Shown here in pieces: positions 1-41,924 of a stretch of 41,924 bases of DNA; positions within the stretch are counted from its first letter, which is position 1; every line of letters begins with the position of its first letter. The translations under genes were made by a program, and so were the position numbers. Origin of the DNA: a virus; IMG/VR virus record IMGVR_UViG_3300043331_000787, positions 1 to 41,924 of that record. The stretch is one strand, 5' to 3'. The notes beneath the pieces were generated by a model. That model did no database searches. It saw nothing but the letters and a program-made list of their open reading frames with translations, and was not told the origin of the DNA.

Positions 1-2
1 CG

Positions 3-125
3 GGCGGCAATGAAAGCGCTGCGCATGAAAGCAATTCGAAACGCTCGGCGCGCGGCGCGATCATTCAAAATGGCCAACTGCTTCGCGCACTAGGGGGGCA
101 CATGGATTACAAACGACTCGTATAG
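3..125 (+). CDS. 3' end of a hypothetical protein, cut by the window edge
   Basis: The frame beginning at base 3 is open from the left edge to a TAG at 123-125 and encodes about 40 residues with a mixed, hydrophilic composition (Ser, Asn and Gly rich). No family is recognisable from so short a piece. It contains a run of six G at 93-98. A shift at that run would carry translation into the frame that stays open to the TAA at 241-243, so the natural end of the protein is uncertain. No start codon for this gene lies inside the window. Confidence 0.4.
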   Translation, partial: GGNESAAHESNSKRSARGAIIQNGQLLRALGGHMDYKRLV

Positions 126-243
126 GAGCGACGGCGCAGGCGGCATACTGCCTCAGTATATTAATGATTACGACGCGACAACCGACATGCTATCCAATCG
201 TTTGCGCTACCTGTTTCCATGCCGCTTTATTCGAGAAATGTAA
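94..243 (+). other. Open frame without a usable start, possible frameshifted continuation of the edge gene
   Basis: This frame is open from just after a TAG at 91-93 to the TAA at 241-243 and encodes about 49 residues of ordinary composition. It has no ATG, GTG or TTG near its beginning; the first ATG is at 187 and leaves only 18 codons. It directly follows the G6 run at 93-98. Either a +1 shift at that run joins it to the ORF ending at 125, or it is a relic, or it uses a rare ATT start at 106. The stretch 126-255 holds nothing else I can support except the ribosome binding site ggaggt at 245-250 of the next gene. Confidence 0.25.
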
Positions 244-255
244 TGGAGGTATGAC

Positions 256-594
256 ATGGGCGTTGGAGCATATAACCGCACATCGCGGGCAATTATTAAG
301 CAAATCGAATTAGAGAATCGCGCCAAAGAATTTACCATGATGGAAGAACTAAACGGCTTGCCTAAATATCCCGACGCTGGCACGCCATTTGGCCCGATTC
401 AATTCGCCTACTCTCACGGCATTTGGTGGGCGGAATGCCCAACAACCGGCTTTGGATTCCATTACAAAACCCTACGGGAAGCCATTAAATCATGGCATGT
501 TGAAATCACGGGTTACAACTATGACACCAACCTTTGGACGGCAATCCCAACGAAGCGCCGCAGCCCTAGCGTTGGGCATCATTTACCGGAGTAA
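256..594 (+). CDS. Hypothetical protein, 112 aa
   Basis: This is a soluble, Trp/Tyr-rich protein of 112 residues with no signal peptide or membrane segment and no motif I can name. The start ATG is fixed by the strong ribosome binding site ggaggt six bases upstream (245-250). Its first 40 residues look helical (Lys/Glu/Ile rich), followed by a Pro/Gly/Tyr-rich region. It is the first complete gene of the rightward block and is followed by a 36-base gap carrying the ribosome binding site of the next gene. It is probably an accessory early phage gene, a role inferred only from its position. Confidence 0.6.
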   Translation: MGVGAYNRTSRAIIKQIELENRAKEFTMMEELNGLPKYPDAGTPFGPIQFAYSHGIWWAECPTTGFGFHYKTLREAIKSWHVEITGYNYDTNLWTAIPTKRRSPSVGHHLPE

Positions 595-630
595 CCACTA
601 ACCCCAAACAAGCGCAGGAGGGAAAAGACA

Positions 631-894
631 GTGGCAGTCATCATGAAACCAACAATTCACCGCAATGGCACATCGCCGGAAGAGCTGCTTAGCCAGGTAT
701 TGAAAGTGGCTGATGCGCTTCGCGATGCGATTACTGCTCTCTGCTGGGCGACGCCGAATGGACGTGACTATTACGTTCAAGACCCAGGCGCTCTTAAACT
801 CGCGCTCGAAGAACATAATGAGCGCGCCACGAAACTCCAAGAAGTGCTTGACGATATGCAAGCGCTGGCGATTCATATTTCAGACCATAGTTAA
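631..894 (+). CDS. Small phage protein of the 'NGTS ... PN-RDYY' type, 87 aa
   Basis: An 87-residue helical protein. The start is the GTG at 631, chosen for the AGGAGGG-like site at 616-622. The signature HRNGTS near the N-terminus, then PNGRDYY and a C-terminal EEHNERATKL helix, match from memory a widespread but uncharacterised small phage/prophage family; no biochemical role is known to me. Its stop at 892-894 is followed in the same frame by codons for NRTPRE and a second stop at 913-915, which is the first copy of the boundary repeat. The gene may therefore once have ended at 915, as the metalloprotease gene at 5516 does. Confidence 0.7.
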   Translation: MAVIMKPTIHRNGTSPEELLSQVLKVADALRDAITALCWATPNGRDYYVQDPGALKLALEEHNERATKLQEVLDDMQALAIHISDHS

Positions 895-896
895 AA

Positions 897-915
897 CCGA
901 ACGCCACGGGAATAA
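897..915 (+). repeat. Boundary repeat copy 1 (ccgaacgccacgggaataa)
   Basis: This is the first of four exact copies of ccgaacgccacgggaataa. Preceded by aaaa, it begins just after the stop of the 631 gene and lies 38 bases before the start at 954. Copies 1 and 2 also share the following bases gta. The repeat can be read as codons NRTPRE plus stop in the frame of the preceding gene. It has no strong stem (only CCG/CGG) and no resemblance to a -10/-35 promoter, so its role is open. Confidence 0.85.
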
Positions 916-926
916 GTAGGCGGAGA

Positions 927-944
927 GATTAACAACGAAGGGAG
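927..944 (+). promoter_or_regulatory. Repeated 5' leader with ribosome binding site (gattaacaacgaagggag)
   Basis: The 18-base string gattaacaacgaagggag occurs here and again at 8961-8978, each time just upstream of a start codon (954 and 8986). Its last part, gaagggag, is a good Shine-Dalgarno sequence. The identity extends beyond what ribosome binding needs, which suggests a shared leader or a copied gene boundary rather than chance. Confidence 0.6.
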
Positions 945-953
945 ATTCTTTTT

Positions 954-1100
954 ATGGCAGTAACAAAGGCTGAAGTATATGCGGCGCTTGCGAATAAGTA
1001 TGCCGCAAAGGCAGAAGCGCTTAAGGCGCTTTTGATTATCGTCAGCGCTCAGAAGAAAATCTTCGCGGCGCAGGTCGGGAAAGTGGGGTACGCACAATGA
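954..1100 (+). CDS. Small hypothetical protein, 48 aa
   Basis: A 48-residue, Ala/Lys-rich protein predicted to form one or two amphipathic helices, with a hydrophobic LLIIV stretch in the middle too short for a confident membrane span. The start ATG at 954 follows the leader gaagggag with about ten bases of T-rich spacing. Its stop overlaps the next start as ATGA at 1097-1100, which implies translational coupling. No family is recognised. The overlap and ribosome binding site make it more likely real than chance. Confidence 0.55.
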   Translation: MAVTKAEVYAALANKYAAKAEALKALLIIVSAQKKIFAAQVGKVGYAQ

Positions 1101-1246
1101 GCAACGCGCTACAATCGATTATCATCGCCAGCAAAACCGTGGCGGCATTCATCTTCGAGCCGATCTTCAAGGTCTGTGCGGCGTGTGGCATTGAAAAAGC
1201 CGTTCAGCATTGCGGACATTGCAGTCTGTGCTGCGATTGCGAATAA
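1097..1246 (+). CDS. Small Cys-rich protein, 49 aa, probable zinc binder
   Basis: A 49-residue protein whose start overlaps the previous stop (ATGA). The N-terminal half is hydrophobic and helical. The C-terminal half carries seven cysteines and two histidines: CAAC at about 27-30, then HCGHCSLCCDC at the end. Such CxxC spacing suggests binding of one or two zinc ions, possibly as a small nucleic-acid or protein-binding knuckle. Its stop TAA directly abuts the ATG at 1247, so the three small genes here form one coupled unit. The function is unknown. Confidence 0.55.
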   Translation: MSNALQSIIIASKTVAAFIFEPIFKVCAACGIEKAVQHCGHCSLCCDCE

Positions 1247-1462
1247 ATGATGCCGCTATACGTTGTCGATATCCGCGACCATGAAGCGCAGCGCGTGACC
1301 GAACGCTATTCCGTTATTGACGCGCGACGTTTTGTGTTTGTTCGCGCCGACACGGCGCGACAGGCGTTCGAACGCGCGCGCTGCTCTCATAACGAAATGA
1401 TAATGGAACCGGTGTGTCGATGCGCGTCGTGTGGCTATGTCTACGGAAAGGATGACCGCTAA
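1247..1462 (+). CDS. Small zinc-ribbon-like protein, 71 aa
   Basis: A 71-residue protein beginning immediately after the TAA of the preceding gene, with no clear ribosome binding site of its own, so reinitiation is likely. The N-terminal 45 residues look like a beta-alpha-beta fold (MPLYVVDIRD, then a helix with ARQAFERAR). The C-terminus holds CRCASCGYVYG, a rubredoxin/zinc-ribbon-like knuckle with three cysteines. An N-terminal fold plus short knuckle is common in small phage regulators and adaptor proteins, but no specific family is recognised. Confidence 0.55.
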   Translation: MMPLYVVDIRDHEAQRVTERYSVIDARRFVFVRADTARQAFERARCSHNEMIMEPVCRCASCGYVYGKDDR

Positions 1463-1465
1463 CCC

Positions 1466-1666
1466 ATGCTGAGTACCGAAAGAGAACTGCTCGAATTTAT
1501 AAATCAGGAATTGTTGGCCCACGACCGCCAGATGGCGAAGCTTACAAAAGACAATAGTCTGGAAGCGGCGTTTCACCTTGGTTACATAATGGCGCTCGAA
1601 ATGCTGGCCGTGCGGTTTCATCTTCCCGCAATAAAAGCGACTAAACAGATTCAACAAGGGGGGTAG
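1466..1666 (+). CDS. Hypothetical helical protein, 66 aa
   Basis: A 66-residue protein that is almost entirely helical by composition (Leu, Glu, Ala, Lys). The start ATG at 1466 lies four bases after the preceding stop and lacks a strong ribosome binding site, so coupling is probable. The stop TAG at 1664-1666 is embedded in the aaggggggtag sequence that serves as ribosome binding site of the next gene. No motif is recognised. Confidence 0.5.
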   Translation: MLSTERELLEFINQELLAHDRQMAKLTKDNSLEAAFHLGYIMALEMLAVRFHLPAIKATKQIQQGG

Positions 1667-1667
1667 A

Positions 1668-1991
1668 ATGGCCGAAGCAACTTGCAAGTGCCTAAACAAA
1701 CGATCTGGTAAATTAAACCGGGCGCGCGAACCGTTCAAATGCGATGAAATTCCTGGCCGCGTTCATTCTCAATGCCGCAAGCCATCCTGCTATCGCGACG
1801 TGGCGATAGACTTCGGCTCAATGAGCAAGGCAGACGCCATGAAGGCGCTCGCCAATCTAGGGCCAATGGAATGCCCCGGTAGCTTTCACACCGAGCTAAG
1901 CTTTTGGGGCTGGTGGCAGTTCGACAAGGTAGTCGCGGTGGCGTTTCCCGCGCAGAAAGACAAATCTCATGACGATCATGCGAATACATAG
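1668..1991 (+). CDS. Hypothetical Cys-rich protein, 107 aa
   Basis: A 107-residue protein with a strong GGGGGG ribosome binding site five to ten bases before its ATG. Cysteines sit in CKC near the N-terminus, then KCDE, QCRKPSC and ECPG, with one His after the last, which suggests a metal-stabilised fold. A Trp-rich patch (FWGWWQF) lies near residue 85. No family is recognised. Its last 23 bases overlap the next gene. Confidence 0.55.
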   Translation: MAEATCKCLNKRSGKLNRAREPFKCDEIPGRVHSQCRKPSCYRDVAIDFGSMSKADAMKALANLGPMECPGSFHTELSFWGWWQFDKVVAVAFPAQKDKSHDDHANT

Positions 1992-2262
1992 GGACATTTA
2001 CCCATGCACAGACCACGGGTTTACATGGGTCGAATGTTTTTGGTTCGAGCGTGACGGCAAATCATGTAGTCCAATAATCCCCGGTCCTGGTTGCACCGAA
2101 CGATTGAATCATATGCCGGGCGACTTCACGCCATGCTCTTCAATCGGAGATGAAATCAAACACTATGCGCCGGAAGGTGTTACCAGGACGGTAAAGACCG
2201 AAACGACGCACGAGGGGTTTTTCAAAGTCGGCACCGTCTGTATTGTGAAAGTGCCGGAATAA
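1969..2262 (+). CDS. Hypothetical protein, 97 aa
   Basis: A 97-residue soluble protein with aromatic and Cys residues (VECFWFERDG, then PGPGC and CSSIGDE) and a beta-rich C-terminus. The start is taken as the ATG at 1969, overlapping the upstream gene by 23 bases; an ATG at 1978 in the same frame is an alternative. There is no strong ribosome binding site, which fits coupling to the upstream gene. I do not recognise a family. Confidence 0.5.
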   Translation: MTIMRIHRDIYPCTDHGFTWVECFWFERDGKSCSPIIPGPGCTERLNHMPGDFTPCSSIGDEIKHYAPEGVTRTVKTETTHEGFFKVGTVCIVKVPE

Positions 2263-2282
2263 AAAACAGAAAGGGCAAGAGC

Positions 2283-2735
2283 ATGCCTAGCGCGTTTACT
2301 CGACAGTGGAAGATTCCATCGACCGATGGGCATCGCGTTTACACGGTATCGGTATCAGGCGATTTTTGGCAATGTAGCTGCATAGGCTGGACCCGCCATT
2401 ATCCACGCAAAGACTGTAAGCACATTCGTATAGCCATGCAGCGTGAAGCTGACATAACCATGCAGCGTGATGCTGACAATAGCTCGCCAGACGCGGCATA
2501 CAGTGCCGGTTTCGTCGCTGGTGAGCGAGCACTAAAAGAGCATACGGGGTATCGACTCACGGCAGCTTTTAATGATTGGCGGCGACGTTCCAACGTGAGC
2601 CATCTATCGCGCGATGCTTTTCAACGCGGCTATTGCGACGGCTATATGCCATCAGTCAAGCCACCAGAGCCAGTCGAGCCACCTACGGTGGACGCGCCTA
2701 GTTTCATGCGGTCAATCAGAAAAGACGAACTATGA
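2283..2735 (+). CDS. SWIM-type zinc-finger protein, 150 aa
   Basis: Residues 30-50 show CSC, a ten-residue gap, then CKH. This is the CxC...CxH pattern of the SWIM zinc finger known from transposases, Swi2/Snf2-type ATPases and RecQ-associated proteins, where it binds DNA or proteins. Here the finger stands almost alone at the N-terminus. A directly repeated octapeptide follows (MQREADIT then MQRDADNS, residues about 52-67), then a helical region and a Pro/Val-rich tail. The start ATG at 2283 follows aaagggcaag. The stop overlaps the methylase-like start as ATGA, so the two are probably co-translated, and the finger may help target that protein to DNA (inference). Confidence 0.65.
   Translation: MPSAFTRQWKIPSTDGHRVYTVSVSGDFWQCSCIGWTRHYPRKDCKHIRIAMQREADITMQRDADNSSPDAAYSAGFVAGERALKEHTGYRLTAAFNDWRRRSNVSHLSRDAFQRGYCDGYMPSVKPPEPVEPPTVDAPSFMRSIRKDEL
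2436..2483 (+). repeat. 24-base imperfect tandem duplication inside the SWIM gene
   Basis: Two adjacent 24-base units, 2436-2459 and 2460-2483, both begin atgcagcgtga and differ at only a few bases, giving MQREADIT and MQRDADNS in the protein. The duplication stays in frame and looks recent because the DNA identity is high. It lengthens the linker just after the zinc finger. Confidence 0.8.
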
Positions 2736-3550
2736 CACCCGTTGAATGCAAAAAAGAGTTTATCAAACTCGTCGAGCAACTATCACACCGACACAGCCGC
2801 TATACGGTATTTTCGGACTTTGTAAACATGGCGCATTGCGCCCTGCGAAAACCGTTCGAGCCTAAGCCGGATAAGCGCGAAGCGCTGGAAGCCGAGTATA
2901 TGCGCTCCATCAAGCGGTATAACCCTAGCGAAGTCGAATCGTTTCCGAAGATGCTCGCCTATACCCAAATGGCGCTATCCATCGGCGGTAATGACTTTTT
3001 GGGCGCGGTGGCGAGCGAACTGGAGATTCTTAATTCTGGCGCTGGGCAATTTTTTACGCCATACGACATTGCGCGAGCAATGGCCGAAATGACATTCGTC
3101 GATGGCTTCGACGACGCCATAAACGAGAAGGGCTATATTACGATCTGCGAACCGGCGTGCGGCGCTGGTTGTATGCTTATCGCCGTAGCTGATGTTATCG
3201 CGGCAAAAGGCTACAACGTTGCTAAATCTGCATTTATAGTCGCAACAGATATATCGGCGATTTGCTTTCACATGGCTTTCATTCAGCTCCACCTATACGG
3301 TGTTGCGGCGAAGGTCGTTCATGGCAATTCGCTGACCCTTGAGACATTCGATATAGCGATCACTGGCGGCATGTATGAATTTATCGAGGCGGACCTTGAG
3401 CGCCGGAAGAGAATTCCGAACGCCACGGGAATAAGTAACGGGAAGAGACAACGCAAAGGGGGTGATAATTCATGTCGAGATATGCAAAAGACCCGCGCTG
3501 GCTTACGGTCAAGTATCGCTGTCGCTGCGCGCGGTGCGGGACGGAAATAA
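2732..3550 (+). CDS. N6-adenine DNA methylase-like protein, catalytic motif IV not seen
   Basis: The first 230 residues resemble the HsdM/N6_Mtase fold. GQFFTPYDIARAM near residue 104 is the type I methylase entry motif. EPACGAG near 139 is the AdoMet-binding motif I, and VATDIS near 172 resembles motif II. The expected NPPY/F motif IV after the DIAITGG stretch (about 210) is missing, as in some short plasmid and phage methylase-like proteins, so it may bind AdoMet without methylating adenine. The final 45 residues read through boundary repeat copy 2 and overlap the next gene by 79 bases. A one-base shift near 3400-3415 would end the protein at 3434 with RTPRE, so the annotated tail is suspect. 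Confidence 0.75.
   Translation: MTPVECKKEFIKLVEQLSHRHSRYTVFSDFVNMAHCALRKPFEPKPDKREALEAEYMRSIKRYNPSEVESFPKMLAYTQMALSIGGNDFLGAVASELEILNSGAGQFFTPYDIARAMAEMTFVDGFDDAINEKGYITICEPACGAGCMLIAVADVIAAKGYNVAKSAFIVATDISAICFHMAFIQLHLYGVAAKVVHGNSLTLETFDIAITGGMYEFIEADLERRKRIPNATGISNGKRQRKGGDNSCRDMQKTRAGLRSSIAVAARGAGRK
3416..3434 (+). repeat. Boundary repeat copy 2
   Basis: This is the second exact copy of ccgaacgccacgggaataa, 37 bases before the start at 3472. With copy 1 it also shares the next bases gta. Here the RTPRE-stop reading is one frame off the upstream methylase-like ORF, unlike the other three copies. That suggests an indel in the tail of that gene or in a read. Confidence 0.85.
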
Positions 3551-3681
3551 AACCCGGCCAACGCGGTTTTTACTATCCGAATGGCAAGAAGCTGCTCTGC
3601 GACTTGCCGGATTGTGGCAAACAGGCGAGTGCGGAGTTTGAAGCTGCGGCTTTCGATGAAAGCCAGAATGGGAGTTTGTAA
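3472..3681 (+). CDS. Zinc-ribbon protein, 69 aa
   Basis: A 69-residue basic protein. CRCARCGTEI near residue 17 and CDLPDCG near residue 43 supply two Cys pairs about 25 residues apart, as in a zinc ribbon. The ATG at 3472 is preceded by aaagggggtgataattc, a strong ribosome binding site. The ORF ends TAA at 3679-3681, directly abutting the TTG start of the ParB gene, so the two are probably translated together. It could be a DNA-binding accessory to ParB, but that is inference. Confidence 0.65.
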   Translation: MSRYAKDPRWLTVKYRCRCARCGTEIKPGQRGFYYPNGKKLLCDLPDCGKQASAEFEAAAFDESQNGSL

Positions 3682-4539
3682 TTGGATGCAGAACTGCCAA
3701 TTGGCAAGATTTACCCTGACCCTACCCAACCTAGAAAACAATTCAACCAGATAAAACTCGAAGAGCTGGCCAAGTCGATTCTCGAAAACGGCCTTATCCA
3801 GCCAATTACAGTCCGGCCCGCGAACGCCGATGGCAATCACATGATTATCACTGGCGAGCGGCGCTGGCGTGCGCATGTTTTCGCTTGCATTCCGACTGTC
3901 AAATGTTATATCGATTATAGCGAGCGGAATAGTGCAGAGACATTGGCGGTCCAGCTTGTTGAGAATCTAGACCGCGACGACATGAACCCGATGGATACTG
4001 CTCGCGGGTTTCAGCGCCTATTAGACGCCGGATGGCATACCGATCAGGTGGCGTCTAGAATGGGATTGACGACGGATACCGTTGACCGCAAGCTAAAACT
4101 GCTTAAGCTGAATCAGCGCATTCAGTCGCAAGTCGAATCGGGACAACTCACCGAATCCGTAGGCGTGTGTCTATCCAAGCTATCCAGTGAGGGGCAATTT
4201 CTGGCGCTTCGGAAGATCAAGGGCAAGTCTTACTCTGATGCTGCGCCGGTGATTGAGGCTATTCTGATGCAAGAACAGCAAGTCGATTTGTTTGCTGCGC
4301 CAGAGTCTAAGCGCGACCTGAATAAAAAGGTCCGCGCCTACAACATGGCCATGCTGGGCATTATTGGTTTTTTGAAAAGCATCACCAGCGACGATTATCA
4401 CGTCTTCGCCAACGCGCTCGATGACGGCAAGCTTGGCAAGCGCATCGATGAAATCGATCTGGCCATCAAAGGATTACGGCGAGTGCAAGGTGAATTGAAA
4501 ACGTATCACGCGGGCAAGAAACTTCGGCGGGTGGCATAA
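3682..4539 (+). CDS. ParB/Spo0J-family DNA-binding protein
   Basis: A 285-residue protein starting at a TTG that abuts the previous stop, with gggag 7-11 bases upstream and no nearby in-frame ATG. Residues 5-75 form the ParB N-terminal domain: the PDPTQPRKQF start, LAKSILENGLIQPI, and GERRWRA at about 58-64, the arginine box that binds CTP or parS partners in ParB proteins. Residues 90-150 contain the helix-turn-helix region (DQVASRMGLTTDTVDRKL). The C-terminal 130 residues are helical, where ParB proteins often dimerise. No ParA/Walker ATPase gene is adjacent, so a regulatory or DNA-protection role is as likely as partitioning. Confidence 0.88.
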   Translation: MDAELPIGKIYPDPTQPRKQFNQIKLEELAKSILENGLIQPITVRPANADGNHMIITGERRWRAHVFACIPTVKCYIDYSERNSAETLAVQLVENLDRDDMNPMDTARGFQRLLDAGWHTDQVASRMGLTTDTVDRKLKLLKLNQRIQSQVESGQLTESVGVCLSKLSSEGQFLALRKIKGKSYSDAAPVIEAILMQEQQVDLFAAPESKRDLNKKVRAYNMAMLGIIGFLKSITSDDYHVFANALDDGKLGKRIDEIDLAIKGLRRVQGELKTYHAGKKLRRVA

Positions 4540-4574
4540 CCCGGTCAAAGCCATCAAAGGGGGTCACGACAAAA

Positions 4575-4844
4575 ATGAGAATACGACTAACGGCAACTGA
4601 GGCTCAATATCTTCTCGATAAAATCAACCACGATTCGGATACGATGGTTCAAATATGGTCGGCAGTCCGCCGTGACATGCTCGATAGCGTATTGCGCAAG
4701 AAGCTGAGCACGCCGAACGGGACCGAAACGCTTAGTTCGCATATCGAGACAGAACGCGAGCGGCACGGCTTAACGCCGCGCGAAATAGGCTTTATCGCGA
4801 GGGCATGGAAGGCTGCTCAAGCATCAGAAGATAACGGGAGTTGA
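4575..4844 (+). CDS. Hypothetical protein, 89 aa
   Basis: An 89-residue helical, charged protein. The ATG at 4575 follows aaagggggtcacgacaaaa, whose GGGGG is slightly far (about 10 bases) but strong. The protein reads like a small regulatory or interaction module: a LTATEAQYLLDKI helix at the N-terminus and a TPREIGFIARAWKAA helix at the C-terminus. It lies three bases from the next gene. No family is recognised. Confidence 0.55.
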   Translation: MRIRLTATEAQYLLDKINHDSDTMVQIWSAVRRDMLDSVLRKKLSTPNGTETLSSHIETERERHGLTPREIGFIARAWKAAQASEDNGS

Positions 4845-4847
4845 AAA

Positions 4848-5288
4848 ATGATTTGTCGAAAATGTGGATATAGGGGCAAGGCGCATGCCGAAGATTCCAC
4901 GGCCTGCGTGGCCAAGGTCGCATTGATCGACCGCATCGTCGAGGCAGCGCGCAAGCCGGTGCCTGAAGTGGTTCAATCGATTGTCATGAAGCACAAAACA
5001 ACCGGTAAGGAATACAGCCTATTCGGCATGCCATTCGGCTACAACAGCAACGACTTCGAACCGGTTGTTCGCGGCTTCGTGTTCCAAGACCGCAACGGTA
5101 CTCGTTATGGTGCAGTTGAAGCTACCGCTGAGTTGCTGCGCAAACGATACACCGACAACCAGGACGCTATCGCTGCGGAATTCAGGCGAGAGTTGATCAA
5201 CATGCCAGCGCCGCGTTTTATGGCGCAGGTTGATTATTGGCTTAAGCCGAAGCTAAACGGGAGTGGCCATGATGCACGCCGAGGTTAA
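4848..5288 (+). CDS. Hypothetical protein with N-terminal zinc knuckle, 146 aa
   Basis: A 146-residue protein opening with MICRKCGYRGKAH and a further Cys at about 20, consistent with one zinc-binding knuckle. The rest mixes beta strands (residues 45-80) and helices (85-130). The start ATG at 4848 follows ggagttgaaa in the preceding gene's stop region. The C-terminal 20 bases overlap the next gene. I do not recognise the family. Confidence 0.55.
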   Translation: MICRKCGYRGKAHAEDSTACVAKVALIDRIVEAARKPVPEVVQSIVMKHKTTGKEYSLFGMPFGYNSNDFEPVVRGFVFQDRNGTRYGAVEATAELLRKRYTDNQDAIAAEFRRELINMPAPRFMAQVDYWLKPKLNGSGHDARRG

Positions 5289-5535
5289 GAACTGCTCGAT
5301 AGACAAAGCAGCTCGAAATGAGGGAACGACTACGCGACGGGGCAGGGCATATGTCGCGCTATGCGCCATGTCGTTTACTGTCGATGAACGAGAGGCTGCT
5401 GAACGCAAGGCGTGGTTGGCAGCGGATGCCGTACCTGACAACGGTCGCCCGTGGTGCGCGTGGCATGCATTGGCGCAAGTCGATAAATCAGTCTGTTACT
5501 GTGCGGCGTGCGTCCATGATAAGCGATCAGCTTAA
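5269..5535 (+). CDS. Hypothetical Cys-rich protein, 88 aa
   Basis: An 88-residue protein with a C-terminal CAWH ... CYCAACVHD cluster (residues about 60-84) that could bind zinc. The start is taken as the ATG at 5269, about six bases after the ribosome binding site acgggag; an upstream GTG at 5263 and the ATG at 5272 are alternatives. It overlaps the upstream gene by 20 bases and the downstream metalloprotease gene by 20 bases in another frame, an unusually tight arrangement that makes the exact ends less certain. Confidence 0.45.
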   Translation: MMHAEVKNCSIDKAARNEGTTTRRGRAYVALCAMSFTVDEREAAERKAWLAADAVPDNGRPWCAWHALAQVDKSVCYCAACVHDKRSA

Positions 5536-5932
5536 AACAATACTTGACTCACTGGTCGTACCCAGCGACCGCGATTTCAAGGTCTTGCTAAAACCGGATA
5601 TCCTGAAGCGGCGCGGCTCATATTCGCACGCAACTAGGACCATTATAATTTACGGCGCGGGCTACAGGTCGGACACGGCGCTCTTGGCTACTGCGCTTCA
5701 TGAGCTGGCGCATCATATCAATGGCAAAAACCATGAGCGAATGTGGATACGCCGTCGAATGGCTGGGCAACGAATCGACTGGCATGGCCGTACTTTTGTG
5801 CTTGTCCTAATGCACATTGTAAGCCAGGCCAACATTTTGTGGCGTAAAAAACTTGGCGGATGGTTTTTCTTTGACCCTGACCATCCGCGCTTCTCTGTCG
5901 AATTCACCAAAAACCGAACGCCACGGGAATAA
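5516..5932 (+). CDS. SprT-like zinc metalloprotease, 138 aa
   Basis: The motif LHELAHHINGKNHERMW near residues 61-76 contains HExxH plus a downstream His, the zinc-binding and catalytic arrangement of SprT-like/minigluzincin peptidases. The 138-residue size is that of a single catalytic domain. SprT-like proteins in cellular organisms cut proteins crosslinked to DNA; in phages the substrate is unknown. The ATG at 5516 is preferred over an open extension to 5318 because that stretch is covered by the previous gene. The C-terminus ends NRTPRE and stops within boundary repeat copy 3, so the repeat supplies the natural protein end here. Confidence 0.75.
   Translation: MISDQLKTILDSLVVPSDRDFKVLLKPDILKRRGSYSHATRTIIIYGAGYRSDTALLATALHELAHHINGKNHERMWIRRRMAGQRIDWHGRTFVLVLMHIVSQANILWRKKLGGWFFFDPDHPRFSVEFTKNRTPRE
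5914..5932 (+). repeat. Boundary repeat copy 3
   Basis: This is the third exact copy of ccgaacgccacgggaataa, coding for the last residues and stop of the metalloprotease gene and ending 10 bases before the ATG at 5943. Copies 3 and 4 are identical over 32 bases (5910-5941 and 7124-7155), including the aaaggggcgaa tail, which acts as the ribosome binding site of the next gene here. Confidence 0.85.
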
Positions 5933-5942
5933 AGGGGCGAAC

Positions 5943-6164
5943 ATGGCCAACAGATTGCCAATCGTAAAACTTATTATCAACGCGAGTCAGGATAGTGACG
6001 GTCAAGAACATGGCGTCGAGCGTTTGTTCTTCGCCGACGTGCGGCTCAAAGAGTATCGTTCCGTTGATGGCCAAGCGCCGTGGGTTCTCTTTGAGTCGGA
6101 AGTCGATGGCGACATGCTCGATATTATCGAACAGTATGGAATAGCGAAAGGGGGCACAGCATGA
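5943..6164 (+). CDS. Hypothetical protein, 73 aa
   Basis: A 73-residue acidic protein, beta-rich at the start (RLPIVKLIINA) with a short helix at the end. The start ATG at 5943 is placed by aaggggcg just upstream, which belongs to boundary repeat copy 3; the open frame upstream to 5853 is only read-through of that repeat. The stop overlaps the next start as ATGA. It is the first gene of a coupled set leading into the Ycf35-like gene. No family is recognised. Confidence 0.6.
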   Translation: MANRLPIVKLIINASQDSDGQEHGVERLFFADVRLKEYRSVDGQAPWVLFESEVDGDMLDIIEQYGIAKGGTA

Positions 6165-6397
6165 CAACGGCGAACCCGCCGAACCGAATCGACCTGCTTC
6201 AACATATCATCGAGACTGGCACCGCGATGGAGATCGAAGATGTGATAGTGGACCCAATAACAGCGCAGGCAGTATTGCTTGTGCATAACACGCTTACCGA
6301 AACGCATCGGGCGCAGTTTGCGGCAATGTCTTTAGAGACCGCTGCTGCGCTGGCGCATCGTTTGGTAGCAAAATTTGTGACAGGAGATTCATTATGA
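6161..6397 (+). CDS. Hypothetical protein, 78 aa
   Basis: A 78-residue protein with a helical N-terminus, a central beta segment (QAVLLVHNTL) and an Ala-rich C-terminal helix. It is joined to both neighbours by ATGA overlaps (6161-6164 and 6394-6397), so it is translated together with the 5943 gene and the DUF1257-like gene at 6394. That coupling suggests a shared pathway, but nothing in the sequence shows the role. Confidence 0.6.
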   Translation: MTTANPPNRIDLLQHIIETGTAMEIEDVIVDPITAQAVLLVHNTLTETHRAQFAAMSLETAAALAHRLVAKFVTGDSL

Positions 6398-6786
6398 GCC
6401 ATATCGCAACATTTAAAACCGGCCTCAAGGGGGTGGACCCTGAACTGATTACGAGAGCGTTCATGGCTCTCGTTCAAGACCGTCCCGATTGGGTTTTCAC
6501 GCAAACGGTGTTCGACTATACGATGAACAACCCGACTGAATGCATCGCTGCCGTAATCACGCCGAACACCCAGCCGTTTCCATATGGCGTCGGCGTCAAT
6601 ATCGATGCCAATGGCGAATTGGTGTTTGTCGGCGACCTGGACATGCAGCCCTGGCAATCCTTGAAACAGGATATCCAGAATTACTATGTCGCGCTTGGTT
6701 ACGCCGCGTGCGGCGACGCTACGATTAGCGTTCACGATGCGGTGAAATCCGACGACGTTCAAATCGAGTTGGAAATCAGTCTGTAG
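6394..6786 (+). CDS. Ycf35/DUF1257-like protein, 130 aa
   Basis: The MSHIATFKT start and the later YGVGVNIDANGELVFVGD block, followed by the helix QDIQNYYVALGYAA, match the layout of DUF1257 (Ycf35) proteins: an MSH..xIKT N-terminus, a GF..N.dG.YE.V.D hairpin, then a Y.y....A helix and a beta-rich end. These 120-140-residue proteins occur in cyanobacteria, algal plastids and various bacteria, and their function is unknown. The next genes encode a DUF2997-like protein and a Ycf46-like AAA+ ATPase, families I recall as neighbours of DUF1257 in bacterial genomes. The match is by eye and somewhat remote. Confidence 0.6.
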   Translation: MSHIATFKTGLKGVDPELITRAFMALVQDRPDWVFTQTVFDYTMNNPTECIAAVITPNTQPFPYGVGVNIDANGELVFVGDLDMQPWQSLKQDIQNYYVALGYAACGDATISVHDAVKSDDVQIELEISL

Positions 6787-6811
6787 TTTTTACAACAAAT
6801 CGGGGGGGCTT

Positions 6812-7021
6812 ATGCCAAGTATGACAGTCAAAATTCTGAAGAACGGAAATGTCGTCACGGAAATGCATGGTTTCGAAGGCCAAATGTGCGTAGCCAAAGC
6901 CGAAGAAGTCATCGCCAAGTTAAAAGCGCAGGGCATTCACGTCGATATCGACACCTTCCACTTGAAGTCAGCAGAGTGCGGCACCTTGACGCACGTTGCC
7001 GACGTTGAGTCTGGCAAGTGA
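6812..7021 (+). CDS. DUF2997-like small protein, 69 aa
   Basis: A 69-residue protein with the pattern VKILKNGNVVTEMHGFEGQMC followed by a helix and a short beta tail. DUF2997 proteins have the same layout: a strand, a G-turn-strand ending in GF.G..C, then a helix. They are found beside DUF1257 genes. The ATG at 6812 follows a GGGGGG ribosome binding site. The stop overlaps the GTG of the next small membrane protein. The function is unknown; the context suggests a small partner of the AAA+ ATPase downstream. Confidence 0.6.
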   Translation: MPSMTVKILKNGNVVTEMHGFEGQMCVAKAEEVIAKLKAQGIHVDIDTFHLKSAECGTLTHVADVESGK

Positions 7022-7146
7022 TACTTATCGTGGTACTGTTCGCGGTCTATGCCCTAGTCGTGGCGCTTGACACTTATTTTTTCTGGTCGCGACTATGGGC
7101 TAGCCTGCGACGCTTTATCGAAGAAAACCGAACGCCACGGGAATAA
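7018..7146 (+). CDS. Small single-span membrane protein, 42 aa
   Basis: A 42-residue ORF from GTG 7018, overlapping the previous stop as GTGA. Residues 1-23 are strongly hydrophobic (VILIVVLFAVYALVVAL) and should span the membrane, followed by a basic tail that would face the cytoplasm. It ends with ENRTPRE and the stop of boundary repeat copy 4, as the metalloprotease gene does with copy 3. No family is recognised. Position, start coupling and a coherent membrane segment make it plausible despite its size. Confidence 0.55.
   Translation: MILIVVLFAVYALVVALDTYFFWSRLWASLRRFIEENRTPRE
7128..7146 (+). repeat. Boundary repeat copy 4
   Basis: This is the fourth exact copy of ccgaacgccacgggaataa, encoding the C-terminus and stop of the 7018 membrane protein and lying 49 bases before the GTG start of the AAA+ gene. 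It is identical to copy 3 over 32 bases (7124-7155). The ORF that reads through it upstream of 7196 is not coding. Confidence 0.85.
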
Positions 7147-7195
7147 AGGGGCGAAGGGACAGGAATGCAAAACCACAACAAAGGGGGATTTAAAC

Positions 7196-8938
7196 GTGGC
7201 TGATAAAAAACCGGGCTGGTACGAAGAGATCGAACAAAAATTCGCCGCTGGCATCTCGCATACTTTTATCATACATGGCGACACTGGTGGATATGTCGAA
7301 GTCGGCGATAACTACGTTCCGCTACACTTCGGCATTTCGGCGCTGCTCAAGGGTCGTCAAGCGGTTGTCTTCTATAACCGTTCGGCGGGCTGGCGTTTTC
7401 GAAGCGCCGAAGAAGAGCAGTTAATCAAAACGCTCTTGGGCAACGCGGTATCTGGTGGCGGTGGCGGTGGTCTTGCCGGGGCCGTCCAGCAGCAGCAGGG
7501 CGCATTTCCTAAAGACCCAGTACGCTCGATGCCGCTGTTTGAAAAACTGTTGAAGACTGATCGTGGCGCTGCGCGCCTGGCCATTGTTATTGAATATCCA
7601 GAATCAATCTTTGCGGCTGGGAAGTGGGATGGCGCAGGTGCGAATGCGGAGCTGGGCGCGCTTGTCGTAACGTTGCTTCGATGGGCGAAAGACGATGAAG
7701 TTGCGCAGCAGGGTCATCCTATTATTCTGATTTGCGCGGATGACTTCGAGAGTTTGCATCCGTCGATTCGGTCGCCGCAAGCGCGCATCGAGCCAATCTA
7801 CATTGCATTGCCGAACCTTGTTCAGCGCGAAGAGTTTATCAACTGGTATCTCAACAAAAAGAAAACTATCAAGATGAATGGCGTGACCGCGCGGCAATTG
7901 GCCAATGCGACTGCCGGGCTATCGCTTCTTATGATAGAAGACATTCTTCTCCGCTCAGACCGTGCCAATGGCCTCGACTTGTCTTTCGTCAAAGATCGCA
8001 AAGACGAAATCATCAAAGCGCAGTTTGGAGATATTCTGGAGATACAGGAACCGCGCCACGGTTGGGAAGCGGTCGGTGGTCAAGACCATGTGGTCGAGTT
8101 TCTGACAAAGCACGTTATTAATCCGCTTCGCACTGGGAACAAACAGAGCGCGCCGATGGGCGTTTTGATGCCTGGCCCGCCTGGCACCGGCAAGTCAATT
8201 ATTGCAGAAGCACTGGCTAAAGAAGCTGGGGTCAATTTCCTTGCTATGCATCCTGGTCGCTTGATGGGTGGCATCGTCGGACAAACCGAAAAGAACACAG
8301 AGCGCGTGCTGCGCGCCATAAAGGGCGCTGCGCCGTGCATCGTCTTTATCGATGAATTCGACAAGGCCATCCCGCGTGAAGACGCCTACCAGGGCGATAG
8401 CGGCGTAGCAAGCCGATTCTTGCAGCGCTTGCAGGACTTCATGTCGGACACGCATCATCGCGGCGAGATCGTTTTCCTTGGCGCGACCAATCGCCCTGAT
8501 CGAATCAGCGCGGCGCTTAAACGTGCTGGCCGATTTGACAAGAAGATTCCTATTTTGCCGGGCGACGAAAAACAGCGAGAGGGGGTGTTCAAGGCAGTCA
8601 TTTCAAAAATGAACCTTCACTATAATGGCAAGAAACTAAAAGACCTTGCCCTAAAAACCGAAGGGTATGTCGGCGCTGATATTGAAGCTATCGTAGTGAA
8701 GGCATGCGAGCTGGCGGATAGCCAGACCATTACCGATAGCAACTTGACCGAAGCGCTAGACTGTATGATTCCATCGGTGTCTAAGGCCGACATCGACTTT
8801 CAGACCGCACTGGCAATCAAGGAATGCAACGATCTATCCCAGCTTCCGCCGCGCTATCGCAAGATGGATAAAGAAGCTGTCAATAATCTGATCGGCTCGT
8901 ATGTCGAGCGCGGCGACGCATCGGGCCGCACGCTGTAA
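7196..8938 (+). CDS. Ycf46-like AAA+ ATPase, 580 aa
   Basis: The start is the GTG at 7196, which has aaaggggg nine bases upstream; the open frame to 7067 runs back through repeat copy 4. Residues 1-270 look like a degenerate P-loop domain: a GDTGGY loop in place of Walker A, an acidic strand LAIVIEYPES, and ILICADDF. Residues 285-520 are an active-looking AAA+ module with GPPGTGKS near 325, Walker B CIVFIDEFDK near 381, sensor-1 GATNRPD near 432 and arginines in KRAGRFDKK. A degenerate domain followed by an FtsH/Cdc48-type AAA+ module is the Ycf46 layout. Ahead lie DUF1257-like and DUF2997-like genes. The substrate is unknown; remodelling of a protein complex is the family-level expectation. 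Confidence 0.85.
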   Translation: MADKKPGWYEEIEQKFAAGISHTFIIHGDTGGYVEVGDNYVPLHFGISALLKGRQAVVFYNRSAGWRFRSAEEEQLIKTLLGNAVSGGGGGGLAGAVQQQQGAFPKDPVRSMPLFEKLLKTDRGAARLAIVIEYPESIFAAGKWDGAGANAELGALVVTLLRWAKDDEVAQQGHPIILICADDFESLHPSIRSPQARIEPIYIALPNLVQREEFINWYLNKKKTIKMNGVTARQLANATAGLSLLMIEDILLRSDRANGLDLSFVKDRKDEIIKAQFGDILEIQEPRHGWEAVGGQDHVVEFLTKHVINPLRTGNKQSAPMGVLMPGPPGTGKSIIAEALAKEAGVNFLAMHPGRLMGGIVGQTEKNTERVLRAIKGAAPCIVFIDEFDKAIPREDAYQGDSGVASRFLQRLQDFMSDTHHRGEIVFLGATNRPDRISAALKRAGRFDKKIPILPGDEKQREGVFKAVISKMNLHYNGKKLKDLALKTEGYVGADIEAIVVKACELADSQTITDSNLTEALDCMIPSVSKADIDFQTALAIKECNDLSQLPPRYRKMDKEAVNNLIGSYVERGDASGRTL

Positions 8939-8960
8939 AACCTGTTTACTCACAATTAAC

Positions 8961-8978
8961 GATTAACAACGAAGGGAG
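8961..8978 (+). promoter_or_regulatory. Repeated 5' leader, second copy (gattaacaacgaagggag)
   Basis: This is identical over 18 bases to 927-944 and again immediately precedes a start codon (ATG 8986). It supplies the ribosome binding site gaagggag. Half of it is duplicated upstream as acaattaac at 8952-8960. Confidence 0.6.
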
Positions 8979-8985
8979 TATTGCG

Positions 8986-10020
8986 ATGGCATCGACGCAA
9001 CGCGCAATCGGGCATATCAAGCCGGATTGGGGTCATATCCTGACCGAGAACGGGCTTCTCTATAAGCTCGAAATTCATTGGTACAAGGGACAGGTCAAGA
9101 TTGACCCAGCCGATCTTGACCTGGAGCATGCCGTTGATGAAAAATTCAACGAGCTGTTTCAGCTTGGACGCAAATCGCTCATACCGAAAATCGTCTTCAA
9201 CGAATTCCATCGTATCGAGACTCGTGGGCGCACTGAGCTGGAGAAGTATTTCGATACGCCATTTGGTTCCTTCGTGCCCTATACAATCGATGAAGCCTTC
9301 AACGCCAAGATGGCGGCTGTCGAGCGCGCCTTTTGGGAAGCCTTCGACTCGCTTTATCAACACTACAATACGTATCGGCGCAACACGTTGGCAAACTACG
9401 AAGCCATCGCCGATAAGGTATTCGTCAATGGCTCAAAGGCCAAAATGACCGAACGCCTGCTCGCGCATGTTGAGTCGCTCATGCCGCATCGTGATAACTT
9501 GCGGCATCGGTTCAGCTTCGTCTTGACGCCATACCATATCACTACGCCGAAAGAGATTCTGGCATTAGAGAAGGCCGCTGAGGGCGAAGCCATCAAATTC
9601 AAGGTCAATCGTAAATTGGCCGAGACTTATCAGGCAAAATCATCACAGGAAATCAATAAGTTTTTGGCCGACTCTTCTAAGAAGCTCTATGGCATGGTCG
9701 ATGAACTGGCGAAACAGGCGCTCGCATCAATCAAGAAAAACGACGGCGTGCTTGTGCCACGGCTCTCGACCACGCTCAAAAACATGGTGGTCAATTTCCA
9801 GAACATGAATTTCTTGAAATCCTTTGGCATGGGCCAGGATATCGAGAACCGTCTTGTCGAGTTGCGAAAGTTTATCGCCGATACCGATGGCGCTGGCATG
9901 GAAGACCGTGGCTTGCAGGTTAAAGAGAAACTCAGCGAACTGACTAAGGCGCTCAAGGCTTCAATTCGCAACGACGCTGGCAATTTCATCCGCGAAATCC
10001 GGCGAGATATGGAGCTGTGA
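8986..10020 (+). CDS. Helical hypothetical protein next to the AAA+ ATPase, 344 aa
   Basis: A 344-residue, mostly helical, charged protein with no signal peptide or membrane segment. Long heptad-like stretches (about 80-150 and 205-260) suggest coiled coils. The ATG follows the strong leader gaagggag. It lies 47 bases after the ATPase, so co-expression is likely. Bacterial MoxR-type ATPase operons often carry a helical partner of this size (the DUF3150-type proteins), but I cannot confirm homology by reading. The role is probably as substrate or adaptor of the ATPase, by context only. Confidence 0.7.
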   Translation: MASTQRAIGHIKPDWGHILTENGLLYKLEIHWYKGQVKIDPADLDLEHAVDEKFNELFQLGRKSLIPKIVFNEFHRIETRGRTELEKYFDTPFGSFVPYTIDEAFNAKMAAVERAFWEAFDSLYQHYNTYRRNTLANYEAIADKVFVNGSKAKMTERLLAHVESLMPHRDNLRHRFSFVLTPYHITTPKEILALEKAAEGEAIKFKVNRKLAETYQAKSSQEINKFLADSSKKLYGMVDELAKQALASIKKNDGVLVPRLSTTLKNMVVNFQNMNFLKSFGMGQDIENRLVELRKFIADTDGAGMEDRGLQVKEKLSELTKALKASIRNDAGNFIREIRRDMEL

Positions 10021-10075
10021 TTTCTAGGGCGAAAAGGAAGTTTTTTTGATTTTGAATTGATGGGGGGTTTTTGAT

Positions 10076-10264
10076 ATGCAGGAATATTTTTGGAAAGCAC
10101 ATCAGGCGGAACCGCCACCGTTGCGACGATGGGTGGAGTATCATTCGCGGGAGTGGCAGGTGTTGCTGGAGATGGGTTGGATGACGTGGAGTGTGGATGA
10201 TGGTCAAGTGGAGATGATTCATTGCACGCATGGCGGGAGTTGTCGTTGTATTTATGTTGGGTGA
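10076..10264 (+). CDS. Small Trp-rich hypothetical protein, 62 aa
   Basis: A 62-residue protein with six Trp residues and a C-terminal HCTHGGSCRC cluster that could bind a metal. The ATG at 10076 follows gatgggggg, with a T-rich spacer. The 55 bases before it (10021-10075) hold no other gene; a run of seven T at 10041-10047 has no preceding hairpin. The family is unknown. Confidence 0.5.
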   Translation: MQEYFWKAHQAEPPPLRRWVEYHSREWQVLLEMGWMTWSVDDGQVEMIHCTHGGSCRCIYVG

Positions 10265-10293
10265 TGAACGCGCCAAATAAGGGAGAGGGACAA

Positions 10294-10476
10294 ATGAGGA
10301 TAATCAGGGTTGAATTTGATACCGAAATACCGGACGGCGTTGAGGCTAACGATATCCTTGCTTGGCTAGAGTTTGAACTACACGCCAACGGGATACTTCT
10401 ACATACCAATCCCATGATTCGCACGCCACTAACCGCCATTTTTAATTCGATCACTTTCACTGAGAAGGAAGCATAA
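10294..10476 (+). CDS. Hypothetical protein, 60 aa
   Basis: A 60-residue protein with a beta strand start (MRIIRVEFDT) and a helix (DILAWLEFELHANG), suggesting a small alpha-beta fold. I chose the ATG at 10294 because gggagaggga lies just upstream; an in-frame ATG at 10264 lacks such a site. The stop overlaps the next start (TAATG). No family is recognised. Confidence 0.55.
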   Translation: MRIIRVEFDTEIPDGVEANDILAWLEFELHANGILLHTNPMIRTPLTAIFNSITFTEKEA

Positions 10477-10946
10477 TGACGCCGTTTGAGTTGTTCACTA
10501 TAAAACGAGACACCGCCAACGAAGATAAATTGGTCGCTGTCTATCATGAGTTAGTCCCGCATCTTAGCGAAGCTGACATTCGCCAGATGATTACAGACGC
10601 TGTGACAAACTGCGACCTGTTTGTCAACGACACCTATCAAGTAGTTCGCCGCAGTTGCGGCGCGATGTATCACCTGTCGATCAAACGACTCGACCAAGAC
10701 CCAATTCACGATTGGCGAGACTTGCAGGCAATCAAAAACGAGCTGGTCGGAAGCGAGAATGAAGCCGTCGAGCTGTATCCAGCCGAGAGCCGGATAGTGG
10801 ACGCGGCGAATCAGTACCATTTATGGGTCGCGAAAGACCCGGCGTATCGCTTTCCGTTTGGTTTCACGCAGTCTGATGATTGCCCACGGATGGTGTTCGA
10901 TAGCGCCACAGCCGAAAAAGTAGGAGCGCGGCAACGCAAACTATAA
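10476..10946 (+). CDS. Conserved phage protein with 'ELYPAESR ... NQYHLW' motif, 156 aa
   Basis: Residues 65-120 contain MYHLSIKRLD, then HDWRDLQAIKNELVG, then AVELYPAESR and NQYHLW, followed by PFGF. I recall this ordered set of motifs from a large phage and actinobacterial family annotated only as a domain of unknown function, I think DUF7694. Its role is not known. The N-terminal 60 residues are helical and specific to this version. It is translationally coupled to the 10294 gene by TAATG. Confidence 0.75.
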   Translation: MTPFELFTIKRDTANEDKLVAVYHELVPHLSEADIRQMITDAVTNCDLFVNDTYQVVRRSCGAMYHLSIKRLDQDPIHDWRDLQAIKNELVGSENEAVELYPAESRIVDAANQYHLWVAKDPAYRFPFGFTQSDDCPRMVFDSATAEKVGARQRKL

Positions 10947-10948
10947 CA

Positions 10949-11503
10949 ATGCCAGACGACGACGCGATACTTGACGCTCTCAGTAGGCATGCGGACATTA
11001 TGCTCAAGTATGTGAGAACTCCATCGTTCTGCATTCTGGCAACACGGGTTGGTATTTCCGTTCTTGAATACTTCGGTATTCGAGCGCGGCCTTTATCGGT
11101 TAGCATCCAAGTCGCTAATGCTGAATATGTACGATTAGCCAACGCCGGACTGTTCGACAAGATGACGCGCGAGGAACTGGAACAAAGCGGTGCGTGGTGT
11201 ATATATGTCGGGCCAGACAGTCCAGGTCCAGAATGGCCTGGTCATCTATTGATCGGCATTGACCGTGGGGCCATCGATCTTAACTTCGGGCAATTTTATC
11301 GACCCGCCAAACATATCAACGTTCCAAGCGTTGCGGCATTCGTTGGGTACGATAATACCAGGGAGTGCGGCTATAACGCCTACGGTTGCGTCATTACCAT
11401 TCGCCCGTTGGGCGACAACCGATATCTCCAAGCGCCGGACTGGCGAAACCAGCACCCCGATATAATAGGAGAAATTATTCGAGCAATGAAAGGGCAACTA
11501 TGA
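10949..11503 (+). CDS. Transglutaminase/papain-like fold protein, 184 aa
   Basis: The layout suggests a Cys/His/Asp protein: SFCILATRVGISVLEYFGIRARP has a Cys at the head of a helix near residue 27, GHLLIGI gives a His near 99, and IDLNFGQF a following Asp near 108. This order matches the transglutaminase-like arrangement in small actinobacterial and phage proteins. A catalytic role (peptidase, amidase or crosslinking) is possible but unproven. No good ribosome binding site precedes the ATG at 10949, three bases after the previous stop, so coupling is likely. It overlaps the next gene by ATGA. Confidence 0.55.
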   Translation: MPDDDAILDALSRHADIMLKYVRTPSFCILATRVGISVLEYFGIRARPLSVSIQVANAEYVRLANAGLFDKMTREELEQSGAWCIYVGPDSPGPEWPGHLLIGIDRGAIDLNFGQFYRPAKHINVPSVAAFVGYDNTRECGYNAYGCVITIRPLGDNRYLQAPDWRNQHPDIIGEIIRAMKGQL

Positions 11504-12417
11504 ACATCAATGCAATACAATTCGTTAGTAAGTCTCCGATTAATATTCCCCAGGGTCGATCTGGCCGCTGGATAATCAAACACAAAATAGAGAAAGCGGG
11601 GTCTCTATTGCCAGTCGTCAACTGGAGAACCGCCATCCATACCGGAGTTATGCCCTGGTCACTGACTCTTTCGCAAGACAGGACCGTTCACTATCTGTTA
11701 CAGGATGGCGGCGTTGTAATGGCCGATTTGCCAATTGAAGCGATGGACCACTTCGAGTTTTATACACATGCTCGCGGCCATGTGCTGATCGGTGGCTTGG
11801 GCATTGGATTCATCGCATCAAAGTTGCTCGAAAAAAAGAGCGTGAAAAGCATAACTGTAATCGAGAAATCCAATGATGTGATTAAGCTGGTCGCGCCGCA
11901 TATTGACCCGCGCATCACGATAGTCAAGGCCGACCTGTTTCGATATTTGAAAACACCGCACCCGCAATTCGATACTGCATATTATGACATTTGGGTTGGC
12001 ACCGGCAATCAGGGAACGTGGGTCGATTATGTTGTCCCGCTTCGTCGTTTGACTCGGCGCAATAGCCCTAAGTTGAAAGTATGGTGTTGGTTGGAACCTG
12101 TTATGATCGGCCAGTTCATAGGGCCGTTCGGCGGCTTAAATCGGTTTGTCGCGCTGATGGACTCCGCGTTCTGCGCCTGGAAGCCGATAGGGGTATTTCT
12201 CCAGGCGGTCAAGCAAAGCGGCATTAAAGTAGCCACCGCCAAATTTGCGGTAGAAGATGACCAGCCTCTTGCCGACATTCAAGCAGCGAGCGAGCTGAAC
12301 GCCAAAAATCCAGAACTTCAGGCACTAATAAACATTTATTTAAGAGATGTCGGCTCTCCAAGATGGGAGCGAGTGTTCGGCGTATTATGGGATAAGTATG
12401 GGATAAGTATGGGATAA
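11500..12417 (+). CDS. Spermidine-synthase-like SAM-dependent methyltransferase fold protein, 305 aa
   Basis: GHVLIGGLGIGFIAS near residues 92-106 is the AdoMet-binding glycine loop (motif I). ITVIEKSNDVI near 120 places an acidic residue at the end of strand 2, as in spermidine synthase-like proteins. DLFRYL and DTAYYDIW follow as the next strands. The protein is 305 residues; the ATG at 11500 overlaps the previous stop. The C-terminal half is helical. The substrate cannot be read from sequence; related phage proteins are usually called spermidine-synthase-like. The last codons are made of the 11-base tandem repeat that also carries the next start. Confidence 0.7.
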   Translation: MNINAIQFVSKSPINIPQGRSGRWIIKHKIEKAGSLLPVVNWRTAIHTGVMPWSLTLSQDRTVHYLLQDGGVVMADLPIEAMDHFEFYTHARGHVLIGGLGIGFIASKLLEKKSVKSITVIEKSNDVIKLVAPHIDPRITIVKADLFRYLKTPHPQFDTAYYDIWVGTGNQGTWVDYVVPLRRLTRRNSPKLKVWCWLEPVMIGQFIGPFGGLNRFVALMDSAFCAWKPIGVFLQAVKQSGIKVATAKFAVEDDQPLADIQAASELNAKNPELQALINIYLRDVGSPRWERVFGVLWDKYGISMG

Positions 12418-12418
12418 G
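12386..12418 (+). repeat. Three 11-base tandem repeats (tatgggataag) at a stop/start junction
   Basis: Units lie at 12386-12396, 12397-12407 and 12408-12418, and a further TATG follows. The methyltransferase-like gene stops inside the third unit (TAA 12415-12417) and the next gene starts at the ATG at 12420. Each unit contains ATG and TAA in different frames. A change in unit number would alter the end of the upstream protein. Confidence 0.85.
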
Positions 12419-12419
12419 T

Positions 12420-12707
12420 ATGAACGTAACCATTAGAAAAACCGACGCGGCAAACCAAAGTTTTGGCCGTGGCTCTGATAACACTACATTGTCTGCTCGT
12501 TGGGCAATCTATATTGATGGAACTCAAATTGGTTTCGCAAAAGCGAGACCACGACAAGCCTTCGCTCCCAGTTGTTGGGAGTTTTATCCAAACGAGAATG
12601 CTTCACGTTATTTGGTTTCCCACAACTTGAGTCTTTATCGTTCTCGTCGAGCTTTAGTTGCGGCGATTGAAGAGCGTTTAAGAAACGAACAGGAGCTGGA
12701 CGCATGA
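12420..12707 (+). CDS. Hypothetical protein, 95 aa
   Basis: A 95-residue protein with a beta-rich N-terminal two-thirds (ARWAIYIDGTQIGFAK, then CWEFYP) and a basic helix at the end (RRALVAAIEERLRNEQEL). It starts two bases after the previous stop and overlaps the next gene by ATGA, so three genes in a row are coupled. No family is recognised. Confidence 0.55.
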   Translation: MNVTIRKTDAANQSFGRGSDNTTLSARWAIYIDGTQIGFAKARPRQAFAPSCWEFYPNENASRYLVSHNLSLYRSRRALVAAIEERLRNEQELDA

Positions 12708-13213
12708 AACTCATTCGCTTGGACTTCTATTCCACGGATACACCTATCGACCTGTCGGAGCGCGCGATTTGCGACATGCTACGATATGATTTTGCTTTCT
12801 TTAACGAAAGGGTTCCGTGCATCCTGGCCTTCCCGGTGTTCAATACCAAGCGTGGCCGACTTGGCGGTAATATAACATTTGGACGCTGGCACACTTATGG
12901 CGTGCGCAAGATCGAGTTTCTTTACAGCTATCCAAGAGCAGCGAAAACGAAATTCAGTCATAGGGAAGGCTGCCCAACAAACGTAGCGCCACAGAAAACA
13001 GATATTGAAACCGTTGATCAGAGCATTGTATGGGTATGCCCTGATTGTGGAGCATACGGGTTCGAACATAACCAGATGATGCTTTCTACTGATGCCTGGA
13101 TAACCTATCGCCATCCAGTGAGCGATGGTCGTCGAGACTACAGAGAGCTGACTAAGGTTACGCTGAAGCAATTTGTCGATGGAACAGATAACGACTTACG
13201 ATTATATTTATGA
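12704..13213 (+). CDS. Hypothetical protein with zinc knuckle, 169 aa
   Basis: A 169-residue protein coupled to both neighbours by ATGA overlaps. The N-terminal 85 residues are beta-rich with many aromatic residues. Around 90-125 HREGCPTN and WVCPDCGAYGFEH give three cysteines and nearby histidines, probably a zinc site. The C-terminal part is polar. The function is unknown. Confidence 0.55.
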   Translation: MKLIRLDFYSTDTPIDLSERAICDMLRYDFAFFNERVPCILAFPVFNTKRGRLGGNITFGRWHTYGVRKIEFLYSYPRAAKTKFSHREGCPTNVAPQKTDIETVDQSIVWVCPDCGAYGFEHNQMMLSTDAWITYRHPVSDGRRDYRELTKVTLKQFVDGTDNDLRLYL

Positions 13214-13398
13214 ACGACCCATTTGAATTGACCACACACAAACGGCGACAATGGACCGGCGACAGGACTGTTCTAATCGTATCCCACCAGGCCAAGGGAA
13301 TTTATAGAATAACCCTTATCGCAAATAAAGCCCGCCGCATTTGGTATGGCGATATTGAATTTGCGACAAACAAGATACGAACTTGGGCATTAATCTAA
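13210..13398 (+). CDS. Small basic hypothetical protein, 62 aa
   Basis: A 62-residue basic, beta-rich protein (TVLIVSHQAKGIYRITLI, then RRIWYGDIEF). It overlaps the previous stop by ATGA. It is followed by 53 bases without a gene that contain a weak hairpin (13403-13416, five base pairs) and the ribosome binding site ggaggg of the next gene. No family is recognised. Confidence 0.5.
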   Translation: MNDPFELTTHKRRQWTGDRTVLIVSHQAKGIYRITLIANKARRIWYGDIEFATNKIRTWALI

Positions 13399-13451
13399 CC
13401 CCTCGGCACGCGCCGAATAGAAACATGCAAAGATAAATGTGGAGGGATTAA

Positions 13452-13724
13452 ATGACGAAATACATCATGGTCATTCACGGCACCGATTATGACAGCTACG
13501 ACCCGCCCAAGTTTCTCAAACGGTACGACCTGGAATTTGCCAAGGGTTTCGGCATGGCGGAACTGACCAACAACAGAGCTGAGGCAATGCGGTTCGACGA
13601 TCTCGATGCGCTTCTAAACACCTGGAAGCAGATACCGGAATCGCGTCCGCTGCGCGAGGACGGCAGGCCGAATCGGCCGCTAACGGCATATGCAGTGTCT
13701 CCCGAAACGGTCGATGACGAATGA
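13452..13724 (+). CDS. Hypothetical protein, 90 aa
   Basis: A 90-residue protein starting with a beta strand (MTKYIMVIHGTDYD) and containing a helix with NRAEAMRFDDLDALLNTW in the middle. The ATG at 13452 follows a clear ggaggg site 7-12 bases upstream. It is likely a small alpha-beta fold; the family is unknown. Confidence 0.6.
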   Translation: MTKYIMVIHGTDYDSYDPPKFLKRYDLEFAKGFGMAELTNNRAEAMRFDDLDALLNTWKQIPESRPLREDGRPNRPLTAYAVSPETVDDE

Positions 13725-13748
13725 GCCAGAAGGTAAAAGGTGAACATC

Positions 13749-14279
13749 ATGAATCCACGAATCGCAAAACTTCCAACGTATAAGGGCATTCCGATTGTCT
13801 TCTTTGCTTCCATCGATAAAAATGGCGTGCCCGATTTCAAAATCACCGACGAAGATAAACGGCGACGCTGCGCTACGGAATGCCTGTGTTGGATATGTGG
13901 TGACAGTTTAACTCAGCCAATATGCTTCATCGGCGGGCCGCGTGGCTGCGAAGCCGGGCTATTCACCGATGGCCCGATGCACGAAAATTGCGCCTATGAC
14001 GCAATGGAGATGTGCCCGTGGCTCTGCGGTCGCATGGACTATGCGCAACATTTCAACCTTGACCGTCATGCCAAACCGGTAACACTTGCTACGACAGGGC
14101 GAACGCATCAAGCGCCCGACAAGGTAGGAATATATTTCTGCTATGGATTTGATGTCGTCGATATACCGCCGATGCCGCAACGTGGCTTTTTGGGATGCTG
14201 GTTGTTTAAGGCATACCGGCCAACGCGGTTAATCTGGCGAGACCGCAAGCCTCGACAGCAACCCGGCCAACACGTCTAA
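13749..14279 (+). CDS. Zinc-binding phage protein of the 'CWICG ... H..CA..A...CP' type, 176 aa
   Basis: Residues 40-95 carry CLCWICGD, then GCEAG, PMHENCAYDAMEMCPWLCG. This Cys/His arrangement matches from memory an uncharacterised family of small phage/prophage proteins with CWVCG then H..CA.YA...CPFL; zinc binding is likely and activity unknown. The start is taken as the ATG at 13749 rather than the GTG at 13740 because the aaggtaaaagg site fits it. Its 3' end overlaps the leftward sigma-like gene by 51 bases, tail to tail. Confidence 0.65.
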   Translation: MNPRIAKLPTYKGIPIVFFASIDKNGVPDFKITDEDKRRRCATECLCWICGDSLTQPICFIGGPRGCEAGLFTDGPMHENCAYDAMEMCPWLCGRMDYAQHFNLDRHAKPVTLATTGRTHQAPDKVGIYFCYGFDVVDIPPMPQRGFLGCWLFKAYRPTRLIWRDRKPRQQPGQHV

Positions 14280-15167
14280 CAAATATTCTTGGTAGTCTTC
14301 CGGATAGCTATTCTCACAAGCCCTATGTAGCCGTTCGATGTTGAGCGCGAAACGCCGCTCGGCGTCGGACTGGCCGCTTAGGGCTTTTTTTGTATCCGCC
14401 ATCTGACTGCGAATCTTTCTTATCACTTCGCCGACCGTTTTGAAGTCGTTATAGGCTCGGTCAACGCTGATGCCAAGCTTATCGGCGATTTGACGAAAAC
14501 TCATATTGTCGAAAGTCTTCATCCGGTAGGTCTTGATTTGCCGCTTTGCGATACTCACCTTTTTCCATGTTTCGCGCTTACGTTCTTTTTCGCGAAGCTT
14601 GGCCCTTGCCTGTTTTAGATTCGCGCCAAACTCCCTTTCAATTTGATCGAGCAATGCATCGCGTTGCAGTAGTGCCCGCGCGGCTTCATGCACGTCTTCG
14701 ATTGACCCGGTTGGAATAGTTTCATCGATCTGCGAGACTTCAGGGAACCGCTCGATGATCTTCTCGCGCTCTTCATCGGTCGTTGCAGCATGAATCAAAT
14801 CGTACAGGGTCCGCGTGCCCTTTAGCCCCTTGGAACGCTCCCAATGAATATGTTTTTGAATGCCGAATTTAATCAGCGGGCGAATGTATTTCACCAAGTC
14901 GCCCTTGCTTGGCTTGTAGCGTCGCAACCCCTCTAGGGCATGCTCCATGCCAGCCAGCCATGCGTCATCAATCGAATTGATATGCGTGCCCTTGGCGATT
15001 TGGTGAAACGCGCTTTGCATCGACCACTTCGACAGTTTTTCATAATGCTGATTAAACAGGTTTTTCACGCGAGGCGTATAATTGCTCGTGTAGCCGGACA
15101 CGCGCCTGCCGTTCCTAACATAATCGCCGACGCGCCTGGTTGCTTTAATCATGACTCCGATTAGCAT
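14229..15167 (-). CDS. Sigma-70-like protein, 312 aa
   Basis: Residues about 60-108 (DDAWLAGMEHALEGLRRY, then KPSKGDLVKYIRPLIKFGI) resemble sigma-70 region 2, where DL.QEG...L..A..+Y.P..G..F..Y....I..+I is the pattern. Residues 215-252 (FDNMSFRQIADKLGISVDRAY) fit the region 4 helix-turn-helix. The middle is highly charged. It may direct host RNA polymerase to phage promoters, but sequence similarity is weak, so a sigma-like or general DNA-binding protein is an alternative. The ATG at 15167 follows gaggaaatctgaca, two bases after the previous stop. It is the last gene of the leftward block and overlaps the rightward one. Confidence 0.6.
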   Translation of the reverse strand: MLIGVMIKATRRVGDYVRNGRRVSGYTSNYTPRVKNLFNQHYEKLSKWSMQSAFHQIAKGTHINSIDDAWLAGMEHALEGLRRYKPSKGDLVKYIRPLIKFGIQKHIHWERSKGLKGTRTLYDLIHAATTDEEREKIIERFPEVSQIDETIPTGSIEDVHEAARALLQRDALLDQIEREFGANLKQARAKLREKERKRETWKKVSIAKRQIKTYRMKTFDNMSFRQIADKLGISVDRAYNDFKTVGEVIRKIRSQMADTKKALSGQSDAERRFALNIERLHRACENSYPEDYQEYLLDVLAGLLSRLAVSPD

Positions 15168-15169
15168 TG

Positions 15170-15508
15170 TCAGATTTCCTCAAACACCCGAATCTCGAAG
15201 TAACCAGAATTCGGGAACGTTTGCGTCATCGCGCCAGGTTTGTTGACTTCGACCTCGGCGAAATACAGGCCGGTATCTATCACTGCCAATTCATCCACGC
15301 TCCATACTGCTCTCACCCAACCGTTAGGACCATCGACAACTTCCATCGCTTTTGACAGCTTAGTTTGATCAACGCGCGCATCGACAAGCCTAAAATACAA
15401 TATCACAGTCGCGCCGTTTGGCACCGGTTGTGGTTCGTCGTTAATATTCTTGAGTGCCACATCGAGCGCAGGATGCTCGTCGTTTTTTTTTATATAAAAA
15501 TCAGCCAT
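15170..15508 (-). CDS. Small beta-sandwich protein, probable fibre/baseplate accessory, 112 aa
   Basis: A 112-residue beta-rich protein. DFYIKKNDEHPALDVALKN, then NGATVILYFRLVD and GLYFAEVEV follow the pattern of an immunoglobulin-like or baseplate upper-protein N-terminal domain seen in phage fibre regions. The start is the ATG at 15508, which overlaps the stop of the upstream fibre gene; the longer frame to 15547 overlaps that gene with no support. It probably sits with the fibres in the virion; function by context only. Confidence 0.6.
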   Translation of the reverse strand: MADFYIKKNDEHPALDVALKNINDEPQPVPNGATVILYFRLVDARVDQTKLSKAMEVVDGPNGWVRAVWSVDELAVIDTGLYFAEVEVNKPGAMTQTFPNSGYFEIRVFEEI

Positions 15509-16649
15509 TGGTATCCACCCACGTTTCGCTATTAGTAACGACCGCAATCGTTCGCTTACTGAACGGCTTTTTGCCCACGACCGTGCTGGCTCTTAGCGTC
15601 AATGGAGCAAGCACCGTATCGACAATAGCGAATGGTCGATTGTTCGCAAAGAGAACCGCGTCTTCTAGCACCTGGCTAAGAGCACCGGCTACGACTACTT
15701 GCCCAATGCTTGCGCATACGGCATCACTGAGCGCGCGTGTGACGACACCCCCCGCAATGGCAATGGCATTAGCGTCGCAGCTTGCCACGTCGAGCGTTCG
15801 CGATAGCGTCGCGCGAATCTCCGCTGCCGCTTGGGCCGATACCGTCGCGGCATCGAGCGTTCGCGATAGAGTGCATGACACCGCCGCTCCAGCGCTGGCA
15901 ACTACTGTCGCATCGTCAAGAGTAACCGCAAGGTCGCCTAAGACCTGTTCCGTTGCTACAGTGGCGCTGCTATCAAGCGTCGCATCATCGAGAACCCTAT
16001 CGAGCTGCGCGGCAATATCGACCGTGCCCGCTGCCGTGCATATGGCGCTTTCAAGCGCTTGCGCTGCCGTGCCCTGAATCTCATTCGTCGCGCTCGATAC
16101 GAGCGTTGCATCTTCTAGCGTCCGAACAGTCTGGCCAGACACGACAACCGTGGCGCTCGCAAGCAGCGTCGCAGTTTCTAGCGTCGCAGTGACAGACCCG
16201 CGAATTTCTGCCGAATTGTCTGAGTCGAGAGTGGCGTCTTCTAGCGTTTCGTTGACACTGCCGCTGACAGCCACAGCGCCGCTTGCCACGGCTGTTGCAT
16301 TATCCAGGGTCCGACTGACTATGCCCCTAACTTCGGCCTGCGCGGTAGAAACAAGGGTTGCGTTATCAAGGGTCTTGCTGAGCGCTCCGACTCCAGCGAG
16401 CGTCGCATCCGCATCGAGAACGATGGTCGCGAGCGCTACGCTGGTAGTTCCAGAAATAGAGACCGAACCGGAAGACTGGCTGGTTGCGTCATCGAGTGTT
16501 TTGAATAGAATGCCACCGGCTTGAAGCTGGAAATAGACTTCGCCGTCTTCCAGAATGCGGTTTATCGGGTCAATGACTTTACGACCATTTTGATCATGGT
16601 CGTTGTCTATTATGAAAAGCCCCGTTGCTGTGCGGCCAGTAATAGCCAT
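15501..16649 (-). CDS. Fibre-like protein with about 13 'TLDDATL' repeats, 382 aa
   Basis: After a 45-residue N-terminal region (GRTATGLFIIDNDHDQNGRK), residues 48-340 consist of about 13 repeats of roughly 22 residues: TL(D/E)(D/N)AT, a short Ala/Ser/Val strand, then G. Repeats of this kind are typical of trimeric phage fibre shafts. The C-terminal 40 residues are unique. The same repeat occurs in the neighbouring giant protein, so the two may assemble together or have exchanged sequence. No signal peptide is seen. A virion fibre or fibre shaft is the likely role. Confidence 0.75.
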   Translation of the reverse strand: MAITGRTATGLFIIDNDHDQNGRKVIDPINRILEDGEVYFQLQAGGILFKTLDDATSQSSGSVSISGTTSVALATIVLDADATLAGVGALSKTLDNATLVSTAQAEVRGIVSRTLDNATAVASGAVAVSGSVNETLEDATLDSDNSAEIRGSVTATLETATLLASATVVVSGQTVRTLEDATLVSSATNEIQGTAAQALESAICTAAGTVDIAAQLDRVLDDATLDSSATVATEQVLGDLAVTLDDATVVASAGAAVSCTLSRTLDAATVSAQAAAEIRATLSRTLDVASCDANAIAIAGGVVTRALSDAVCASIGQVVVAGALSQVLEDAVLFANNRPFAIVDTVLAPLTLRASTVVGKKPFSKRTIAVVTNSETWVDTNG

Positions 16650-16661
16650 GTATATACAGAC

Positions 16662-19600
16662 TTATCGCGGCAAGTTGCGATTGCCCCCAATCGTTCTAAG
16701 ACCATTCCTGCGCAATGCAGAGTTGGCCCAATGGCCGGGGTCTTTAACTGGCGTCGGAGCAATGCCCGTCGCCGATACCGTCGCATCGCCAAGCGTCGCC
16801 CCTAGCGTACCAGTAATGCCGGTAATTGCAGTTGCGCTCGCAGTCGCGGCTCCGAGCGCAGCGTTCACGCCGCCGCTTATTGCCACCGTCGCCGCGCCTG
16901 TTCCAGTTAGCCCGCCAAGCGTCTTATTAACAACGCCTGATATCCCCCCAGTCCCACCAGCATCGACGTATTCGACTTCGATAGCCAGGCGAGTCACCCT
17001 CACTTGATCGCCTGTTGTCATCGATGTGGCGCGCGCGATGATTTCAAGAATTGGATTCGGGCCGGTGCCTTCCACGTCGGCTTCAATCCAGGGTAGGTTA
17101 GTAACCGGATTGAGTATAAATTCCGACGTATGATCGCAGTAGGCCGAACAGCTCGTTACAGACTGCGGCGCGCCGAAGTAGACATTAACGCCGCTTCCCA
17201 TCCATAGGCCAACGGTGAAATTATGTCCAGAGCCGCCGCCGTTTCTGAACCGTGCATGAACCTTGACCTTTGAAATCGATACCGCGCTGATATTAAACGG
17301 CTGGAACGTGAACTGCTGATTTGCAAACGAGTCGGAGCGCTGAATATAGTCGGCGTCGTCATTGGGAGTTTGATCATCGACCGCATCCCACTTGCTCGAT
17401 GCTCCAACGCCAACAGCGGTCCAGTTGTTATTAATAGAGCTGTCGCCGCTTGGAAATCTGGTCTGCGATACCGTACCCACCCCACCGCCGCCGCCGCTTG
17501 TTCCAGTTGCGCCACCAGAGTATGCATTTTCAATAAAGCGCGTACTGATTAATACGTCGTCATAGCGAACTTCAGCCGGGATGGTTATCTGCGAAGCCGT
17601 CTTCCCTGTCATGTACGGCAGAAGCCACAGCTTGCCGTATTTATTGTTCCCTGGGATTTCATTGGTTGCGTTCAGGTCGCGCGTGTAATTTACAACCGGC
17701 TCTTGCGGCACATTCTCGCGCGCCATCCAAAGGCGCGTTATGCTGGCTTTATAACACGCCACGCCCAGCGGTTGATTGTTCGGTGCTACGCAATTCGCCG
17801 CAACCTCTTGTGGTCCTAACGCAACTCCGATCTGCACCGTCATCCATTCAGGTACAAGCGGAAAACAATTTCCAAATGGCGGAAAATAGGCAATCCGGCC
17901 ACCGTTGAGCTGACCGAAGAAGCCCACGCCCCGCTGCTCATATGTGCAAAATGGATTCGGGCGCGCATTCTGCAATCTGATATCATCGCTACCAGCGCCC
18001 GGTATATTCGGGTTGTCGAACGGTGGGGTCATTCCTTCATACCACCCGCAATTATGGTAAAGGTTAACCGGTGGCGGATTTTGTTGGTGCCCTAGATAAT
18101 GGTCAAGGACTATTTCTTGCGCCGTGCATGAATCGGCACTATTCGCGCCCAAGTCGCCCGTGCCGACGCTGAAGATTTTGCCCTTGCCGTTCGGTTGAAA
18201 ATACTGGTTGATGAATTCAATTGAGGGCTTGTATCTGAACTGGACAAAGAATTCTTGCCCGCCGCCAAATTGAGTCAGTAAGTCAGCGGAGAAATTCGTG
18301 TACCACGCACCGCAACAATCGGCGACAGATTGCGACGGCACTACGAACTTTATCGACCCTATCCCGCTCGCAGCTTTCGTCGTATCGAAACTTGGACAGC
18401 TAAAACTCGCGCTGGAACCGCACGGGCCTCCATTGGCAAAGTAACCAAAATTAGTTACGGAACTTTCAGTTCCTAAATCTGCTGGAGATTCGAACCCGAA
18501 GTAGCGCACGACTCCAATCGCTTGTGCGCGTGCATTCGAATCAAATACGCCGCCGCCGTTGACATGCTTATATGCCCACATCGAGCATGCCGCGACCTGC
18601 GGCCCGCATTCCACATAGAGATGAACCCCGTGAGTCGGCAGATACCCGCCGATAATCATGGTATTCGCCCATGACGGCTTGTTGATCGAATTGGTGATCT
18701 GTTGATATTGATCGGTCGCCCAGTCGTATGTCCACAGGTCTCTTGTATCCGCCGACACTAATATAAATAGGCCGCTCACATGATCTGCTGTTGGAACGAT
18801 TGGCGTACCAACTCCACTATATGTGCTCAGCGCTGCTGGCGTGGCCGAAATTTGCGTAACGGTATTCGTAACGGCATCATACCTATACATCGCTGAGCCA
18901 ACGCCGCCAGGCCCACTGGCGTTCCGACTGCCGAAAATCAAACACTTGCATTTAGGGTTATATGGCGTCGCAAAAGTAAAAGTATTGCCATTGGTCAGGC
19001 CGGTTAAGCCGGATGCGACGGTGCTCCATGAATCGGTCGCTGGATTCCATAACTCAAGTTTGTTTTCAGCGCCGACAGTGTGAATTATGCCGCGCCCTGG
19101 AACATACTCTATACTTCCGCAACAGCCGCCACCGCCACCGCCTAATATATTTGGATCGTTTGCCGTATTGGACAGCCATTGGTTTGTGCAGGTATCAAAG
19201 CGAGACATCGACCGCGCACCCTTGGATGGCTTGCGATATAGTATCGTGCATGCATGTCCGAAATCGCCTGCCGGAATGACCGTGTGAGAGCCGTAGCCGT
19301 GATCGGTAACGCCGCCAGTAGGACATGCAAAAGGTGGATATTCAGGATTACCAGGGCCGGGTGCCGTACAGTTACTTGGCACGCCTGGCGCGTGTGGACC
19401 AACGACTTCGCTCCATGTGTTATTGGACAACGCGAATCGCACGTAACGCTGGCCGAGAGCGACAATCGAGTCCACATGATCATTGCCGATATAATGAATG
19501 ACCTGCTTTACGGGGTCGAATCCAAAATTCCAGGCATAGTTCACTGTATTTCCAGCACCGCCTCCGCTTGCTCCAACTTGGTGAAGAGGATTGGCGCTAT

Positions 19601-22600
19601 TAGGAGCTGAAATATCTGGCGCAACGCCGGTTAACTGCGACCACTCGTTTGCCCGCATGCCAGCGGCGAGCGTCGCAAGTGTTCCGGTTGCCACGCCCAC
19701 GGGATGGATGCGGAGCGCGAAGCAATCGTCGTCAATGTCATTGCAGGTAATGAATACGTCGCGGCTCTGCGAATATGTGAAGCGCTTATAGACGCCGTTC
19801 GGCGTCGCAACGGGTCCGCCTGCATAGGTATAGAGCGTGAACGTTTTCGTGTCATCGTTGTATCGATAGACCGAATCGCCGCCCTTCCATAGTACCAAGT
19901 CGCCGGACTTTGGGTCATAGGCGACGCCTGGACCAAACTCGTTGATAATGGCCGTTGCCCCTGTGACTTGTGTCGTTAGGTTTTCGGCGGTATATGCAGG
20001 GCCGACCAGTGAGTAAGCGTGCATCGTGCCATTGCCAATCATGAAAAATTTTCGTCGCACCGGGTCTATGACGCCCGTCCTACGAAAATTTGCGCCGAAA
20101 CCAGAAGCAAACGCATTGGTTCTGAGCGTTGTCCAGGTATCGGCTGTGCCGCCGTCGATGCCATCATAATTGTAGGAGCGAAATGTATTATCATCTGCGG
20201 CGGCATAAACGAGTCGCGATAGCGGGTCGTAATCCATTACCCAGGTATTGCCGCCGATGTTTGGCACGATGCTCTTTTGCGTCCATTGAAGAGTCGTAAG
20301 GTCGAGCGCCCATGCGTCTTGGTTAATCCCGCCCTGATCGCAAGAGAACGCGCCACCCTTATTGAAGAGCACATGAGCATGACCGATATAGACAATTTGG
20401 TCCTGGGTGTGGCGCGCGCTTGGCGTCCCATCTGGATATGACGCGGAACAAAGCTGAATCGGCACTGATGGATTATTCAGGCGTTGAACTATAAGACCGT
20501 CGATATCGAAAGAATATACTTCGTTACCGTGGTATCCGTTGTGGCCACCGCCCCAAATAATAATACGATTGTTGGCTTTATCGAGAACGGCGCTATTCCA
20601 GTCTTTCGTTACGGCATCGCAGCCTTCGATTCCCTGAATCGATGGATATTGAGCCGGTGGCGGACATACGGCGCGCAGCTTGGTATTTGGAATCTGATAC
20701 CATCCCATAGTGTTCGGAAGGCTCGTTGAAGTCGGCACACCGCCGCTGGCGCTCACGGATGCGCCCCCAAGGCTTTTATTTACCAGTCCGCTTATGCCGA
20801 CTGTCGCAGCGCTCGCAACTGTCGCGTCGCTGAGCGTTTGGGTCGCGGTCGCCGTAATTGCATAGCCTGTCGGCAAACACCCTGCCGAAGTGATATTAAG
20901 CCGAGAGCCGACAGTATCGCGCACGCGCCCCGTGCTGGAATCATTCACTCCGCTAACGACATTTGGCCCATATTTCATTTTGCCGGTGAGAACGTCCCAC
21001 AGCGGCAACGTGGTCTTAACTCCATCGATGATTGCATAGAGGATTTCAGCGCCAACATCAGCGCCATTTTCGCCCTTGGCTTTGAATGGGCCAGTCGTAG
21101 GAACCCATACTCTGCATGCGCCCATATTTGGGTTAACATCGCCTGGTGGATTTGGCGGAACATTGCTTAAGGTCCAGCCGCCGTTTGCGCCCTGGGTATT
21201 CCACTCCTGCGAGAATTTCAAAATTTTGGTATCCCAACCAATGGCACCACGATTGTCGAGGAAAAACCCCGAATTGGATGGACGGTCTGTCGCTATGGCA
21301 TTTTCAATGATTACGTTTGCCGAGCCGGTTGAAATAAATTCATTGTCGGCAACGATTGAGCCAGTGAGGCACGTTACGCCGCTCGCAGTCGCATGCGCGG
21401 AGCGCAAGAACAGACAGGTGCCACCTACGGGACTAATCCCGACGATATCTTTGAACGAAAAATTATTTCCTTGACCGCTGCCCGACGATGCAGCGCCACC
21501 AAAGAACCCCGATTGATTTTCAAGCGATACCGATGCTTCAACGGCATTGCCATTACCCCAGCCGGTAAAGCCGAACCCCGACAGACCTTCGGCAATCGAG
21601 TTTTCGATTCTCGAATTATTCCCATCGTAGAATACGAACCCATCGGGCGGGCCGCATGTCGGAGAACAATTACTGGCTACGGATTGGCTGGCATAAACTC
21701 GCCTAAACGTAACGTTCGAAGTGCCCGATTCGAAAGCGCTCACATGGTTTCTGTGCGAACGTAGTACATCAACGTCTTCTACCAATATGTCAGAGACAGC
21801 CGAGCTGACCCCTCCGATTCGTAGCGGCTGATTGTTCCCAAAGGTATTAACATCGGCGACAATTAGTTGTCGCAGTATAATATTTCTGGCAGCCCCTTCG
21901 ACGGTTAGGTTCGACGCTCCTGAACCTGTATATGCGGCATTATTGGCATTCCTGACAATGATATTATCAACGACCCACCATGCTATGTCCCGCAACTCTA
22001 AGACATTGCCCGCCAAGCCGTTGCCCTGAAATACTACGCACGTTGCGACGCTTACGCATGTGCTTGGATTCTCGGCGGTAAGCCTGATAGGTGCATTTGC
22101 GGTTCCGCTTTTGACCCCATCGGCGCTGCGCAGCAATAATACGCTGCCGCTCGCATTGTAGGTTCCTTTCTTTGCGATGATGGTATCGCCGCGCGATGCG
22201 CAGAGCCGTGCTTGAGCTGGCGTTCGATATTGACCTGGGTCATTGGCCCCGCTTGCCAGCGCGCAGGTTGCGGCACCGCCGCTAGGTGACATCCAATAAG
22301 TAACCGGGATTTCGATAGCGCCTATTTCTGGTAAATTCGCCGAGAACGGAAGCAGGCTAACAATCGTGCCTTGATTGATCAGAGAAGCGGCGACTGGAGT
22401 AAAATCGCCAGCAGCGGCATTGGCTATATCGGACGCATTGCTGCTTAAAATATTGGTCGCTTGAACTGTACCGGTGCCGCTATTGGTTATTATGTTGTTT
22501 GAATTGAGCAGGCAGAGGTTATTGATTATCTCCGCGTTATCTGTGCTGGCATGCTTGTTCCAGATGCATCGCCCCGTATTGTTATAAAGCGTGTTGCTAT

Positions 22601-23489
22601 AGACCAGCGCCCGGTCCACTGCTTCGCTTGCCGCCGACAGCGCGCCCATGCCGATGCCGCCCGTATCGATGAGGCGGCCTCCGTTCCCAATGATTTTATT
22701 TCGATAGACCTGTTTATCGACTCCACCATATATGCCAATGCCCCATGACCCATTATTTCGAATTGTGTTGTCACGGATGATCGTTCGATTGTTCGTCTGG
22801 CCTAAGTTGCTCGTGTCGTGAATTCCGTGGCCGAATGCGCCCTCGATTGTGCTGTTCTCTATAATCCAATCGTCACCCGTGACATAAATGGCATGCGACG
22901 TATTGTCTCCCGGTGGGGTAGGAGTAACGGCATGGACCCACACATTATCGATTCTATTTCTATGGCTAAGCGGCGTGCCCGAATCTCCGGCAATGCCCTG
23001 TGAACTAGAACCGCTCCCAGCCCAATTAAATACTTCTCCATCGCGCAGCAAATTGTCCGAGCTGTTACCATCGAATCGAAGGCCGACTCCGCATAGACCA
23101 TTGGCGTCGATAATAAATCGGCGGAATTCAATCCACGAATCATCCTGAAGAAATACGACATGATTGCCGGGGCACGAAGTCGGCCTCAAGATCCATCGCG
23201 CCGCCGTCATTCCGGTCAGCTTGGTCCGCGCCGACGACGTACCGTTGCGACCATTAAAGGCGCTCCCTGTAATTATTTCGTCATAGACTCCAGCGCCTAT
23301 TCGCAGTTCATCAGATGATGACGTTTTGGCGATTCCGCCATTGATCGTTAAACATGGAGCGTCGGGACTCCAACACAGATTTGCATCGCTCGCCGCTGGA
23401 TGCGATTTGTCGGTGTAAAATACATCAGCATCTACCGATGACAGTGCCCAAAGCAATACGGCGATCTGAATAACGATGCGCGCTAACAT
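16662..23489 (-). CDS. Giant mosaic fibre/adhesin with signal peptide, 2275 aa
   Basis: The N-terminus (MLARIVIQIAVLLWALSSVDA) is a Sec-type signal peptide. Residues 22-390 and 395-790 look like two right-handed beta-helices, with many short repeats such as NTIRNNGSWGIGIYG. Repeats of the TLSDATV type occur near 880. Residues 920-1660 look like a kelch/galactose-oxidase-type beta-propeller with GGGHNGYHG and many aromatic blades. Residues 1660-1990 resemble a lectin/LamG-like sandwich starting FGFESPADLG. A glycine linker near 2000, a beta domain and C-terminal TLGDATV repeats follow. The likely role is host-surface binding or polysaccharide processing. The ATG at 23489 overlaps the previous gene by seven bases and has GGGGGC upstream. 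Confidence 0.75.
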   Translation of the reverse strand: MLARIVIQIAVLLWALSSVDADVFYTDKSHPAASDANLCWSPDAPCLTINGGIAKTSSSDELRIGAGVYDEIITGSAFNGRNGTSSARTKLTGMTAARWILRPTSCPGNHVVFLQDDSWIEFRRFIIDANGLCGVGLRFDGNSSDNLLRDGEVFNWAGSGSSSQGIAGDSGTPLSHRNRIDNVWVHAVTPTPPGDNTSHAIYVTGDDWIIENSTIEGAFGHGIHDTSNLGQTNNRTIIRDNTIRNNGSWGIGIYGGVDKQVYRNKIIGNGGRLIDTGGIGMGALSAASEAVDRALVYSNTLYNNTGRCIWNKHASTDNAEIINNLCLLNSNNIITNSGTGTVQATNILSSNASDIANAAAGDFTPVAASLINQGTIVSLLPFSANLPEIGAIEIPVTYWMSPSGGAATCALASGANDPGQYRTPAQARLCASRGDTIIAKKGTYNASGSVLLLRSADGVKSGTANAPIRLTAENPSTCVSVATCVVFQGNGLAGNVLELRDIAWWVVDNIIVRNANNAAYTGSGASNLTVEGAARNIILRQLIVADVNTFGNNQPLRIGGVSSAVSDILVEDVDVLRSHRNHVSAFESGTSNVTFRRVYASQSVASNCSPTCGPPDGFVFYDGNNSRIENSIAEGLSGFGFTGWGNGNAVEASVSLENQSGFFGGAASSGSGQGNNFSFKDIVGISPVGGTCLFLRSAHATASGVTCLTGSIVADNEFISTGSANVIIENAIATDRPSNSGFFLDNRGAIGWDTKILKFSQEWNTQGANGGWTLSNVPPNPPGDVNPNMGACRVWVPTTGPFKAKGENGADVGAEILYAIIDGVKTTLPLWDVLTGKMKYGPNVVSGVNDSSTGRVRDTVGSRLNITSAGCLPTGYAITATATQTLSDATVASAATVGISGLVNKSLGGASVSASGGVPTSTSLPNTMGWYQIPNTKLRAVCPPPAQYPSIQGIEGCDAVTKDWNSAVLDKANNRIIIWGGGHNGYHGNEVYSFDIDGLIVQRLNNPSVPIQLCSASYPDGTPSARHTQDQIVYIGHAHVLFNKGGAFSCDQGGINQDAWALDLTTLQWTQKSIVPNIGGNTWVMDYDPLSRLVYAAADDNTFRSYNYDGIDGGTADTWTTLRTNAFASGFGANFRRTGVIDPVRRKFFMIGNGTMHAYSLVGPAYTAENLTTQVTGATAIINEFGPGVAYDPKSGDLVLWKGGDSVYRYNDDTKTFTLYTYAGGPVATPNGVYKRFTYSQSRDVFITCNDIDDDCFALRIHPVGVATGTLATLAAGMRANEWSQLTGVAPDISAPNSANPLHQVGASGGGAGNTVNYAWNFGFDPVKQVIHYIGNDHVDSIVALGQRYVRFALSNNTWSEVVGPHAPGVPSNCTAPGPGNPEYPPFACPTGGVTDHGYGSHTVIPAGDFGHACTILYRKPSKGARSMSRFDTCTNQWLSNTANDPNILGGGGGGCCGSIEYVPGRGIIHTVGAENKLELWNPATDSWSTVASGLTGLTNGNTFTFATPYNPKCKCLIFGSRNASGPGGVGSAMYRYDAVTNTVTQISATPAALSTYSGVGTPIVPTADHVSGLFILVSADTRDLWTYDWATDQYQQITNSINKPSWANTMIIGGYLPTHGVHLYVECGPQVAACSMWAYKHVNGGGVFDSNARAQAIGVVRYFGFESPADLGTESSVTNFGYFANGGPCGSSASFSCPSFDTTKAASGIGSIKFVVPSQSVADCCGAWYTNFSADLLTQFGGGQEFFVQFRYKPSIEFINQYFQPNGKGKIFSVGTGDLGANSADSCTAQEIVLDHYLGHQQNPPPVNLYHNCGWYEGMTPPFDNPNIPGAGSDDIRLQNARPNPFCTYEQRGVGFFGQLNGGRIAYFPPFGNCFPLVPEWMTVQIGVALGPQEVAANCVAPNNQPLGVACYKASITRLWMARENVPQEPVVNYTRDLNATNEIPGNNKYGKLWLLPYMTGKTASQITIPAEVRYDDVLISTRFIENAYSGGATGTSGGGGGVGTVSQTRFPSGDSSINNNWTAVGVGASSKWDAVDDQTPNDDADYIQRSDSFANQQFTFQPFNISAVSISKVKVHARFRNGGGSGHNFTVGLWMGSGVNVYFGAPQSVTSCSAYCDHTSEFILNPVTNLPWIEADVEGTGPNPILEIIARATSMTTGDQVRVTRLAIEVEYVDAGGTGGISGVVNKTLGGLTGTGAATVAISGGVNAALGAATASATAITGITGTLGATLGDATVSATGIAPTPVKDPGHWANSALRRNGLRTIGGNRNLPR

Positions 23490-24772
23490 GAAGCCCCCAT
23501 TAAAAGAAACTGACTCGAATTGCAGCTCGGCGCTGGCGGCGTACTTGCCAATAGCATGCTAACAGCCCATATCGTTCTGTGAACCGCCTGCGAAAACAGC
23601 GTGCCACCGCCGTTGCTATCCGCATGCGCATCCAGGTCGATTGTATGCGCCGCGTTTGAAAGCGACGTGATTCCCTGCATCATGTATGGCGCAACGTCGC
23701 CGTCGTCGCGCGCCATGCGTTTCGTATAAGCGTCGGACGTTTGCGTGGCCGGAAAGTCGGCGTCATCGATTTGAGTTCTAAAAGTCAATAGTCGCGTCCC
23801 GGCTTCAACGTCAAAACCAAATGTGGCCCCAAACCACACATCGCCGGTCGCGCTTGGCGTAATCGTTGCTGTCTGGAGTTGCGAGCCGAATGCTCCGGTT
23901 CCAACTGCCGTATTTCCATCGGTATACGAGCACGCCCATGAATCGAATGCATTTAACCTGAGAGCAAAGACCGCGCTCCATTCATGCGAGTGAGAAGAAG
24001 ACGCCGATTCCGATGCCTCTATCGTAAAAGTATTCGACGCATTTCCAAGAGTATAGCAGCGTGAAAACACCATTGTCTGGTGAGTCGTATCGCTGGCGTG
24101 CTCGATGCGCCCATCTGGTGTGCTCGATGATGCTTCACCCGATCTGGCCAGGCGACCCATGCTCGAAGTAGTGGTCGCCCCACCGTGAATCATTCGAAGC
24201 ATGCCGATGACTAGCCATGTATCTCCAGCATTAGCTGGAGTAAATGTTATAGAGGCATGACCGCTCCATGAAGTATCAACCGCCGTGGTCGTCGTATTTT
24301 CGCCGTATTTATAGTCACTGCCATCGGTAAGTTGGGCAAGCGGAATTGAAATCAAATAAATTTGATCGGCGAGCGCATTTGTCCCGGCTGGCCCGCGCGA
24401 GTATCGCATCTTGATGCCTTCGCCGCTAACCGCTGTCCATAAATCCATGAATGCATATTGCCCGCGCCGCAATCCTGCTGATGGAGATTCGTGAACAGCT
24501 ATGCTTTCGGTAAAGTCAGTCGTGCCGTGCGTTGTCCGCGTATTGATATTCCCATCGGCTGAGTCGTTCGCGACATGAGCACCCGTGATAATTAAATACT
24601 TTTCGCCAGCCGTGAAGTTGCCACTTGAGATGGAAGCACCCGGTATATCTGTAATGCCCCCCGTGCCGATACTTTGGTTTGTCGTTACACTTGTATATGC
24701 AGGCGTAATAGATGCACAAAGCGCTGGGGTCGCCAGCGCCAAGAAAGATAGCAGCGCTAGAAGTGCTTTCAT
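23483..24772 (-). CDS. Secreted beta-rich adhesin-like protein, 429 aa
   Basis: MKALLALLSFLALATPALCA is a classic signal peptide with an ALCA cleavage site near residue 20. The rest is a beta-rich, Ser/Thr/Asn-rich protein with repeated weak modules and no transmembrane anchor. The ATG at 24772 overlaps the previous stop (ATGA). I do not recognise a catalytic domain. With the two secreted neighbours on either side it forms a run of exported fibre-type proteins, unusual for phage structural genes, which are normally cytoplasmic. Confidence 0.65.
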   Translation of the reverse strand: MKALLALLSFLALATPALCASITPAYTSVTTNQSIGTGGITDIPGASISSGNFTAGEKYLIITGAHVANDSADGNINTRTTHGTTDFTESIAVHESPSAGLRRGQYAFMDLWTAVSGEGIKMRYSRGPAGTNALADQIYLISIPLAQLTDGSDYKYGENTTTTAVDTSWSGHASITFTPANAGDTWLVIGMLRMIHGGATTTSSMGRLARSGEASSSTPDGRIEHASDTTHQTMVFSRCYTLGNASNTFTIEASESASSSHSHEWSAVFALRLNAFDSWACSYTDGNTAVGTGAFGSQLQTATITPSATGDVWFGATFGFDVEAGTRLLTFRTQIDDADFPATQTSDAYTKRMARDDGDVAPYMMQGITSLSNAAHTIDLDAHADSNGGGTLFSQAVHRTIWAVSMLLASTPPAPSCNSSQFLLMGASC

Positions 24773-26121
24773 TTGATTTGCATGTTCAGGATTATTTCGT
24801 TTGCCGCAACTGAACCGGTTCCATCAACAGCGGTTGTTATACAAACTGCAATGCCAGTCGAAAATGCAAGGCCGGGGCCGAAATCTATATTCGTGCCACC
24901 GCCAGCAGTATTACCTGGAATAATCCAGCTATGTATTATTCCCGTGTTGCAGGTCGGCGACCCGGCATTATTGTAGGCATGCACGTAGCGCGCCGCCGCG
25001 TTGACGTTTGACGCTTGAATTCCGTAGAGCTGGCCCGCCGATGCTTTGACATTGGCCGCATTGGTATCGGCTGTTGACACCCGCCTAAATGGAGTTGTCC
25101 CGCCTGAAGTCGGTGGCTGAATGGCTACGTTTTGAGTATTCGCGGGTTCTGTCTTTTGATTCAGTTCCGTCTGGAGCGTATCGATTTTGTCTTCTAGGGA
25201 TTTCAACCGCCCCAGCATGGTAGTCGCGGTTGGCGACGCCTGCAATTCTCCAATACGCGCCACGAAGGTTGTATCGGCCAAAAGAAGAATGGCGCGATCT
25301 TCAAGCGCCTTGATTCTACCTAATAGCGTATTGGCGGTTGGCGATGCCTGGACTTCGCCGAAGCCTGCAATATTCTGGTTATCGCTCGGTTCCGTCTTTG
25401 CATTTAATTCCGTTTGAATCGCGTCGAGTTTATCTTCAACTGACTTTACTCGACCTAGCAAAGTATTGGCGGTTGGCGATGCCTGGACTTCGCCGACTTT
25501 GTTATCGAAATTGGTTTCTGTTAAACCGCCGCCGCTGCCGCATGCTTCAAACGCATTGTTGGCGGCATTCACGCATCTTACCGCCAAGCTTTCCCCGATA
25601 ACCGCGCCTGGACCCTTCACCGTGGCCTGCAAATCGCCCGGCGTTGCTTGGCCAACCACGGCGCGTGATGGCATGGGCGCTGCGGTTCCCTGAACCCTGA
25701 CAATGATGGTGCCGCTGCCAGCTATTTGCGGATTGAGCCGTATTTGAAAATGTGAGAATCCGGCCATGTTGCACAGCCACGCTTTGGTCGTAACCGACAG
25801 CACGAACGCGACTTCATTGTTAAAAGCATCCATCCGCACGCAACTTGTGGGATAGAAATTACTTCCATCGTCGCTGACTTCAAAGTTGAGAGAGCCAGCA
25901 GTTATGGTCGCCGATGCGCGAAGCGTCACCGCCGCCGTAGAAAAGCCAGCGCCGATAATCTGCGCTGTGCTATCCGCTGCCGTAGCCGAAGTCCATGTCG
26001 CGCTCGATGCTGGAATGATTGAAAACCCGACTTCGGACCCGCGCGGCGCGCGCGGCTGGGCATAGGCGTGCTGCGTCAAGAGCAATAGCAAGAAGATAGT
26101 AAGCGATCTTAGCAAGCGCAT
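24769..26121 (-). CDS. Fibre-type protein with signal peptide and coiled-coil repeats, 450 aa
   Basis: MRLLRSLTIFLLLLLTQHAYA is a signal peptide cleaved after AYA. Residues about 30-160 form a beta-rich phage fibre head. Three copies of the segment GEVQASPTANTLLGR and relatives start near residues 208, 253 and 288, each followed by a predicted coiled coil (VKSVEDKLDAIQTELN). This motif is common in phage fibres. The C-terminal 100 residues are beta-rich. At DNA level two of the three copies share 34 identical bases (25328-25361 and 25463-25496), a sign of recent duplication or homogenisation. Confidence 0.75.
   Translation of the reverse strand: MRLLRSLTIFLLLLLTQHAYAQPRAPRGSEVGFSIIPASSATWTSATAADSTAQIIGAGFSTAAVTLRASATITAGSLNFEVSDDGSNFYPTSCVRMDAFNNEVAFVLSVTTKAWLCNMAGFSHFQIRLNPQIAGSGTIIVRVQGTAAPMPSRAVVGQATPGDLQATVKGPGAVIGESLAVRCVNAANNAFEACGSGGGLTETNFDNKVGEVQASPTANTLLGRVKSVEDKLDAIQTELNAKTEPSDNQNIAGFGEVQASPTANTLLGRIKALEDRAILLLADTTFVARIGELQASPTATTMLGRLKSLEDKIDTLQTELNQKTEPANTQNVAIQPPTSGGTTPFRRVSTADTNAANVKASAGQLYGIQASNVNAAARYVHAYNNAGSPTCNTGIIHSWIIPGNTAGGGTNIDFGPGLAFSTGIAVCITTAVDGTGSVAANEIILNMQIK
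25328..25496 (-). repeat. Near-identical repeats within the coiled-coil fibre gene
   Basis: The same 34 bases occur at 25328-25361 and 25463-25496, 135 bases apart (45 codons, in frame), both encoding the segment with EVQASPTANTLLGR. A third, more diverged copy is around 25220-25253. The unit length equals one coiled-coil module of the protein. Confidence 0.85.
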
Positions 26122-26134
26122 AATTGCCTCTTTT

Positions 26135-26488
26135 TTACTTTGTTACGAGTCCATCCCAGCACACACCAAAGGCGGTCGAATCGTGGAGATTCTTGACCTG
26201 AAGATAATTGCCGTTGGTGACATGGAATACGGTTGGCAGAAAGTCCGGACCTAGAAACTGAAGACCGTCAAGTGTGACGGTTCCGTTTGTGCGGATTAAT
26301 TCAACGTTGTACTTAAACCAGATGTTGTGAATAATCCACGACTCGCCAGCGCCAGGCCGAATCGTTGCGCTTGCTCCGCTGGCGACTAGACTGCAATCCG
26401 CAATCGGGTCGCCGGGAAGAGCATTCCCGGCGTCCGGTGCGCACACCAATAAACCTGCGCATACAAGCGCAGCAAGCATCATTCTCAT
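26135..26488 (-). CDS. Secreted phage fibre accessory protein, 117 aa
   Basis: MRMMLAALVCAGLLVCAPDAGNA is a signal peptide, with cleavage near residue 23. The mature part carries ATIRPGAGESWIIHNI, followed by FHVTNGNYLQVKN. I recall this pair of segments from short phage tail/adhesin proteins, which normally have no signal peptide. The ATG at 26488 follows gagggggtcatccatc. It lies between the 450-residue fibre and the Ala-rich structural protein, in the fibre module. The function is unknown; host binding by context. Confidence 0.6.
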   Translation of the reverse strand: MRMMLAALVCAGLLVCAPDAGNALPGDPIADCSLVASGASATIRPGAGESWIIHNIWFKYNVELIRTNGTVTLDGLQFLGPDFLPTVFHVTNGNYLQVKNLHDSTAFGVCWDGLVTK

Positions 26489-26518
26489 GATGGATGACCC
26501 CCTCCAGCCACGGCTGGT

Positions 26519-26926
26519 TTAAGCGTTGCCGTCTGTGAGAGTGAAGCCGGTAATCGTAATCTGTTGGCCGATTGCGATATTGGTATTGTCCAGCTCCATA
26601 TCGCCGCCGCCGCCAGTAGCCGTAACGGTTCCCTGGATATGACAGGTCGTACCGGCAGAATTGTAAATCCTGAAATGTGCGGCAACGCCAGCCGCGTTTG
26701 CGGATGCGTCCTGCCATGTGCCGCTTTTCGCCTTTGACCCCGACGCCGCTGCCGCCATCCAGTCGGACGGCAATATCATCTCAGCCAGCAAGGTGCCGCT
26801 ATCTGCCGCCGCGCAGTTCGCTGGCGGCGCGCCGGTCCTAATTCGAAGAATAGCATCCGCACCGATCACAGTTTCGATTGAATCGAGCCGCCCGTTTCGA
26901 GCCGCTACCGATAATTGCATAGCCAT
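26519..26926 (-). CDS. Conserved phage structural-type protein, 135 aa
   Basis: The start MAMQLSVAARNGRLDSIE, the segment LRIRTGAPPANCAAADSGT, then LPSDWMAAAASGSKAKSGTW and HFRIYNSAGTTCHIQG form a pattern I recall from many phage and prophage structural proteins of about 130-140 residues. It is beta-rich, with GGGGDM near the end, and has no signal peptide. I chose the ATG at 26926 because it follows aggggggaatgat; the open frame to 26971 overlaps the zinc protein upstream. It is probably a virion component, exact place unknown. Confidence 0.75.
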   Translation of the reverse strand: MAMQLSVAARNGRLDSIETVIGADAILRIRTGAPPANCAAADSGTLLAEMILPSDWMAAAASGSKAKSGTWQDASANAAGVAAHFRIYNSAGTTCHIQGTVTATGGGGDMELDNTNIAIGQQITITGFTLTDGNA

Positions 26927-26927
26927 A

Positions 26928-27173
26928 TCATTCCCCCCTTTGTTTTGATTGACTCTTGGACACAAACACAATGTTCATTAATGACTTTCTTATTTCCGGC
27001 TTAGGTGGACCATCCGAGCCTTCGCAGCGACCTATCCGCGTATGCCCGCGACACGCTGGGCAATGAATGTAAATTTCACCGTCGTGGATTACGAGTTTCC
27101 GCCTTCTTGGGACCGCTCCCTCGGAATCAACCAAAGACGCTCCGCATGAACAGTTGACAGCCTTGGTCATCAT
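26928..27173 (-). CDS. Com-like zinc-ribbon protein, 81 aa
   Basis: An 81-residue protein with CSCG near the N-terminus and CPACRGHTR about 30 residues later, with IYIHC before the second pair. This layout (two Cys pairs, short strand, basic tail) resembles the Mu Com zinc finger, a translational regulator. The similarity is in layout, not close identity. It stops two bases before the next gene. The next-but-several gene upstream (29942-30193) is a second Com-like protein, so two copies lie in one block. Confidence 0.5.
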   Translation of the reverse strand: MMTKAVNCSCGASLVDSEGAVPRRRKLVIHDGEIYIHCPACRGHTRIGRCEGSDGPPKPEIRKSLMNIVFVSKSQSKQRGE

Positions 27174-27189
27174 GGATTAAGTTAGACCC

Positions 27190-27336
27190 ATGTCCGACGA
27201 CGATATTCTTGACATAATTGCCAGCAGTCTCGCCGCGATGCCAGCCGAAGAAGCCGAAGCGGCCCTGGATAAAATAGCGAAGATCATCGCCGACGCCCCT
27301 TCTGAAACTCATTCCACGCCTGGCTCGCCAGATTAA
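27190..27336 (+). CDS. Possible small acidic protein on the opposite strand, 48 aa
   Basis: An ATG-to-TAA frame of 48 codons on + inside an otherwise leftward block, between the starts and ends of two - genes; its 3' part overlaps the end of the 27284 gene. The product is Asp/Glu/Ala-rich and helical (AAMPAEEAEAALDKIAKI). The ribosome binding site is weak. It could be a small antisense or regulatory gene, but may be chance. The 110 bases at 27174-27283 hold no other gene. Confidence 0.3.
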   Translation: MSDDDILDIIASSLAAMPAEEAEAALDKIAKIIADAPSETHSTPGSPD

Positions 27337-28708
27337 ACTGCTCGCCTTCGACTATTCCTGCGGCATCGAGTACGCGCTTAAAATCCGGCCACGGCATACC
27401 TAGAAAATTCCTCATATCGCTCAATTTCTTTAGCCGCTCTTTGATTACTTCTTTTGAGGGTGGCGGAACGCGACCTCGCGAACGTTCCTCACGTAGCACA
27501 TCGCTGACTTCTTGACGATGCTGTTGAGCCTTATCGTCTTCGGGATATTGATACTGATAGTGCCCCGGCGCACCTTCGCGACTGGTGTATTTATGGCCCG
27601 GCTTGATATGCCCAAGCAAAGAGCTGGCTTTTACTACCAGGCGGATGCCCAATTCGCGCGGCGATAGCTTGACGCTTTCAAAGAAGCCGTTCCGTTGAAT
27701 CAGCCTATTCAGGTTTATAGACTTTCCAAATTTAAATACAAGCGGGCGTGCGAATGGCGCAAGGCGATAGATCGCGAGCGCCTTGACAAGCTTTGACAAA
27801 TCCTTATTTATCCAGATCGGTTGGGCGCGAAATCCTGGGATGGCTTCTTTGCGCAGTATGAGCAGCTCGAATTCACCAACCGGCTGCACGTTCAAAATCG
27901 TTTGATCGAACGCGCCAACTTTTTCACTGGACCGAATATCGGGCGCGCACCAGCTATGCGAGATGGCCTCTTTGCCTCCATGCTTTGCATTGCGCTCAAA
28001 AAACTTAACCAGCTTTTCCGCGTCGCTGTCTGTCTCAGGTTTAAATGCAAGCGCGAACTGCACGCTTCGCCCTATTGAGCGCTCGCCCTCTTTTTCAATT
28101 TGAACTTCTGGCTCTTTGCCCCATTTATCATCCCACACCACAGACGTTGCCACAGCGGCCAACTCGTAGGGTATCGTGATTTGATTTGCCTGAAGTCTTC
28201 GAAGCAGCTCTTCTCCATGATCGGCGTGTTGGCAATACTGGTGATAGACAATGTAGCCAGCGCCCTGAGTTAACAATTGTGAGTATTCGCCGGACCTGGC
28301 AACGTTGTAGCCTTCGACGCCATAACCACTTTTCTTTGCCGCGTGCAATAATCTATCGCCAGCCTGCTTTGCGCTCTGCGAAACAAATTCGTCGAATGAC
28401 TTCGGCAGTTTTGCAACGGCTTCGCGAAATGGCTGAAGATAGTTCGCCGAGCCGCGTCCGCCGCCCGGCAATCCAATTGATGCTTCCCCCTTATCCATTT
28501 GTTCTATGAGAGTTTTTAACGCCTTCACTTTCTCTGGCAAGCTGCGGCCCTTGTAATCGCGCTTGACCTGGGCAATGAGCCTGTCAAGAGTTTTCTTATC
28601 AAGATGGCTATCTCCTAGTTGCAATATGGATTCGCCATCAGGACGCTGATAACGCTTCCAGGGTTGCTCTGGATTGGTCTTATTCTTTGCCGTAGCGCTT
28701 GAGTCCAT
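27284..28708 (-). CDS. Hypothetical protein near the polyvalent genes, 474 aa
   Basis: A 474-residue basic, soluble protein with a helical N-terminal half (residues 35-130, KTLDRLIAQVKRDYKGRS) and a beta-rich middle (about 190-340) that looks like a modest catalytic or binding domain with ILNVQPVGEFELLIL. The HKYTSREGAPGHYQYQYP segment near 375 resembles linkers of phage MuF/polyvalent proteins. The C-terminal region (KRLKKLSDMRNFLGMPW) is helical. No active site is recognised. Position next to the GRPGQ-motif genes suggests an internal virion or injected protein. Confidence 0.6.
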   Translation of the reverse strand: MDSSATAKNKTNPEQPWKRYQRPDGESILQLGDSHLDKKTLDRLIAQVKRDYKGRSLPEKVKALKTLIEQMDKGEASIGLPGGGRGSANYLQPFREAVAKLPKSFDEFVSQSAKQAGDRLLHAAKKSGYGVEGYNVARSGEYSQLLTQGAGYIVYHQYCQHADHGEELLRRLQANQITIPYELAAVATSVVWDDKWGKEPEVQIEKEGERSIGRSVQFALAFKPETDSDAEKLVKFFERNAKHGGKEAISHSWCAPDIRSSEKVGAFDQTILNVQPVGEFELLILRKEAIPGFRAQPIWINKDLSKLVKALAIYRLAPFARPLVFKFGKSINLNRLIQRNGFFESVKLSPRELGIRLVVKASSLLGHIKPGHKYTSREGAPGHYQYQYPEDDKAQQHRQEVSDVLREERSRGRVPPPSKEVIKERLKKLSDMRNFLGMPWPDFKRVLDAAGIVEGEQFNLASQAWNEFQKGRRR

Positions 28709-29246
28709 ACTGCACTTGCTCTTGCGGCGTCATTGCGCGCTGGTTGGTTAGCGAATCGATTGGGTTTGTATGATTTCTGATTGTCTCTTGGCCGATTTTG
28801 CGTCTTTCGTTTTTAGCTTCTTCGGTATCAAGTTTTTGCAAGTCCTTAATGCGCTGGCCGTTTACATAACGCTCGCTCGCGGTCATATGCGGATGAACGG
28901 CAAGATAGGCTTCGTGCTCAGACGCCTTGCGAAGACGACGCTGGCGCTCTTCGAAATCAACGATATCTCCCGATGGCACCATGCGAAATTTTCCATCGCC
29001 CAGCGGGTCCGCGCCATAATCCTTCCCCGGCGTTCGCCGTATGGGCGCTGGCTTGTAAGCGCCCTGCTGCATCTCTTTTATTTGCTCCCACGGTCGGCTA
29101 AATATCGGCGTTGCTTCGCCGTCGCGTTTTCGTTGAGCATAGGATGGCGCAGAGCCGCCTTTTTGCCCCGGTCGCCCCTTGTGGCGCGGGAATGCCTTGG
29201 AGAATATGAGCTGACTTTTTTTAACTATGACAATCGGGAGTTTCAT
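28680..29246 (-). CDS. GRPGQ-motif internal-type phage protein, 188 aa
   Basis: A very basic 188-residue protein. Residues 18-36 contain KAFPRHKGRPGQKGGSAPSY. The GRPGQ.GGS string occurs in phage minor head, protease and ADP-ribosyltransferase-type proteins, probably as a linker or processing/packaging tag (from memory). The C-terminus repeats charged residues and Tyr/Gln. The neighbouring gene upstream carries the same motif, so they may share packaging. The last 29 bases overlap the next gene. The activity is unknown. Confidence 0.6.
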   Translation of the reverse strand: MKLPIVIVKKSQLIFSKAFPRHKGRPGQKGGSAPSYAQRKRDGEATPIFSRPWEQIKEMQQGAYKPAPIRRTPGKDYGADPLGDGKFRMVPSGDIVDFEERQRRLRKASEHEAYLAVHPHMTASERYVNGQRIKDLQKLDTEEAKNERRKIGQETIRNHTNPIDSLTNQRAMTPQEQVQYGLKRYGKE

Positions 29247-29262
29247 TTTAGCGTGAACCCCT

Positions 29263-29976
29263 TTACTCCCAGTATGTTCCCCCGCGCGAGCCGCGCACCT
29301 TTTTCATACCGAGTGAATCATATACATCAGCGCGCGATTGGCGACTCGCCTTGCTTTGCTGCCGCCGACGCTCGGCGATTTGTTCGGCCTCATGGACGGT
29401 TTGCGGATTGCCGCGTTCGGCCATAATATTCGCGCCGCCTTTGGTTTTGAATGGACCTATCGAGTATGCATATTTGTCGCCGTGGCTCTCTTGTGTCGGT
29501 GCTTCATGATGTTGAAACACTTCGCGCTTTCCGTCATGCCCGTGGCCGACGTAATACTGCGGCGTTGACCCGCCCCGTTGCCCCGGCCTTCCACTATGAT
29601 GCGGAAATGCCTTATGTACCGACATGCGCCTGGCTGGGTTTTCTTTTTTGTTTTTGTTGTGCTCGATATTCCAGTCATGCTCTTCTTCCGTTTCGCAGAA
29701 TGCTTTTTTGACTGGCTTGAAATCTTCAGTATGCTCTGGAAGTTTCTTGCCCTTCACGCGCTGCGACCATTCGTGCGCCTTGCCTGGCGGCAACTCGCCG
29801 CGCTCTTCAGCGGACCATGCCCATCGGCGCTGCGCTTCCGATACCGGATGCTCGCGGCCCCCACGAAGCGTTTTCACAACAGCAAAATACCTCGCCGCGC
29901 GGTTCGACTCGCCTTGGAACGCTTTTAACACGCGCACGACTTTACCCGTAAGCGAAATGCTTCGAAACATTGTCAT
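29263..29976 (-). CDS. GRPGQ-motif internal-type phage protein, 237 aa
   Basis: A 237-residue basic protein. Near residue 122 it has KAFPHHSGRPGQRGGSTPQY, almost the same as the next gene. It ends MKKVRGSRGGTYWE, also typical of phage internal proteins, with an RGSRGGTYW-like tail. The N-terminal part is mixed and the centre charged (KNKKENPARR). The ATG at 29976 follows the strong site caggagggc. It overlaps the Com-like gene by 35 bases. It is probably packaged in the head, by analogy only. Confidence 0.6.
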   Translation of the reverse strand: MTMFRSISLTGKVVRVLKAFQGESNRAARYFAVVKTLRGGREHPVSEAQRRWAWSAEERGELPPGKAHEWSQRVKGKKLPEHTEDFKPVKKAFCETEEEHDWNIEHNKNKKENPARRMSVHKAFPHHSGRPGQRGGSTPQYYVGHGHDGKREVFQHHEAPTQESHGDKYAYSIGPFKTKGGANIMAERGNPQTVHEAEQIAERRRQQSKASRQSRADVYDSLGMKKVRGSRGGTYWE

Positions 29977-30193
29977 GCCCTCCTGTTCCTTTGATAATAA
30001 CGCCCTCTGCGGTCATTTGAACAAGCGTCAGCGTTCCGCATCGCGGACAGCGAATTTCAAGCTTCACGCTACCGTCGCCAGCCAGACAACCGGTCGCTTC
30101 TAAGCCAGCGGCTAGAAGGCGCGGCTTATGGATAGCCCCGCGAAATTTATTACCCAACCGACCGCAATCGAGATTCTGACACCTGATCTCCAT
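29942..30193 (-). CDS. Mu Com-like zinc-finger protein, 83 aa
   Basis: MEIRCQNLDCGRL at the start and LEIRCPRCGTLTLVQ at about 46-60 reproduce the layout of phage Mu Com, in which two Cys pairs bind zinc and the closing IRCPRCK segment is characteristic. Com in Mu binds the mom mRNA and switches on its translation. Here no mom-like modification gene is visible. It overlaps the upstream gene by 44 bases and the downstream gene by 35. A translational regulator role for a neighbouring gene is plausible but unproven. Confidence 0.7.
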   Translation of the reverse strand: MEIRCQNLDCGRLGNKFRGAIHKPRLLAAGLEATGCLAGDGSVKLEIRCPRCGTLTLVQMTAEGVIIKGTGGHDNVSKHFAYG

Positions 30194-30404
30194 CTTCTTC
30201 TACCGCCTCTATAACCCGGCGCATCTGATCGACCGGGCCGATTATGATCTGAAGCGTATGCCCACGAAGCTGAGCCAGCTCCAAAATCTGATTTCCCACA
30301 TAACAATCGAGCATGATTCTCGCCGCATCGCCTTGCCCGCCTGGAACCTTTATTGCCGAAGAGCTATCGGCTATCGCCGCTTCAAAGCGTACTATTCTTG
30401 GCAT
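30150..30404 (-). CDS. Hypothetical protein, 84 aa
   Basis: An 84-residue protein with a beta-alpha pattern (MPRIVRFEAAIADSSS, then MLDCYVGNQILELAQL, then LQIIIGPVDQMRRVI). I chose the ATG at 30404 because it follows gaaaggggaaagacgacg; the frame to 30428 is not needed. It overlaps the preceding zeta-kinase gene end by 23 bases and the Com-like gene by 44 bases. No family is recognised; probably co-translated with the Com-like protein. Confidence 0.5.
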   Translation of the reverse strand: MPRIVRFEAAIADSSSAIKVPGGQGDAARIMLDCYVGNQILELAQLRGHTLQIIIGPVDQMRRVIEAVEEDGDQVSESRLRSVG

Positions 30405-32214
30405 CGTCGTCTTTCCCCTTTCTTTCAATCCGTGATTTTAGTGCCCTCATAATAGCATCGAGAAACCCGTCTTCTCCTTCATCGACGTAATCTCGCTGGC
30501 CTCGCTGGCCATCTTTACCATCGGTCTCGACGCTCTTGGTCATCTCATTGCCAGCTTCCTGTTCATCGCGTTTTTCCAATAGTTTTGGGTCGCTGCCCTT
30601 CGGGACATTGTTATCGTAAGCGGCGTAAAAATGCGCCAACTGTTTTAGCCGCTCAAACGATGCGCGGTTTTTATGATCGTGGGTTGCAATGTAGCGCGGG
30701 TCAACGAATCGCCCTTGATGCTTGTATCGATCTATAGCGCGGTCCATTGCTATTTCTGGCGGTAAATCTGTATATACAACCCCAACCTTGTAACCGAGAG
30801 TTTTCATTGCGGCGATCTGTCCCACGTATTGGTCGCCGCTTTTTAGCGTGCAGTCGATTAATATATGACGACGACCTGCTAGCGCCTGCTCGGCCAAGCG
30901 ATTGACTATATCCGTCGCTTCGTCTTGAAGTAGCGCCGCGTTCCATCCCTCATACTCTGGAAGTTTTTGCTTAATTTCATCAGAATCGATTTTGACAAAA
31001 CCATCGGTGTTCATTCTCTTTACAACCGTCGATTTTCCCGACCCTGGAAGGCCCCCCATATAGATTACGCGCGGCTCGGCCTGCGCCACGGTGCCATGAA
31101 GCATGCCATCGATAATACGGTTATGAAGCCGTAGGCGATCTTGAGTATATTGCCCGCCTTCGCTATGCATGTCCTTTGTGGATTTGCCGTTTTGAAGATG
31201 CGCACGAAGTTTCGCGAACTCATCGTTCAATCCGCGCTTATCGATGATTTCGTCGGCGATGCGCCGCCCCTCTTCGATCTTTTGTTGCGCTTCCTGCTCG
31301 GATACGTTCCAGGTGCGTTGGCCTGTTGGCTGTTTATCAAGATCGAGCACCTTTGCATCTGTGTGTTCTTGACCCGCAAGATGCTGTGCCGCAACCCGAT
31401 GATGGCCATTCATCAAATAGTGCTCGCCGCCGTGCTTTAACACCTGTACGGGCTTATTGAGCTGCTCAGGTATCCCTGATAATTCCTTGGCGCGACTGTG
31501 GTTTATTCGGTCCTGCGTATATGTCAGATTCTTCAGCGGTACTTTTTGCGTCGGCAAATTGTTAAAGGCGCGGTCGCGCGCTTTCTCATACTCTTTAAAG
31601 TCAGTCTTTGTTGACGCGCCCATATGGTCATGCATGCGGTCAAGACCGGGCACTTTGGCGTATGGGACATGGCGCGCACCTGGAATGGTCCGCGAAATAT
31701 GGCCGGTGCCTTGGCCTGTCAATGGCCTATAGGGTTTCGCATCGACCAGTTTTTGATGTACGCCGCGCGGCGTGACGCCAAGATGTATTTTTGGTTGACC
31801 CTGCCATCGGCGCACCTGTGGATTTTTCTTCGACGCAATAAGCTGCAATCCCGGTCGCCCCGTGCCAACGGGCTGATCGACGGCCTTATCCATGTTCGCC
31901 AGCGCTCCAAGGAAATGCCCCGAAGAGCCAGGCTTCGAGAATTGCCCGCTATCGCTTCTAACGTCATGGTGAGGCTTTGGAATTAATTTACTGCCGCCGA
32001 ATTGCCCTTGAAAACCGTGCCATCGAATCATGCCCATTGTTTCGTTGACATGCGCTAGGGCGTTTTTGATTTTCTGCGCGGTTTCGAAATCGCCATCGTT
32101 TACAGCGCGCTCCATTGCACCCGGCGCATCTTCGCAAAATTTATTGCACCGCGCTAACAGAGCCTCCAAGTCTCGATCTGCTTCGGCGGCTGCTTTATTC
32201 GTTTTTGAAGTCAT
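30382..32214 (-). CDS. Polyvalent protein: ParB-like domain plus zeta-toxin-like kinase, 610 aa
   Basis: Residues about 225-295 look like a ParB/Srx-type domain (INHSRAKELSG, then YLMNGHHRVAAQHLAG). Residues about 384-540 are a zeta-toxin-like P-loop kinase: GLPGSGKST at about 389-396, IDSDEIK near 410, HILIDCTLKS near 452, and a basic RYKHQGRFVDP segment near 497. Such ParB plus zeta combinations are known in polyvalent phage proteins, probably injected and involved in takeover or conflict with host systems. The N-terminal segment SDSGQFSKPGSSG is a linker. The start is the ATG at 32214, which overlaps the previous stop (ATGA) and has ggaaaag upstream; a GTG at 32220 is an alternative. Confidence 0.8.
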   Translation of the reverse strand: MTSKTNKAAAEADRDLEALLARCNKFCEDAPGAMERAVNDGDFETAQKIKNALAHVNETMGMIRWHGFQGQFGGSKLIPKPHHDVRSDSGQFSKPGSSGHFLGALANMDKAVDQPVGTGRPGLQLIASKKNPQVRRWQGQPKIHLGVTPRGVHQKLVDAKPYRPLTGQGTGHISRTIPGARHVPYAKVPGLDRMHDHMGASTKTDFKEYEKARDRAFNNLPTQKVPLKNLTYTQDRINHSRAKELSGIPEQLNKPVQVLKHGGEHYLMNGHHRVAAQHLAGQEHTDAKVLDLDKQPTGQRTWNVSEQEAQQKIEEGRRIADEIIDKRGLNDEFAKLRAHLQNGKSTKDMHSEGGQYTQDRLRLHNRIIDGMLHGTVAQAEPRVIYMGGLPGSGKSTVVKRMNTDGFVKIDSDEIKQKLPEYEGWNAALLQDEATDIVNRLAEQALAGRRHILIDCTLKSGDQYVGQIAAMKTLGYKVGVVYTDLPPEIAMDRAIDRYKHQGRFVDPRYIATHDHKNRASFERLKQLAHFYAAYDNNVPKGSDPKLLEKRDEQEAGNEMTKSVETDGKDGQRGQRDYVDEGEDGFLDAIMRALKSRIERKGKDDDAKNSTL

Positions 32215-32471
32215 CGCCACTTTTCCAATCGTCGTTCCATTTTTTCCATGTATGCTTCGAGGCGCGCATCCTGTCTTCGCGTTGCTTCTGCAAGCGCAGC
32301 AACGTCCCGTGAGATCGCAATGACGTTACCGACATTTGCATTTGTGATTGCCGTAAGAGACTTAAGTTCGTCATTAAACTGAACGCCGTTCCAAGCGAGA
32401 AGAGCAACAAGAACACCAACGACAACCTCAAGGCAAAACTTAAGCACGTCAGTAAGATGGCTAGTCTGCAT
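32211..32471 (-). CDS. Single-span membrane protein with coiled coil, 86 aa
   Basis: An 86-residue protein with one hydrophobic segment (residues about 9-27, LKFCLEVVVGVLVALLAW) and a coiled-coil tail. This is the layout of inner-membrane spanin subunits and of small coiled-coil membrane proteins, but it lies among polyvalent genes rather than in the lysis module, so spanin is only one option. The ATG at 32471 follows aatagggggcg. It is coupled by ATGA to the ParB/zeta gene. Confidence 0.6.
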   Translation of the reverse strand: MQTSHLTDVLKFCLEVVVGVLVALLAWNGVQFNDELKSLTAITNANVGNVIAISRDVAALAEATRRQDARLEAYMEKMERRLEKWR

Positions 32472-32509
32472 AGCGCGGTTCGCCCCCTATTGCACTTACA
32501 CATTGGCCT

Positions 32510-35500
32510 TTACAGTCCGAAGTAATTCAGAATGCGAGATTTGATTCCTTTGATCAATAATCCTATATGTGCAGACTTAGCCAATGCTGGCGTGATGCTC
32601 AAGACAACCTTGCGCTGGTTATCGATGTCGGTCCAATGAGCATCCTCGAACGGCGAGTCGGAATACCTGTGCGTGTCGATATGGAAGTCACCCTCACGCG
32701 GACTTCTGTCTCCGCGCCCTATGGATTGATATAGACCAGCCGCATCTACCGGACGCCCGGCAATTTGTATCGAATCGCCGGTTTGAAGATTATGCCCGGC
32801 CTGGCTTGTCTTATCGATGAAGATAACCGATGGCTCGCCTTTTTGTTTATGACTCGCCCATTCTTCTTTGCGTTTAGCCACTACGCGCTCGATTGCTTGT
32901 TCTTGCGTGATGCCATGCTCCTTGGCGAGCTTCTCGGCATCTTCTTTGAACTTGGCTCGCTTGTTCAATTCCGTCAAATCATATTGAGCCTTTATGCCTT
33001 GCTTGCGAAGCGCCATCGCGATAGACGCCCTATGGGTATCGTTATCAACAAACACGATATGCTGGTTTCGCCCCTCCTTAATGTGCGCTTTGATCTTATC
33101 AACGACGCTCCGCGTTTTTCCGTTGTCTTCACCCCCGTGCAAATTTTTCCAGTGGGCTTGCTCCATTTCTTTTTGAAGACGCTGGGCAACGCGCTGTTGA
33201 ACATACAATTTATTTTTACCCATGCGCTTCGCTTTGGCGGTTTCCTCAGTTGTGATCTTGTCTTTCAGCGCCTCGTATCCAGCTTCGATGGTTTTCTGTT
33301 TTTCGATCTGCGCTGGCGTTCGCTTCGCAGTATAGTCGTTGTTAACGACCTTGTAATTAGGACGGGTTTTAAATTCATCGCCGCTTAGGAATGGAGAAAA
33401 TTTCTGATAGACCATGCTTTGCAGGGCTTCGTCTTGAGCATTCGTGCCAGCGCCAGCGCCAGCATACATGCGACCAAATCCGACCTTGCTGCCAATTTTC
33501 GACCGAAACATCGGTCGTCCGCGCTTGTCTTCGCCGACATGCTCTTTTGTTGACCAGTTAAGCCATTCGTAAATTTCATCCATCGATTCTCGCGCCGGTG
33601 ATGCGCTTAGCCCAACGCGATGCTTAAATGGCAAATTCACAATGCGCCGCGCTGCCGTACCCATTTTCTCCGATTGCTGGCTTTTCAAATTTTGCGGTTC
33701 GTCGATGGTCGCTGAATGAAACCCGTGTCCGATAATAGCGTCCACGTCGCTCTGCGATTTAAGAGCATCGCTATGCGACGCAATAACCATCATGCCCGGC
33801 TTGACCTGCGCCCAAAACTTGGCGCGCTCTTCTTTGGTTTGCTTTTCCGGTATGACAATAAACGGAATGGTCGTTGCGCGGCTTAATTGGTCGGCCCATT
33901 GGGCGGTCAACCCATCGGGCACAAGCGCCAGGTGCTTGGAGTTGGGATTCTCTTTCAGGAGATGCGAAATAAATCCGGCGCTGGTTAATGTCTTACCGGC
34001 CCCGGTTGTACGGGTGATCAATCCACCGCCTACTTTGCGAAGCCAGTTAACGTCGTTGCGTTGGCCCTGTCTATACAGAAATGGCACTTTCTCCCCAGCA
34101 TCGTTAATCCATTCGGTTCGAAAGTGCGGCGGATTGTCGAGACTCGTAACTGGGCTATTGTCTGTTTTGACCTTGTTTAGCTCCTGGGTCTCTTTATTGA
34201 CTATCGGCGCATTGCGCCCCCAGCGTTGGGCAAAGTAACTGGCGTTCGCGCTAATCTGATACTGCGGCAAAGGCTCGCCACCCTCTGAGCCGATAATTTT
34301 GTGCGTGATCTTTATTTCCGGTGGGAGCTTATTCGGATTGATACCAAGCTCTTCTTTCAAGATGCGCTCGGCGTTCTCGCGCGACGACCCGACGTTGACC
34401 GATAGCCTGTCGTCGATACCGGCCTGGGCATGTTTCATAGCTGCCAATAACGACCCGCTGGCGGACAATGACCCGAAGGCGCGACCAATATTTTCCCGGC
34501 GCTGAAGGATATTCTGCGCCTCCATCCGCATGATAGTTGCTTCCGCGCTCAGCTCGCCGTTGTTTTTTTGCTTTTGGATTTTTTCGTAACTGTCCTTTAG
34601 CTTGGCATCTGTCTCCAGCGCCTTTTTTTCCATCTGCAACAGGTTGGCCTTGTTGTCTTGCTCGATGGCATCGATAATTGCTGAGATTGATTTGCCTTTT
34701 AGCTGGCGCGTCCGCGCCTGGTTTACGAGCCAATGGCCAACGACGGCTGCGGCAACGTCCGGCGAAAATGCATGCGCCAATCGCCCTACGTCCAGCTCGA
34801 TGCCGGTATGCTTCCCCACAAGACCGGTCAAGGCTGCGGCTGCGGCTCCGCTAACAAAACCTTTCTTGCGTTTCAGCATGCCATTTAGAAATTCGCTCGC
34901 GCCGTCTTGGACACCGCCGTTGATTGCATACCCCGTTTCGTCATTCCAGTGCTCCGATACGACCGCATAAAAGCTTTCGTTCAGGTCCATCTGCGCGGCA
35001 TCACGATAGCGCTTCTCGGCCTCGGCAATCTTCTCTTCGGTTACGGCTTCTACTGCCTTAAGCCTGAGCTGTTCTATGGCCGTCGCCACGACTGCCGTTT
35101 CTGGCCGTGGCAGTTTCGGCGGCATGATTTGCTTTATCTCGCCCGCTTCGGCACGGGCCTTTTGCAATTCGCCGAATGCCTTGACGGCCTGCTCAGCGGC
35201 CTCTCTGTCCCGCGTATAGAGAAGCCGCGCCAGCGGGTCTTCTGCTTCTTGTGTGGCGCGGATGAGAACGGCATCCCTCTTGGCCTCTTCACGAAGCTCT
35301 TCGTTTTCCTGGCGACGTTTCATGGCCTCTGCGGCCTTTTTGGTAAAATCCTCTATGATGGCATTCTCGACTTCCTGGGGGGTTGTGGCATCGAGTGGGA
35401 TTTGCGGTGCCTCGACTTCCAACGGTTCGCTCTCTCGCGCGGCCAATTGGGCCAAGGCTTGAAGATCGGCTTCCCGCTGGGCCTCTTGGTCTTGCGCTGG

Positions 35501-37477
35501 CTGTTCGTCGTCTACCAGGGCAGCGGTTGGCAACGTGACGCCTTCCTGCTCGACCGCCTGCTCTTCGCCCTTTGGAAATAACTCTGCCTGGAAATGCTCA
35601 AGCGCCTTTTCATAGACCTTGTAGCGTCTGAGCGCGGCATCCTTTTGAAAGCGTCGCTCGATTTGGTCGCGCACCCTTGCCAACGCCTTGCCATATGCCA
35701 GCGCTAGCTCCGGCTCCATGCCTGCGTCTTCGGCCTGTTTGCTCGCGCTTTGGGCGACGATATCTTTCTCAACTTTGGTAAGACCATGCTTCGAAATTCC
35801 CACGGATTGGAGAAAGCCCGATTCTACTTCGCGGGCGCGCGCATTCGCCTGGCCGCGCACTTCGCGAAGCTTTTGCTCGAACGGCTCGCGCTCTTTTTTG
35901 CGCTCTTCATACGCCTGCCAGCGCTCCACATCTTTTCGTTGTTCATGGAGCTTGCCCATCTGAAAAGATGCATGAGCCATGCCCGAAGTATCGCTCGCCG
36001 CTTCATCGGCCCAAGAACCCATTTTATAGCCGTGTCGCCTGGCTTCGCCTGGGTCTATGACGGCCTGGCCATCGGGTCGTTTCGTAATCAGAATATGCCG
36101 CCCGTGCATTGGGGATTCGGGGTCGGTTACGGTAATCCAAATGCTCGCGCCCACTGGCACGGCGTCCCAATCGATGCGCCCGCCGCCCGGCACTGTGGGC
36201 GTTTTGATGATGGCTTTTATGACAGTCGGAGCGACGACAAGCGTAATGCCTTTCCAGGTATCTTCCTCGCGACGCGAAACCCCCACGCTCTTTAGGACAA
36301 TCGCCGCCACTATGCCGCCGCCAGTCGATACCGGATCGCCTGTATTCTTCTCAACCTGGACCGCCCGATCATCCCACAACTCGATCATTGCCGGGTCTTT
36401 TTTGTTTGTGACCGCAAGCGGAGCGCCGATATATTCCAGACACCAATCCTGTATATCCCGTTTTGCCCGTGGGTCTATTGCGCGAGCGGTAAATATTCTG
36501 ACTTCTCTACCCTCGGCGAGCCATGCTTTAACGCGGGCTAACATTGCCGGAATTGGCGGGCCTATCGTTTCATGATCGCCGTTGTAGTACGCCAACGTTC
36601 CATCCAGATCGACCCCTATCCAACCAGCTTGGGACTTCTTCGCGCTGTCATTGCAATACCCCGTATCCGATGGTTCATCGCCGCAAATAATACACCGCGG
36701 ATGACCGTTGGCATGCGTCCACTGCGCGGGTTTGAACCGATGACGCTCTTTGGCCTGTGGCTTGTTTTTGTTTCGCCGGATGGTTTCGTTTTCTGCCTGA
36801 AGCATAAACGACGACTTCTCCACCTGCTTCAGCTTCTCGTAATAGTCTTGCTGCTCAGTCAAATGGTCCATCGCAATTTCAGTCGCCAGCTCCCTATCGT
36901 CGGTGTGCTCTAATTCAACCCTAATCCCCGCTTCGAGTTTAGCGCGGTCGAAATCTTTCGGGTCACGTTTATCGGCAAGTCCGCCAGACAGCTTTTGCTG
37001 AAATGCCTTCTTCGCGTGTTTCAAGTCGCCCTCTTCGAGCCAGTCTTTAAATTCATCGATAGAGAGCGCCTTGATGTTGCCGATACCCTTCCAGCCTTTC
37101 TGGTAATTAGACAGATAGAGCGCCTTGGCATCTTCCAAATTGCCGCATCCTAGAATCGCTTTGTGTTCGTCGAAGGCCCCGGTTTCTGGCACTATCTGAT
37201 TGACGATATAAACACGCTGCGACTCCGGCTCCGGTCCAATAAACACATCGAGCTGGTCTTTATCCGCACCTTGATAACCGCGAATATAACCGTAATGCGC
37301 GGTCATCCGCCGCTGCCAACGCTCGCCGGTAAACGAATTGACTCCTGATCGAATCGAGCCTTTTGGATTTTCAATTGAGATGGCAAGCCCATGAAGCCTA
37401 ATATGGGCCTTCTTGTAATTGCCCGCGCTGGCTTGAGCTTCGGTCGGCCTACTGGTTTGCGTTACTACTAGATTCAT
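32510..37477 (-). CDS. Polyvalent protein: pyrophosphatase-like, HAD-like and SNF2/SF2 helicase, 1655 aa
   Basis: Residues 20-150 contain AHYGYIRGYQGADKDQLDVF, VYIVNQIVPETGAFDEHKAI and YLSNYQKGWKGIG, as in the inorganic-pyrophosphatase-like domain of phage polyvalent proteins. Residues 175-225 carry ELEHTDDRELATEIAMDHL, a DUF5661-like motif. A Cys knuckle RCIICGDEPSDTGYC is near 261. Residues 284-375 are HAD-like (GVDLDGTLA, IFTAR, ELWDDR). Residues 400-1100 are mostly charged coiled coil. Residues 1130-1625 are an SNF2/SF2-type helicase: TTGAGKT near 1153, DEPQ near 1258, SASPAR near 1290, QSIGRGDR near 1587. The parallel to polyvalent proteins suggests injection or packaging and early DNA handling (inference). 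Confidence 0.8.
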   Translation of the reverse strand: MNLVVTQTSRPTEAQASAGNYKKAHIRLHGLAISIENPKGSIRSGVNSFTGERWQRRMTAHYGYIRGYQGADKDQLDVFIGPEPESQRVYIVNQIVPETGAFDEHKAILGCGNLEDAKALYLSNYQKGWKGIGNIKALSIDEFKDWLEEGDLKHAKKAFQQKLSGGLADKRDPKDFDRAKLEAGIRVELEHTDDRELATEIAMDHLTEQQDYYEKLKQVEKSSFMLQAENETIRRNKNKPQAKERHRFKPAQWTHANGHPRCIICGDEPSDTGYCNDSAKKSQAGWIGVDLDGTLAYYNGDHETIGPPIPAMLARVKAWLAEGREVRIFTARAIDPRAKRDIQDWCLEYIGAPLAVTNKKDPAMIELWDDRAVQVEKNTGDPVSTGGGIVAAIVLKSVGVSRREEDTWKGITLVVAPTVIKAIIKTPTVPGGGRIDWDAVPVGASIWITVTDPESPMHGRHILITKRPDGQAVIDPGEARRHGYKMGSWADEAASDTSGMAHASFQMGKLHEQRKDVERWQAYEERKKEREPFEQKLREVRGQANARAREVESGFLQSVGISKHGLTKVEKDIVAQSASKQAEDAGMEPELALAYGKALARVRDQIERRFQKDAALRRYKVYEKALEHFQAELFPKGEEQAVEQEGVTLPTAALVDDEQPAQDQEAQREADLQALAQLAARESEPLEVEAPQIPLDATTPQEVENAIIEDFTKKAAEAMKRRQENEELREEAKRDAVLIRATQEAEDPLARLLYTRDREAAEQAVKAFGELQKARAEAGEIKQIMPPKLPRPETAVVATAIEQLRLKAVEAVTEEKIAEAEKRYRDAAQMDLNESFYAVVSEHWNDETGYAINGGVQDGASEFLNGMLKRKKGFVSGAAAAALTGLVGKHTGIELDVGRLAHAFSPDVAAAVVGHWLVNQARTRQLKGKSISAIIDAIEQDNKANLLQMEKKALETDAKLKDSYEKIQKQKNNGELSAEATIMRMEAQNILQRRENIGRAFGSLSASGSLLAAMKHAQAGIDDRLSVNVGSSRENAERILKEELGINPNKLPPEIKITHKIIGSEGGEPLPQYQISANASYFAQRWGRNAPIVNKETQELNKVKTDNSPVTSLDNPPHFRTEWINDAGEKVPFLYRQGQRNDVNWLRKVGGGLITRTTGAGKTLTSAGFISHLLKENPNSKHLALVPDGLTAQWADQLSRATTIPFIVIPEKQTKEERAKFWAQVKPGMMVIASHSDALKSQSDVDAIIGHGFHSATIDEPQNLKSQQSEKMGTAARRIVNLPFKHRVGLSASPARESMDEIYEWLNWSTKEHVGEDKRGRPMFRSKIGSKVGFGRMYAGAGAGTNAQDEALQSMVYQKFSPFLSGDEFKTRPNYKVVNNDYTAKRTPAQIEKQKTIEAGYEALKDKITTEETAKAKRMGKNKLYVQQRVAQRLQKEMEQAHWKNLHGGEDNGKTRSVVDKIKAHIKEGRNQHIVFVDNDTHRASIAMALRKQGIKAQYDLTELNKRAKFKEDAEKLAKEHGITQEQAIERVVAKRKEEWASHKQKGEPSVIFIDKTSQAGHNLQTGDSIQIAGRPVDAAGLYQSIGRGDRSPREGDFHIDTHRYSDSPFEDAHWTDIDNQRKVVLSITPALAKSAHIGLLIKGIKSRILNYFGL

Positions 37478-37787
37478 TCGATTGTTTACGCGCGGCTTCT
37501 CGCATTCTGGCGTCTTCTAAATGCTTCTTTCGTTGCTCAACGCGCCGGTCGATTTCTTTGTTTACCCTCTCCGCGAAAGTGTCCGCTCTAAAGACCGCAC
37601 GCCATAGACGCCTGTACCAACATCGATCTTGTTCCGCTACCACCGTCATCAGCGATGCAACGGCAATCTCCATTCGGTCAAGTCGCGATTCGTGATCGAC
37701 GACGAATTGTTGCCATTGAGTTAATTCGTCTTTGACCCTACGTAATTTTTCATGACGATTTAGTTCGCGTACAGTGTGGTTAGCCAC
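37449..37787 (-). CDS. Charged coiled-coil protein, 112 aa
   Basis: A 112-residue Arg/Glu-rich protein, helical throughout, with an N-terminal coiled coil (about 10-50) and an amphipathic WYRRLWRAVFRA segment near 57-68. No signal peptide or clear membrane segment. The start is the GTG at 37787. It overlaps the polyvalent gene by 29 bases. It follows the endolysin in the operon and may be a lysis accessory or an internal protein, function not known. Confidence 0.55.
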   Translation of the reverse strand: MANHTVRELNRHEKLRRVKDELTQWQQFVVDHESRLDRMEIAVASLMTVVAEQDRCWYRRLWRAVFRADTFAERVNKEIDRRVEQRKKHLEDARMREAARKQSNESSSNANQ

Positions 37788-37812
37788 GGTTGAACCATTT
37801 CTTTCCAGGTTT

Positions 37813-38349
37813 TTAAACCCTACGAAGCCAGCCCCGCAAAAAAAGTCTAAGCGTAGACAAGCGCGCCTCGATAGCTTTTATCAAATCGTGAGTACCCGAT
37901 GCCCCGACAAGCAAAAACGCGAGCTGCATGCCGTTCATGAGTTTTAGCAAGGCCACTTGATCGGCATAGCTGTTTATCGCGCGCAACGTTTCAGGCCCCA
38001 TTTTGCCATCGACAGCGACCGGTACGCCAAGCACAGATAATGCAACCTGCGCGCATAAGGTCGCGCGCACGGGCGCTCCTGGCGGGTCGAAATTTACCGC
38101 GCTTTCGAATAACTGAAATGCGATATCGATATTTCTTACCTGCTCGAAATTCACCGGGTCGCCATAGTCGCGCTTGTAAATCTCGATAGCCTGCTCAGCG
38201 GTCAAAGACGCGATATCTAAATCTGGATATGCAAGTTTACTAAGACCAAACTTAGTCGGCCCACCACTGTCGCCTTCTACGTTGTGGTATTCGACGCCCT
38301 CAAGATCAAAGAGCCGATAAACGGCCCTCACAAAAAGTGGGTCTGTCAT
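37813..38349 (-). CDS. GH108-type endolysin (N-acetylmuramidase), 178 aa
   Basis: The N-terminal pattern of GH108 lysozymes is seen: a catalytic Glu at about 17 (FDLEGVEYHN), then GDSGGPTKFGLSK and helices to residue 100, as in hydrolases that cut the glycan backbone of peptidoglycan. A C-terminal peptidoglycan-binding region (VDGKMGPETLRAIN, 115-130) follows, typical of PG-binding domain 3. The usual EGG is EGV here, a small deviation. There is no signal peptide, so a holin is needed; a small membrane protein of this kind lies upstream. It overlaps the previous stop as ATGA. Confidence 0.82.
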   Translation of the reverse strand: MTDPLFVRAVYRLFDLEGVEYHNVEGDSGGPTKFGLSKLAYPDLDIASLTAEQAIEIYKRDYGDPVNFEQVRNIDIAFQLFESAVNFDPPGAPVRATLCAQVALSVLGVPVAVDGKMGPETLRAINSYADQVALLKLMNGMQLAFLLVGASGTHDLIKAIEARLSTLRLFLRGWLRRV

Positions 38350-38990
38350 TGTCTAGTTCTTGCGCACGCAAGGGGAGTGGCATCGGAAGCCACGAAACCT
38401 GGCGGGTCTTTGATGGTCCGCAAGTGTCGCGCGTCATAGCAATAGGCCGTTCCTGGCAAGAGCGCCGCATCGCGATACCACGTTGAGCTGACTGCCATGA
38501 TATTGCGCGCTTGCACCTGGCCCGGCTCAGCCGCCAAGCGCCTCGATATCTCAACCGGCTCTCCCATGTTCGCCCATGATAATTCAATAATGCTCGCGCT
38601 GATGCTCGATACGCTGAACCCAACCGGCGCTGATGGCGGTGTAAGCTTCGGCGCAACAAACGTTTTGCAGTCCGACCCTGGAGATGCTGGCGTTGACCAC
38701 CCCGACAGTCCGGCACTATTCAAAGCGGCAACCCGGTAGCAATATCTGTGGTCCGGCCCGCCTGGCACGGTTGGAGCAACGACGTTGTTATCGGTAAACG
38801 TCTGAATGTTCGCGCCCAGCCCCTCGATAACAAGCTCCCACGACCCGCCGTTAAAGCTTCGCTCGATGCGAAACCCCGATTCGTTAGTAGCCGTATCGGT
38901 CCAGGTTAACACGGCCTGCGGATAGGATGGACTCGCGCTGAGCGCGCATGCGATTAGCGCAGCGATAAATATAGTCTTCCAAGGTCTCAT
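38346..38990 (-). CDS. Secreted fibronectin type III-like protein, 214 aa
   Basis: MRPWKTIFIAALIACALSA is a signal peptide. Residues 30-110 show an FN3-like beta-sandwich: VLTWTDTATNESGFRIERS, then CYRVAALNSAGLSGWS, a typical strand F and G. A second similar domain follows (SASIIELSWANMGE, then YCYDARHL). The start is the ATG at 38990, which has aggggggcg upstream; the frame to 39026 overlaps the lipoprotein gene. It lies between the lipoprotein and the endolysin, so it may act at the envelope during lysis or on host surfaces. Function unproven. Confidence 0.65.
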   Translation of the reverse strand: MRPWKTIFIAALIACALSASPSYPQAVLTWTDTATNESGFRIERSFNGGSWELVIEGLGANIQTFTDNNVVAPTVPGGPDHRYCYRVAALNSAGLSGWSTPASPGSDCKTFVAPKLTPPSAPVGFSVSSISASIIELSWANMGEPVEISRRLAAEPGQVQARNIMAVSSTWYRDAALLPGTAYCYDARHLRTIKDPPGFVASDATPLACARTRQ

Positions 38991-39015
38991 AAAAGAACGC
39001 CCCCCTTTTTTAGTT

Positions 39016-39579
39016 TTAGCGGACAACAGTCTCTAGGTCTTTTTTCTGAGGCAACAAGCCGGACATGAGCGAACTGACAATTTTTACCGCGCTGTTGTAC
39101 TTAACCAAAGAAGCAGCGCCGCACTGACTAACTGCCGTGGTTGACGGCGCGGCATTGCCGGTATTGGTAAGGCATTGCAAATACGCGCCCTGCGCGTCGA
39201 GCACGATTCCCGCCCCTTCGTTAAAAGCGTTGTCACGCGCGCCTGGGTCAATGCGTTGCATAAGCGCATTCAGAAAGTTCACCCCGGCTACAAGACCGCG
39301 CACGATATCTGGCGAGATAGTTCCACCAGTTGCGCCCAACGCTCCGGTTGTAATTGCATCGAGCGCAATGCCAGTCGTCGTTGCGAATACCTGTGCGCGC
39401 ATCGAACGCGCGCCCCACCATTGGAGAAGCGATTCTCCGAACTGCATTATGTGCCAGTCCGAGAGCTGCACTTTATCTTGCGGCGGTTGCTGTACTGGCT
39501 GGAGCAATGTAGGCGCGCGCGTCACATTGCTACAAGCGCTCACTAGCAGCGCGAGAATCGCCGCCACGAAAACATTCAT
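39016..39579 (-). CDS. Lipoprotein, 187 aa
   Basis: MNVFVAAILALLVSAC is a lipoprotein signal with the lipobox VSAC, Cys at residue 16. The mature part begins with a Pro/Gln-rich tether (RAPTLLQPVQQPPQDK), followed by helices with SLLQWWGARSM and a C-terminal Cys pair. The ATG at 39579 follows ggaaagga. In a lysis module an outer-membrane lipoprotein could be the outer spanin subunit, but it is longer than typical o-spanins, so superinfection exclusion or another envelope role is also possible. Confidence 0.65.
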   Translation of the reverse strand: MNVFVAAILALLVSACSNVTRAPTLLQPVQQPPQDKVQLSDWHIMQFGESLLQWWGARSMRAQVFATTTGIALDAITTGALGATGGTISPDIVRGLVAGVNFLNALMQRIDPGARDNAFNEGAGIVLDAQGAYLQCLTNTGNAAPSTTAVSQCGAASLVKYNSAVKIVSSLMSGLLPQKKDLETVVR

Positions 39580-39595
39580 TGGTCATCCTTTCCTG

Positions 39596-39832
39596 TCACG
39601 ACGGCTTGTTCGTGACATAGCGCGTGACTAATCCAGAAAACAGACCTGCGAGTAAATACCGCATCGATGCCTGGATGGCTTCTGGCGGAACTATTTGGGC
39701 TAAACTCAAAAGCCACATCGCAACATTGGCGACATGCTCCGATGCTGGGATTCCAATTAGCGTTGCGCTGCCAGCGGCATACGCCTTCGCATTGGTTTGA
39801 ACGTGGTCTTTCACTACCTCTTTAAGTTCCAT
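39596..39832 (-). CDS. Holin-like small membrane protein, 78 aa
   Basis: A 78-residue protein with two hydrophobic segments (residues about 35-52 and 62-75: VANVAMWLLSLAQIV, then LLAGLFSGLVTRYV), separated by a short loop, and a basic C-terminal end. Size and position just upstream of lipoprotein and endolysin genes fit a class II-like holin. The start is the ATG at 39832, coupled to the previous gene by TGATG; a TTG at 39835 is an alternative. The assignment rests on layout only. Confidence 0.5.
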   Translation of the reverse strand: MELKEVVKDHVQTNAKAYAAGSATLIGIPASEHVANVAMWLLSLAQIVPPEAIQASMRYLLAGLFSGLVTRYVTNKPS

Positions 39833-39966
39833 CAAAGTGTCTCCTTCATGGGCGCGTGCCCGCCAAGCCGCAACCGGTTATTTTGCCGTCTAGCGCAAAC
39901 TATGGCCAGCGGCAAAATCCAGAATAGCTGCGTAACGGCGAACAAAAGTACAAGCCCTTTTTTCAT
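39832..39966 (-). CDS. Small membrane protein, 44 aa
   Basis: A 44-residue ORF beginning MKKGLVLLFAVTQLFWIL and followed by a basic tail (RRQNNRLRLG). It is linked to both neighbours by overlaps: ATGA with the upstream gene's stop and TGATG with the holin-like gene. The hydrophobic segment is long enough to span the membrane; an N-terminal signal peptide is also possible. It could be a lysis regulator or small holin partner. No family is recognised. Confidence 0.5.
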   Translation of the reverse strand: MKKGLVLLFAVTQLFWILPLAIVCARRQNNRLRLGGHAPMKETL

Positions 39967-40145
39967 ACTTCCTCGGTTTCTAATACACCTGCATTGGTGA
40001 CAGTGACTCTGTAAATTGTGCCATTCGGCGAGCGCAATCGAATTTCATCGAGCGCTTGCGTTCCGTTATATGCTGGCGCATGGAGTGTGCTTTCATGGTT
40101 CACGAGATTTTGGCGCGCCACCGAATCAACGACTTCCACGGCCAT
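39963..40145 (-). CDS. Small virion-type protein, 60 aa
   Basis: A 60-residue protein, beta-rich at its end (DEIRLRSPNGTIYRVTVTNAG), a pattern seen in small phage head or tail-associated proteins. The ATG at 40145 follows gagaggg at the end of the upstream gene; the longer frame to 40220 overlaps it without need. It is coupled to the 44-residue membrane protein by ATGA. The exact role is unknown. Confidence 0.5.
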   Translation of the reverse strand: MAVEVVDSVARQNLVNHESTLHAPAYNGTQALDEIRLRSPNGTIYRVTVTNAGVLETEEV

Positions 40146-40150
40146 TGTAT

Positions 40151-40534
40151 TTACCCTCTCGCTCGTTCGCCGTATACATCGATGGTGACGTGGCCACCGG
40201 CAACAGCAGTTAGGTCGCACACGATGCTATCTACCGGTGCTTTTAAATCATCCGGTCCCAAATGCTTGACGGCTGTGGCTTCGGTGATGGTAGCAATCGG
40301 GAACCATGACACGCCATCCGGCGACGTATATACGACCAGCGTAAAACTCGTCGCGGTGTGCTTGATGAATAGGCTTGGTTTAAATCCAGCGATTTTAACC
40401 GATTTGCTATTGGCTGCCGTAGCTTGCGCCGATAGCAAATTTGCCGCCCGCGATTCGCCGACTAACGTATGCACGGGAGCATCGATGCGTCGATCTATGG
40501 CTGTCGCTGGCACCAGGGACGCGCTAAGCGCCAT
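40151..40534 (-). CDS. Beta-rich virion-type protein, 127 aa
   Basis: A 127-residue protein with a helical start and a beta-rich body (FTLVVYTSPDGVSWFPIATI, then VTIDVYG). The SPDGVSWFPI segment resembles loops of carbohydrate-binding or decoration-type domains of phage virion proteins. The ATG at 40534 follows the strong aggaggg site. No signal peptide is seen. It is probably structural by position between the MuF-like gene and the lysis module. Confidence 0.55.
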   Translation of the reverse strand: MALSASLVPATAIDRRIDAPVHTLVGESRAANLLSAQATAANSKSVKIAGFKPSLFIKHTATSFTLVVYTSPDGVSWFPIATITEATAVKHLGPDDLKAPVDSIVCDLTAVAGGHVTIDVYGERARG

Positions 40535-40553
40535 ATGTTAACCCTCCTTGTTT

Positions 40554-40856
40554 TCAGCGCCGTATCAACAGCGCTCCGCGTTGTCGTGTGATAGGAAAAA
40601 AATGCTGAAGGTCGATGTGTCCGGCGGCATCCGGCGGCAGCGGCAGCGGTTCATACGTAACATGCTCGACGATTGGTTCGCATGGCGAGATGTTATGCAT
40701 CGCCTCGATAATCGACACGCGCACGCGAATCGTATCAAGGTCTTCCGGCGTCAATTTTTCCACTACCGGTTTTAATGGGATACCTTTTACAACCAGCGGT
40801 TGGCCTATGGCCAGATTCGCAATCGATTGCTCTAACGTGCGGCTATCGACAATCAT
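40554..40856 (-). CDS. Hypothetical virion-region protein, 100 aa
   Basis: A 100-residue protein, mixed alpha/beta, with a Pro-rich middle (EPLPLPPDAAGH) and a basic C-terminus (ITRQRGALLIRR). It lies next to the MuF-like gene, and the tiny ORF before it overlaps its start as ATGA. No family is recognised. A structural or head-completion role is a guess from position. Confidence 0.5.
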   Translation of the reverse strand: MIVDSRTLEQSIANLAIGQPLVVKGIPLKPVVEKLTPEDLDTIRVRVSIIEAMHNISPCEPIVEHVTYEPLPLPPDAAGHIDLQHFFPITRQRGALLIRR

Positions 40857-40915
40857 TTTGCAGACACCATAATTATCAGTACGACTATTAGAAGAGCAGC
40901 TCCTAGATACTCCAC
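40853..40915 (-). CDS. Possible tiny membrane peptide, 20 aa
   Basis: A GTG-initiated frame of 20 codons encodes a nearly continuous hydrophobic peptide (VEYLGAALLIVVLIIMVSAK) whose stop overlaps the next start as ATGA. It fills the gap between the MuF-like and the 100-residue genes. Hydrophobic composition and the overlap favour a real gene, but its length is below what can be asserted from sequence alone. Confidence 0.3.
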   Translation of the reverse strand: MEYLGAALLIVVLIIMVSAK

Positions 40916-40922
40916 ACTGCGC

Positions 40923-41924
40923 CTACGCCGCCTCAGCGACTTCTAAGCCAACTTCTTCGCGGCCTGCGCGGTAGCGGTCGGCAAATTGTCGCCAAAGCTG
41001 TTGATCGACTTCGCCGTAATACTTCTGCCAGTCTGAGCACATTTCGTTTGGGTGAGTGGCTCCTATTACAGCTCGATACAGCCGTCTTGTCCGCACGCCA
41101 ACGTCAATTTGCGGGGTTGTTCCCCGTTCCAAATCGCGGACCCTGTAAAGTCGCGGCGTGCCATCGGGATTAGTATAAAGCGCAAGACAGATTTTGCATG
41201 CGTTGGGTCGCGTAATTCGGTACACCAGATCGCTATGCGCGAATTTGCCGCTGAGCCTGTCGGCTCGAAAGGCCCCGTTGGAGAAAGCATTCGATATTTC
41301 CGTTCTCGCGATACGCTCGAAGTCGCGAAAAATATCATTGGCGTTCTCGGCTTGAAACATTTCTCGCGCGGTGACAAGCGGATGCGTTCTTGTAGCAATG
41401 GCATTGACTGCCAAATCCCGAAGCATATCGCGCTCACGCTGTAATGCCCGGCCCCGAATAAGTCGTCCTGCTTTATCATAAACCGGCATAAGCAGATTCA
41501 TCGACTCGTTACGGGCAATGGCAATAGCCTGTCGTTCGGCTTCGGACAACGGATGCGCCTGCGCGGCGCGAACAAGATCGGCCCATGTGCGCCGACGCCC
41601 GCTTTCGATTAGCGAGCGAATAAGCGCGAAGCGATATGCCAAGCCTGGGAAGTCCAAAATTTCAGTTTGCGTCCAGCCCCAGCGGCGTAAGCGTCGCTCG
41701 ACTTCGGGATCAATGGGCACCCCTACCATATGGGACGTATGAGCAAGGCCAACATCGAATAGCGTTCGCTCTAATTCTATTGACTGTGCCGGGGTTAGGC
41801 GCGCGAAGGTTCCGCCGTGCCGAGACAAATAGTTTTCGACGACTTGCCAGATATGCTCGCGCGCGTTGAGAAACCGCCTACGAGCGCGGCGCGTCAACTC
41901 GTTGAGAAACCAATGCTCGAATTC
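40923..41924 (-). CDS. MuF-like minor head protein, partial at the window edge
   Basis: The frame stays open to the right edge; a TTG at 41895-41897 is the first candidate start, but the gene probably begins outside. FERIARTEISNAFSNGAFRA, then CKICLALY and, further on, GATHPNEMCSDWQKYY are features of the phage Mu gpF/SPP1 gp7 head-morphogenesis family, in which a conserved Arg/Thr/Glu helix precedes Cys and His residues of a small metal-binding core. The protein is a minor head component, made in the cytoplasm and packed with the portal. Terminase and portal would be expected upstream, that is, beyond the right edge. Confidence 0.85.
   Translation of the reverse strand, partial: EFEHWFLNELTRRARRRFLNAREHIWQVVENYLSRHGGTFARLTPAQSIELERTLFDVGLAHTSHMVGVPIDPEVERRLRRWGWTQTEILDFPGLAYRFALIRSLIESGRRRTWADLVRAAQAHPLSEAERQAIAIARNESMNLLMPVYDKAGRLIRGRALQRERDMLRDLAVNAIATRTHPLVTAREMFQAENANDIFRDFERIARTEISNAFSNGAFRADRLSGKFAHSDLVYRITRPNACKICLALYTNPDGTPRLYRVRDLERGTTPQIDVGVRTRRLYRAVIGATHPNEMCSDWQKYYGEVDQQLWRQFADRYRAGREEVGLEVAEAA

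Follow-up and report, generated by a model that had tools for sequence, protein, structure and literature searches.

Several kinds of short repeated sequence located near gene starts have been described in phages. The SAS of cluster K mycobacteriophages (GGGATAGGAGCCC) are located 3-7 bp from the start codon, contain the Shine-Dalgarno sequence, and have been contrasted with stoperators (PMC3203893). The ESAS of the same phages form pairs of 17-bp imperfect inverted repeats separated by a short spacer (PMC3203893); in Adephagia, where they are placed around SigA-like -35 and -10 boxes, they were later read as carrying promoters (PMC11373665). The promoters of the phiEco32 and 7-11 phage sigma factors have motifs of about 9-12 bp (TAATGTATA and TGATGT) (PMC4331800).

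The window, the whole stretch of DNA analysed here, is a 41,924-base IMG/VR fragment of an uncultivated tailed phage. As the preliminary description had reported, the 19-mer CCGAACGCCACGGGAATAA is present in four exact copies, at 897-915, 3416-3434, 5914-5932 and 7128-7146, all on the + strand, and the mean number of occurrences in shuffled sequence was 0.00. The longer identities that it gave were likewise recovered: copies 3 and 4 (W3 and W4) agree over 32 nt (5910-5941 = 7124-7155), and copies 1 and 2 (W1 and W2) over 22 nt. A search allowing up to three mismatches yielded no further match elsewhere in the 41,924 bases. All of the copies are confined to a rightward region (1-14279) of about 33 small genes, including genes for a DNA methylase, a ParB-family protein, an AAA ATPase and a DUF3150 protein, beyond which the genes run leftward and include those for an endolysin, a large pyrophosphatase/SNF2 protein and a zeta-toxin-domain protein. 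Alignment of nine sites, from the window and the two relatives introduced below, showed that conservation extends beyond the 19 bp, to a recurrent AAWW on the upstream side and a purine-rich tail on the downstream side. The extended units in the window are as follows:

893 to 927, + strand: W1, AAAA followed by the 19-mer and the purine-rich tail; predicted +1 at about 922, next start codon at 954.
3412 to 3446, + strand: W2, the GAATT variant; predicted +1 at about 3441, next start at 3472.
5910 to 5944, + strand: W3, overlapping the last codons of the ORF at 5516-5932; predicted +1 at about 5939, 4 nt before the ATG at 5943.
7124 to 7158, + strand: W4, overlapping the end of the ORF at 7018-7146; predicted +1 at about 7153, next start the GTG at 7196 (AAA ATPase).

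The preliminary description had placed each copy at or just after the end of one gene and shortly before the next. The second part was exact, the gaps to the next start codon being 38, 37, 10 and 49 nt for W1 to W4, and the first part holds in three different ways: a stop codon precedes W1, the upstream ORFs of W3 and W4 end within the element (translated as ...NRTPRE-stop), and W2 lies inside the methylase ORF (2732-3550), which crosses it in another frame.

Scans of IMG/VR identified only two other carriers of the element, L001 and G001. The exact scan returned L001 (5,026 bases), with two identical copies, and a single other match, in an unrelated tail gene, that is due to chance. G001 was reached through the L001 capsid protein, to which its own is 78% identical, and is a 103,292-base contig that very probably represents a complete genome because it has a 123-base direct terminal repeat. 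It belongs to a contractile-tailed phage (a tail sheath is encoded), its gene order is colinear with that of the window, and it contains three diverged copies of the element (CGGAACACYRCGGGAATAW), reading CGGAACACTGCGGGAATAA at 46561 (G1) and 48378 (G2) and CGGAACACCACGGGAATAT at 53786 (G3). W2 is identical to L001 3099-3123 over 25 nt and W4 to L001 4386-4420 over 35 nt; the window and L001 have no overlap and could be fragments of a single phage species, so that the comparison rests on two lineages only, with nine sites that share ancestry and are not independent. Alignments of the AAA, capsid and sigma proteins, together with degenerate DNA patterns, revealed no further carriers in IMG/VR or the genome collection, and matches in L002, L024 and L025 were rejected as chance matches inside coding sequence. 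Among cultured phages there was no nucleotide match, nor any match to the sigma protein. A k-mer repeat listing of G001 was very noisy and was left unused.

The nine sites share the consensus block AAWWCSGAACRCYRCGGGAATAW, followed by the purine-rich tail. A weight matrix scored these sites at 35.8 bits or more and everything else on both strands of the three sequences at 13.2 bits or less. All nine are located upstream of a start codon, on the same strand and in the coding direction, at a distance of 10-58 bp; on random placement, the start spacing of the window's four copies has a probability of about 2e-4, or about 1e-5 when orientation is included. Three pairs of sites are orthologous and have 74-87% identity over the 23-bp core: 19 of 23 bases are kept between W1 and G001 48378 and 20 of 23 between W3 and G001 53786 (each pair having the same upstream gene), and 17 of 23 between L001 3104 (L1a) and G1, the first site after the divergent junction. 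The flanking 30-mers of these pairs keep 5-12 of 30 bases, which is approximately the background identity.

The upstream context varies among sites, being a stop codon, the tail of a gene in one frame or another, or no gene, whereas the downstream context is constant, and so the element belongs to the downstream gene. The possibility that it is the protein tail of duplicated genes, which the preliminary description had given as the refuting case, was rejected because the frames differ from copy to copy (NRTPRE-stop at W3 and W4, EHHGNI at G3, IPNATGI at W2); furthermore, W1, G2 and L1b follow a stop codon, and L1a and G1 have no upstream gene. Taken together, the retention of the core between diverged flanks and the varied upstream context indicate selection on the nucleic acid, and from these alignments we hold with very high confidence that this is a real, selected element tied to the starts of the genes downstream.

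Of the functions considered, we regard a phage-specific promoter, repeated along the rightward small-gene region, as the most likely, with a moderate probability. Each copy would start transcription of the gene or gene block directly downstream. Relative to the predicted start, a recognition box AAWWCSGAACRC on the upstream side would extend from about -29 to -18 and a -10-like box, CGGGAATAW, from about -15 to -7, followed by a 6-nt G-rich discriminator, a pyrimidine-purine initiator and a short leader with a ribosome-binding site. The reader would be the host RNA polymerase redirected by a phage factor, for which a sigma-70-family protein encoded in the window is the most plausible candidate. 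Promoter activity, start site and sigma partner are all features that we infer from the sequence.

This reading draws on the arrangement at the 3′ side of the element, where GAATAW is followed by six bases and then a pyrimidine-purine step, a spacing that is that of a -10 box to a transcription start. The pyrimidine column is filled in eight of the nine sites, in a tract that is otherwise almost entirely purine, and none of 100,000 within-row shuffles reproduced it, although this number is indicative only since the rows are related. In L001 the divergent junction contains a strong sigma-70 promoter for the leftward operon, with 11 of 12 consensus bases (TTGACA-18-TATAAG), whereas the best match on the rightward strand has 8 of 12, with a 15-nt spacing, and overlaps the element itself. 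On the rightward strand of G001 there was no sigma-70 match above 8 of 12 at the head of the region. This makes the element the strongest candidate for a promoter serving the head of the region. A scan for TTGACA and TATAAT hexamers 16-18 nt apart found no match at any window copy, and so the earlier statement that the repeat is not promoter-like was correct for the sigma-70 consensus only; the sites fit a phage-specific promoter.

Some observations count against a promoter. The leaders after the predicted starts are 18-52 nt in length, except that the predicted W3 start leaves a leader of 4 nt that lacks the AAGGGG ribosome-binding site. From a simple sigma promoter one would expect two conserved boxes separated by an unconstrained spacer, but here the conservation is unbroken over about 23 bases; in addition, AAWW and GAATAW are 13 nt apart, not 16-18.

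The candidate recognition factor is encoded at the far end of the leftward cluster, away from the element sites, which counts against the link:

14229 to 15167, - strand: phage sigma-70-family protein of 312 aa; ortholog in G001 at 62399-63367.

The two orthologs are 53% identical and match TIGR02937 (sigma70-ECF) over most of their length (7e-7 and 1e-8), with scores below the curated and family cut-offs. The G001 protein also matches FliA_WhiG (2e-6) and, in Pfam, Sigma70_r4_2 (1e-5) and r2 (0.009). An AlphaFold model was of low confidence (mean pLDDT 50) and was left unused. The search found exactly one sigma-70-family candidate in each of the window and G001, and it is from this co-occurrence of element and protein in two genomes that we tentatively suggest the sigma-like protein as the reader of the element. 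By analogy to phage N4, which injects a polymerase, one could imagine an injected sigma factor in the same role: the protein would be made with the structural genes, enter the cell in the virion and redirect the host RNA polymerase at once to the 23-bp promoter class, which would then be an immediate-early promoter, a scenario that we consider highly speculative.

The strongest competitor, which we rate as possible though rather unlikely, is an operator at which a phage repressor or activator, such as the ParB-family protein or an unknown early regulator, would control transcription started elsewhere, in the manner of the stoperators of mycobacteriophage L5. The element is oriented, asymmetric, multi-copy and sharply defined, as might be expected of such a site, and in the alignment CSGAA...GGGAA reads as a direct repeat with an 11-bp period, or one helical turn. 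A ParB-family DNA-binding protein is encoded in the same region in both phages, in the window as follows:

3682 to 4539, + strand: ParB-family protein (PF02195, PF17762, TIGR00180), an alternative DNA-binding candidate.

However, ParB sites are usually palindromic, and a pure operator would need neither the tight association with downstream starts nor the -10-like box and the pyrimidine-purine step. The 8 of 12 limit at the head of the region also weighs against transcription that starts elsewhere from a rightward sigma-70 promoter. The preliminary description had mentioned a protein-binding site, and it was right to do so as a possibility.

It is less likely that the element acts at the RNA level, as a 5′ leader signal for translation, for mRNA processing or stability, or for small-RNA pairing. 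Such a role would suit its position, always close before the next start codon and with a purine-rich ribosome-binding leader after it, and a second leader motif also recurs, being found again at 8961-8978, there without the 19-mer:

927 to 944, + strand: second short start-associated motif GATTAACAACGAAGGGAG, a leader/ribosome-binding segment downstream of W1.

The fold of one copy, G3, is better than those of its shuffles (z -3.1), but folding gave no conserved stem or common structure across the sites, in agreement with the earlier remark that the repeat has no strong stem. The only possible short stem, CCG...CGG, was rejected as a hairpin because every G001 copy disrupts it with a C to G change at position 2. 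Moreover, no pairing to the ribosome was evident, and the element is not at a fixed distance from the start (10 to 58 nt).

The preliminary description had suggested a recombination seam for the exchange of accessory modules, which we now judge improbable. All four window copies are at junctions between conserved and non-conserved genes, but 19 of the 32 early gene boundaries are mosaic junctions of this kind, so that four of four is no clear enrichment (p = 0.11), and most of the rearranged boundaries lack a copy. The gene at 3472-3681, after W2, is located elsewhere in G001 (47916), and thus recombination has occurred near a copy at least once; the methylase gene upstream of W2 continues into the element in a different frame, as though the two had been fused at that point, and identical units of 32-35 nt are found in unrelated contexts. 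Such units can seed homologous recombination, which would be a by-product and not the function. Against a seam, neither a tyrosine (PF00589) nor a serine (PF00239) recombinase was found in G001 or the window (G000), with positive controls, and the copies have kept their orthologous positions although their flanks have diverged, which is the behaviour of a retained functional site.

A promoter for a phage single-subunit (T7- or N4-type) RNA polymerase is very improbable. The element does resemble such promoters in having about 23 consecutive conserved bases, with an A-rich step at the end and a G-rich start after it, but PF00940 was absent from G001 and the window (with a positive T7 control), searches for polymerase motifs were empty, and this reading is largely refuted unless the polymerase is very divergent.

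The phage-specific promoter reading would provide a testable regulatory code for a phage lineage for which no close cultured relative was found. With nine sites available, the predicted start and the single candidate factor named above could be tested in vitro without the host. The element also adds a case to the class of phage start-associated repeats, one in which the consensus has changed together at all copies between two phages.

Among known systems, the stoperators of mycobacteriophage L5 are asymmetric and oriented, are present in many copies in short gaps, and serve lysogeny. The element is likewise asymmetric, oriented and multi-copy, but its sequence is different, and the absence of a tyrosine or serine integrase from G001 means that there is no sign of the lysogeny that stoperators serve. 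The -10 box of FliA/WhiG-type sigma-28 factors is GCCGATAA, which GGGAATAA of the element resembles, and the FliA_WhiG match of the G001 sigma protein is in keeping with this; however, a TAAA -35 box is missing from the expected place in the element, AAWW being about 4 nt closer. With phiEco32 and 7-11 it shares a phage-specific motif repeated before gene blocks and paired with a phage sigma factor, in that the phage encodes a sigma-70-family protein (by TIGR02937, below the curated cut-off), but the conserved length is 23 bp and the sigma link is a putative one.

SAS are similar in being short asymmetric repeats beside the start codons of small non-structural genes, and the likeness in placement but not in sequence to mycobacteriophage start-associated sequences that had been pointed out earlier stands: the element is oriented upstream of starts, and its sequence is unrelated. 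It differs from SAS also in its distance from the start (10-58 bp) and in having a separate ribosome-binding site. Like the element, ESAS are repeated, mostly in the same orientation, upstream of gene starts in the non-structural half of the genome, with promoters suspected (PMC3203893; PMC11373665), and their consensus shifts between subclusters as that of the element does between the window and G001. All nine sites share this positioning (upstream of starts, one orientation, non-structural region), but each is one asymmetric block with no predicted pairs and no sigma-70 hexamers in place of an inverted repeat. The placement is common to the element and to SAS and ESAS, but neither the sequence nor the defining structure is. 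We would file the element not with either of these but under the broader kind of repeated phage-specific promoter or start-associated motif.

Past W2, the copy of the 19-mer element at window positions 3416-3434 (+), lies a small gene (3472-3681) whose ortholog is found at 47916-48113 of G001, a relative contig colinear with the window, and comparison of these two locations gave the sole clear break in gene order within the early region of rightward small genes. The N6-methylase ORF (window 2732-3550) has no stop ahead of W2 and crosses this copy out of frame into the following gene; the natural end of the ORF may have been lost at W2.

In G001, an HNH-like gene (55629-56351) is located immediately upstream of the AAA ATPase gene; the equivalent place in the window is occupied by an ORF (7018-7146) and element copy W4 (7128-7146, +). 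Elsewhere in G001 (61204-61227), at a gene end and ~50 nt ahead of an HNH-like gene, AAAACGGAACGC is fused to TATAAGAGGGCG, and the resulting string resembles an element copy that lacks 8 internal bases.

A second leader motif associated with gene starts, which reads GATTAACAACGAAGGGAG in the window and TTATTAACGGGCGCAAC in G001, was found to repeat independently of the 19-mer:

Window 927-944: second leader motif
Window 8961-8978: second leader motif
L011 6805: second leader motif
L011 14549: second leader motif
L011 18236: second leader motif

A TTGACA-type promoter is present at the head of the leftward late operon in both the shorter relative L001 (within 2934-3087, -), where it has 11 of 12 consensus bases, and G001 (within 46386-46532, -). 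In both phages a hairpin with a T run lies between this promoter and the first gene, directly before the gene, and this arrangement suggests antitermination control of the operon.

Within the leftward late-gene cluster, window 30382-32220 encodes a 612-aa protein with a zeta-toxin-domain kinase region. The window version (32510-37477) of the pyrophosphatase/SNF2 (DarB-like) protein is 1655 aa long, whereas that of G001 (74522-82834) has 2770 aa, and so ~1100 aa have been gained or lost.
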